Positions 1 to 46,169 of a stretch of DNA of 46,169 bases are shown one piece after another. Below the pieces are notes generated by a model. That model did not search any database and had not been told where the DNA came from. It saw only the letters and a list, made by a program, of their open reading frames with translations. The stretch comes from Porticoccaceae bacterium (GTDB lineage: Bacteria > Pseudomonadota > Gammaproteobacteria > Pseudomonadales > Porticoccaceae), in NCBI GenBank assembly GCA_028822155.1, contig JAPKEJ010000013.1:1-46169 (forward strand), written 5' to 3'. Within the stretch, counting starts at the first letter, position 1. Each line of letters starts with the position of its first letter. The position numbers were made by a program, and so were the translations under genes.

Positions 1-147
1 GGTCATTATCAAGTCCGGGCCCGGGCACCATTACAAATCAATGACTTAACTTAACGTTACCCAAGTACTTCTGCTAGGAACGGATTCGAAAAGTGTTTAG
101 ATATACCAGCACTAAAGCTATTGTGGTTTCATCGATTATTTTTGGAA

Positions 148-2184
148 TCAATTTAAATATTTATCATACCAAGCTAGATATCGCTCCAGAACATCCTTAT
201 TGTAACTTGGAGTTGAGAACGAATGATTCTCATCAGGGTAAACAATCAGTTCAGTTGGAATATTTAAATGCTTGAGTGCTTGATACATTTGTTCAGAACC
301 AATTAATGGAACGTTATAGTCCTTTTCACCTACCAAAAAGAGTGTTGGTGTCACTATGTTATTGGCATTTAGAAATGGGTAGGAAACTTTTAACCAAGTC
401 TCAGTATTATCCCAAGGAGTACCAATTTCAGTAATGTAATCCCTTATGTATTGATCATCACCGAAACCACTGAGTATGTTTGAAATACCCGCTCCAGAAG
501 TAGCTGCTTTGAATCGTTGGTCTTTCGCTATGACATAATTGGTGAGCATGCTGCCGTAACTCCATCCTCCTAAACCTAATCTGTTCTCATCAATGTAACC
601 AAGTGAAATCGCATAATCAGCTAATTGACTAATATCACTAGCATCAACATTTCCCCAATCAGCAAAGATCATTTTTTGAAAATTTAATCCTCTACCTGAG
701 CTTCCTCTAGGGTTGGTCACCATGACCACATAGCCATTAGCCGCAAACAGTTGCCAATCATAGTTAAAGTAGAGACCATATTGTGAGACGGGGCCACCAT
801 GCATTCTTATGATTAGGGGGTATTGTTTTGATGGGTCAAAATTATCAGGCTTGATCATCATCCCAAATAACTCTTCGCCGTCGGCAGCTTTAAACGAAAT
901 AGTTTCTGTTTCTAAGATTTTTCTAGAGGATAAAAGATCAGAATTATGATGTGACTGTTGACTGAGAGTATTCTCATCATAGAAAAAAACTTCATCAGGC
1001 GAATTAGTATCCGAGAGGATTAAACCGATTACCTCATTTCTGACCACATAGTTTTTTGCCCATTCGGCGATGTAGTAATTAGGCGGGGTAATTTTTTTGA
1101 TCTCTTGATTTGTTAGCGAGTACTTTGCTAACTGACTTTTCATATTGTCTTCAATGACAAAATATATATTTTGACCATCATCAGACCATTGTGGCGACGA
1201 AACATTGCGGTCTAATTCTCTTGTTAAGATCGAGTTTATTTTCGTATCCAAGTCTATAACAGCTAATTCTTGCAGTGCATACCATAAAAGAGCAGGGTCA
1301 CCACCATGAAGATAGGCAATTTTTTTGCCATCAGGGCTCCATTGAGGTCTCGAGGATGACGAGTCTGCACCTAGGTTAGTGGTTAGCTGAATAGGTCTAT
1401 TCACTGAATTAAGTTCAAGCACATAGACATCATAATTATCAGTTCGATCCATCTCACCAGTTTTTGTCACATAGGCAATTTTTTTACTGTCTGGGGACCA
1501 TGATGGGAGAATCTCATTAGAGGTGCCTTTAGTGAGTTGCCTTGTAGTTCTACTTTTAATATCCAAGAGATGTAGGTGTTGTCTTTCATCGCCTAAAAAC
1601 TCTTTTCCATCTTCCTTAAAATAATACCGATCTATGACAATTGGTTTCTGCGTTTGTACGCTAGTTTTTGTTTTTTTATCACTAGATTTGGATTCAGCGA
1701 CCAAGATCATTTGAGTGCCGTCTGGTGACCATTCAAAATCATTGATATTTGCTTTTAGTTTAGTGAGTTGTCTTTTTATTCGATAGTTTGTACTAATTGT
1801 CCATATTTGTTGATATTCAGAATACTTGCCCACCCCAGGTGCTAAATACCCTAACAATGAGTCATCTGGAGAAAATTTTGTTTTTCCAACCCAAGGATTA
1901 CCCTTAAGAAGGATTTTTCCTTTATTTTCATTTACATCTAGTAACCAAATATCGTTGCGATAACGGTCGTTTTTTTCATCGACAGATGAAACAGAATAAG
2001 CAATCTGCTTGGCTGAGTGAGAAACATCAATTGAGCTTATCTCATTAAATTGATAAAGATCGCTAAGACTTATTTTTTCTTCAGAGAGCTCTGAGGATGC
2101 GCTTACGTTCGCAAAAGTAAGAGAAACAAAAATACTTAAAGTAAAGGTTGAGAATTTTATATATCGATTCATAGGGCTTGTCAT
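148..2184 (-). CDS. Secreted S9 family prolyl oligopeptidase / acylaminoacyl-peptidase-like serine peptidase
   Basis: Cleaves short peptides, probably in the periplasm or outside the cell. The protein is 678 aa, normal for S9C-type enzymes. An N-terminal signal peptide is visible (Lys then a hydrophobic stretch ending near NVSAS). Residues about 35-420 hold repeated WSPDGKKIAY-type blades of a TolB/WD40-like beta-propeller, followed by an alpha/beta-hydrolase domain. The catalytic triad is readable as Ser542 in GGWSYGS, Asp622 in GEKDYNVP and His654 in DENHSFS. It is divergent from the TonB-dependent receptor with a 355-bp shared upstream region, suggesting that it processes peptides taken up by that receptor (inference). 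An ATG start is used; a second Met at residue 5 is an alternative start that keeps the signal peptide. Exact substrate preference (dipeptidyl, acylaminoacyl or prolyl) cannot be read from sequence. Confidence 0.93.
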   Translation of the reverse strand: MTSPMNRYIKFSTFTLSIFVSLTFANVSASSELSEEKISLSDLYQFNEISSIDVSHSAKQIAYSVSSVDEKNDRYRNDIWLLDVNENKGKILLKGNPWVGKTKFSPDDSLLGYLAPGVGKYSEYQQIWTISTNYRIKRQLTKLKANINDFEWSPDGTQMILVAESKSSDKKTKTSVQTQKPIVIDRYYFKEDGKEFLGDERQHLHLLDIKSRTTRQLTKGTSNEILPSWSPDSKKIAYVTKTGEMDRTDNYDVYVLELNSVNRPIQLTTNLGADSSSSRPQWSPDGKKIAYLHGGDPALLWYALQELAVIDLDTKINSILTRELDRNVSSPQWSDDGQNIYFVIEDNMKSQLAKYSLTNQEIKKITPPNYYIAEWAKNYVVRNEVIGLILSDTNSPDEVFFYDENTLSQQSHHNSDLLSSRKILETETISFKAADGEELFGMMIKPDNFDPSKQYPLIIRMHGGPVSQYGLYFNYDWQLFAANGYVVMVTNPRGSSGRGLNFQKMIFADWGNVDASDISQLADYAISLGYIDENRLGLGGWSYGSMLTNYVIAKDQRFKAATSGAGISNILSGFGDDQYIRDYITEIGTPWDNTETWLKVSYPFLNANNIVTPTLFLVGEKDYNVPLIGSEQMYQALKHLNIPTELIVYPDENHSFSTPSYNKDVLERYLAWYDKYLN

Positions 2185-2275
2185 AATGATTTACATAATT
2201 TTTAACCATAGAAACTACAAAATTAGCACATAACAACAAATTTAAAAACAATTTATATAGCTGTTTTAACTAGAC

Positions 2276-2334
2276 AGATGAAAAAACTTCATCTATTGTT
2301 CCATAGAGGGTTTTTATAACAATTTTCCTCTATG
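2276..2334. promoter_or_regulatory. Two adjacent inverted repeats in the shared peptidase/receptor upstream region
   Basis: Within the 355-bp divergent intergenic region (2185-2539) there are two perfect inverted repeats. The first has 7-bp arms AGATGAA (2276-2282) and TTCATCT (2288-2294) around a 5-nt loop. The second has 8-bp arms CATAGAGG (2302-2309) and CCTCTATG (2327-2334) around a 17-nt AT-rich spacer. Neither is followed by a T tract on either strand, so they do not look like terminators. They lie about 90-150 bp upstream of the peptidase and 205-265 bp upstream of the receptor, where an operator or leader structure controlling either gene could sit. Function is inferred; no known operator was recognised. 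Confidence 0.3.
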
Positions 2335-2539
2335 CACCACGGGTTATGTGTTCTGAGGCGCGATGAGTGTAATGACTGAACTTGTCTTAAAGTGCATTTT
2401 GAAGGTTGTTTAAGAATTTAGTGTTTATTAAGACGATTTGGTGTTTTGGTGCTGCCTTTTTTCATTGTGAATTTTTTGTTATTAAGGTCAGCTTGGGAAG
2501 CATACGTTTCTATTAGAAAATAGAGGAATAGGGCTCATT

Positions 2540-5011
2540 ATGACAATCTCCGTTAAGAAAAAATCTAAATCCGCTTTGCGCGGTTCACCTATGCAGCGTT
2601 TTGCTATGGCCCCTCTGGCCTTGGCTATTGCCAATCTAATATTGCCTTCGACGGCTTTTGCGGATGAGGAGCATAAAACCATTGAAGAAATCACGGTAAC
2701 GGCCACTAAGCGTGCGATAGATCTTCAAAGTGCCGCCCAAAGTATCACGGCTTTTTCAGGTGACACCATCGAGACCATGGGCATTACCAGTATGAGAGAT
2801 TATATTAATGCTCTCCCTAGCGTCACGCTAACAGCAAGTCAACCTGGTAGAAACTCCTTGGCGATGCGCGGCATTTCATCGGGTTCAGCTGAATATTATA
2901 CCGATGGGCAGGTTGCTGTGTATCTCGATGATATTCCCATGACGACCAACTCACAGCAGGTCAGTGTTCGCCCCATTGATATGGAGCGGGTTGAATCCTT
3001 GCATGGTCCTCAAGGTACGCTTTATGGCTCTAGTTCTCAAACAGGCACTATTCGTTTAATCACCAACAAACCGAACCATGATGGTTTGTCCGGGGGTATT
3101 GAAGCAAGTTATGGCGCGACCGGAGGGGGCGACGATAGCTATGATCTTAATGGCCATTTAAATGTGCCATTAATTGAAGACGTTCTATCCATGCGTGCTG
3201 TACTTTACTCCTCAGAAGATGGCGGTTATGTCGATAATGTAGCGGGTGCAAGCTTAAGTGGTAACCACCGCAATGATGATCCTGGCTATAACGTTGTTGA
3301 TGAAAACCAAAATGAATATGGCACTACAGGCGGTCGTATAGCGTTTGCTTTAGATATCAATGAGAATTGGAGCGCGCTCTTAACAGTGGTGGCTGAAAAC
3401 AGTGAGTTAGATGGCTCCTGGGAAACTGACCCCTTTTTAGGTGACCATAAAGTGACGCGTTTTATCGACGAAAATCGAGAAGATGAATGGTTGGCTGTGG
3501 CTTTAACCGCAGAGGGTGATCTAGGCTTTGCTAATTTAACGGTCTCAGCGTCACATTTTGAACGCGACATTGCCTATAACTGGGATAATGACGCTTACAC
3601 GCAATACAAAGATCGTTACTACGGCAATGGGTATAATGCCTATGGTAGTTACTATGGCTTGTATAACACCGACTATAACCGTAGTTTCGTATTTAATGAG
3701 CAATCACAAGAGCGCGACACGGTTGAAATTCGTTTGGTTTCTCAAAGCGAGAGCCGATTGCAATGGACAGCCGGCTTATTCTACGAAGATGTATACGACG
3801 AATGGTTCTACGGTACCAATAATGAGAACCTAGGGGACACGACATCATGGGCGTATGCGCAAAATTATGCCTATTACTATGGCCTCGCAAATTACTACAA
3901 TAATTACACACCAAACTCAAATCAAGCTTACCCATTGCCTGACTCTGATTATGGCTACCTGAATATATTTGATCGCTCAGTCAAACAAACGGCTGTCTTT
4001 GCTGAGGTATCTTACGATATTACCAACGCGTTGACTTTGACGGGAGGATACCGTTGGGCTGAGTTTGATCGTGACGAGGTTGATTTTACTTACTACCCCG
4101 ATGGTTTGATAACTGCAGGCCTAGCCGATGGTGGTGATGGTGCTACACGCAGTAAAGGCAAAGACGATGATGCTATTTATAAAGTGTCACTGGATTATAG
4201 AATCAATGAAGATATCATGGTGTACGGCTTATACAGTCAGGGCTTTAGACTAGGCGGTTCAAATAGCCCGCGTGCGGTCGCTACGGGTCAGGTTGTAGCT
4301 AATTACGACTCTGATACGTTAGACAATTATGAGTTAGGTATTAAAAGTCAATGGTGGGAGAACCGGTTAAAGTTTAATGCGACACTATTCAAAATGGAAT
4401 GGAAGGATTATCAGCAAAGCACAACATTCCAGCAATGGTGGAATAGGGGTACGCTTAATGCGGGCGATGCGGAAATTACCGGTATTGAGTTAGACGTGGC
4501 TTTGCAAGCGACGGATAATCTGAAATTCAATTTGAGTTTGTTTTCTGCAGATGCCCAGTTTAAAGATGATATTTTCTTTAGTGCTACTGCAGATCCAGCC
4601 ACAGCTTCCCGAAACATTAGAAGCGGTATGGACTTACCTAGTTCACCTGACTTAAAAGGCCATATTAGTGTTTACTATGAGATCGATGATGTTCTAGGTG
4701 GTGATGCCTGGGTTTATTTTGACACTAGCTATCAAAGTGAGACCTGGAATGGCACGTCAGATATCGTGATTAATGATAAAAATGGTCTGTCTGGCACGTA
4801 TACCGTCAGTAATTTGTCGTTTGGTTTGGATCTGTCAGATGGCTTAAATGTCACTTTGATGATCAATAACGTTTTTGATGATAATGACTCTACGTATGTG
4901 TCTACATCCTATGGTGATTATGCAGATCTATTTGGCGATAATCGCTATCATAATGAACAAACTCTCGAGAGGCCGAGAACGGTTTGGCTGACAATGCGGA
5001 AGGCGTTCTAG
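2540..5011 (+). CDS. TonB-dependent outer-membrane receptor with two tyrosine-rich loops
   Basis: Outer-membrane active transporter powered by TonB-ExbBD. The 823-aa product has a Sec signal peptide ending ...STAFA|DEEH, a TonB-box-like segment EEITVTATKR near residues 49-58, a plug domain (about 60-170) and a 22-strand-barrel-type remainder ending in Phe (MRKAF), the usual outer-membrane signature. It resembles the large 'TonB-dependent receptor' group common in marine Gammaproteobacteria and Caulobacter-like taxa; the substrate is unknown. Oddity: residues 346-379 contain 11 Tyr in 34 positions, and residues 439-473 contain 11 Tyr in 35, both rich in Asn and Gly with few charges. These sit between barrel-like strands and are probably extracellular loops. 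The downstream gene is a propeller protein; a sulfotransferase and an Asp/Asn hydroxylase face it. A strong terminator follows the stop codon. Confidence 0.95.
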   Translation: MTISVKKKSKSALRGSPMQRFAMAPLALAIANLILPSTAFADEEHKTIEEITVTATKRAIDLQSAAQSITAFSGDTIETMGITSMRDYINALPSVTLTASQPGRNSLAMRGISSGSAEYYTDGQVAVYLDDIPMTTNSQQVSVRPIDMERVESLHGPQGTLYGSSSQTGTIRLITNKPNHDGLSGGIEASYGATGGGDDSYDLNGHLNVPLIEDVLSMRAVLYSSEDGGYVDNVAGASLSGNHRNDDPGYNVVDENQNEYGTTGGRIAFALDINENWSALLTVVAENSELDGSWETDPFLGDHKVTRFIDENREDEWLAVALTAEGDLGFANLTVSASHFERDIAYNWDNDAYTQYKDRYYGNGYNAYGSYYGLYNTDYNRSFVFNEQSQERDTVEIRLVSQSESRLQWTAGLFYEDVYDEWFYGTNNENLGDTTSWAYAQNYAYYYGLANYYNNYTPNSNQAYPLPDSDYGYLNIFDRSVKQTAVFAEVSYDITNALTLTGGYRWAEFDRDEVDFTYYPDGLITAGLADGGDGATRSKGKDDDAIYKVSLDYRINEDIMVYGLYSQGFRLGGSNSPRAVATGQVVANYDSDTLDNYELGIKSQWWENRLKFNATLFKMEWKDYQQSTTFQQWWNRGTLNAGDAEITGIELDVALQATDNLKFNLSLFSADAQFKDDIFFSATADPATASRNIRSGMDLPSSPDLKGHISVYYEIDDVLGGDAWVYFDTSYQSETWNGTSDIVINDKNGLSGTYTVSNLSFGLDLSDGLNVTLMINNVFDDNDSTYVSTSYGDYADLFGDNRYHNEQTLERPRTVWLTMRKAF

Positions 5012-5012
5012 C

Positions 5013-5046
5013 AAAAAGGGTGGGTAATATACCCACCCTTTTTTTT
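5013..5046 (+). terminator. Rho-independent terminator after the TonB-dependent receptor
   Basis: Directly after the receptor stop codon, GGGTGGGTA (5018-5026) pairs perfectly with TACCCACCC (5030-5038) around a 3-nt loop. The stem can be extended by A5/T5, and an uninterrupted run of eight T follows. The propeller gene beginning at 5113 may therefore have its own promoter or depend on read-through. Confidence 0.93.
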
Positions 5047-5112
5047 GCCTCATTTATCGTGGTATTATTTTTTTAAGTTGTCTTTTACGTTGGCCTTTAG
5101 AATTTTTTGTAT

Positions 5113-6039
5113 ATGGTTAAATTAGTAACGAGCGCTGTTGTTAGGGGGAGTCAGCAAGGTGATAGTCATGGCGGCGTTTACCTGATTGATTTCGACAATG
5201 AATTAGTGGAACAAAAGCTAGATTGGGATACCGTTAATATTGATTGGCGTGGTAGAGGTTGGGATAGAGGCCTTAGAGGAATCTGTTTTGACGATAACAA
5301 AATCTATATTGCAGCTAGTGATGAATTGTTTGCTTTTACACCAACGTTTGAGCTCATAGGTTCTTGGCGAAATCCTTATTTAAAGCATTGCCATGAGATA
5401 ACGGTTTTTAATCGCAAGATTTTTTTAACCTCAACGGGTTTCGATAGCATTTTGTCATTTGACCTTGATAAGCAAGTTTTTGATTGGGGCATGACGATTC
5501 AAAATAGGCAATTTAAGTTTAAGGGTAAACGTTTTGACCCTCAGGCAGATGATGGGCCTATGATGTTTAATAAACTGCATATCAACAATGTGTTTTGTAA
5601 TGAAAACGGTATGTATCTATCGGGCTTGAACTCGGGTGGAATGCTGCATTACAACGGTAGTGAAATCAATATGTCGGTTGAGCTACCACTAGGCACACAT
5701 AATGCGAGGCCTTTTAGGGATGGTGTGCTATTTAATGATACCAATGATGACGTGCTTCGTTATACCGGTAGAGGTGAAGGAGAGGAAGACAGGGCCATGG
5801 CAGTGCCTAAATATCTTGACAGTGAAATGACACATTTAGATAAAAGAGATAACGTGATGGCCAGGCCGGGGTTTGCAAGGGGGCTTTGTGTTTTGTCAAA
5901 TTCAGTTGTCGCCGGAGGATCTTCACCTTCAACAGTTACTTTGTATGATCTACAAAAAAACAAACAGATTGCGACCGCAAATATTAGTAATGATGTTCGT
6001 AATGGTATTCATGGCTTAGAAATGTGGCCATTTGATTGA
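5113..6039 (+). CDS. Conserved beta-propeller-like protein (TIGR03032/DUF4915-like), function unknown
   Basis: About 308 aa from the ATG at 5113 (an in-frame TTG lies 6 nt upstream; neither has a clear Shine-Dalgarno sequence). No signal peptide is visible, so it is probably cytoplasmic. The sequence shows repeating beta-strand units of the kind GICFDDNKIYIAASDELF and LHINNVFCNENGMYLSGL, plus a conserved-looking segment THNARPFRDGVLFNDT. These resemble NHL/SMP-30-like propellers and the TIGR03032 proteins that often sit beside sulfotransferases. It ends 16 bp before the convergent TPR-sulfotransferase gene. An accessory role with the neighbouring sulfotransferase and hydroxylase is inferred from position only; no catalytic residues can be assigned. 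Confidence 0.7.
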   Translation: MVKLVTSAVVRGSQQGDSHGGVYLIDFDNELVEQKLDWDTVNIDWRGRGWDRGLRGICFDDNKIYIAASDELFAFTPTFELIGSWRNPYLKHCHEITVFNRKIFLTSTGFDSILSFDLDKQVFDWGMTIQNRQFKFKGKRFDPQADDGPMMFNKLHINNVFCNENGMYLSGLNSGGMLHYNGSEINMSVELPLGTHNARPFRDGVLFNDTNDDVLRYTGRGEGEEDRAMAVPKYLDSEMTHLDKRDNVMARPGFARGLCVLSNSVVAGGSSPSTVTLYDLQKNKQIATANISNDVRNGIHGLEMWPFD

Positions 6040-6055
6040 TTAGCAGTGCATGGCA

Positions 6056-8074
6056 TTAAAGCCCTGCATTTCGTGATGCCTCAGGTAACTCAGTAATAAT
6101 ATAACCTAGTTGATCTTTCCATAAATCTAGATGCTGCTCGTAGCGTCGCCATTTACCTAGGGCCCCAGTGTAAATTGGCTGGCGGACCTGTTCTGAACTT
6201 GCCGTTTTTACCGCCCGCTCATTTTCGTAAAAGCGTAAACACTCTTCTTCAAAGGGTAGATTGCAAAAATCTAATATTTGTCTAACTTGATGCTCTAAAT
6301 CGGTGACAGTAACTTCGTAATGCACATCAAGTACCTCGCCGGGTAGCACGCTGTGCCAATGCTTCATCATTAAGTCATATTCTTTGTAATAATGAGCCAG
6401 GTCAAACATATCGTAAGTGAAGTTTTGGCCTCGCCCAAACAGCTGTTTGTAACCGCCTAGGCAGCTATCAAAGGGGTGGCGTCGCGCATTAATTATTTTT
6501 GCATTTGGTAAAATAGTTTTGATAAAACCGACATGGGAAAAGTTATTAGGTAGCTTGTCTGTAAAAAATGGTTTATTAGTGATTCGGTGTCTTTGGCTTT
6601 CTTCCATATATTGCTTGCCATAAGCAACTAAATCTTTATTACGCAGATCGGCAACAGCTTCGGGGTAGCGAATACTGTCGTTTCTATAACGACCAATATG
6701 ATCAGATATTTTATTGACTAATGGTAATTCTGAAGTGCCTTCTACTTGGCTATGGCTGGCAATAATTTGTTCGATAAGGGTTGATCCAGATCGTGGAAGC
6801 CCAACAATAAAAATAGGATCGGGTGCCGAATGGCCTACGCCTCTCTTTTGGGCCATAAAGGTCTGGCTAAAGGTGTTTTTAATAGCGGTATTTCTACCTT
6901 CCATTTCCAATGGGTCGTGCTCAACCGTCATCCTTTGTTTTTGATTACCTTCGTGATAATAGTGCCAGGCGCTATCATAATCGTTAACGTCTTCCAACGA
7001 TTTGGCGAGAGCAAAGTTGAAGTGAATTTTTGAGATTTCAGAAAGCTCGGGCTGTTGAAGCTGGGCTTTCATAGCGTCAACCTCTTCATTTTTAAATTTA
7101 AAAACTTTTAGGTTAGCCATACTCCAATAAACTTCACCTAGATCTGGTCTGAGTTTGATGGCATCTCGATATGCTTTGAGGGCGCCTGTTTGGTCACCTA
7201 TGGTTTTTAGTTCATGCGCATAAGATGTATTAACATGAGGAGCATCAGGTTTGATAGCTAGTGATACTTTAAAAGCTTCGGCGCTTTTCTCGGGATACAT
7301 GGCTCTGCCATAAGCATTCCCTAGACCAGTCCAGCCATCAGGATTTTTAGAGTCTAAGCGGGTGCATTTTTCAAACGTCTTAATAGCATCAACGTATTTA
7401 TTTTGCTCCATGAGTACACACCCCAACATATGCCAGGCTTCATAGTAGTTAGCGGATATTTGTGTCGCTCGTCTTAGCAAGGCTTCTGCGTCATTACAAT
7501 TATTTTTTTCTTGCCAATAAGCACCGGCTAAATGCCGCAGTGCATTGATGTTGTCAGGGCTTCTTTTTAATACAGATTTAAAGGCTGCAATGGCGTCGTC
7601 ATGCTTACCCGCGCGCTGATATTCTATGCCTTTAATAACATCAGCTCTATCGGAGTCTTGTTCTATGTACTCTTTAAAGGCTAAATCAGCATCCGCACCC
7701 CGTCCTTCTGCGGCAAGCGCTTCACCTAGTTTTTTATTTGCATGTGCTAGCGTGGGCAGAAGGGCAATAGCTTTCTCAAAAAGCGGTATGGCTTCGTTGA
7801 AGCGAGATTGTAAGGATAAAATACTACCTAAGTCTTCATAGAGGTGCGGGAAGTCCGGGTCTAGTTCAATGGCAAATTTTAATTGCTCCTCAGCTTCAAT
7901 GAGCCTGTTTTGCGCTATTAATGAGTGACCGAGTAATCTCAAATGATGGGTGCAGCCTTGATGCTGAGTTAAATAGTCACGGCATAGCTCTTCTGCACGT
8001 AAAGGCCTATTTGAGCGAAGAAATTCAATCGCTTCCTGAAGACTTTTATTTTTTATGTTTTGAGTTGATTTCAT
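6056..8074 (-). CDS. TPR-repeat sulfotransferase (PAPS-dependent type)
   Basis: Predicted to transfer a sulfuryl group from PAPS to a protein, peptide or other acceptor. The 672-aa protein has about nine tetratricopeptide repeats over residues 40-330 (for example DAIAAFKSVLKRSPDNINAL). A C-terminal Sulfotransfer_1/3-type domain follows, with the 5'-phosphosulfate loop PRSGSTL at 427-433 and a later 3'-phosphate-site-like INARRHPFDSCLGG. No signal peptide is visible; it is cytoplasmic. This TPR-sulfotransferase architecture is widespread in marine Proteobacteria, and the C-terminal fold is related to tyrosylprotein sulfotransferases, but its acceptors are mostly unknown. It lies 11 bp downstream of the beta-hydroxylase on the same strand, so the two are probably co-transcribed, and it is convergent with the receptor-propeller pair. 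The tyrosine-rich receptor loops next door are an attractive acceptor (inference). Confidence 0.93.
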   Translation of the reverse strand: MKSTQNIKNKSLQEAIEFLRSNRPLRAEELCRDYLTQHQGCTHHLRLLGHSLIAQNRLIEAEEQLKFAIELDPDFPHLYEDLGSILSLQSRFNEAIPLFEKAIALLPTLAHANKKLGEALAAEGRGADADLAFKEYIEQDSDRADVIKGIEYQRAGKHDDAIAAFKSVLKRSPDNINALRHLAGAYWQEKNNCNDAEALLRRATQISANYYEAWHMLGCVLMEQNKYVDAIKTFEKCTRLDSKNPDGWTGLGNAYGRAMYPEKSAEAFKVSLAIKPDAPHVNTSYAHELKTIGDQTGALKAYRDAIKLRPDLGEVYWSMANLKVFKFKNEEVDAMKAQLQQPELSEISKIHFNFALAKSLEDVNDYDSAWHYYHEGNQKQRMTVEHDPLEMEGRNTAIKNTFSQTFMAQKRGVGHSAPDPIFIVGLPRSGSTLIEQIIASHSQVEGTSELPLVNKISDHIGRYRNDSIRYPEAVADLRNKDLVAYGKQYMEESQRHRITNKPFFTDKLPNNFSHVGFIKTILPNAKIINARRHPFDSCLGGYKQLFGRGQNFTYDMFDLAHYYKEYDLMMKHWHSVLPGEVLDVHYEVTVTDLEHQVRQILDFCNLPFEEECLRFYENERAVKTASSEQVRQPIYTGALGKWRRYEQHLDLWKDQLGYIITELPEASRNAGL

Positions 8075-8085
8075 GGTGATTTCTA

Positions 8086-8655
8086 TTATTTTTTGGGTGA
8101 ATGCTTTGTTAGATTTTGTGGAGGTACATAATCAAAGATAAAAGAAATTCTATCTTCGTTGCTCATATTTAGAACACTATGCTTTTTCTGATTGTTAAGC
8201 TCATAAGCATGACCGACTTCAAAAGGGTAAGGGCGGCCATCGATGGTGAATCGAACGGCAGGATTTGTAGTGATAGGTACGTGAATTCTATGGCCAATAT
8301 GAAAAGAGTGAAGTGTATCTTTGTGTGGTCTAATTTGGCCGTTTGCTTTTAGCTTGGCAGCCATTGCGCGTAATAGTGTTCCGCCAGGCGGGTAATGTTT
8401 TTCTAAGATGGCATTAATGATCGGCATAGCAGTTTCTGACAATCTATCCCAGCCCATGTCTTTATGAATATCACCTTTAGGCCAGTCTTCTTCACAAAAT
8501 AGCATTACGATTGACTCTGTATCTTTATGTACCTCGTAGGCTTTTTGTCTAAGGTTTTGCTCTGTCCAAGCTTCAGGAGGCTGACTAAGTATGCACTGCT
8601 TTAAGTCATCAATTAAAAACTTCCCTAATGGCTTTTGAGCGACGTCTATATCCAT
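8086..8655 (-). CDS. Aspartyl/asparaginyl beta-hydroxylase family Fe(II)/2-oxoglutarate oxygenase
   Basis: Predicted to hydroxylate aspartyl/asparaginyl or related side chains using Fe(II), O2 and 2-oxoglutarate. Numbered from an upstream in-frame TTG at 8697, the iron ligands are readable as His125 and Asp127 in RPHKD and His173 in KKHSVLN, with Arg183 in EDRISF a likely 2-oxoglutarate contact; the core has the cupin-like PF05118 pattern. I chose the ATG at 8655 (189 aa), preceded by AAAGAGA close upstream, over the TTG at 8697 (203 aa), which has no ribosome site. No signal peptide is visible. It is the first gene of a two-gene unit with the TPR-sulfotransferase. The pairing of an Asp/Asn hydroxylase with a sulfotransferase suggests successive modification of a common peptide or protein (inference). 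Confidence 0.85.
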   Translation of the reverse strand: MDIDVAQKPLGKFLIDDLKQCILSQPPEAWTEQNLRQKAYEVHKDTESIVMLFCEEDWPKGDIHKDMGWDRLSETAMPIINAILEKHYPPGGTLLRAMAAKLKANGQIRPHKDTLHSFHIGHRIHVPITTNPAVRFTIDGRPYPFEVGHAYELNNQKKHSVLNMSNEDRISFIFDYVPPQNLTKHSPKK

Positions 8656-8697
8656 AGTCTCTTTGCTCAGCGTTATAGTTATTAGATTCTCTATCAA

Positions 8698-12390
<3,693 letters not shown>

Positions 12391-12435
12391 ATCTGACAGC
12401 TAACAACATGTGATGTAAATTATGGTGAATGCTAA

Positions 12436-13728
12436 ATGAAATTTTTATTGGTTCTAGTTTTTGTGTATTCAGTGTGTATAACGCCACTGCTAGCCAATTC
12501 AAATCGCGCGCCCTTTATCCCATCTTCCTCTGTGGCTGAGACACTTGAACAGCATCGACGCTTACCTAACCCTGCCGAGGAAGTGTGGTGGGTAACTCAG
12601 GGTAAGGATATGCTGTGGAATAACAAAAATATCCATCAAATTTTCCCCACGGTGAATGTTTACCGTAATGGCCCTGTTAAGCCGCTGACTTACAATCTCA
12701 ACAATAAAATTGATAACTTCAAGGTAAAAACGCCACAAGGAAAGTTAGCTTTTGTTGATTTTTTAGAGAGTGACCTATCCAGTAATATGGCCGTCGTTAT
12801 TTTGCATAAGGGTGATATTGTGTTTGAGCACTATGCCCGTATGCAAGAGTATGAAAAGCCAATTTGGTGGTCAGTTACTAAGGTTTTTGCTTCAACCCTC
12901 ATTGCTATTTTGGAAGACAGAGATCAAATCGATGTTAATAAGCCCGTTGATTTTTATTTACCTGAATTGAAAGGATCAGATTTTAGAGGAGTGACGGTTC
13001 GTAATGTGTTAGATATGGCCTCTGGTGTTGATTGCTCAGACGGCACCTATGCGCGAGGCACTTGTTATTATGAGTATGAAGCGTCATTAAATGATGCTGT
13101 GAGAAGCAACAGTACGGCTAGTACACCGTATGAAGCCTTAGCTAATATGAAGCCCGGCCGCTGGGCCGATCAAGGTGTCGGCTTTGATTATAGCGGCGCT
13201 AATACTTTTGTGTTGTCTTGGATAGTTGAACGACTTATGGCAATGCCGTTTCAGGATGCCGTGACTAAAGAGCTTTGGCAAAAAATGGGGGCAGAAGGTG
13301 ATGCCTCTATATTTGCAGCTCGCTATGGCATTGCTTTAAGTTCAGGTGGTTTTCTGGCAAAAGCGCGCGACATGGCTCGCTTCGGATTATTATTTACACC
13401 GAGTTACAAAAAAGTCAGTTCTGAAAAAGTTATTTCAGACCGCCATCTCGATATGATCATTAATAAAGGGAGACCTGAGTTGTTAGCCAACGCTCGCTTT
13501 GCCGGTGAAAGATCAGCTAACCCAGACATAAAGCATAATTCTTATCAATGGGATGTGGTTTATAATAACAATGACATTTTTAAAGGCGGTTGGGCAGGGC
13601 AGGGCTTATTGATTAATCACGAAAAGGATTTAGTCGCTGTTTATTTGGGGTATATCAAAGAGGATGGCAGCGAGCTGGCTGTGTTGCCGCGGCTTAGAGA
13701 GCTTCTTAAAACGATTTATCCAAAATGA
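12436..13728 (+). CDS. Secreted serine hydrolase of the beta-lactamase/S12 (class C) fold
   Basis: A 430-aa exported protein with an N-terminal signal peptide (hydrophobic stretch ending near LLANS). The PF00144 signature is clear: Ser146-x-x-Lys149 in WWSVTKVF, Tyr252 in FDYSGANT where the family has YxN, and a C-terminal GGWAGQG in place of the KTG box. Those departures fit esterase, amidase or 6-aminohexanoate-dimer-hydrolase-like members better than a true antibiotic-resistance beta-lactamase. It lies 45 bp after the beta-galactosidase on the same strand, so they may share a transcript; it could act on esterified or amidated sugars (inference). The substrate cannot be read from the sequence. 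Confidence 0.85.
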   Translation: MKFLLVLVFVYSVCITPLLANSNRAPFIPSSSVAETLEQHRRLPNPAEEVWWVTQGKDMLWNNKNIHQIFPTVNVYRNGPVKPLTYNLNNKIDNFKVKTPQGKLAFVDFLESDLSSNMAVVILHKGDIVFEHYARMQEYEKPIWWSVTKVFASTLIAILEDRDQIDVNKPVDFYLPELKGSDFRGVTVRNVLDMASGVDCSDGTYARGTCYYEYEASLNDAVRSNSTASTPYEALANMKPGRWADQGVGFDYSGANTFVLSWIVERLMAMPFQDAVTKELWQKMGAEGDASIFAARYGIALSSGGFLAKARDMARFGLLFTPSYKKVSSEKVISDRHLDMIINKGRPELLANARFAGERSANPDIKHNSYQWDVVYNNNDIFKGGWAGQGLLINHEKDLVAVYLGYIKEDGSELAVLPRLRELLKTIYPK

Positions 13729-13845
13729 AATGAATGAAATATATTCAAAAAAAGTCCTAGACTTGTGGGAATATAGCTATGAATCATCGTAATAGTTTGG
13801 TCGGCTTTCTTTGTTAAATATGCACCGTTCTTATGAGGTTATTTT

Positions 13846-15600
13846 ATGCGTCTTATCACTCTATTATTTTTAAGCTACCTTTGTGTTGCGTGTGATTCAG
13901 CGAACAATGAGCCCGTAACTATCGAGCAAAATCAGCACGGCAAAGAGAGCCCCATCGAGGTACTGGCTGACGACTATCTTGCGGCCTACTTATTGCGCTA
14001 CCCAGAAACTGGTAGTTTTTTGAGTTTAGCCAATGCTCCTCATGATAAATTAATGGATAATTCTATTGCTGCCCTTACGTTGTGGCAACAAAAAGAGGAT
14101 CGCTGGCTATCTGACCTTGAGGCGATAGGTGAACCCGAAACTATAGGCTCACGAGACTGGGTTACTTACGGCATTCTTCATGAAACCTTAATAAGCTCAA
14201 CATCGATACGTATATGCCGTAATGAATTGTGGGCGGCCAGTACTTCTACTGCCTGGCATACCGGCGTGCCAGCGGTTTTTGAGGTACAGCCCGTTGATAC
14301 GGCTGAACATCGCCAGCAAGCATTAGATCGTTTAAGGTCATTAGCACGCTACATTGATACCGAAATGGTGAATTTACGTTTGGGGATCAAATCAGGCTAT
14401 AGCGCTCCAAGACTCACGGTTGAAAAAGTACCCTCAGCCGTTAGGAGTTTATTAGGTGGTGATAGCCCCTTACTGAGCCCTGCTACACGGGCAAATATGC
14501 CCGTCTATAGCCGGCAAGTTAACGTCGTTTTTGAAAATGAGATAAAGCCTGCTATAGAGCGATTTGCACGGTTTTTAGAGCAAGAATATCTTCCTGCTGC
14601 ACGCACTAACATCGCCTTAAGTGGCAATCCTAATGGCGAGCAGTGCTACCCAGAATTAGTTCGCTATTATGCCACCGTAAAGCCAACCCCAGATCAAATT
14701 CATCAGCTTGGTCTTGAGCAAATACTTTCCATACGAGCAGAAATGCAAGTGATTATTGATGAACATTTCAAAGGCGAAACGATTGAATCGTTGATGCATG
14801 GCTTAAATAGTAATTCTAAATACACGTTTAGCACCCGTGATGATGTACTTAATTATGCGCTGGCTTCACTGGAGTCATCTAAGCAAGCTATGCCTAAAGC
14901 GTTTGGCTTGCTGCCAAAAGCGGATATGGAAATTAAACCTTATCCGACATATCGCGAGGCTGATGGCACGGGTGAATACCACTCCTCATCTGAAGATGGC
15001 ACGCGCCCTGGTATCTATTATATAGCGGTGATTGATCCTACTCATCGGTCGGTAGCGGGGCAGCAATCGGTGCTGTACCACGAAGGTTATCCTGGCCATC
15101 ATCTTCAAGGGGCAATCGCTTTAGAGTTAGGGGATAAGGCGCACCCTTTAGCTCGCTATCTTTATAATTCTGGTTTTGCTGAAGGTTGGGCTCTCTATTC
15201 AGAGCGGCTAGCCGGTGAACTCGGTTTGTACAGCGGGCCACTAGATGAAATTGGCTTACTGTCTGATCAGGCCGCTAGGGCCGCGCGCTTGGTGGTTGAT
15301 AGTGGCATTCACACCAAAGGCTGGTCACGCCAGAAATCGTTGGATTACATGTTAAATAATACCGCATGGCCGCCAGTCGATTTAGAAAGTGAAATTAACC
15401 GCTACATCTCATACCCCGGTCAAGCTAACTCATACATGTTAGGTATGCTCAATATTCGTCGGTTAAGAAATTTTGCTGAGCAAGAACTCGGGGATGATTT
15501 TGATTTAAGGCGTTTTCACGACCGTGTGTTGGGCAACGGAAGTATTACCTTGCCTATGTTAGATCAATCAGTGACAGCATGGGTGACTGAGCAGCAATAA
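13846..15600 (+). CDS. DUF885 family lipoprotein, probable metallopeptidase
   Basis: A 584-aa protein with a lipoprotein signal (LFLSYLCVAC, lipobox Cys at about residue 16). The DUF885 hallmark His412-Glu413-Gly-Tyr-Pro-Gly-His-His419 is intact, followed by FAEGWALYSE with a further Glu expected to bind metal. These resemble the zinc sites of M32/M3-like peptidases and DUF885 proteins are usually annotated as such, though few have been characterised. It is probably periplasmic and membrane-anchored. It follows the S12-type hydrolase by 117 bp on the same strand and adds to the window's set of secreted hydrolases. The substrate is unknown. Confidence 0.88.
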   Translation: MRLITLLFLSYLCVACDSANNEPVTIEQNQHGKESPIEVLADDYLAAYLLRYPETGSFLSLANAPHDKLMDNSIAALTLWQQKEDRWLSDLEAIGEPETIGSRDWVTYGILHETLISSTSIRICRNELWAASTSTAWHTGVPAVFEVQPVDTAEHRQQALDRLRSLARYIDTEMVNLRLGIKSGYSAPRLTVEKVPSAVRSLLGGDSPLLSPATRANMPVYSRQVNVVFENEIKPAIERFARFLEQEYLPAARTNIALSGNPNGEQCYPELVRYYATVKPTPDQIHQLGLEQILSIRAEMQVIIDEHFKGETIESLMHGLNSNSKYTFSTRDDVLNYALASLESSKQAMPKAFGLLPKADMEIKPYPTYREADGTGEYHSSSEDGTRPGIYYIAVIDPTHRSVAGQQSVLYHEGYPGHHLQGAIALELGDKAHPLARYLYNSGFAEGWALYSERLAGELGLYSGPLDEIGLLSDQAARAARLVVDSGIHTKGWSRQKSLDYMLNNTAWPPVDLESEINRYISYPGQANSYMLGMLNIRRLRNFAEQELGDDFDLRRFHDRVLGNGSITLPMLDQSVTAWVTEQQ

Positions 15601-15727
15601 TGAAAATCGCAAACGGTAACAGGGCTCGCTGTTATGCTCACTCTTTCGGTGTCTGACGCTGGGGAAGAGTACTATGTTGTTGATCAAGTATTCGCGGCCA
15701 TTGTTAAACGAGGAAAGGTTTTTAAAC

Positions 15728-16018
15728 ATGAGTTTTACTGAATATTATCAATACTATTTAACTCTGCACCAGCACAGCTGGAATAGGCGGCTCCACATTG
15801 CTGGACAATTATCTACAATAGTCTTTATAGCGGCAGTGATTCAGTTGCAAATATGGTTTCTACTGGTACTAAGCCCATTTATTGTTTATCCATTTGCTTG
15901 GAGTGGGCATTATTTCTTTGAAAAAAATACTCCAGCCGCATTTTCTCATCCGTTATGGGCTAAAGCTTGTGATTGGATTATGTTAAAAGATACTTTAATA
16001 GGGAAAATATCTTTTTAA
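15728..16018 (+). CDS. DUF962 (Mpo1-like) small membrane protein
   Basis: About 96 aa from the ATG at 15728, which has AGGAAAGG nine nucleotides upstream; a longer in-frame ATG at 15674 (114 aa, GGGGAAGAG close upstream) cannot be excluded. The DUF962 pattern is evident: LHQHSWNRRLHIAGQ with conserved His and Asn, two hydrophobic segments, then PFAWSGHYFFEKNTPAAF. Yeast Mpo1 of this family is an Fe(II)-dependent dioxygenase that alpha-oxidises 2-hydroxy fatty acids during phytosphingosine breakdown; bacterial homologues are mostly unstudied. The family's link to sphingoid-base breakdown is notable given the neutral ceramidase at 30.6 kb, but the two are 15 kb apart and not co-transcribed. Confidence 0.8.
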   Translation: MSFTEYYQYYLTLHQHSWNRRLHIAGQLSTIVFIAAVIQLQIWFLLVLSPFIVYPFAWSGHYFFEKNTPAAFSHPLWAKACDWIMLKDTLIGKISF

Positions 16019-16270
16019 GAGCAAAGAGTCATACAACTGGGGCTTAGTATTCGAACGAATACGCGAGTGATTAAAGCCTGTCCAATAGCAAACCTACCGA
16101 AAGCTTTCACCTAGGTTTCAAGCTCTGGGCCAGTAGGCTTATAGAATTGTATTAGATATTTCTTTTGTCTATGAAAATAGCCTAATAAAGCACATAAACA
16201 TGACCCAATAGGCTTTTGACTGAGGCATTCTGCAGTGCTAAACTTTTTAACAGTTTTAGAGGGTCAGAAA

Positions 16271-16606
16271 ATGAAAAGTGTCAGTACTTATAAAGATGAA
16301 GCAGACGCCTATGCGCAAATAGAAGAGGCGGGTTATCACGCTGTGCCAATGAATTTTTCTGCTTTAAAGAATGATTACCATTGGCATGATTTTGATTCTT
16401 TGATTTATATCACTAAAGGTGAATTAACCATTACTGAGCAGGAATCTGGTGAGAGTCGAACCTGTGGCCCAGGCTCTAAGATAATTGGAACGGCAGGCCT
16501 TGTTCATCGAGAGCAAAGCGAGGGCTATAGTGCAATTCTAGGATTCGCTGTCGATCCCCGATCTCTTTCGCAGCCTGTCGATAAGCCTGTCAGCGCATCT
16601 CATTAA
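16271..16606 (+). CDS. Small single-domain cupin protein
   Basis: About 111 aa from the ATG at 16271, preceded by GAGGG at good spacing; a longer in-frame start at 16235 lacks a better site. One cupin barrel is visible: HWHDFDSLIYITKGELTI supplies two His (HxH) of the metal site, and GLVHREQSEGYSAILGF holds the second motif. Such proteins bind a metal or small ligand and may be enzymes or sensors. It sits 112 bp upstream of the sulfite dehydrogenase gene on the same strand, so a link to sulfur metabolism is possible but unproven. The 252 bp upstream carry repeated TAGGCTT/GCCTA words but no convincing terminator. Confidence 0.75.
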   Translation: MKSVSTYKDEADAYAQIEEAGYHAVPMNFSALKNDYHWHDFDSLIYITKGELTITEQESGESRTCGPGSKIIGTAGLVHREQSEGYSAILGFAVDPRSLSQPVDKPVSASH

Positions 16607-16718
16607 GAGGTATGTGAGGGCCTTAGGTTCGGTAGGGTTGTTCTTAATTCCTCGCTGAGGCTCTAAATGGGATCTTCTGGGTACCAAGTTTGTATCTACG
16701 TCGCCAGCGGAGGCGAGC

Positions 16719-18047
16719 ATGTCTGAAAAAGAACAAAAAACAGTAGGCATTCACGAGTTATACCGCAAGAACCCGCAAGAGGCAGACAAGCAGCTTTGGG
16801 GTAGAGAAGTCGACCCAGGCACACGGCGTGGGTTTCTAAAAAAAAGCGGATTGGCCGCGATGGTGGCCTTTATAGGTTCAAGCATACCCTTTGCCAGTAA
16901 AATGCCCGGAGGGCTAATTCCGGCAGCGTTGGCTGATACCACAGAGGCCTTCGGCATCGACGGCAAGGAGGGCTTGAGAATACTCAATGATCGGCCCATC
17001 AACGCCGAAACACCGCCGCATTTACTCGATGATAATTTGACCCCAGCCAAATATTTTTTCGTACGTAACAATGGTATTCCACCCGCCTTAGAGACGATCG
17101 GTGATCCCGCAAAATGGATGCTGGAAATAGGGGGTGAATCTTGCCTCAAACCGACAAAATATACCCTCGCGCAACTGAAGGAAAAATTTAAGCATCACAG
17201 CTATGCCCTAACTCTGGAATGTGGGGGCAATGGCCGCAGTGAGTTTGATCCCCCAGCGAAAGGCAACCAGTGGTCTACTGGCGCTGTCGGGTGTGCTCAG
17301 TGGACAGGTGTCAGACTCAAGGATGTATTAAAAGACTGTGGTATTGCCGATGACGCTGTTTATATTGGCTACTATGGTGCAGACGCACATCTTACCGGTG
17401 ACCCGCGGAAGCAATCTATTTCTCGAGGGGTGCCAATGATTAAGGCTCTTGAGGACGAAAGTTTGATTGCTTGGGGGTTTAATGGAGAGGACATACCCTA
17501 CCAAAATGGCTACCCCTTACGGCTGGTAACAGGTGGCTGGCCGGCCTCAACCAGTGGTAAGTGGCTTAACAAAATAGTCGTCCGAAACCAGATTCACGAC
17601 GGTGCAAAAATGGCGGCACCATCTTACAGCGTACCCAAGAGGTCTGTCGCACCGGGTACCAAAGTTGCTAATGACGACATGGTTACTATTGAATCTATGC
17701 CGGTCAAATCGTTAGTTACGTTCCCAAAGAGCGGTATTACTCACTCTTTAACGGAGAGTCTGACCTGCCGTGGACATGCCTGGGCTGGCGATATCAGTGT
17801 ACAGAATGTCGATGTGTCAATTGACTTTGGTGCAACTTGGCAGCCGGCTGATGTCAAAAACCCTATTAATCGGCTGGCATGGCAGCATTGGCAGGCAACG
17901 CTAAAGTTTCCGCAGCCGGGTTATTATGAGGTTTGGGTGAAAGCAACTGATTCTGAAGGCAAGTCGCAACCGATGGTAGTCCCCAACTGGAATCCCAAGG
18001 GTTACCTGAACAATGCCTGCCACCGCATTGCTGTGCAAGTGGTGTAA
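16719..18047 (+). CDS. Tat-exported molybdopterin sulfite dehydrogenase, catalytic subunit (SorA/SorT/SoxC type)
   Basis: Oxidises sulfite to sulfate in the periplasm and passes electrons to a c-type cytochrome. The 442-aa protein has a twin-arginine signal (Arg36-Arg37 in TRRGFLKKSG followed by a hydrophobic stretch), an Oxidored_molyb domain and a C-terminal Mo-co dimerisation domain (about 300-440). The molybdenum-ligating Cys is Cys168 in LECGGNGRSEF. The start is the ATG at 16719 with GGAGG six nucleotides upstream. The stop is 2 bp before the cytochrome gene, so the two are translationally coupled. Within this window it is the natural sink for the sulfite released by Xsc at 24.4-26.2 kb. 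Sequence alone does not separate SorA from SorT or SoxC; the absence of other sox genes argues against a thiosulfate SoxCD pair. Confidence 0.9.
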   Translation: MSEKEQKTVGIHELYRKNPQEADKQLWGREVDPGTRRGFLKKSGLAAMVAFIGSSIPFASKMPGGLIPAALADTTEAFGIDGKEGLRILNDRPINAETPPHLLDDNLTPAKYFFVRNNGIPPALETIGDPAKWMLEIGGESCLKPTKYTLAQLKEKFKHHSYALTLECGGNGRSEFDPPAKGNQWSTGAVGCAQWTGVRLKDVLKDCGIADDAVYIGYYGADAHLTGDPRKQSISRGVPMIKALEDESLIAWGFNGEDIPYQNGYPLRLVTGGWPASTSGKWLNKIVVRNQIHDGAKMAAPSYSVPKRSVAPGTKVANDDMVTIESMPVKSLVTFPKSGITHSLTESLTCRGHAWAGDISVQNVDVSIDFGATWQPADVKNPINRLAWQHWQATLKFPQPGYYEVWVKATDSEGKSQPMVVPNWNPKGYLNNACHRIAVQVV

Positions 18048-18049
18048 CC

Positions 18050-18412
18050 ATGCTCACTACCTATAAACATGGCATCCTGGCCGTTGCTTCAGCGGCACTG
18101 CTGTTAGTGTCAATTGTGATGTCGGTTCCGGCCAGATCTGCAGACATTGACCCAGCTAGCGGTCTAGTGATAGCTGATGGCTGGGAGGCAGTACGAGCCA
18201 ATTGTACGGTCTGCCATTCGGCAAAATTTATCACGTTTCAACGAGGGGATCGCGATAGCTGGAAGTCGATGATCAGGTGGATGCAAAAAACCCAGGGCTT
18301 ATGGTCATTTGATGAAAAGACTGAAGACACCATTTTGAGTTATCTCGCCGCTAACTATCCTCCTGGGAAATCCTCTAGACGCAAAAATCTATCCCCGGCA
18401 GATCTGCCTTAA
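18050..18412 (+). CDS. Monohaem c-type cytochrome subunit of the sulfite dehydrogenase (SorB-like)
   Basis: Accepts electrons from the molybdenum subunit encoded immediately upstream. A 120-aa exported protein with a signal peptide ending about residue 31 (VPARSA|DID) and one haem-binding motif, Cys52-Thr-Val-Cys55-His56. A Met in WKSMIRWMQKTQGLW (74 or 78) is the likely sixth ligand. Size and position match SorB-like cytochromes. The start codon lies 2 bp after the preceding stop. Confidence 0.88.
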   Translation: MLTTYKHGILAVASAALLLVSIVMSVPARSADIDPASGLVIADGWEAVRANCTVCHSAKFITFQRGDRDSWKSMIRWMQKTQGLWSFDEKTEDTILSYLAANYPPGKSSRRKNLSPADLP

Positions 18413-18738
18413 CGCGTAGTACTCACAAGTAGTCTTTGCTCCACCTGCAAAAAAAACACTCTAACTCAGTTGAATTGTGCGCTGACACGATTTCTTTGAT
18501 TATTGTTTGGACATCTGCAGACATGATTATATCTGTAAGGGTAGGGTAGTTATCTTTAGTACTGCGAGCGATTGAGTATTACCAATGGCCTCAAGCCATA
18601 TCTCCAAATATATTTCCCATGAAAGGGTTTGTATACCTCTGATAGGGTACCCATAAAAAGCCCCTGATCGTAAAGATTCACAGGGGCTTAAAAGTGAAAG
18701 ACTAGCTCGCTGAGCTTGCTAGGTCTTTAAATAATTCA
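18413..18738. other. Intergenic region between convergent cytochrome and unknown-protein genes
   Basis: 326 bp without a gene. It contains the minus-strand terminator at 18653-18689 and no clear plus-strand terminator for the sulfite dehydrogenase pair. No open frame with a ribosome site and no repeat was seen. Confidence 0.6.
18653..18689 (-). terminator. Rho-independent terminator of the 18.7-19.3 kb gene
   Basis: AAGCCCCTG (18658-18666) pairs with CAGGGGCTT (18681-18689) around a 14-nt loop. Read on the minus strand, the stem is followed by TTTTTAT, placing a U tract just after the hairpin about 50 bp downstream of the minus-strand stop codon. On the plus strand the hairpin is followed by A residues, so it works for the minus strand. 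Confidence 0.8.
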
Positions 18739-19344
18739 CTATTTAGGTGCTGATTCTGGCTGGTAATCATAATAGCCTTCAAAAGGAATCATTAGATGGG
18801 CGTAGGGACTGCCTTTGAACATCTGGTAGGGCGCACCCGTAGTGAAATCGGTTGGGAATCCCGCTATTGTCTCTGGGTTTCTGGGCATTAACATTAGGTG
18901 AGGCCCAGATTCAATCCAGTGGTCATGCTTCATCGCCATACCCTTATCACCACCTGGTGCTGAATTATCTTCACCGGTATCGCCATGGAGCATCCAAATG
19001 TAGGCATCTCGTTCCATATTAGGCGTTGTTCCAGCCATATATGCGGAAGCCCACTTAAACCCCTCGTCATCTGCACACAGGGCAAAAGCGTGATGCGGTG
19101 TAGCAAAGCCGTCTTCAGGCATAGGCTTTGTTGCAGTGCACGTCCAGCCGTTAACACCTTCCCGAATAACCTCACCACTCCCTGACACAACAGCAGCAAA
19201 ATTCCCTAAAAATGATGGGGCGGCTTTAGAGTAGGCCCAAATTTGCCAATCGTTAGAGGCATGTGATCCCTCAGGCTCACTAGCAAAGACACTAAATGAA
19301 ATTGCAAGGCTCAAGGACAATAAAACAATGGATCGTAAGTACAT
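18739..19344 (-). CDS. Secreted conserved protein of unknown function
   Basis: A 201-aa protein with a Sec signal peptide (MYLRSIVLLSLSLAISFSVFA). The mature part has features of a compact secreted domain: two Cys (in WTCTATKP and FALCADDE) that may form a disulfide, and conserved-looking motifs AYIWMLHGDTGEDN, HWIESGPHLMLMP and GSPYAHLMIPFEGY rich in His, Met and aromatic residues. I do not recognise a characterised family, although similar proteins occur as hypothetical exported proteins in marine and soil Proteobacteria. His and Met clustering could mean metal binding (inference). It is a single-gene unit with its own terminator, convergent with the sulfite dehydrogenase pair and divergent from the DUF3604 gene. 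Confidence 0.8.
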   Translation of the reverse strand: MYLRSIVLLSLSLAISFSVFASEPEGSHASNDWQIWAYSKAAPSFLGNFAAVVSGSGEVIREGVNGWTCTATKPMPEDGFATPHHAFALCADDEGFKWASAYMAGTTPNMERDAYIWMLHGDTGEDNSAPGGDKGMAMKHDHWIESGPHLMLMPRNPETIAGFPTDFTTGAPYQMFKGSPYAHLMIPFEGYYDYQPESAPK

Positions 19345-19630
19345 AAGTTACCCCTTTGTTGTTAACAAAATTATTGAGAAATTTTCTAAGCTATTAAAGC
19401 TCCTTAATAATGACTATCTCAGATTATCAATATCTATGCAAATTCGGTACACAGCTCAAACTGTCGCTTTTATTTTATTGATTTACGTATATCAATGGTA
19501 AAGTTGTTATGGGTAATGAGATGATTACAGTAATGTGGGGTAGAGGGCCTTAGTCTCTGTGATTGTGACTGCTAAGACAGGCATTTTAAAATTAAAAATA
19601 AAGTAATGGTTTAGAGGGTTGGAGTGACAA

Positions 19631-21556
19631 ATGAAAAATAAAAAAAGTTTTGGGATCGTACTAATCTTTATGGCAGTATTATTGGCAGCATGTGCAGAAA
19701 AACAGTCAGATCCATTGCAGGTAAAGGCTGACAACACTGGCTATATAGCATCGCAACCACAGCGTAACGAAGATCCCCAATACTCGCCGGTAGCAGATCA
19801 AACAATGCCTAACCAGGTGTTCTGGGGCGATACTCATTTACATTCCACGTTTTCAATGGATGCCTTTATTTTTGGTAATACCTTAGGGCCCGATGATGCC
19901 TACCGTTTTGCTAAAGGCGAAAAAGTAATGGCAACTAGAGGCCAACCGGCTCAGCTACGGGAGCCATTGGACTTCCTTGTGCTGGCAGACCACACCGACG
20001 CCGTAGGTGCCATGGTGGCTCTAAAAGCGGGTAACAAAACACTCATGGGCAACGCCACATTGCAGGAATGGGCTGAGATTCTATTTGCCAGTGAAGAGAG
20101 TGCTCACAAACAGTTGGAAGCGACTCAGACACGGCAGGATACCCCTCGAGAACTAGACGATGTCGATATCAAAGTTACCGCCTGGGATTATTTGACGGCC
20201 ACTGCAGATGCTCATTATGAACCGGGTAAATTCACCCCATTGATTGGTTTTGAATTTACCGCGCAGAGAGGCGGTCAAAATTTACATAGAGTAGTAATCT
20301 ATCGAGATGATGCTAAAAAGGCACAGATGGTGGTTCCACTGTCGCCCAAACAAGATTCTGACCCACGCAAATTGTGGGAGTTTTTAGAGAAATATGAAGA
20401 GACTACTGGCGGGAAAATTTTAGCTATTGCGCATAATGGCAATATATCTAACGGCATTATGTTTCCGACTGCTGAATTAGAGTTTGGCGACAACATGGAT
20501 AGTGACTATGTCACTAGGCGGGCTCGCTGGGAGCCTGTTTACGAGGTCACGCAGATTAAAGGTGACGGTGAAGCACACCCATTGCTATCTCCGGATGATC
20601 GTTTTGCTGATTATGAAACCTGGGACTTTGGCGACTTTGGCGGCGTGCTAAAAGAAGATGAAATGATTCCTAATGAATATGCGCGAGAAGCCCTCAAGCA
20701 AGGTTTATCGTTGGAATCCCAGTATGGTGCCAACCCTTATAAGTTTGGCATGATTGGCTCAACAGATTCTCATACATCTTTAGCCACTGCCGCGGAAGAT
20801 AACTTTTATGGCAAGCATAGTGCAGCTATGGAGCCCCAACCAAATCGTTGGAAAGATCCCGTGGGCGGGCGTGGTGATGTGACAATACCCGGATTTCTAA
20901 TGGCTTCATCTGGATACGCTGCGGTCTGGGCTCCAGAGAATACTCGAGAGGCGATTTGGGATGCTTTACAGCGCAAAGAGGTCTATGCCACTACGGGAAG
21001 CCGGATCACAGTGCGTTTCTTTGGTGGTTGGGATTTCACTGAAGACGACCTGTATGCGTCGAATATGGCCGATTTGGGGTACCAGAAGGGTGTTCCTATG
21101 GGCGGAAGTCTCGCTGAGAATGGAACTACCGTGCCGACGTTTATGGTTCAGGCGGCCAAAGATCCCAACAGCGCTAATCTAGACCGTATTCAGGTTGTGA
21201 AAGGCTGGGAAGACAGTGAAGGAAAGGTTCATGAAAAGGTCTATAACGTTGACTGGAGCAACCATGAGCTGCGCTCTATGGATGCCAGTGGTTATGTTGC
21301 AGATATTCCCTCTACGGTTAAAGGCGCAATCTATAGCCATAAATATGGTGCCGCTGAGTTAAGTGCGCTCTGGAAGGATCCGGAGTTTAAGGCTGACCAA
21401 AAAGCATTTTATTATGTTCGCGTGATAGAAGTACCATCGCCACGATGGACTGCCTATGATGCTGCAACGTTTGATGTTGAGATGCCTGAAATCGTCAAAA
21501 AGACCACTCAAGAGCGGGCCTACAGCTCTCCCATTTGGTATGACCCGGCGAAATAA
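19631..21556 (+). CDS. DUF3604 family lipoprotein (PHP-like putative metal-dependent hydrolase)
   Basis: A 641-aa lipoprotein (lipobox LLAAC, Cys21). The DUF3604 hallmark FWGDTHLHSTFSMDAF is at residues about 65-79, with His69 and His71 as an HxH pair typical of PHP-type metal sites. LVLADHTDAVG, AIAHNGNISNG and GSTDSHTSLATA supply further His and Asp expected to bind metal. The family is widespread in marine bacteria and has been connected to phosphoesterase-like folds, but its substrate is not established. It stands alone between divergent and convergent neighbours; its location between the sulfite dehydrogenase and the taurine genes makes a role on a sulfonate, sulfate or phosphate ester conceivable, without direct evidence. 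It ends at a shared terminator with the FAD-oxidoreductase gene. Confidence 0.87.
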   Translation: MKNKKSFGIVLIFMAVLLAACAEKQSDPLQVKADNTGYIASQPQRNEDPQYSPVADQTMPNQVFWGDTHLHSTFSMDAFIFGNTLGPDDAYRFAKGEKVMATRGQPAQLREPLDFLVLADHTDAVGAMVALKAGNKTLMGNATLQEWAEILFASEESAHKQLEATQTRQDTPRELDDVDIKVTAWDYLTATADAHYEPGKFTPLIGFEFTAQRGGQNLHRVVIYRDDAKKAQMVVPLSPKQDSDPRKLWEFLEKYEETTGGKILAIAHNGNISNGIMFPTAELEFGDNMDSDYVTRRARWEPVYEVTQIKGDGEAHPLLSPDDRFADYETWDFGDFGGVLKEDEMIPNEYAREALKQGLSLESQYGANPYKFGMIGSTDSHTSLATAAEDNFYGKHSAAMEPQPNRWKDPVGGRGDVTIPGFLMASSGYAAVWAPENTREAIWDALQRKEVYATTGSRITVRFFGGWDFTEDDLYASNMADLGYQKGVPMGGSLAENGTTVPTFMVQAAKDPNSANLDRIQVVKGWEDSEGKVHEKVYNVDWSNHELRSMDASGYVADIPSTVKGAIYSHKYGAAELSALWKDPEFKADQKAFYYVRVIEVPSPRWTAYDAATFDVEMPEIVKKTTQERAYSSPIWYDPAK

Positions 21557-21576
21557 TTACCGATTAGACTAAAACC

Positions 21577-21606
21577 AAGCGAGCATTAGATGGCTAATGC
21601 TCGCTT
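21577..21606. terminator. Shared hairpin terminator between convergent genes
   Basis: AAGCGAGCATTAG (21577-21589) pairs with CTAATGCTCGCTT (21594-21606), a perfect 13-bp stem with a 4-nt loop, centred between the DUF3604 stop and the FAD-oxidoreductase stop. On the minus strand it is followed by a GGTTTTAG stretch; on the plus strand there is no T tract, so it is best placed as the minus-strand terminator, possibly serving both. Confidence 0.75.
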
Positions 21607-21621
21607 ACAGCTTGCAATACT

Positions 21622-22983
21622 TTAATGAATTCGCGCACCTTGCTCGAGTAGTTTTTTCTGCACTAATTTGATGTCAACATCCGCTACATCAACGCCCGTT
21701 TGCACAGAAATAGCCGCCGCCACACCGGCGCCCTGGCCATTCACAGCGCAACACATCATATTACGCACTGCAGCATGAGAATCTCGATCACCGCCAGCAC
21801 TGCGACCAGTCACTAAAAGATGACGAACACCCTTGGGCAACATTGATCGATAAGGTAACTGAAAATATCGGCCTGTGGTGGGTAAAATAAGGATTCCATA
21901 GCCATCGATAAATTCTGGGAAGATACCAATACTGTCTTCGAACTTTCCTTGTTCACGAACATCTTGGGCGGTCATATTATAGACAGCATCAATTTTTCGC
22001 GTATCCCGAACACCTAGAGTCATACCGAAGTTTCTTAGCTTGGCATTCTCACATCCAGGGTTAAATTGTTTGAGTGCTTCTATGGCTAGCATTGCTTGTC
22101 GACGCCCCTCCATTTCACCTGTAGTTAGGTGATCTGGATTAGTGGCATCGAGGCCTGCTAAATGAATCAAATTCAAATAGGTTAGATCACCCTGATCGGT
22201 TATGGCGCCCCAGGTGCCAGTGATAGTGTTTAGGTTTTGTGGTATTAACCCCGACTTAATGGCCTTTTCAAAGGGCTTCTTCAGATAAGGCGAAAATAGC
22301 TTGTCTTCTTTCCCGGAGGTTTCCATTGCCCAATCTGGACCACACCAGTCGCTGTAGGTGTGAGGGTCTGCCTTAACGTCTTCGATAAAACGCTTTTTGT
22401 CTACCCCATTCATCGAAAACATGACAGAGGCAGCCATCATTTCTTCAACAGGTGTTTTGTGCACAATTGCACCTGATCTATGGGCAATATCAGCATCACC
22501 GGTAGCATCAATAACACGCTTAGCTAGAATCGCTTCTCTCCCAGCTTTGCTCTCGACGATAACGCCTTTAATAACGCCACCCTCGACAATAGGTGCGACC
22601 ATTGTTCTGTGTAACATGGGCGTCACGCCCGATTCTTCGACCAAGACGTCGGCAACATATTTAAAGGCTTCGCCATCAATAGCATGACTATTAGATTGAG
22701 GTTCAGGCGTCGCCGCACCCATTGATTTTGCGCGCTGTTCAAATTCCACACCGATGCCTTCACTGTCCACGGTTTTGTCATGTCGATACCATGCAAAGCC
22801 TTCTACGCCGACCTGAGTGAGGTTGCCACCAAAGCAGCCATAGCGCTCCAGAAGGGTCGTCTGGGCACCTGCTCTGGCCGAGGCGATAGCTGCCGCTAAC
22901 CCTCCGGGTCCACTGCCTACCACCAATACTTCAGTATGGTGAATGATCGGGGTTTCTCGAGCTGCTTCGCTAATGGTCGCCAT
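21622..22983 (-). CDS. FAD-dependent oxidoreductase (PF12831 type)
   Basis: Flavoprotein of 453 aa. The N-terminal dinucleotide-binding motif is VVGSGPGGLAAA (Gly23, Gly25, Gly28) followed by TLLERYGCFGGNLTQ, typical of 'FAD_oxidored' proteins. A second nucleotide-binding segment RVIDATGDADIA is near residue 190, and HLLVTGRSAGGDRDSHAAVR near the C terminus completes the FAD site. No signal peptide is visible; it is cytoplasmic. Substrate unknown. It is on the same strand as pta, xsc and tpa but separated from pta by 348 bp containing a plus-strand terminator, so it is probably a separate unit. Its position suggests an accessory step in sulfonate or amino-acid breakdown (inference). Confidence 0.85.
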   Translation of the reverse strand: MATISEAARETPIIHHTEVLVVGSGPGGLAAAIASARAGAQTTLLERYGCFGGNLTQVGVEGFAWYRHDKTVDSEGIGVEFEQRAKSMGAATPEPQSNSHAIDGEAFKYVADVLVEESGVTPMLHRTMVAPIVEGGVIKGVIVESKAGREAILAKRVIDATGDADIAHRSGAIVHKTPVEEMMAASVMFSMNGVDKKRFIEDVKADPHTYSDWCGPDWAMETSGKEDKLFSPYLKKPFEKAIKSGLIPQNLNTITGTWGAITDQGDLTYLNLIHLAGLDATNPDHLTTGEMEGRRQAMLAIEALKQFNPGCENAKLRNFGMTLGVRDTRKIDAVYNMTAQDVREQGKFEDSIGIFPEFIDGYGILILPTTGRYFQLPYRSMLPKGVRHLLVTGRSAGGDRDSHAAVRNMMCCAVNGQGAGVAAAISVQTGVDVADVDIKLVQKKLLEQGARIH

Positions 22984-23149
22984 AATTTCTTTAACCTTTC
23001 ATTATTTTTGACGTACTGCAATTTTAACTTATCGAACGCATCTAACTATAGATTTTAAATCGCGCAAAAACTAGAGATTACCGCAGGTCATAAAATATCG
23101 CTGATCGAATGGAATTTGCATATTTTTGATCATTTTTGTTATTAAAATG

Positions 23150-23254
23150 GAACTTCTGTGCTGATAGCTGTCTTAAGTAATGTACATATTCTCCCTTGAA
23201 CATATACAGTTAGATCTGCATTTGCAGAAACCCTGAGAAATCAGGGTTTTTTTT
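23150..23254 (+). ncRNA. Candidate small RNA with C-rich unpaired segment and terminator
   Basis: The 348-bp gap between the FAD-oxidoreductase and pta (both minus strand) contains a strong terminator pointing in the plus direction with no plus-strand gene before it. A possible promoter, TTGCAT (23116-23121) with TATTAA (23140-23145) at 18-nt spacing, would start a transcript of roughly 100 nt. The predicted RNA has a short CTGCA/TGCAG stem-loop, a GAAA-loop terminator stem and an apparently unpaired TTCTCCCTTG segment that could pair with Shine-Dalgarno sequences. No match to a named RNA family is recognised. The 5' end is a guess. Confidence 0.35.
23228..23254 (+). terminator. Rho-independent terminator with GAAA tetraloop
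   Basis: AAACCCTGA (23228-23236) and TCAGGGTTT (23241-23249) form a perfect 9-bp stem closed by GAAA, followed by an eight-T run on the plus strand. On the minus strand the following T run is only three long, so it is a weak terminator for the pta operon at best. Confidence 0.88.
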
Positions 23255-23331
23255 GGCCGCGAGAAAGTGATCATCATTAATAGTTATGGCGTCAAAGCCT
23301 TCGATGCATCATTGATGCATGAGTATTTTTG

Positions 23332-24336
23332 CTAGGTCACCTGGCAGGCTGTGATGGCGGCAACGCCATATATATCCTCTGCGCTACAACCGCGAGACAA
23401 ATCGTTGACCGGCTTTGCCAAACCCTGGAGAAGAGGGCCGTAGACGGGAATGTTAGCTAACCTCTGGACAAGTTTATAGGAAATGTTGGCTGAGTTGAGG
23501 TCGGGGAAAATAAGAACATTTGCTTCGCCTTTCAATGCACTGTCGGGGTATTTTTTTGCAGCGATACTAGGCACTAGTGCCGCATCTGCCTGTATTTCGC
23601 CATCGACAATGATATCGAGCCCTTCAGCCGCTACTTTTAATACTGTCAGAGACGCTGCTCGTCTAATCTTATCTAACGATTCGTGCTGGGCACTGCCGTT
23701 TGTAGCAAAAGATAAAAAGGCAACCTTGGGTATCTCACCGGTTAATGTTTGGTAGTTATTTGCCGATGCGATGGCTATATCGACTAACTGTTCTGCATCT
23801 GGGTTTGGTATAACCGCGCAATCAGCAAACAGGAGTGAGGAGTGACCCGCAGGAGAGGGGTTTGCGAGGTCCAGCAGCATACTGCTACTCGCCATTTTTA
23901 TACCTGGGGCGGTGCCAATTACCTGTAATGAGGCGCGAAGCACATCACTAGTTGAGGCAACACTTCCGGCGATGAGGCCATCGACTAATCCTTGGTGGCA
24001 CATCATATTAGCGAAATACAGTCTGTCCTGCATAACGACGGTGGCAGCATCCATTGACATACCTTTATGCTTGCGCATTTCGAAAAAAATACGAGTAAAA
24101 TCAGTCGCTAAGGACGATAACATAGGGTCGATTATATTGAAATTGAGTGCATCTATATCAGCAGAGTTACATGCTTTGGTTATTTCTGACTCACTGCCTA
24201 ATACAGTGACTTGAGCAATCCCATCGTTAACAATTCTGTGAGCAGCCTGAATGACACGGGGGTCTTGGCCTTCTGCAAAAACGAGCTTGGCTTTAGTAGC
24301 TTTCGCTCTCTCAACAATGGTATTTAATATAGACAT
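23332..24336 (-). CDS. pta: Phosphate acetyltransferase (Pta)
   Basis: Converts the acetyl phosphate made by Xsc to acetyl-CoA. A 334-aa single-domain PTA_PTB protein (the short class I form, lacking the N-terminal domains of the E. coli enzyme). Readable motifs include KLVFAEGQDPRVIQAA near the N terminus, DGLIAGSVASTSDVLRA around residue 118, and the C-terminal NISYKLVQRLA followed by GPLLQGLAKPVNDLSRGCS. The start is the ATG at 24336 with CGGAGA upstream. It lies 72 bp downstream of xsc in the same direction. Pairing xsc with pta is the standard arrangement in C2-sulfonate degradation. It is the last gene of the probable taurine operon. Confidence 0.95.
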   Translation of the reverse strand: MSILNTIVERAKATKAKLVFAEGQDPRVIQAAHRIVNDGIAQVTVLGSESEITKACNSADIDALNFNIIDPMLSSLATDFTRIFFEMRKHKGMSMDAATVVMQDRLYFANMMCHQGLVDGLIAGSVASTSDVLRASLQVIGTAPGIKMASSSMLLDLANPSPAGHSSLLFADCAVIPNPDAEQLVDIAIASANNYQTLTGEIPKVAFLSFATNGSAQHESLDKIRRAASLTVLKVAAEGLDIIVDGEIQADAALVPSIAAKKYPDSALKGEANVLIFPDLNSANISYKLVQRLANIPVYGPLLQGLAKPVNDLSRGCSAEDIYGVAAITACQVT

Positions 24337-24408
24337 AGAGGTTTCTCCGACAGCAGGTCAGTGTACCCTAAGTAATGCTCGCAAAAGAAAGGGTACCCCT
24401 CATTGTTA

Positions 24409-26172
24409 CTAAACGTAGTCTTTGTACTTTTCAAGGTAACGTACTGGCTTGGACAACGCATCACGTCTGAACGGGTCACCCAGTTCTCGAGTACACATAA
24501 TCTCAATCACCGTACTTTTACCTTCATTCATTTGAAGATCTATGGCTTTCTTGAGCGCCGGACCAACATCTTCTAGTTTATCAACAACAATACCTTCCGC
24601 TCCCATCGCTTGAGCAATGCCAGCCCAGCTTTCACTGACCAGTTCAGCGGCAACAAAGCGGCGATCATAAAACTCAACTTGGTTCTTCTTTTCTGCGCCC
24701 CAGTCACGGTTGTGGAATACCACTGCTGTAACAGCAATATCATGACGCACGGAGGTCATTAGTTCAGACATGCTCATACCCCAAGCGCCGTCTCCAGCAT
24801 AGGCAATAGCGGGCCGGTGCGGTGATGCCGCTTTTGCACCAATGATAGTGGGCAGGGCATAGCCACAGTTGCCAAAACTCATAGGGGCAAAGAAACTACG
24901 CGCTTTTTCAAAGCGCAAATAGCTGTGAGCTACAGAGTTAATGTTACCGATATCCGTAGAAACCATGACATCTTCTGGCATAGCCTTTTCTAGTTCTCGC
25001 AGGACTTGCCTAGGATGTAACCATTCGCCATCCTCGTCAGCAGCCTCTTCAATCATATCTAAGCTGTAGGGGTCTCGTTCATGGGTCCAATCGTCTAGCT
25101 CGCTCTCCCAAGCTTGCTTTTGGGCAGTGATTTCAGTGAGACGCTCGCCTTTATTGTCATGACAGTCGAGATTTAACTTGGATAGGCGTTCGGTCAAGGC
25201 AATAGCGGTTGCTTTAGCGTCACCGCATATACCGACAGAGATCTTTTTTACCAAACCGAGCATTTTATGATCTGCATCAATCTGAATGATTTTTGCATTT
25301 TCTGGCCAATACTCTAATTCATACTGGGGAAGGGTACCAAAAGGTCCTAGGCGTGAACCTAACACCAAGACTACGTCGGCTTTGGATATGAGTTTCATAC
25401 CTGCTTTTGATCCTTGGTAACCTAGTGGACCGCACCATAGAGGGTGACTGGCTGGAAATGAGTCATTGTGCTGATAACTGTTAACGACCGGTGCGCCTAG
25501 TAATTCAGCGAGGGCTTTGCATTCTTCAACGGCATCGGCCATGACAACACCGCCACCCGATATCATGACAGGAAATTTCGCGGTAGATAATAGATACGCC
25601 GCTTCTCCCAGGCTCTTTTCACCTCCGGGACCACGATCCAACCGCTGGGGCTGTGGAATTTCTATATCGATATCACCATAAAAGAAATCGCGAGGAATAT
25701 TTAATTGAGTGGGGCCCATTTCTGACATGGCTCGATCAAAGCATCTAGCAGTAAACTCGGCGATACGCTTAGAGTTGTTAACATGCCCTTGGTATTTGGT
25801 GAATTCTTGGAACATGGGTAACTGGTGAGCTTCTTGAAACCCGCCCAAACCAATGCTCATAGTGCCTGCTTCGGGCGTAATCATAACTACAGGAGAGTGC
25901 GCCCAGAAAGCCGCAGCAACACCAGTAACGCAGTTTGAAACGCCAGGACCATTTTGACCAATGACAACGCCATGATTACCAGAGGCTCGGGCGTAACCAT
26001 CAGCCATGTGGGCCGCGCCCTGTTCGTGGACCACTGGAATAAGTTCAATACCTGCCGGGGCAAAAATATCCATCGCATCCATAAATGCCGAACCCATAAT
26101 GCCAAAGATTTTAGTTACGCCATTGGCGACTAGTGTTTCAACGAATGCTTCGCTAGGTGTCATACGTGCCAT
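24409..26172 (-). CDS. xsc: Sulfoacetaldehyde acetyltransferase (Xsc)
   Basis: Thiamine-diphosphate enzyme that cleaves the C-S bond of sulfoacetaldehyde with phosphate, giving acetyl phosphate and sulfite. The 587-aa length fits Xsc. Glu50 in VVHEQGAAH is the cofactor-activating Glu, the central domain carries MISGGGVVMAD, and the thiamine-diphosphate/Mg motif runs from GDGAWGM (460-462) to Asn488 in VFHNRDWGAEKKNQ. Xsc-specific stretches such as FGIMGSAFMDAMDIF and TRELGDPFRRDALSKP distinguish it from acetolactate synthase. An AGGGC ribosome site lies upstream of the ATG. It sits between the AGCS symporter (177 bp upstream) and pta; with tpa it defines a taurine-dissimilation cluster. The sulfite formed is presumably oxidised by the dehydrogenase at 16.7-18.4 kb. 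Confidence 0.96.
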   Translation of the reverse strand: MARMTPSEAFVETLVANGVTKIFGIMGSAFMDAMDIFAPAGIELIPVVHEQGAAHMADGYARASGNHGVVIGQNGPGVSNCVTGVAAAFWAHSPVVMITPEAGTMSIGLGGFQEAHQLPMFQEFTKYQGHVNNSKRIAEFTARCFDRAMSEMGPTQLNIPRDFFYGDIDIEIPQPQRLDRGPGGEKSLGEAAYLLSTAKFPVMISGGGVVMADAVEECKALAELLGAPVVNSYQHNDSFPASHPLWCGPLGYQGSKAGMKLISKADVVLVLGSRLGPFGTLPQYELEYWPENAKIIQIDADHKMLGLVKKISVGICGDAKATAIALTERLSKLNLDCHDNKGERLTEITAQKQAWESELDDWTHERDPYSLDMIEEAADEDGEWLHPRQVLRELEKAMPEDVMVSTDIGNINSVAHSYLRFEKARSFFAPMSFGNCGYALPTIIGAKAASPHRPAIAYAGDGAWGMSMSELMTSVRHDIAVTAVVFHNRDWGAEKKNQVEFYDRRFVAAELVSESWAGIAQAMGAEGIVVDKLEDVGPALKKAIDLQMNEGKSTVIEIMCTRELGDPFRRDALSKPVRYLEKYKDYV

Positions 26173-26349
26173 GATATTGCCCTGTTTTAAATACTAGATT
26201 GTCTGTTTATATAGCCAAAAATTAAGTCACCATAATTCTGAGCGTAGCTTAGTAAGTTGGTAGAGTAAAAGATAGAATCAGTTTATACCGCTCTATTATT
26301 CCAGCCTAGATTAGTTTGTTACTTAGATTTGATTGTTACTCCTTAGATA

Positions 26350-27915
26350 TTATTTCCCATCAATATACTTACGGTTGTATTTACTTAGCTCTCTTTTTAC
26401 CAAGGGAGCGAGCATGTACAGACCAATTATATTGGGCACACAGATTAGAAATACTAGGGCGTCAGAAAAGTCTAGAACGGCGTCGAGCTGAATGCTGCAA
26501 CCTAGCGCGACAAACAAACAAAAAACCAACTTAAACAGGTTGCTCGCCCATACCTTTTCACCCACTAAGTAAGTCCAACCCTTAAGTCCGTAGTATGCCC
26601 AAGCAATCATTGTCGAAAACGCAAAAAGCATACCGGCGATAGCGATCAGATAAGGAGACCAAGAGATGTTTCTAGCAAAGGCGGCAGATGTCATTTCAAT
26701 GCCTCCAAGACCTTCGTTGAACGCCGGGTCATAGTAGAACGTAGTCACGATGACTAGCGCCGTTAGAGTGCAAATAACGACGGTATCGATAAAGGGCTCT
26801 AGCAATGACACATAACCTTCGGTAATAGGTTCTTTTGTGCGCACAGCAGAGTGCGCGATAGAAGCCGACCCGATACCCGCCTCATTTGAAAAGACCGCGC
26901 GCTGGAAGCCAACGATCATGACGCCAATGGCGCCGCCACTCATGCCTTCTGGACTAAATGCACCACTAATAATAGCATTGATAGCATAAGGGATAGCTTC
27001 GTAGTTCATGCCAATAATAGTGATGGCACTGACACAGTAGAGTATTGCCATGAAGGGGACGACCTTACTGGTCACTTTGGCAATACTTTGGATGCCACCC
27101 AATATGACTAAGCCAACGACACCGCCGAGAATAAGCCCGAAAAGCCAAGCCTTGTCGGCAAACCAGCTTCCGTCTGCGCCACCGGTGACATTCACAAATT
27201 GCATGTAGGCTTGGTTTGATTGGAACATATTGCCAATACCTAAACAGCCCAGGACTATACCTAACGCATAAAATCGGCCAATAAAGACGCCGGCTTTATT
27301 CCAACCTTTTTCGGCAAAGGCATATTGTAAATAATACATAGGACCGCCCGAGACCGATCCGTCTGCATTTTCTCGTCGCAGCAGCACGCCTAAGGTGCAC
27401 TCGATAAACTTAGTCGACATGCCCAGTATTCCCGCGATAATGATCCAAAAGGTTGCTCCTGGACCACCTACGGATATTGCAACGGCCACGCCAGCAATGT
27501 TACCTATGCCAACGGTGCCTGATACAGCAGTGGTCAGCGCCTGAAAGTGAGTTACCTCGCCTGGGTCTTTAGATTTTGAATCACTTCCGCGTATTAGCTT
27601 AATAGCGTGACTAAAGCCGCGCAAATTAATGAATTTAAAATACAGAGTGAAATAGACCGCAGCAAAGACCAACCAGGCTACAACTAGGGGTACATCAGTG
27701 CCAAATACGGACACGCTATAAAAAACGATAGCAGAGATAAAGCTTGTGATGGGCTGCACAGAATTGTTGATGAATTCGTCAATACCCTGCTGTGCAAACG
27801 CCATAGGTGAAAAAAATGAAACAATAAGAAGGCTTAAATAAGAGCAAAGGGAAGGTTTAAGTCTCAGCAACTTGTTTTTAGCCTTAGTTGCCACGATTAC
27901 GTTTTCTTTGTTCAT
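26350..27915 (-). CDS. AGCS family sodium:alanine/glycine symporter
   Basis: Inner-membrane sodium-coupled amino-acid transporter of 521 aa with about ten to eleven hydrophobic spans. PF01235 motifs are present: TAVSGTVGIGNIAGVAVAI, FIECTLGVLLRR, GGPMYYLQ and FSNEAGIGSASIAHSA. It lies 50 bp downstream of the exporter and upstream of xsc, in the same orientation. In the cluster it could import taurine itself, since no tauABC or TRAP genes are present here, or it could handle the alanine that Tpa produces from pyruvate (both inference). Family members usually carry alanine or glycine, so taurine specificity must be tested rather than assumed. Confidence 0.92.
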   Translation of the reverse strand: MNKENVIVATKAKNKLLRLKPSLCSYLSLLIVSFFSPMAFAQQGIDEFINNSVQPITSFISAIVFYSVSVFGTDVPLVVAWLVFAAVYFTLYFKFINLRGFSHAIKLIRGSDSKSKDPGEVTHFQALTTAVSGTVGIGNIAGVAVAISVGGPGATFWIIIAGILGMSTKFIECTLGVLLRRENADGSVSGGPMYYLQYAFAEKGWNKAGVFIGRFYALGIVLGCLGIGNMFQSNQAYMQFVNVTGGADGSWFADKAWLFGLILGGVVGLVILGGIQSIAKVTSKVVPFMAILYCVSAITIIGMNYEAIPYAINAIISGAFSPEGMSGGAIGVMIVGFQRAVFSNEAGIGSASIAHSAVRTKEPITEGYVSLLEPFIDTVVICTLTALVIVTTFYYDPAFNEGLGGIEMTSAAFARNISWSPYLIAIAGMLFAFSTMIAWAYYGLKGWTYLVGEKVWASNLFKLVFCLFVALGCSIQLDAVLDFSDALVFLICVPNIIGLYMLAPLVKRELSKYNRKYIDGK

Positions 27916-27965
27916 AATCTTACCTTGCAGTGATTATTGGAAGTTTAGTTAAGGTGTCATTGACC

Positions 27966-28955
27966 CTAAAGCATAACCCAAGCCAAAACCAACCCGCCAA
28001 GGAATAGGCTCTCAGACAAAACCATAGCGACCGGTCGCCAGCCGATATTGATCAGCCCTTTAAACGAGGTTTTCATCCCTAAGGCTGCGATAGCTACCAC
28101 GAAGCAATCTTGAGATGTCTGGTTCATAACCTCGCCGGCGGCTTCGGGGATCCAGCCAATATTATTAACAATGGCGAGCACTACAAAGCCTAATAAAAAG
28201 TAGGGTGGTGATAGTTTAGTGCGACCTTCGGAAGCTGCACGCTGTTTTGCAAAGATCATCAAGAATATCCAAGCCATGGGTATTAATAAGGCGACTCGAA
28301 GCATTTTAACAATCATAGCGACATAACCGACGTCTTCAGAGATGGAGTATCCAGCGCCGATAACATGAGATACATCATGGATAGATCCGCCAATAAAAAT
28401 ACCCATCTGCTCCGTGTTTAAGTCTAAAAAGCTGGCTAGAACGGGGTAGACGACCATGGCAATAGCGCCAAAAGTTGCCACCATGACAACGGTTAACAGA
28501 GTGTAATGCTCTACTTCTTTGCTTTTAGGCATTACGGAGGACAGAGTCATCGCTGCAGAGATGCCACAGATCCCGACTGCGCCGCCAGATAGCATGCCAA
28601 AGCGATAGTCGAGCTTAAGAGCCTTGGCGATGAGTGCACCAAACAAGATAGTGGCGAACATGCAGCCAACCACAACTAAAGCGGTTACCCAGCCCAGGGC
28701 AAGAACATCGCCAAACAGAATTTTTGAACCGAGTAAAATAACCCCAAAGCGTAATACTGTGCTTGAGCAAAAGTCTATTCCTGGAATGGAATATTCAGAT
28801 TCACTAAGAAAATTAACTGACATTCCTAATATGAGCGCGAACAACATGGTGGGCGCGCCATAGTTCAAAGCTAAAAATTTGGAGGCCAAAGCAACTAAAA
28901 TACAGGCAATTATTCCGCGAACTTTATTTTTGTGGCGGGATAAAGAGCTATCCAT
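27966..28955 (-). CDS. YeiH/SuyZ-type putative sulfate exporter (UPF0324)
   Basis: Membrane protein of 329 aa with about ten hydrophobic segments and the UPF0324 (PF03601) pattern: ILGMSVNFLSE, LRFGVILLGSKI, GGAVGICGISAAMTL and GGSIHDVSHVIGAGY. Family members linked to sulfonate clusters (SuyZ in Paracoccus pantotrophus, TauZ elsewhere) are proposed to export sulfate. Here it sits 21 bp downstream of tpa and 50 bp upstream of the AGCS symporter, so it is co-transcribed with both. Export of sulfate or sulfite produced from sulfoacetaldehyde is the natural role. Since sulfite oxidation by the Tat-exported dehydrogenase is periplasmic, the cargo of this transporter may be sulfite rather than sulfate (inference). 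Confidence 0.9.
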   Translation of the reverse strand: MDSSLSRHKNKVRGIIACILVALASKFLALNYGAPTMLFALILGMSVNFLSESEYSIPGIDFCSSTVLRFGVILLGSKILFGDVLALGWVTALVVVGCMFATILFGALIAKALKLDYRFGMLSGGAVGICGISAAMTLSSVMPKSKEVEHYTLLTVVMVATFGAIAMVVYPVLASFLDLNTEQMGIFIGGSIHDVSHVIGAGYSISEDVGYVAMIVKMLRVALLIPMAWIFLMIFAKQRAASEGRTKLSPPYFLLGFVVLAIVNNIGWIPEAAGEVMNQTSQDCFVVAIAALGMKTSFKGLINIGWRPVAMVLSESLFLGGLVLAWVML

Positions 28956-28976
28956 GTTTGTATCCTTAGGGATCGT

Positions 28977-30374
28977 TTATAGAGAATTTGTCGCTAACGC
29001 ATTGTCAATTGCGTCGACTATATCATCAATATCTCTTCGGGTGGCAATGAGCGCAGGGCTCAAGCAGAGAGTGTTATTAAAGTCTTGAAAACTACGGTTA
29101 GTACGGCCGATAAGAACCCCCTGTTGCATACAATGAGTTACTATTTTCATGGCATAACTTTCATGTATAGGCTGTTTAGACTGCCGATCTTGAACGAGTT
29201 CTACTCCTGCAAATAAACCTTTACCACGGACGTCGCCGACCACAGTATATTTGTCTTTTAGCTCTAAAAGGCGTTGATCTAGATGATTACCCATTTGCAC
29301 GACGTTATCTAACAGATTCTCTTCTTCAATAATCGCTACGTTAGCCAGTCCAGCCGCAGGCCCGGCAGTGCAGCCTCCGAAGGTGCTAATGTCTCTAAAG
29401 TAACCCAGTTCGCCACTGTCCTCCAAAGCGAACTGATCGAATACGGCATCTGTAGTAATAGTGCATGATATGGCTGCATATCCACTGGCAAGGCCTTTGG
29501 CCATGGTTACCATGTCGGGGCTAACCCCGTAGTGTTGAAAGCCAAACCATTTGCCCGTGCGTCCCAAGCCACAAACAACTTCGTCGATATGCAGTAGTAC
29601 GTCGTATTTTTTACAGATCTCTTGGATGATCGGGAAGTATTCAGGCACTGGAGGAATAACGCCTCCACCGGCAGTAATGGGTTCTAACACCACAGAGCCT
29701 ACAGTATCGGGACCCTCCCGCAAAATAGCTGTTTCTAGATCTTTGGCGCACTCAATATCACAGCTGCCATAGGTTTTCCCAAATGGGCAGCGATAGCAAC
29801 AGCAGTGGCTAAATTCAGAAAACCCGGGGGTAAAGGGACCATATTGCTCTTTTCGTTGGGAATGTCCCGAAGAGCTAAGTGCCGCGATGGTGGTTCCATG
29901 ATAGTCACGATCACGGAAGATAACCTTATGTTTGCGTCCATCGCCATTGATATGAGCAAGCTGGCGAACCATTTTATAGGCCTTTTCGTTAGCTTCTGAA
30001 CCTGAATTAGAATAATAAACCTTACCTTTGCCAGCCCCCATTTCAGGTATTTTAGTCAATAACTTCTCGGCAAATAGCGCGCCTGGAATGCTACCGGCGC
30101 TGTTGGCGAAATAACACATTTCCATTAGCTGGTCACGGACCGCATTGGCGATCTTTTCACGCCCATACCCAACATTTACCGACCAGACTCCACCCGAGGT
30201 CGCATCAAGGTACTCATTGCCCTTAATGTCGGTTACGCGCATGCCTATCCCGCTTTTTATGATCAGTGGGTCAGTCGTTTTTAAGTTGTTGTGGGGCGTC
30301 AGGTGGTGCCAAACGTTGGCACGATCTGTGCGGATAATATCTGTTGTCTCAGCTGAAATATCAATAGTGTTCAT
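28977..30374 (-). CDS. tpa: Taurine--pyruvate aminotransferase (Tpa)
   Basis: PLP enzyme moving the amino group of taurine to pyruvate, giving sulfoacetaldehyde and alanine. A 465-aa class III (omega) aminotransferase: YSNSGSEANEKA at 121-132, DYHGTTIAALS at 158-168, HIDEVVCGLGRTG with Asp264, and Lys293 in MAKGLASGYA forming the Schiff base. A Cys-rich insert, CCCYRCPFGKTYGSCDIEC at 191-209, matches the Tpa subgroup. The ATG is preceded by GGAG seven nucleotides upstream. It is the promoter-proximal gene of the tpa-exporter-symporter-xsc-pta run. Alanine must be recycled to pyruvate for sustained flux; no alanine dehydrogenase is in this window. Other omega-transaminases are similar, but the xsc context strongly favours Tpa. 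Confidence 0.92.
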   Translation of the reverse strand: MNTIDISAETTDIIRTDRANVWHHLTPHNNLKTTDPLIIKSGIGMRVTDIKGNEYLDATSGGVWSVNVGYGREKIANAVRDQLMEMCYFANSAGSIPGALFAEKLLTKIPEMGAGKGKVYYSNSGSEANEKAYKMVRQLAHINGDGRKHKVIFRDRDYHGTTIAALSSSGHSQRKEQYGPFTPGFSEFSHCCCYRCPFGKTYGSCDIECAKDLETAILREGPDTVGSVVLEPITAGGGVIPPVPEYFPIIQEICKKYDVLLHIDEVVCGLGRTGKWFGFQHYGVSPDMVTMAKGLASGYAAISCTITTDAVFDQFALEDSGELGYFRDISTFGGCTAGPAAGLANVAIIEEENLLDNVVQMGNHLDQRLLELKDKYTVVGDVRGKGLFAGVELVQDRQSKQPIHESYAMKIVTHCMQQGVLIGRTNRSFQDFNNTLCLSPALIATRRDIDDIVDAIDNALATNSL

Positions 30375-30435
30375 GACTGCTCCGGCGTTTGGGTGTTGTA
30401 CAATTTCGTAGCATAGTGAAACTTAGCTCAATTGA

Positions 30436-30455
30436 CTAGAACCAGTGGGGTCTAG
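30436..30455. promoter_or_regulatory. Short inverted repeat upstream of tpa
   Basis: CTAGA (30436-30440) and TCTAG (30451-30455) form a 5-bp inverted repeat with a 10-nt spacer, 62-81 bp upstream of the tpa start. The size suits a dimeric regulator site, but the repeat is short enough to occur by chance, and no regulator gene is nearby. Confidence 0.2.
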
Positions 30456-30571
30456 ATGATACTACCAGCCAACCTTAGGCCATGCAGTGTTAATGGTATT
30501 TAAGGTTCAACACTCAATTTGCATATCAAAGCCATGCTCTATCTTTTGATACTTATCAAGAATCGGCTGTT

Positions 30572-32608
30572 TTATCGAATCTTGATCGTTGATGAAATAC
30601 CTCTAAACACAGCGCCGTCTTGGTCATGTCCTAGGTGAGTCAGCCGGTATGCTCCGGTCTCGATCATGGCTGGCGTTTCCCAGCTTAGTTTAGCTACGAT
30701 TGACTCATTTTCAGCACGCCATCTAACCGTAGTGCTCCAGTCGCCGTCAGTTGCGATTGTTTGCCAGCCCTCTAGTGTTTTACGCTCAACCAGCATGTAA
30801 TTATTCCCAGTAATATAGTGGGCGCTAGGATTATTCGACCAGAACTCGGCTACAACTATTTCACCTTGGCGATATTCAGTCTGACTTTGTGGAAGGGGAT
30901 CGCCATAGTTAGCACCCTTGGGTGGCGGATTGAGTTCTCCACTATGTAATGCAGTTTCATTTGATTTTCCGCGCCAGTCATCATAGGTGATGTCCGATTC
31001 AACTGCGGTACCAGCTTCCAAAGTACTGGCGAGGTAGCTTGCAATTTGTTGGTAGGCTGGCAGCGTCCAGCGACCATGTAAAGTATGGCCACCCTCGTAT
31101 TGTTGCAGCAGATATTCTTCAGGGGTAGTGATATAACCGGCGTAACCATTAGAATACCCAGCTAAAACAATATACTGCGCCCAGTCTCCAAGCTCGCTCA
31201 TTACCGACTCTCGCAAGCGACGACCGGACATAGTGGTCACCTCAGTGGGCATAGCCAGTATGACCAGTTGCCCTATGCGCGCCACGGTCACAGAGCGTAT
31301 CTGCGATTGAAGTGGGGGTTCGCTACTGCCGGTTTCAAATAATATAGGCTTGGGGGACTGACACTTTCTTACGGCCTCGGTCCACTTTGGAGCACCGGTT
31401 AACCAACTAATCAAAAAGTCTAAAAAGACACTTTGCTTTTTCATGCCTTCTTCAAATAGAAAATGTCCACCGCCATCCTCTGTGGATCCGCCCGCAAAGG
31501 CATAGCCATAGGCTGATGGACAGGTTATTTTCGGACCGGCATGAGTAAAACGTTCCTCTACTGGGTAGTCCGAGAGGTCAACATATATCTGTCGGGTTTC
31601 AATAGGGCCTGACAGAGGTTCCTGTGCTTGTTCAAATAATTGCAAAGCAACCTGCAGTTGACGGTCGCCCATAATTTGTGTGGTTTCTACGTCTGTTTCT
31701 CCTGGCCCGGTATTATTTAAGTTTGTATTAGGGGTAACGTCTCCTGGGTCTGCCTGAGCAAAGGCAGCAACAAACTCGCCGCTATCGTTATAGCCTGTCC
31801 CGCGTAACTGCTCCATTTGTAAAGCCGCATAACCTTTGTGGTCGCCGGAGATTAAGCGGTTGTAAAAATTCATGGCTGTGGGGTGCAGGGCGTACCAGTT
31901 GAGCATTCCGATTTCCCCAGAGTCGTCTACAAATTTCATAAGGGTCATTTCAGTAGGCGTATTTTCAGCATAGTGATCGCGCTCATTCTGTGGGTTCTCC
32001 AGATAGGCTGACACCGATCGGTTCGCGCCTGCATTGGGCACGCTGCCTTTTCCTAGGTAAATACTGCCGGGCTGCAGATCGTTATGGGCGCTGACGATCG
32101 ATGCGGTAATACCGCCAACAATGGCTGTAAAATGCTCGGGATAAAAGCCCCCATCTAAACCAAGATCAGAACGTGAGTGCCAGTAGCCCCCAGGGCCTGC
32201 GTGAGTGTGGGTGGCACTAATAATGACGTTATCTATTGTATAAATATCGCCGTACCGTTTTTGTAATTTGTCGATAACGGCCAAGGTTATATGATGCTCT
32301 ATACTTCCTAGGTCCGCGCTAACGAATACCAGCCGCTTGGTCGATTGATCCGACTCCGCGATGACAAAGGCTCGTGATCGTTGGCGAATATGCAGTCCTT
32401 CAGTTAACTGATCTTCACGGCCAAAGCCCCACATTTGAACCCCATAACTGGGGCCAGTAATGTCTGACATGCCACGACCAATGAGGTACGGCTGTGATGA
32501 GTCGGCCGCGCTCAGGGCACCCGACAGGGGAACCAGTAGGTAGAACAGTCCACGTTGCAAAATAGTGTGGGTGTTACGGCGACAAAAGCTAAGAAATAAT
32601 CTAATCAT
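30572..32608 (-). CDS. Neutral/alkaline ceramidase-family amidohydrolase with Ser-to-Thr change in the active-site hexapeptide
   Basis: Hydrolyses the N-acyl bond of ceramide-like lipids in the periplasm or outside the cell. The 678-aa protein has an N-terminal signal (Arg residues then LFYLLVPLSGALSA), a ceramidase domain from about 43 to 500 and the C-terminal Ig-like domain of PF17048. Zinc-site features are present: THTHAGPGG (134-140), His242 in ALHPTAMN, Glu in MPTEVTTMSGRRL and Tyr in SNGYAGYITTPEEY. The hexapeptide, GDVSPN or GNLSPN in characterised enzymes (Ser274 in Pseudomonas aeruginosa), reads GDVTPN at 289-294 here, with Thr292 at the catalytic position. It lies upstream of tpa on the same strand, separated by 197 bp. 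N-acyl sulfonolipids or N-acyltaurines are possible substrates (inference). Confidence 0.92.
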   Translation of the reverse strand: MIRLFLSFCRRNTHTILQRGLFYLLVPLSGALSAADSSQPYLIGRGMSDITGPSYGVQMWGFGREDQLTEGLHIRQRSRAFVIAESDQSTKRLVFVSADLGSIEHHITLAVIDKLQKRYGDIYTIDNVIISATHTHAGPGGYWHSRSDLGLDGGFYPEHFTAIVGGITASIVSAHNDLQPGSIYLGKGSVPNAGANRSVSAYLENPQNERDHYAENTPTEMTLMKFVDDSGEIGMLNWYALHPTAMNFYNRLISGDHKGYAALQMEQLRGTGYNDSGEFVAAFAQADPGDVTPNTNLNNTGPGETDVETTQIMGDRQLQVALQLFEQAQEPLSGPIETRQIYVDLSDYPVEERFTHAGPKITCPSAYGYAFAGGSTEDGGGHFLFEEGMKKQSVFLDFLISWLTGAPKWTEAVRKCQSPKPILFETGSSEPPLQSQIRSVTVARIGQLVILAMPTEVTTMSGRRLRESVMSELGDWAQYIVLAGYSNGYAGYITTPEEYLLQQYEGGHTLHGRWTLPAYQQIASYLASTLEAGTAVESDITYDDWRGKSNETALHSGELNPPPKGANYGDPLPQSQTEYRQGEIVVAEFWSNNPSAHYITGNNYMLVERKTLEGWQTIATDGDWSTTVRWRAENESIVAKLSWETPAMIETGAYRLTHLGHDQDGAVFRGISSTIKIR

Positions 32609-32785
32609 TTCTCCAGTCTACAGGGGGATAGCAGGAACTGCTAGACAGCCTAATCTGTCTAGATTAAACCTGTGTTCTAATAGCAACCTATGTCGATTTC
32701 TGGGCTGGATAGTAAAGACAATTTCAGGTCCCTATACTGATATAAATCTATATAATTAGGCACCCACTCACGGACGCCGAGCACA

Positions 32786-34513
32786 ATGGATCAAGAACTC
32801 ACGCTAACCTTAATTAGCTGCGCATTCTTTATGGCGCTGGTTGCCTTCATTTCCTATAAGGCCTCTAAAGATGAATCTAGCAGTCGTGATGGCTACTTTC
32901 TGGCTGGACGTAATCTTAGTGCGGTGTTTATTGCTGGCTCTTTGTTGCTAACAAATCTCTCCGCAGAGCAATTGATTGGACTTAATGGTTCAGCCTATGG
33001 CTTTAATCTCAGCAGCATGGGTTGGGAAGTGACCGCCGCCTTTGCCACTATTTGCATGGCATTTATTTTTCTGCCGCGCTACTTGGCAGGGGCATTTTCA
33101 ACCTTACCTGAATTCCTAAACAACCGGTTTGACGATGATGTCAGGCGACTCACGGTTATTTTGTTTATGCTCGGCTATGGCTTGGTGACGATTCCATCGG
33201 TACTTTACTCGGGGTCCATTGCCGTATTGCAGTTGTTTGATGTGCCTAATTTGTTTGATATCTCTTATAGCCGCTCGCTGGTATTGACCATCGTGGTGAT
33301 CGGCAGCGTGGGCGGTGTTTATGCGATATTTGGTGGCCTCAGAGCGGTTGCTGTCTCTGACACTCTTAATGGTATCGGTCTGTTGATTATCGGCATTGCA
33401 GTGCCTGTTTTAGGGCTTTCAATGCTTGGCGAAGGCAGTGTGGCGAGTGGCTTAAAGATTATTTCTAGCACCAATACTGAAAAATTAAATGCCATTGGTT
33501 CCTCCGATGACCCCACGCCGTTTGCAACACTATTTACCGGCATGATTTTTGCCAACCTGTTTTATTGGTGTGCCAACCAATATGTTATTCAGCGCACGTT
33601 GGGTGCTAAGAGTCTTGCAGAAGGGCAGAAGGGCGTACTGTTTTCGGGCTTTTTCAAGGTGTTAGTCCCCATCATGATGATGATACCCGGGGTTATTGCT
33701 TTTCATCTCTATGGTGGTCCTAACAGCCCCGATGGGCTTAGTTCTATTGATCTTGCCTACCCAAGACTCATTCGTGATGTATTGCCAACCTACGCCTCAG
33801 GCTTTTTTCTGGCGGTGTTACTGGGGGCTGTATTTAGCTCGTTTAACTCACTGCTAAATAGCGCGGCAACCCTGTTTTGTCTGGACGTTTATGAACCATG
33901 GAAAAAGTCCAGAGGCTGGGGGTCTATTACAGATGAGCAAATTTTAAGAGTGGCTAAAATAGCCTCCATTGTGATTGCACTGTTTTCGTTCATTGTGGCG
34001 CCGTTATTACAGTTTGCACCAGATGGCCTGTGGCAAATTATTCGTATCTTCACTGGCTTCTATAATATTCCAGTGATTGCTATCGTGATTGTCGGCCTGT
34101 TCTCCAAGCGGGTGCCGTCGTTAGGCCCCAAAATAGTCATTGGCTTTCACGTCATCACGTACGCCATATTAAAGTTTGTTTTAGATGACATTGTTACTCT
34201 GCACTTTATTCATCTTTACGCGGTATTGTTTTTTATTGAAGTAGGCATTATGTTGGTGGTAGGGCATTACCGTCCCACGGCAGAAAACTGGACTTACGAG
34301 CGCAGCCATGCGGTTGACATGCAACCCTGGCGCTATGGTATACCCTGTGCAGTGAGCTTAATGTCATGCGTTGTGGGCTTATATTTACTGTTCTCACCGG
34401 TCGGTGTAGTGGGTGGTTTCAGCGTCTTGTTTTTGCCGCTAATCTGGAGCTTGTTAACGTTAAATATCGCCGTTTGGTGGTACTACGTCAGTACAGGTCA
34501 GCGCCCTCAATAG
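32786..34513 (+). CDS. Sodium:solute symporter (SSS/SLC5 family), probable sugar transporter
   Basis: Inner-membrane sodium-coupled transporter of 575 aa with about 14 hydrophobic spans. The family signature is clear: GRNLSAVFIAGSLLLTNLSA around residue 40, VYAIFGGLRAVAVSDTLNG around 180, and GAVFSSFNSLLNSAATLF around 350. It is divergent from the ceramidase and is followed 173 bp later by the GH36 alpha-galactosidase on the same strand. Because that galactosidase is cytoplasmic, this symporter is a good candidate for alpha-galactoside or galactose uptake (inference). A second, clearly related but distinct member is at 38.4-39.8 kb on the other strand. Some SSS members carry amino acids, so sugar is likely rather than certain. 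Confidence 0.9.
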   Translation: MDQELTLTLISCAFFMALVAFISYKASKDESSSRDGYFLAGRNLSAVFIAGSLLLTNLSAEQLIGLNGSAYGFNLSSMGWEVTAAFATICMAFIFLPRYLAGAFSTLPEFLNNRFDDDVRRLTVILFMLGYGLVTIPSVLYSGSIAVLQLFDVPNLFDISYSRSLVLTIVVIGSVGGVYAIFGGLRAVAVSDTLNGIGLLIIGIAVPVLGLSMLGEGSVASGLKIISSTNTEKLNAIGSSDDPTPFATLFTGMIFANLFYWCANQYVIQRTLGAKSLAEGQKGVLFSGFFKVLVPIMMMIPGVIAFHLYGGPNSPDGLSSIDLAYPRLIRDVLPTYASGFFLAVLLGAVFSSFNSLLNSAATLFCLDVYEPWKKSRGWGSITDEQILRVAKIASIVIALFSFIVAPLLQFAPDGLWQIIRIFTGFYNIPVIAIVIVGLFSKRVPSLGPKIVIGFHVITYAILKFVLDDIVTLHFIHLYAVLFFIEVGIMLVVGHYRPTAENWTYERSHAVDMQPWRYGIPCAVSLMSCVVGLYLLFSPVGVVGGFSVLFLPLIWSLLTLNIAVWWYYVSTGQRPQ

Positions 34514-34686
34514 GTCTGTGCCGTGGCCATTACATTGCTTAGGGTCCCATGAAGAATGGTGGTGCAGAATTGTAATATAAATCGTTATTTGTTACTCATC
34601 AATGCAGAATTTACTGGCTCTAAGGCGGTTACCTACGGCATTATTCTGGGTACATTGAGTGACGTTAACACGGCAACTAGTAATCT

Positions 34687-36819
34687 ATGACTAAGAGTAT
34701 CGAATCATTTTATACCCTCAACAGTCGTCACTGTAGTTTGGTGGTAGATTGTCGTGGCAACGCGCCAGCAATACTGTATTGGGGACCGTTGTTGGCGGGC
34801 GCCAGCAGCCCTGCAATGCTAGCGCTTCTGGCCACTCGCCAAGAGTTGCAAGCCTGCCGGCCACAGGATGCACCTATTGCGTTGTCACCGCAGGCCGCGG
34901 CCGGTTTTATGGGTAGCCCTGGGGTGCAAGTACACCGTAACGGTCAGCAATGGGCGGTGTTTACACAGATTTGCTCGGTCAGTCCTACTGATGATGAGCT
35001 AGTCATTGTTTCGCGATGCCAAGGCTCTGACATAGAATTAACCCACTATTTGGGTCTGCATAAGGCCACCGATGTACTGACCGCGACCACAACAATAACC
35101 AACAGGGGTACTTCTACACTTTGGGTAGACCGCTGCGATGCTCCCTGCATACCGGTGCCCATGCACTACACCAAAATTTTAGGGTTTACAGGTCGTTGGG
35201 CCAATGAATTTCAGTTGCAGACCCTAGACCGGTTTGCCGGCGCCTATGTGCGAGAAAACCGCTCGGGGCGAACCTCCCATGACACATTTCCCGGTGTAAT
35301 TGTTCATGCAGAGCATACTAACGAACAAACAGGTGCGGCCTACGGGCTGCACTTGGGATGGAGTGGTAACCATCACGTACGTATTGAAGAGCAGCACTCT
35401 GGGCAAGCCTACGCGCAGTTAGGAGAGCTGTTTTATCCTGGTGAGCTGAGCCTTGAACCTGGGCAGATGTATTGTTCACCCATGTTATTTGGCGCAAGCA
35501 CAGCTCATGGCTTGTCTGCACTGTCTGCGTCTTTTCATGGTTATGTACGGTCTTGTTTGACCGACCAGCGGGTGGCTAGCAAAGCAAGGCCGGTGCATTT
35601 TAATACCTGGGAGGCGGTGTATTTTGATCTATCTTTTGATCGGCTATGTGAACTGGCAGACAGTGCGGCAGAGGTTGGCGCAGAGCGCTTTGTATTGGAT
35701 GATGGTTGGTTTAAAAACCGTAAATCAGACAGTGCAGGGCTGGGTGATTGGTTTGTTGATGACACTGTATTTCCTCAAGGGTTAGGGCCGCTCATTGATT
35801 ATGTGCAGGCTAAACACATGGAATTTGGGTTATGGGTCGAGCCAGAAATGGTCAACCCAGACAGTGACCTGTATCGGGCGCACCCCGATTGGGTACTCAA
35901 TGCCGACCCAGCACCGTTAATACTATCTAGGCATCAGTTAGTGCTCGATTTAACTCGTGTTGAGGTACAGCACTATCTGTTTGAGCGGCTTGATGCGTTG
36001 CTAACGGACTATGCCATTGGCTATTTGAAATGGGACATGAACCGCGCTCTGTACCAGCCCGGCAATCAGGACGGGCGGGCGGTGGGCCATGATCAAACCG
36101 TTGCACTTTACCATTTGCTACAAAGGCTTAGAGCCGTGCACCCCAAGGTAGAGATTGAAAGCTGTTCATCGGGCGGTGGTCGAGCAGATTTCGGTATTCT
36201 TGCGTTTACTGACCGCATTTGGACCTCTGACAGCAACGATGCCCTTGACCGTTTGAGTATTCAAAAAGGCTTTTCGATGTTTTTCCCATCCGAGGTCATG
36301 GGCGCCCATGTTGGACCTAGTCGTTGCCATGCCACTGGGCGAGTTCTGAGCATGGACTTACGTGCTGGTGTAGCACTGTTTGGGCATATGGGGATTGAGG
36401 CCAACCTGTTAGATATGGATGCTGAAGAAAAGCAGGCATTAAAAGCTGCGGTGGTTCTGCACAAAAAACATCGCCAATTGATTCACAATGGGAAACTTAT
36501 CCGACTAGATTCTCAGCTTGGGGGAAGTAGTTTTGGCGTAATGGCTGCTGATGGCAATGAGGCGCTATTTAGTTATGCGCAACTAGACAGTCTTTCGAAC
36601 AGTGTCGGCGGCCGACTGCGCTTTGATGGTCTAGATAAACACAGTCTTTATGAAGTGAGTATAGTTTGGCCGTTAGAGCCCAGCAGTTACTCAAAATCTA
36701 TATTAAATGTAATTAATGGGTCAATTATTAGCGGCGATGCTTTGGTCACTGTTGGGTTGCAACTACCCATTATGCTGCCTGCAAGTTTACTGATTTTTCA
36801 CTTATGCCGTGTCACATAG
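34687..36819 (+). CDS. GH36 alpha-galactosidase
   Basis: Releases alpha-linked galactose from oligosaccharides such as melibiose or raffinose-type sugars or galactosylglycerol. The 710-aa protein has the N-terminal beta-supersandwich, a central TIM barrel (about 310-640) and a C-terminal beta domain. The nucleophile is Asp450 in YLKWDMNR and the acid/base is Asp515 in WTSDSNDALDR. ERFVLDDGWF, GLWVEPEMVNPDSDLYR and ESCSSGGGRADFGIL are further GH36 signatures. No signal peptide is visible, so it is cytoplasmic and depends on an importer, probably the SSS symporter encoded just upstream. A weak terminator follows. Base composition is visibly more GC-rich than the first 14 kb of the window. Confidence 0.95.
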   Translation: MTKSIESFYTLNSRHCSLVVDCRGNAPAILYWGPLLAGASSPAMLALLATRQELQACRPQDAPIALSPQAAAGFMGSPGVQVHRNGQQWAVFTQICSVSPTDDELVIVSRCQGSDIELTHYLGLHKATDVLTATTTITNRGTSTLWVDRCDAPCIPVPMHYTKILGFTGRWANEFQLQTLDRFAGAYVRENRSGRTSHDTFPGVIVHAEHTNEQTGAAYGLHLGWSGNHHVRIEEQHSGQAYAQLGELFYPGELSLEPGQMYCSPMLFGASTAHGLSALSASFHGYVRSCLTDQRVASKARPVHFNTWEAVYFDLSFDRLCELADSAAEVGAERFVLDDGWFKNRKSDSAGLGDWFVDDTVFPQGLGPLIDYVQAKHMEFGLWVEPEMVNPDSDLYRAHPDWVLNADPAPLILSRHQLVLDLTRVEVQHYLFERLDALLTDYAIGYLKWDMNRALYQPGNQDGRAVGHDQTVALYHLLQRLRAVHPKVEIESCSSGGGRADFGILAFTDRIWTSDSNDALDRLSIQKGFSMFFPSEVMGAHVGPSRCHATGRVLSMDLRAGVALFGHMGIEANLLDMDAEEKQALKAAVVLHKKHRQLIHNGKLIRLDSQLGGSSFGVMAADGNEALFSYAQLDSLSNSVGGRLRFDGLDKHSLYEVSIVWPLEPSSYSKSILNVINGSIISGDALVTVGLQLPIMLPASLLIFHLCRVT

Positions 36820-36834
36820 CTCTGTTACAGTCAG

Positions 36835-36862
36835 GTGAGTCAATAGATTTTTTTTGACTCGC
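36835..36862 (+). terminator. Possible terminator after the alpha-galactosidase
   Basis: GTGAGTCAA (36835-36843) pairs with TTGACTCGC (36854-36862), with one G-T pair and a T-rich 10-nt loop, followed by a broken T-rich stretch. The stem is moderate and the U tract imperfect. Confidence 0.4.
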
Positions 36863-36903
36863 TATTTGTTATTTTATTTGTTGTAGGAAAAAGGCAATTA
36901 GTA

Positions 36904-37326
36904 ATGATTAACACCAAAATATATAAGTCCGTCTATAGCCTGTCTGAAAAGCTAATGGCGGCTGCAAAAAAGGACAATATAGAGGCGTTCGACTCACTAT
37001 ATGCTGACCTGAAGGCTGTTTGTATCGATAACGAAGATACCGATAAAGATCACCCAGAACAATGGGAAACGCTGGCTGACTTTACCGAAGAGTTAGAAGA
37101 GGCCGTGGCGGGGTACGAAAAAGCTCTAGTAAAAGCGACAGCTATCAATTCGAAAGACCACCTGTCATCGATCGCATTTTCCATGGCGACATTGCAGATT
37201 GAATTAGGTCAAACAGACGCGGCTGTAAAAAATCTCCAGGATGCAAAAATAAACGCTAATAAAATTGCAGATAAAGACCTTAAAAAAGAGATAGATGAAT
37301 TACTTGAGACGCTATTAGTCATCTAG
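36904..37326 (+). CDS. Small helical protein with TPR-like repeats, function unknown
   Basis: A 140-aa, acidic, strongly helix-forming protein without a signal peptide or membrane segment. Helical pairs such as VAGYEKALVKATAINSKD and LGQTDAAVKNLQDAKINA have TPR-like spacing (Ala at turn positions, hydrophobic every 3-4), suggesting a two- to three-repeat scaffold. The ATG has AAGG nine nucleotides upstream. It follows the alpha-galactosidase by 84 bp, with a possible terminator between, and is convergent with yghU. I do not recognise a family. Confidence 0.7.
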   Translation: MINTKIYKSVYSLSEKLMAAAKKDNIEAFDSLYADLKAVCIDNEDTDKDHPEQWETLADFTEELEEAVAGYEKALVKATAINSKDHLSSIAFSMATLQIELGQTDAAVKNLQDAKINANKIADKDLKKEIDELLETLLVI

Positions 37327-37417
37327 GACCCTTGCCTGGAGACCATCCGATATTTCAGAAAAAGGTTAATGGTAAAAATTATTAGGGTTGGCTGGCGATG
37401 TTGCTTAAATAGAATAA

Positions 37418-37447
37418 AGCCAGGGTGTCAGTCGCACAGTCCTGGCT
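37418..37447 (-). terminator. Likely terminator of yghU
   Basis: AGCCAGG (37418-37424) pairs with CCTGGCT (37441-37447) around a 16-nt spacer between convergent genes. On the minus strand the stem is followed by TTATTCTATTT, a T-rich tail, 14 bp beyond the yghU stop. Confidence 0.55.
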
Positions 37448-37460
37448 AGTAACCCTCTAT

Positions 37461-38315
37461 TTATGTTGTGGGTGTGGACTCAAAGTCACTGGCGTCATGA
37501 CGTTCTGCTAATTGCTTCTCTTCGGCTCCCCATACTCGGTTAACGCGTTGGCCGCGTTTCATAGCCGGGCGTTTCTGGATTTCTTTAGCCCAACGAATGA
37601 CATTTGTGTAGGTGGTTACATCAAGGAAATCTCCGGCTTCATAGAGTACTCCTGATACCAATGCGCCATACCAGGCTACGTTGGCCATGTCAGCGATGGT
37701 GTACTCATCGCCACAGAGATATTGGTTGTCGGCTAATCGTTGGTCTAACACATCAAGTTGACGTTTGACTTCCATCGCGTAGCGATTGATGGGGTATTCA
37801 AGTTTGTCTGGTGCGTAAGCATAAAAATGGCCAAAGCCACCACCCAAGAAGGGCACGCTGCCGATATTCCAAAACAGCCAAGACAGACATTCAGCACGAA
37901 TCGGCGAGCCAATGGCGGGTATAAAGTGGTTAAATTTTTCTGCCAAATACAGCATGATGGCACCAGACTCAAATACTCGTACCGTTGTTTCTCCGCTGTG
38001 GTCTGCCAGTGCAGGAATTTTTGAGTTAGGGTTAATACCTACAAATCCACTACCGAACTGCCCGCCATCGGAAATATTGATGAGCCAGGCATCATATTCA
38101 GCTTCGCTAATACCCAATTCTAGCAGTTCTTCAAGAAGCACTGTGACCTTAACGCCATTAGGTGTACCCAGAGAATAAAGCTGCAGGGGATGCTTGCCAA
38201 TCGGTAGCTCTTTTTCGTGAGTGGCACCCGCGACTGGGCGGTTTATCTTAGCAAAGCGACCGCCGCTTTCGCTGTCCCATGCCCAAACTTTGGGAGGAGT
38301 GTAGGGTTCGCTCAT
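37461..38315 (-). CDS. yghU: YghU-type glutathione-dependent disulfide-bond oxidoreductase
   Basis: Nu-class glutathione transferase-like enzyme that reduces disulfides and organic hydroperoxides with bound glutathione. The 284-aa length and near-continuous similarity to E. coli YghU are obvious: VWAWDSESGGRFAKINRPVAG and PIGKHPLQLYSLGTPNGVKV at the N terminus, GFVGINPNSKIPALAD with VRFESGAIMLYLAEKF-like motifs in the thioredoxin domain, FLGGGFGHFYAYAPDK and DEYTIADMANVAWYG in the helical domain, and the terminal AERHDASDFE. Cytoplasmic. It stands as a single unit between convergent and co-directional neighbours and is a general redox-defence gene, with no evident link to the surrounding sugar genes. 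Confidence 0.95.
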   Translation of the reverse strand: MSEPYTPPKVWAWDSESGGRFAKINRPVAGATHEKELPIGKHPLQLYSLGTPNGVKVTVLLEELLELGISEAEYDAWLINISDGGQFGSGFVGINPNSKIPALADHSGETTVRVFESGAIMLYLAEKFNHFIPAIGSPIRAECLSWLFWNIGSVPFLGGGFGHFYAYAPDKLEYPINRYAMEVKRQLDVLDQRLADNQYLCGDEYTIADMANVAWYGALVSGVLYEAGDFLDVTTYTNVIRWAKEIQKRPAMKRGQRVNRVWGAEEKQLAERHDASDFESTPTT

Positions 38316-38390
38316 AGTTGGTAACTTCCATTGTTGTTAAGTTATTTTAATTGACCGTTTAAGGGGCTCAGTATGATTATCATATAACGG

Positions 38391-39839
38391 CTACGTCGTT
38401 TCTTGTATGGCTTCTGCTTGGAGGCCAATAAACTCGGCCTGGTTGCCCAGTATGAATCTGTTAATAAAGAGTGCCATGGCTACGCAAGTAAAAAAGGTAA
38501 AAAACATCATATGAATGTAGTGCAGCGGCATCCATACCCATATAAAAAAGGCGTACATGAGGACACCGGCAATGACGGCTGTAATGGCAGCGCGATAATC
38601 CACATTTCGAAATAATAACCCCACAGCAAAGCAGGCTAGTATTGGCATACTAATAAGGCCCCAGAGTTCCTGAAGTAAGTTGATGATGCTGTCAGATTGC
38701 GCATAGATAGGTACCATAGCAACCGCTATGATCACAAAGATAACTGTGGCGATAGTGCTCAGTACCCGCAAATTAGGTTTGTCGTCAATGTAAGCCTCAT
38801 GGAGGTCACAAACATACATGGCGGCAGAAGAGTTAGCCATGCTGTTAAACGAACTAAGCACGGCTGCGGCGATGGCAGCTGCAAATACGCCTGACAACCA
38901 GCCTGGCAGTAAGTCACCAGCGATACGTCCATAGGCCTGATCACCAATGTCGCCATATAATTTAAAGGCGACTATACCTGGGATAACCACCATAGACGGA
39001 ATAAACACGACTCGAATAAACGCCGCCGCATAAACACCTTTTTGAGCCTCTTTAACCGTGGGCGCTGCCATAGCGCGCTGGGTAATAGTTTGGTTAGTGC
39101 TCCAATAAAAGATTTGAATAAACAACATGCCAGTCAATAGCGTATGCCACGGCACAGGTGAATTGCTGTCGCCAATTAAGGTCAGTCGTTCGGCGGGAAT
39201 ACCGCTAAAGTCAAAGTCGATTGCCATTAAGGACAGTACGACCACTAGTAGGCCCATCGCCAACACCAAAATGCCACCATAGGTATCTGACACCGCGACC
39301 GCTCTGAGGCCGCCAAGCACTGCATAAGCTGCACCAACGACCGCGAAGGCTGCAGCAATGGTTAAAAGGTCTGCCTGAATGCCTGTCATGGAAATCATAA
39401 AGAGCGCGCCGGTATAAATAACCGCGGGCTGAAAGACAAAGACATTGATAAACAAAAACATGGCAGAGACTAGGGCGCGGATATGTTTACTGTTGTAGCG
39501 TCGCTCTAAAAGTTCGGTAGTGGTGGTGCAATTGTTTCTGTAGTACACCGGCAAAAAGACTTTGGCTAGAATCATAAGCCCCATAAAGCCTGAGAGTTCC
39601 CATAACGCCAGTAAGAGCATTTGATTGCCATTCATACCAACCAGCTGATCAGTGCTGAGGTTGGTGAGTGTGATCGAGCCGGCAACAAACACCCAGGTTA
39701 GACCACCGCCCGCTAAAAAGTACTCTTTATTGGAGTCCGTTGAGCGGCTACTTTCGCCCTTACATTTGATGTACGTCAGCACTGCAATAGCGCCGAGAAC
39801 TGCACAAAATACAGCTAGTTGAATGGCTTGTTCGCTCAA
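38391..39839 (-). CDS. Second sodium:solute symporter (SSS family)
   Basis: Inner-membrane transporter of 482 aa with about 12-13 hydrophobic spans. SSS signatures are readable: GGGLTWVFVAGSITLTNLST near residue 43, AYAVLGGLRAVAVSDTYGG near 175, and AAAVLSSFNSMANSSAAMYV near 325. It starts at a TTG (39837-39839), supported by AGGAG six nucleotides upstream, which decides the start over internal candidates. It is shorter than the symporter at 32.8 kb and only distantly similar to it, so the two probably carry different solutes. It follows the PAF-acetylhydrolase-like hydrolase on the same strand (120-bp gap). Confidence 0.9.
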   Translation of the reverse strand: MSEQAIQLAVFCAVLGAIAVLTYIKCKGESSRSTDSNKEYFLAGGGLTWVFVAGSITLTNLSTDQLVGMNGNQMLLLALWELSGFMGLMILAKVFLPVYYRNNCTTTTELLERRYNSKHIRALVSAMFLFINVFVFQPAVIYTGALFMISMTGIQADLLTIAAAFAVVGAAYAVLGGLRAVAVSDTYGGILVLAMGLLVVVLSLMAIDFDFSGIPAERLTLIGDSNSPVPWHTLLTGMLFIQIFYWSTNQTITQRAMAAPTVKEAQKGVYAAAFIRVVFIPSMVVIPGIVAFKLYGDIGDQAYGRIAGDLLPGWLSGVFAAAIAAAVLSSFNSMANSSAAMYVCDLHEAYIDDKPNLRVLSTIATVIFVIIAVAMVPIYAQSDSIINLLQELWGLISMPILACFAVGLLFRNVDYRAAITAVIAGVLMYAFFIWVWMPLHYIHMMFFTFFTCVAMALFINRFILGNQAEFIGLQAEAIQETT

Positions 39840-39959
39840 GTGAAACTCCTATTTATTATGGTTTTACTAATGCTCTTTACTCTGGTGCTTGCCAGACTGT
39901 TATTCCATGCTGTTGAATTATTGCATTCCCTAGTAGCCATTGGGTAGATGATACTCGTA

Positions 39960-41261
39960 TTATTGTCGATAAAACCGAATCCCACTACCCCAAAGACGTT
40001 TAAAGCCGGGCCATGGGTCAGCATATTGATTATCTGCCCCCTGATATTGCTCAACACTCTCTCGAGTCGGTAGGTAGTCGCAGCGAGCCTTATCATTTTT
40101 AACATGACAATCTAAAAATGCCAGCGTCATATGCTTGTTGACTCTATTGATTGTCTCGATATTCCAGCTAGGATCGACGTAATGTCCAAGTTCAAAGTCG
40201 GAATCAAAGGAGATGGCTGGGGCTGGATGACCGGCAATATTATGGCGAGCATTTTCATAGACCATCATGTAATTGTGTTTTGAACCCGTTCGCTCGTAGA
40301 GTTTTTTAACGCCATTTTCAAAACCCGAGGTATTATCCTTGTCACCGGCTACATAGAAACTGGGTACGCTAATTTCTGCCATAGCTTCGATATCATGAAC
40401 ATCTAGTTCACCACCCCAGGGGGCAAAAACCTGAAGGGCTTTCCATCGTGGATCAAGTTCCTCTTGACCTGCGAAGCAGGAATTTAACCGAAAGGGTAGG
40501 AGACTTGCGAACACAGCGGGAACGCCAATTTTCTTCAATTGTTCTGATTTAAATCGATAGCAGCCACCGACAGTGTTGATTGCAGCAAACCCACCCATAG
40601 AATGCCCGATAATTGCGGCATTGTTGGTGTCCATGCGGTCCTGTAATCCTTCTATGGGAAGGGGTTCATCTGGCTCAGCGAAGTAATTGAGTACAAATTG
40701 CTGATCGCGAGCTCTATTGTATAGAGTGCTAATAAAACCAGAGGCCCGTGTATCATCATCAAATACTTCTGCATTGGTAGAGTCTTTGTGGTCAATGCCG
40801 ACAACTATATATCCGTGGCTCGCGAGGTGCTCTCCCAGATAAAACATCTGTGTCCGGTAACCTGTAAAACCATGTGACAGAAGAATAAGTGGAAACTGAC
40901 CACCAGTGATAAGTGCAGCATCACGATAGGCTAATCCCTGTAATTCGAATGGTTGGTGCAGTCGTGTGACATTTTTATAGGTAGCCTTTAATGTATCATC
41001 GGTGGAGCGTGTCGACATGTCTGCTGGATACCAGACTTCAAGTACCAATGGTCGGCTAGTTGTGGTGATAAAGTTGCTTGTGTTTAGGCGGTTATGATCA
41101 ACGATATTAATGGTGCTAGCACCTATGTCATAGGCGCCTAAAAAAGCTAATTCGGGCGTGATTGGCGGCTGGTTGGTGTAAAGGTCTTCAGCAGTGATGG
41201 CATTACTGCTTATTAAAATCGTACTGATAAATAGAATGACTCGCGGCCAATTTATGCTCAC
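39960..41261 (-). CDS. Secreted alpha/beta hydrolase, platelet-activating-factor acetylhydrolase-like
   Basis: A 433-aa exported esterase/lipase-fold enzyme. The signal peptide is MSINWPRVILFISTILISSN ending near AITA. The oxyanion-hole region is LILLSHGFTGYRTQ, the nucleophile is Ser221 in IIGHSMGGFAA, an acidic residue is in YVAGDKDNTSG, and the His is in ENARHNIAG. The Ser-containing elbow and flanking motifs resemble PF03403 PAF-AH and dienelactone-hydrolase-like proteins. It uses a GTG start, supported by AGGAGGAG six nucleotides upstream. It is on the same strand as the second SSS symporter, so the hydrolase may release a solute that the symporter imports (inference). True substrate unknown. 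Confidence 0.87.
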   Translation of the reverse strand: MSINWPRVILFISTILISSNAITAEDLYTNQPPITPELAFLGAYDIGASTINIVDHNRLNTSNFITTTSRPLVLEVWYPADMSTRSTDDTLKATYKNVTRLHQPFELQGLAYRDAALITGGQFPLILLSHGFTGYRTQMFYLGEHLASHGYIVVGIDHKDSTNAEVFDDDTRASGFISTLYNRARDQQFVLNYFAEPDEPLPIEGLQDRMDTNNAAIIGHSMGGFAAINTVGGCYRFKSEQLKKIGVPAVFASLLPFRLNSCFAGQEELDPRWKALQVFAPWGGELDVHDIEAMAEISVPSFYVAGDKDNTSGFENGVKKLYERTGSKHNYMMVYENARHNIAGHPAPAISFDSDFELGHYVDPSWNIETINRVNKHMTLAFLDCHVKNDKARCDYLPTRESVEQYQGADNQYADPWPGFKRLWGSGIRFYRQ

Positions 41262-41448
41262 ACTGAACTCCTCCTGAGAACTTAATTTCTACTGTTGCGT
41301 ACTTTTTGACGATCAGTGCTGATGTTGGTGTGTCTAATTTACGTTATTGTTGTTGGGATATTAAATTAAAATCAGGTCATTAATTAGGATGATATCTTAG
41401 TCTATAAGTTTACATAATATTCATCTTAAAACCACATGGGGTTGTTCA

Positions 41449-41640
41449 GTGCCTGAATGTGCAAAACATCCAAGTCTGATTGGGCAGTTGGTTTTTATCA
41501 CCGGCGGTGCAACGGCTAGCGAAGAGCAACCAGATGCGGGTAGTTTATTTATTTTTCAAACCAATATTACAGGTATAGCAGATCCATCATTCTTGCCAAC
41601 TTGTGCTCCTCGACATGCGATTAATAGTGATTTGAGTTAG
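41449..41640 (+). pseudogene. Relic of a short-chain dehydrogenase (sugar dehydrogenase type)
   Basis: A 63-codon open frame from a GTG reads KHPSLIGQLVFITGGATA, closely matching the start of NAD(P)-dependent sugar dehydrogenases (SLxGxxVxITGGxxGIG). The sequence then loses the Gly-Ile-Gly of the cofactor loop and continues as ITGIADPSFLPTC, which resembles a later segment (xxFLPCDLRD) of the same family. An intact enzyme is about 250 aa. This looks like an internally deleted and truncated gene. It lies just upstream of the Gfo/Idh operon, where a sugar dehydrogenase would make metabolic sense. Chance similarity is possible in a stretch this short. Confidence 0.45.
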
Positions 41641-41745
41641 TTTGATATAAAAATTGATAATGGACAGTAGACTGAAGTGCAAATTAGTCTCACTATGGCG
41701 TCTTATCGTCACACCCTTGACATTAGATTATTTGGATAGCAATAA

Positions 41746-42957
41746 GTGAGCAAGCAAAGGTTACGTTTTTTCGAGAAGTCGGTGGGCCAAAGACATATTA
41801 CAGATGCGGATAAGTATCTGTACAAAGCCCCAGAATCTACTTATAAATTGGTCATTATTGGCACTGGCACTATCGGTCAGGAGCACATGTATGTCGCGAC
41901 TCTATTGGGTCGTGCATCTATTCACGGCATCTATGACAGCCAAAAAGAAAGTATGGACGTCGCCGAGCATAATTTTAGCAATTACAGCGACCAATCACTA
42001 ATGCGTTACTCCGATTTAGTGTCCGCATGCAATGATCCTGAGGCTGATGCTTTAATGATCTGCACGCCCAATCATACGCATTTTGAGATTCTCAACGTGG
42101 CGATGCAGTCGGGCAAGCCAATTTTTCTAGAAAAGCCAATGGCAACAGACCTCAGCGATGCTGATGCAATTGTTAAAGCTAATGACAATTACGCCTCTTT
42201 TATTCAAATTGGTCTGCAATATCGCTATAAGGCGCAGTACGTAGAAGCATTTCATGAAGCGCAGACTCGCACGTCTATTGGGGCCATTAAAACCATTAGT
42301 ATGAGTGAGCATAGACCGCCTTTTTTAGACAAAGTGGGGCAGTGGAACAAATTTAACAAAAATAGTGGTGGAACTCTGGTCGAAAAGTGTTGCCATTACT
42401 TTGATTTGATCAACCAGATGGCTGGTGCAATGCCGGTTAGGGTCTATGCCTCAGGGGGACAAGCGGTCAACTTTTTAGACTTTGATAAGGATGGTGCCCC
42501 TGCTGATATAGATGATCATGCATTTGTCGTGATCGATTATGCGAACGGCGTGCGGGCTAATTTTACTCTTAATATGTTCTGTCATGACTTTACGGAAGAT
42601 ATGATTGTGTGCGGCGATAAAGGTCGGCTGGTAACCCAAGAGGTGTTCAATATCCATCAGCAGCAACCATCGACTGCGACGGTTGCACTAGAGCTTGGTG
42701 AGTGGGGCGCATCAAAGCAGACTGATGTGACCTACGCCCGTGAAATTGAGCAGAGTGGGCATCATGGTGCAACTTACTATGAGCATATTGCCTTTGTTGA
42801 TCAACTTGATGGCAAAGCCAGTCAGTCAGCCACACCCGTACAAGGCCTGTGGTCAATGATTGTTGCTAGCGCGGCGCAGTATTCCATGAAAACTGAGCAA
42901 GCCGTAGACGTCAAAGCCTTTATGCATGACAACAATTTATCAAAATACCTTAGATAA
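41746..42957 (+). CDS. Gfo/Idh/MocA family NAD(P)-dependent oxidoreductase
   Basis: Oxidises or reduces a sugar, sugar alcohol or inositol-like substrate. A 403-aa cytoplasmic protein with an N-terminal Rossmann fold (LVIIGTGTIGQEHM) after an extra 35-residue N-terminal segment. The family's FLEKPMATDLSDA motif supplies the catalytic-site Lys, and a C-terminal alpha/beta domain contains the GGTLVEKCCHYFDLINQM stretch with a candidate catalytic His. It uses a GTG start without a strong ribosome site. It is the first gene of a tight operon: the aldo/keto reductase starts 12 bp after it and the dioxygenase follows. Substrate unknown. Confidence 0.9.
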   Translation: MSKQRLRFFEKSVGQRHITDADKYLYKAPESTYKLVIIGTGTIGQEHMYVATLLGRASIHGIYDSQKESMDVAEHNFSNYSDQSLMRYSDLVSACNDPEADALMICTPNHTHFEILNVAMQSGKPIFLEKPMATDLSDADAIVKANDNYASFIQIGLQYRYKAQYVEAFHEAQTRTSIGAIKTISMSEHRPPFLDKVGQWNKFNKNSGGTLVEKCCHYFDLINQMAGAMPVRVYASGGQAVNFLDFDKDGAPADIDDHAFVVIDYANGVRANFTLNMFCHDFTEDMIVCGDKGRLVTQEVFNIHQQQPSTATVALELGEWGASKQTDVTYAREIEQSGHHGATYYEHIAFVDQLDGKASQSATPVQGLWSMIVASAAQYSMKTEQAVDVKAFMHDNNLSKYLR

Positions 42958-42969
42958 AATGGATTACAC

Positions 42970-43947
42970 ATGAATCAAACAATAAATGTAACAGGTCAGG
43001 TTATGCCCTCTGTAGGTTTGGGTTTGTGGAAGCTTAACCTTGATGAGGTTGCAGATACGGTCTATAACGCCATTAAGGCTGGCTATCGGCATTTAGATAA
43101 CGCGGCCGATTATGGCAATGAAAAGCAGGTGGGCGAGGGCATTGCAAAAGCGATTGCTGACGGCCTATGTTGCCGCGACGATTTGTGGATTACCTCCAAG
43201 TTATGGAATACCTTTCACCGCCAAGAACATGTCCAAGCGGCCTGTGAGAAGTCACTTGCCGACTTAGGTATAGATTATTTCGACCTATATCTCGTTCACT
43301 TTCCCATTGCCCTTAAGTATGTAGACTTTAATGATCGCTATCCGCCTGAGTGGATTTTTAATCCTAAGGGTGAGCATCCTGCTATGGAACCTGATGCGGT
43401 ACCCCTCAGTGAAACATGGACAGCCATGGAGAGATTGGTTGAGAACCAACTGGTGCGTAAAATTGGTGTCTGTAACTACAGCGCAGTGCTTCTTCATGAC
43501 CTAATGAGCTATGCGAGAATAAAACCAGCGATGTTGCAGATAGAATCTCACCCATACCTTACACAAGAGGCTTTAATTCGCACAGCACAGTCCTATAACA
43601 TTGCTGTAACGGCATTTTCGCCTTTGGGCGCACTGTCTTATGTCGCTCTGGATATGGCAACAGCTGATGATTCCGTACTAACTGAGTCTGTGGTTATTAC
43701 TGCGGCAAAAAGGGCGGCTGTAACGCCGGCTCAGGTAGTTTTGCGCTGGGGCGTACAGCGGGGTACGGCGGTGATACCCAAAACGAGCAAGCTAGAGCGT
43801 CTAGTGGAGAACCTCTCTCTGTCTGACTTCAGTTTAACGGATGAAGAAATGGCTGCCATTTCGGCGCTTAATCAAAACCGTCGGTTCAATGACCCTGGCG
43901 ACTTTTGTGAAGGGGCATTTGGTTGCTTTCACTCGATTTATGACTAA
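42970..43947 (+). CDS. Aldo/keto reductase (aldose/xylose reductase type)
   Basis: NAD(P)H-dependent carbonyl reductase of 325 aa. The AKR tetrad is complete: Asp43 and Tyr48 in HLDNAADYGNE, Lys77 in WITSKLW, and His110 in LYLVHFP, the same residue numbers as in human aldose reductase. FPIALKYVDFNDRYPPEW closely resembles fungal xylose reductases, and VIPKTSKLERLVENL supplies the cofactor phosphate-binding Lys and Ser. Reduction of a sugar aldehyde to a polyol, or the reverse, is likely. It starts 12 bp after the Gfo/Idh gene, so they are co-transcribed; the two dehydrogenases may act in sequence on one sugar or cyclitol (inference). Confidence 0.92.
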   Translation: MNQTINVTGQVMPSVGLGLWKLNLDEVADTVYNAIKAGYRHLDNAADYGNEKQVGEGIAKAIADGLCCRDDLWITSKLWNTFHRQEHVQAACEKSLADLGIDYFDLYLVHFPIALKYVDFNDRYPPEWIFNPKGEHPAMEPDAVPLSETWTAMERLVENQLVRKIGVCNYSAVLLHDLMSYARIKPAMLQIESHPYLTQEALIRTAQSYNIAVTAFSPLGALSYVALDMATADDSVLTESVVITAAKRAAVTPAQVVLRWGVQRGTAVIPKTSKLERLVENLSLSDFSLTDEEMAAISALNQNRRFNDPGDFCEGAFGCFHSIYD

Positions 43948-43963
43948 GGGAGGTTGATTTTTG

Positions 43964-44941
43964 ATGGGCTCAATTAACGTAAAAAAAATCGCCTTAGGTA
44001 CTCAACAACAGTATCAAGATAGCGTTTTCCCGCTGGTCTATTCGGGTCAGGGTTGCTCTGATCTTGCTGCGGTGACAGATTGGCTTCAGGAGCATAGGGA
44101 TCAGCTAGAAGATGAGCTAACAACTCATGGGGCTTTGTTGTTCAGAGGCTTTGGTGTTACCGATGATCAGGGGTTTGATCGTTTTATTCGTTCGTTTGAT
44201 TGGCCTAGCTTTACCTATGAAGATTCTCTCTCTAATGCCGTTCGGCATAATCGCACCGAGCTAGTGTTCACCGCTAATGAAGCGCCAGCATCGGTATCAA
44301 TTTTTCTTCATCACGAAATGGCACAAACGCCTATTTACCCATCAAAATTATTTTTCTTTTGTGAACTGGCGCCTGACTCTGGCGGTGCCACACCTATCTG
44401 CCGCTCTGATATTCTCCTGGCGCATTTACAGGAAGAGATCCCCGATTTTCTTGCCGACTGCGAAAATAAGGGCTTACGCTACTCACAAACTATGCCGGCA
44501 GAGAATGATTTGGAATCTGGTCAGGGTCGCAGTTGGCGCAGCACATTGAGCGCAGAAAGTATTAAAGAGGCCGAAGCTAAGCTGGCGCGATTAAACTATG
44601 AGTGGCAATGGCAAGCTGATGGAACACTTAGCGTAACCACACCTATATTACCCGCCGTACGCATAACAACTGATGGGCGAAAAGTTTTTTTCAATCAGTT
44701 GATTGCAGCGTTTCGAGGCTGGCAAGACGCCAGAAATGTGGGAGAAAAATCTATATGCTTTGGTGATAGATCGCCCATCAGTAATGATGATATGGCAGTA
44801 GTCATAAGGATCGCTGACGCACTAACTTTTGATATTCCTTGGCAGGTCGGAGATATAGCCTTGGTGGATAATTTTCTTACCATGCATGGCCGTCACCCTT
44901 TTGAGGGGAAACGTCGAGTGCTTGCATCGCTAGTCGCGTAG
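43964..44941 (+). CDS. TauD/TfdA-fold Fe(II)/2-oxoglutarate dioxygenase (SyrP/clavaminate-synthase-like)
   Basis: Hydroxylase of 325 aa from the ATG at 43964, with GGGAGG ten nucleotides upstream (an in-frame TTG three bases earlier is equally open). The iron site is His-x-Glu in LHHEMAQ (about residue 117 and 119) and a distal His in TMHGRHPFEGKRRVLAS, whose Arg would hold 2-oxoglutarate. The ELAPDSGGATPICRS segment and His-x-Glu rather than His-x-Asp place it with SyrP-like/clavaminate-synthase-like enzymes, not with taurine dioxygenase TauD. It is the third gene of the Gfo/Idh operon. A substrate related to the two upstream dehydrogenases is inferred; none can be named. Confidence 0.87.
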   Translation: MGSINVKKIALGTQQQYQDSVFPLVYSGQGCSDLAAVTDWLQEHRDQLEDELTTHGALLFRGFGVTDDQGFDRFIRSFDWPSFTYEDSLSNAVRHNRTELVFTANEAPASVSIFLHHEMAQTPIYPSKLFFFCELAPDSGGATPICRSDILLAHLQEEIPDFLADCENKGLRYSQTMPAENDLESGQGRSWRSTLSAESIKEAEAKLARLNYEWQWQADGTLSVTTPILPAVRITTDGRKVFFNQLIAAFRGWQDARNVGEKSICFGDRSPISNDDMAVVIRIADALTFDIPWQVGDIALVDNFLTMHGRHPFEGKRRVLASLVA

Positions 44942-45025
44942 CACCTATGATCAGAATCAATTTAACCATTATGGAATACCTTTATCTTGCTACACTCGCC
45001 GTTTTAAATTCCTAGGAAAAAATAG

Positions 45026-46169
45026 ATGCAATCTCAAGTAGTTATTATCGCGTTAGCCTTTTTACTTGCAGGCTGCGGAGGGGGAGGAGGCTCTTCAGCG
45101 CCTATTGAAGCCCCGGTAGCACAGTTGCCGCCAACTATTAGTCAGCTTTCTTTTCTTATGGTCGAAAACACAGGGTTGGAAAGTGATCTGACACTGACCG
45201 AGCTTGATGGAGTTTTTTCTGGTCGCACACTCACCAACGCACCTATTAACGAGCTTGTTGCTAGTTTTCAGCATGATGGCGCCTCCGCCAGTATCGACGG
45301 TGTTACTCAGGTTAGTGGTACTACTGTTAATGATTTTACGGACCTTGTGGCCTATACGATAACGGGCACAGATGGCCAGACCACGAGTTATGAGGTGGAT
45401 TTAACTAAGTTTACAGATCTTCCAATTGTTTATCTCACGACAGATTACTATGCGGCTATTGATTCTAAAGAAAACTATATCCCTGGGGATACCTCCATAA
45501 TTGGAGGTCGAGATTTTGATAATTTAGCTCAAGTAGAAATGAAAATTCGTGGCAGAGGTAACTCGACCTGGGGCTTTCACCCCAAAAAACCTTTCCAGAT
45601 GAAGTTAGCTGATAAAGCAGAGTTCCTGGGCATGCCAAAGGACAAAAAGTGGCTGTTTTTAGCTGAGTACTCTGACAAAACGATGCTGCGGAATAAAATA
45701 TCATTTGAGATGGGTTATATCAGTAACTTGGATTGGACGCCCCAAGGGCGCTTCGCCGAGGTGTATATTAATGATGAATACAACGGTACTTACAATATTA
45801 CGCAAAAGGTCGAAGAGAGCGATAACCGTGTTGCACTAGGTGATACCGGCTATTTACTCGAGCTTGATCAGTTAGAGCGACTAGATCCGGATGATGTTTA
45901 TTTTGAGAGCGTTATCACTAACAAATTCTTAGTTAACATAAAAGAGCCAAACCTCGAACGCAACAGCTCTGAGTATTTTTATATTAAGACGCTGATTAAT
46001 GATTTTGAAAATACGATGTTGGGATCTACTCCCATGACATCTTACTTTGCCGTTGCGGAAACAACCTCCGATAATGTTTGGGATGTGAACTTGAGCCAGA
46101 CGATGACGCTAGTGCCTGATTCTAATTACACGGTGTCGTTTAAAGCAAAGTCATCGATTTATCGTACGA
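45026..46169 (+). CDS. CotH kinase-family lipoprotein, incomplete at the window edge, running into a CBM-like sequence
   Basis: A start at the ATG 45026 with TAGGA nine nucleotides upstream opens a frame that stays open for 381 codons to the edge. The lipobox LLAGC (Cys17) is followed by a Gly/Ser linker. Residues about 35-130 form an Ig/DUF5018-like domain (ISQLSFLMVENTGLESDL ... TDGQTTSYEVDL). The CotH domain begins with KIRGRGNSTWGFHPKKP near 175 and continues through AEYSDKTMLRNKISFEMG and VYINDEYNGTYNITQKVEES to YIKTLINDFENTMLG. The expected DVDSFIDW-type second half does not follow; instead the frame reads VWDVNLSQTMTLVPDSNYTV, a pattern of CBM4/9-like modules. Members are secreted surface proteins; some CotH proteins phosphorylate proteins. 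The join could be genuine or an assembly artefact. Confidence 0.8.
   Translation, partial: MQSQVVIIALAFLLAGCGGGGGSSAPIEAPVAQLPPTISQLSFLMVENTGLESDLTLTELDGVFSGRTLTNAPINELVASFQHDGASASIDGVTQVSGTTVNDFTDLVAYTITGTDGQTTSYEVDLTKFTDLPIVYLTTDYYAAIDSKENYIPGDTSIIGGRDFDNLAQVEMKIRGRGNSTWGFHPKKPFQMKLADKAEFLGMPKDKKWLFLAEYSDKTMLRNKISFEMGYISNLDWTPQGRFAEVYINDEYNGTYNITQKVEESDNRVALGDTGYLLELDQLERLDPDDVYFESVITNKFLVNIKEPNLERNSSEYFYIKTLINDFENTMLGSTPMTSYFAVAETTSDNVWDVNLSQTMTLVPDSNYTVSFKAKSSIYRT

Follow-up and report, generated by a model that had tools for sequence, protein, structure and literature searches.

Tyrosine sulfation in bacteria has been described for one peptide, RaxX, in those parts of the literature on which we draw. 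Its enzyme, RaxST, is presented in an excerpt of PMC9372746 as a cytoplasmic sulfotransferase related to the tyrosylprotein sulfotransferases (TPSTs) that acts before export; its substrate gene is adjacent. RaxX itself, in an excerpt of PMC6637879, is a secreted peptide of 60 residues with a type I exporter. According to similarly partial sources, TPST1 and TPST2 are Golgi-anchored enzymes with broad substrates, surface receptors are among the substrates known (PMC9372746), and an Asp before the Tyr is a preferred context for sulfation; further passages on the topic are found in excerpts of PMC7913133 and PMC11534595. The locus described here, within a window of 46,169 nucleotides (the whole stretch of DNA that was analysed), resembles these systems in its TPST-related enzyme and adjacent partner gene, but the partner is an outer-membrane receptor rather than a small peptide, and an enzyme gene stands beside each receptor gene. 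The enzyme also differs from RaxST in carrying a TPR domain, which to our knowledge TPST1 and TPST2 lack. O-GlcNAc transferase likewise couples a TPR superhelix with a transferase part, of another catalytic fold and chemistry. The receptor shares its fold and plug with siderophore-type TonB-dependent receptors (FyuA, FhuE and FptA folds), from which it differs by its Tyr-rich loops and its linked enzyme.

The original prediction of a two-gene unit of sulfotransferase and hydroxylase was confirmed. The sulfotransferase (6056..8074, minus strand, 672 aa) consists of TPR repeats, which match O-GlcNAc transferase in sequence, followed by a PF13469 domain (E 1.2e-47; residues 420-610, 6245..6817, minus strand) with the TPST-like 5'-PSB loop PRSGSTL. 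Individual catalytic roles belong to a Glu, a Lys and a Ser in TPST. The corresponding E449, K507 and S626 were invariant in 35/35 aligned sequences, as were R428, G430, S431 and T432, and the enzyme thus keeps the catalytic residues of TPST1 and TPST2 (the Arg, the Glu 21 residues further on, the Lys and the Ser), which are solved relatives spanning the whole catalytic domain. The residue between the 5'-PSB Arg and Gly is variable, such that the pattern R[ST]G[ST][ST] missed 27 of 99 relatives; among the 72 that match it, 71 have a Glu 21 residues after the Arg. When the window's enzyme was aligned with 5wrj, HMMER inserted a three-residue gap before the Glu, the ungapped spacing being 21 in both. 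An excerpt of PMC6637879 locates the Glu/His base of sulfotransferases between the PAPS motifs. TPST1 is matched along the full length of the catalytic domain (E 6e-9), and the small-molecule sulfotransferase CurM (4gbm) matches part of the domain about as well (E 8e-9). CurM acts on a polyketide. With TPST-like residues kept and a match to TPST1, the claimed relationship to tyrosylprotein sulfotransferases stands.

Upstream of the sulfotransferase on the same strand lies an Asp/Asn beta-hydroxylase-fold dioxygenase (PF05118; 8086..8655, minus strand), whose start at about 8655 was placed from relatives, most of which begin MDI or MNI; the listed ORF starts at TTG 8697. Counted from that TTG, H125-x-D127, H173 and R183 were invariant in 12/12 aligned sequences and are candidate ligands of Fe(II) and 2-oxoglutarate. 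Between receptor and sulfotransferase a predicted beta-propeller protein is encoded (5113..6039, plus strand), for which ATG 5113 fits the relatives, although the listed ORF starts at TTG 5107. It had no Pfam or NCBIfam match and no visible signal peptide, and its fold, which matched generic beta-propellers alone at a TM of ∼0.5, did not yield a function.

The TonB-dependent receptor (2540..5011, plus strand, 823 aa) has a PF07715 plug, a PF00593 barrel, a FyuA-like fold and, by eye, a signal peptide-like N-terminus. The Tyr counts claimed for it were exact: out of 56 Tyr in the whole protein, 11 fall in residues 346-379 (3575..3676, plus strand) and 11 in residues 439-473 (3854..3958, plus strand). 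Shuffling the protein produced any 35-residue window with at least 11 Tyr in 34 of 20000 trials, and the real receptor has two that do not overlap. In an AlphaFold2 model (mean pLDDT 81.8), a strand at 331-349 leads through a long loop (350-381) to a strand at 382-401, and a strand at 407-428 through a second, adjacent long loop (429-470) to a strand at 471-493, while the opposite side of the barrel has short turns between strands. Since long loops lie on one side and short turns on the other, both Tyr clusters are predicted to sit mostly on extracellular-side loops, in agreement with their proposed position outside the barrel; the side was assigned from strand parity and loop length, and confidence within the loops is low (block means 50-78). 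Two positions of the first cluster are conserved loop Tyr: the Y353 column holds Tyr in 104/114 receptors and no Phe or Trp, and the Y375 column holds Tyr in 91/113 and Phe in five.

Failure of receptor and sulfotransferase to be conserved together had been set beforehand as the test on which the prediction would be given up, and the two genes proved on the whole to be co-conserved. Within the window's own genome, all five TPR-sulfotransferases found adjoin a receptor, and the same five receptors are those closest to the query. A survey of 115 genomes of the source's order, using 80 sulfotransferase regions plus four of the own genome (places down to E ∼8e-49, weaker ones being left out), gave 96 sulfotransferases, 18 of which were too close to a region edge and were excluded; a receptor lay within 3.5 kb for 61 of the 78 flanked on each side by 3 kb or more, and for 39/41 of those scoring at least 300 bits against the window's enzyme. 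A further scan of named species genomes returned at least 588 confirmed relatives of the enzyme, 79 of whose loci were examined, and a receptor was present within 3.5 kb at 51/51 loci with 3 kb on both flanks (49/49 without loci shared with the survey, L265, L278 and L322 of the 79 being the same records as survey regions). Cultured strains with such a locus include Kordiimonas sediminis KCTC 42590, Dyella sp. EPa41, Glaciecola sp. 33A and gammaproteobacterium HTCC2148, the last of which has the full cassette. The scan alignment was built from survey enzymes, and the scan is therefore a second sample rather than a blind one. Neighbour families were compiled within 6 kb at 137 loci, 20 of the 25 most frequent being named by Pfam, four by our own profiles and one by eye; the receptor was the sole near-universal neighbour (114/137), with no other family near more than 43/137. 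Receptor and enzyme also co-diverge as pairs (r 0.876, with no value above 0.558 when pairs were shuffled 1000 times within genomes), which may stem from tight linkage alone.

Linked receptors are on the whole richer in Tyr. The five of the own genome have 4.8-6.8% Tyr and best 35-residue counts of 11, 9, 11, 8 and 5, compared with 11 further receptors that were measured, which have 3.3-4.2% and counts of 4-5. For the survey, 154 receptor ORF matches were reduced to 144 by removing identical sequences and those below 550 aa, 29 of these being near a region edge with the neighbourhood not visible; control receptors came from the first 60 of 81 picked places, among the matches listed. The best Tyr window averaged 7.21 in 61 linked receptors (within 2 kb) versus 5.35 in 54 unlinked ones (p 1.4e-8); among 13 other residues compared, Trp alone was higher, weakly (p 9e-4), and Phe was not enriched. 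The thresholds of 7 Tyr, 2 kb and 3.5 kb were picked while viewing the data, and the p values are too small because the sequences are related. Enrichment also held once the main receptor clade was set aside (25 linked versus 71 others, comprising 46 unlinked and 25 edge receptors; p 2.5e-4). The expectation that Tyr loops are commoner where the enzyme is present was borne out in general, with at least 7 Tyr per 35 residues in 58/67 paired receptors of the named-genome scan (56/65 without shared loci) versus 3 of the 71 unlinked or edge receptors outside the main clade. It failed as a strict rule: 24/61 linked receptors fall below 7, including a supported seven-member clade in which none exceeds 6, and 8/54 unlinked receptors reach 7, five of these eight being main-clade members.

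The sharpest pattern occurs in receptors paired with the enzyme alone, where the loop carries the motif D-Y-[S/T]-x-Y. Across the 57 receptors of this pair clade (52 at <90% identity), D349 is present in 56, Y350 and Y353 in all 57, and Phe or Trp at these Tyr positions in none. More broadly, Phe or Trp made up 16/342 of the residues in Tyr-dominated loop columns versus 292/1624 in other such columns, which points to a need for the hydroxyl rather than for mere aromaticity. Tyr strictness is not specific to the loop, as the plug residue Y128 is likewise without Phe or Trp. An acidic context around all Tyr was not enriched (D/E at -1, 0.142 linked versus 0.152 unlinked), and the D-Y rule is confined to the pair-clade loop, where it matches the Asp-Tyr context of TPST1 and TPST2. 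The motif is missing from 36/37 receptors at loci with a hydroxylase or propeller, and its absence from the window's own receptor counts against the reading that follows.

Because of the linkage, the Tyr enrichment, the modelled loop placement, the invariance of the motif and the conserved TPST residues, we consider that each enzyme probably sulfates loop Tyr of its own receptor before export, the two forming a receptor-modification unit. We infer sulfation itself, its cytoplasmic timing, the TPR domain as substrate holder and ligand binding. The TPR-sulfotransferase would act in the cytoplasm as a tyrosylprotein sulfotransferase that serves the receptor of the neighbouring gene alone; its TPR domain, by analogy with O-GlcNAc transferase, may hold the unfolded receptor chain while the catalytic domain transfers sulfate from PAPS to Tyr in segments destined to become extracellular loops. 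The sulfated receptor would then leave the cytoplasm via Sec and be built into the outer membrane, where the strongly negative aromatic loops could form or tune the ligand-binding mouth. Two variants occur: (i) receptor plus sulfotransferase, with the strict D-Y-[S/T]-x-Y loop, and (ii) the window's cassette, with hydroxylase and propeller added and receptors that are Tyr-rich with more variable loops.

Some of the evidence would also fit a sulfotransferase that modifies a ligand which the cell makes or alters, whether small molecule, siderophore, glycan or peptide, for the Tyr-rich receptor to bind and import, a reading we regard as unlikely. Receptor-enzyme linkage is compatible with any ligand pathway, CurM is a relative of the domain, and any of 11 N-compound families lay near 56/127 linked receptors versus 12/46 others (p 0.036), with MTHFR (16 versus 0) and Rieske (12 versus 0) near linked receptors; an ABC ATPase query, however, went in the opposite direction (3/127 linked versus 7/46). 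The idea of a cationic ligand drawn from these neighbours is a weak lead only, 17 families having been tested and the p value of 0.036 referring to a pooled set of our own choosing. Against a modified ligand, the constant partner is the receptor while ligand-handling genes vary, and the invariant D-Y and the Tyr without Phe in the loop are left unexplained. Nor was there any family of small ORFs (20-150 aa) in at least four of 134 loci at E 1e-4 (1126 ORFs), so that no conserved precursor of the RaxX kind emerged for the small sulfated peptide proposed as an alternative, and none of the 25 commonest neighbour families resembled a RaxAB type I exporter.

Tyr-rich loops could also bind ligands unmodified, as aromatic cages acting by cation-pi contacts to amines or by stacking on sugars, with the enzyme acting on another surface molecule of the pathway. 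The slight excess of Trp in linked receptors and the amine-type catabolic neighbours at some loci are in keeping with this, yet a cage should accept Phe or Trp, which Y350 and Y353 never show in 57 receptors and of which Phe is not enriched; an unrelated enzyme target, moreover, gives no reason for near-universal linkage to the receptor, and we judge such cages quite improbable. Chance or mere inheritance, in which one receptor subfamily owes its many Tyr to descent and the neighbouring enzyme is irrelevant, draws on the fact that one 48-member clade supplies much of the signal, but it is very hard to reconcile with linkage in records titled Gammaproteobacteria and Alphaproteobacteria, with several separate linked receptor clades and with the enrichment outside the main clade.

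Receptor sulfation by the neighbouring enzyme thus remains our preferred reading, and the sequences suggest that some proteobacteria may chemically decorate their surface receptors. Whether this extends to a widespread, so far overlooked class of outer-membrane receptors in Proteobacteria that carry covalent sulfate, modified before export on invariant loop Tyr by a dedicated TPR-type sulfotransferase and with a second class adding a 2-oxoglutarate hydroxylase and a propeller, we consider evenly balanced. Among the titles listed from the open PMC subset, none concerned sulfated outer-membrane receptors. If true, tyrosine sulfation would be a common bacterial surface modification setting ligand (or phage) recognition, and the many loci with enzyme relatives would encode sulfation specific to their receptors, a new level at which nutrient uptake and surface recognition are controlled, for which exact candidate residues are now available for testing.

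The core of the earlier interpretation, receptor and sulfotransferase, held up; the roles given to hydroxylase and peptidase found no support. Together with close sulfotransferases and one subclade of receptors, the hydroxylase and propeller make up a cassette, and their membership of one system is borne out by gene linkage only. Hydroxylase action on receptor Asp/Asn was not supported: at the thresholds used, no loop Asp/Asn column told receptors linked to a hydroxylase apart from those of the pair clade, and the sole distinguishing columns, 327 and 737, are unconvincing, neither being in a Tyr loop. That these proteins make a further modification, on receptor or ligand, is a guess. The S9 peptidase (148-2184), also proposed as a member, belongs to a family absent from the 25 most frequent neighbour families. 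A parallel of Trp-rich receptors beside Trp halogenases was sought at four loci and gave no sign of existing, as Trp made up 1.4 and 1.1% of the two receptors found by profile and 0.8% of a third protein that by eye is probably a receptor.

Sulfate activation gave evidence in both directions. The window's own genome yielded no APS kinase, PAPS-reductase/CysD family member or ATP sulfurylase (PF01747), and CysN only below the cut-off; even at 89% completeness this is a real gap that counts against sulfation, and APS kinase is missing as well from two other enzyme-positive genomes (G059 and G086). Counting for sulfation, APS kinase was present in 37/40 genomes with the enzyme versus 49/75 without it (p 0.0013).

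In the window, a TonB-dependent receptor (2540-5011, + strand) and a propeller-like protein (5113-6039, +) face a TPR-sulfotransferase (6056-8074, −; hereafter the enzyme) and an Asp/Asn hydroxylase-fold protein (PF05118; 8086 to about 8655, −), together termed the cassette. TonB receptors adjoined all five enzyme places of the organism's own assembly (108 contigs totalling 2.44 Mb; completeness 89%), and the window receptor's five closest relatives in this genome were exactly those five linked receptors. The full cassette (hydroxylase, receptor, propeller and sulfotransferase) recurs at a paralogous locus on contig C40; only receptor and enzyme were seen at the remaining three loci, one of them near a contig end. 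Tyr content was 4.8–6.8% in the five linked receptors (best 35-residue counts 11, 9, 11, 8 and 5) versus 3.3–4.2% (best counts 4–5) in eleven others, some cut by contig ends; one receptor place with a 137-aa frame was left out.

The expectation that enzyme and receptor co-occur in related genomes was on the whole borne out. Among 115 genomes of the order, the sulfotransferase was present in 40 (E up to 1e-20), the hydroxylase in 15 and the propeller in 11. Close homologues (hydroxylase at least 48% identity, propeller at least 46%, sulfotransferase E up to 1e-130) were found in 11, 10 and 11 genomes, respectively; close hydroxylase and sulfotransferase shared all 11, and 10 of these also had the close propeller; the co-occurrence of close hydroxylase and close propeller gave p 1.5e-13. 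The best 28 receptor places listed all lay in sulfotransferase-positive genomes. Of 78 sulfotransferases flanked on either side by 3 kb or more, 61 had a receptor no further than 3.5 kb away, and this linkage varied with enzyme similarity (39/41 at 300 bits or more, then, as similarity fell, 17/28, 5/7 and 0/2). The two close exceptions, L115 and L181, come from genomes with a clade receptor elsewhere (L210 in G010; L194 in G008). A second sample, obtained by scanning species genomes with an alignment of the survey enzymes, gave 79 loci, 3 overlapping survey regions, under record titles from Gamma- and Alphaproteobacteria (Woeseiaceae, Halieaceae, Lysobacterales, Caulobacter, Kordiimonas and others). 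Here a receptor lay within 3.5 kb at all 51 loci with full flanks (49/49 excluding shared loci); across the 79 loci, whose flanks were often short, the hydroxylase was seen in 31, the propeller in 36 and both in 24. Enzyme and receptor co-diverged (r 0.876 over 57 pairs from 21 genomes; shuffling within genomes gave a mean of 0.183 and at most 0.558). This is in keeping with one-to-one pairing, though linkage alone could yield it. Sulfotransferase ORFs at L126, L127 and L163 were 791 aa long; the frames listed for L126 and L127 share 285 bases with the receptor gene, but the true start may be later. The sulfotransferase of L322, a 36964-base contig titled Klebsiella pneumoniae MAG, was 100% identical to that of L184 (G008 contig 36, equally long), and the title is apparently wrong.

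The two 11-Tyr clusters of the window receptor were found exactly where the original prediction had placed them; of 20000 shuffled versions of the protein, 34 contained one such 35-residue window, and the real receptor holds two. When the receptor was modelled with AlphaFold2 (mean pLDDT 81.8; 50-78 in the loops), both clusters fell for the most part on two successive long loops, 350-381 and 429-470, opposite the short turns, so that, as predicted, they would lie outside the barrel, the extracellular side being judged from parity. Tyr-rich loops had also been expected to be commoner beside the enzyme, and this held on average. Among 144 survey receptors, the mean best Tyr window was 7.21 in 61 linked within 2 kb versus 5.35 in 54 others (p 1.4e-8), and total Tyr 4.96% versus 4.43% (p 0.005). 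The receptor tree contained one 48-member clade (support 1.00; 45 with at least 6 Tyr, 36 with at least 7) and further linked clades. Outside the 48-member clade the difference persisted between 25 linked and 71 other receptors (best window 6.16 versus 4.86, p 2.5e-4; total Tyr 5.14% versus 4.21%, p 5e-5). At least 7 Tyr occurred in 58 of 67 paired second-sample receptors (at least 6 in 66; 56 and 64 of 65 without shared loci) versus 3 of the 71 others, but the cluster was missing in some linked receptors, including one 7-member clade.

The motif DY[ST]xY was present in 25/30 second-sample receptors without hydroxylase or propeller nearby, 1/37 with either and 3 of the 71 others; the loci therefore fall into two variants, with and without these genes. 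When main-clade receptors of the two samples were aligned (115 sequences, of which 105 stay below 90% identity), the loop started at D349, directly after strand 331-349. Among 57 receptors paired with the sulfotransferase alone, the pair clade (52 at under 90%), the motif positions held D in 56, Y in 57, S/T in 52 and, after x, Y in 57, with no Phe or Trp at either Tyr; Y353 was Tyr in 104/114 of the main-clade set and never Phe or Trp. The review PMC9372746 describes moderate-affinity TPST substrates as mostly having Asp directly before the acceptor Tyr, and in plant sulfated peptides DY is termed a conserved motif for sulfation (PMC11534595, PMC7913133). Because the window receptor belongs to the variant without the motif, its candidate sites (Y353, Y375 and the second cluster) can be named with less certainty than those of the pair clade. 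Part of the pair clade (L034, L111-L113, L117, L121, L124, L128, L210) has two Cys in the Tyr loop (YY[IL]C and another further on), which might perhaps form a disulfide closing it.

Among proteins of solved structure, the catalytic domain matched by sequence TPST1 (E 6e-9) and TPST2 (2e-4) over its full length and CurM in part (E 8e-9); similarity to OGT and to designed TPRs was seen for the TPR part. R428, E449, K507 and S626 were invariant across 35 enzyme sequences, E449 following R428 by 21 residues as in TPST1. No signal peptide was seen by eye in enzyme, hydroxylase or propeller, and all three are therefore expected in the cytoplasm, the compartment that contains PAPS. RaxST, too, acts prior to export, according to PMC9372746.

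That the enzyme sulfates its receptor, the central idea of the original prediction, is well supported as a prediction and probably correct. If true, protein tyrosine sulfation of the RaxST type would also cover integral outer-membrane receptors, carried out by enzymes dedicated to them. Sulfate supply counts against it: APS kinase, the CysD/CysH family and PF01747-type ATP sulfurylase were not found in the window's own assembly, nor CysN above cut-off, and although ∼11% of the genome is missing and the absence may be an assembly gap, APS kinase occurred in all ten other close-enzyme genomes and 37/40 enzyme-positive genomes overall. The window also carries organosulfonate breakdown genes (16719-18412 and 23332-30374), namely sulfoacetaldehyde acetyltransferase Xsc (TIGR03457), phosphate acetyltransferase and an AgcS-type carrier above cut-off, and a SorA/SorT-like sulfite dehydrogenase, class III aminotransferase and YeiH-like exporter below it; since these are present and sulfate activation genes were not found, the organism's sulfur may come from taurine-like compounds.

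It is quite improbable that the loops are simply aromatic and unmodified. Among 13 other residues only Trp was higher in linked receptors (1.67 versus 1.44%, p 9e-4), Ala and Gln touching p 0.04, and Phe showed no rise (61 versus 54). In Tyr-dominated columns, Phe/Trp made up 16/342 aromatic cells in loops versus 292/1624 elsewhere (p 1.4e-11, cells not being independent); plug column Y128 was as strict. Tyr being hardly ever replaced by Phe or Trp in the loops argues for use of its hydroxyl. Sulfation of a ligand instead of the receptor appears rather unlikely. After the enzyme itself (133 of 137 loci), the families most often present within 6 kb of it were the receptor (114), the propeller (43) and the hydroxylase (33), with the next at 22; catabolic neighbours were variable (Rieske oxygenase, MTHFR, GCV_T, BCCT, aminotransferase, ABC transporter parts) and only weakly commoner near linked than unlinked receptors, and no conserved small ORF was found around enzyme loci. 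Receptor sulfation remains our preferred reading.

The further roles once proposed, hydroxylation by the hydroxylase and peptide processing by the divergent S9 peptidase at the window start (148-2184, −), found no support, the latter gene not being conserved with the sulfotransferase; its resemblance to dipeptidyl-peptidase Dpp5 and to the lasso-peptide isopeptidase Atxe2 stays below cut-off in both cases. Tryptophan halogenase genes adjoin TonB receptors at L329, L330 and L328 (the last receptor by eye only), and these receptors are not Trp-rich. A GH2 beta-galactosidase-like gene (9193-12390) comes after the cassette in the window and, by eye, a similar gene lies near another cassette (L250:13503-16010); a sugar compound may be the ligand of this subgroup.
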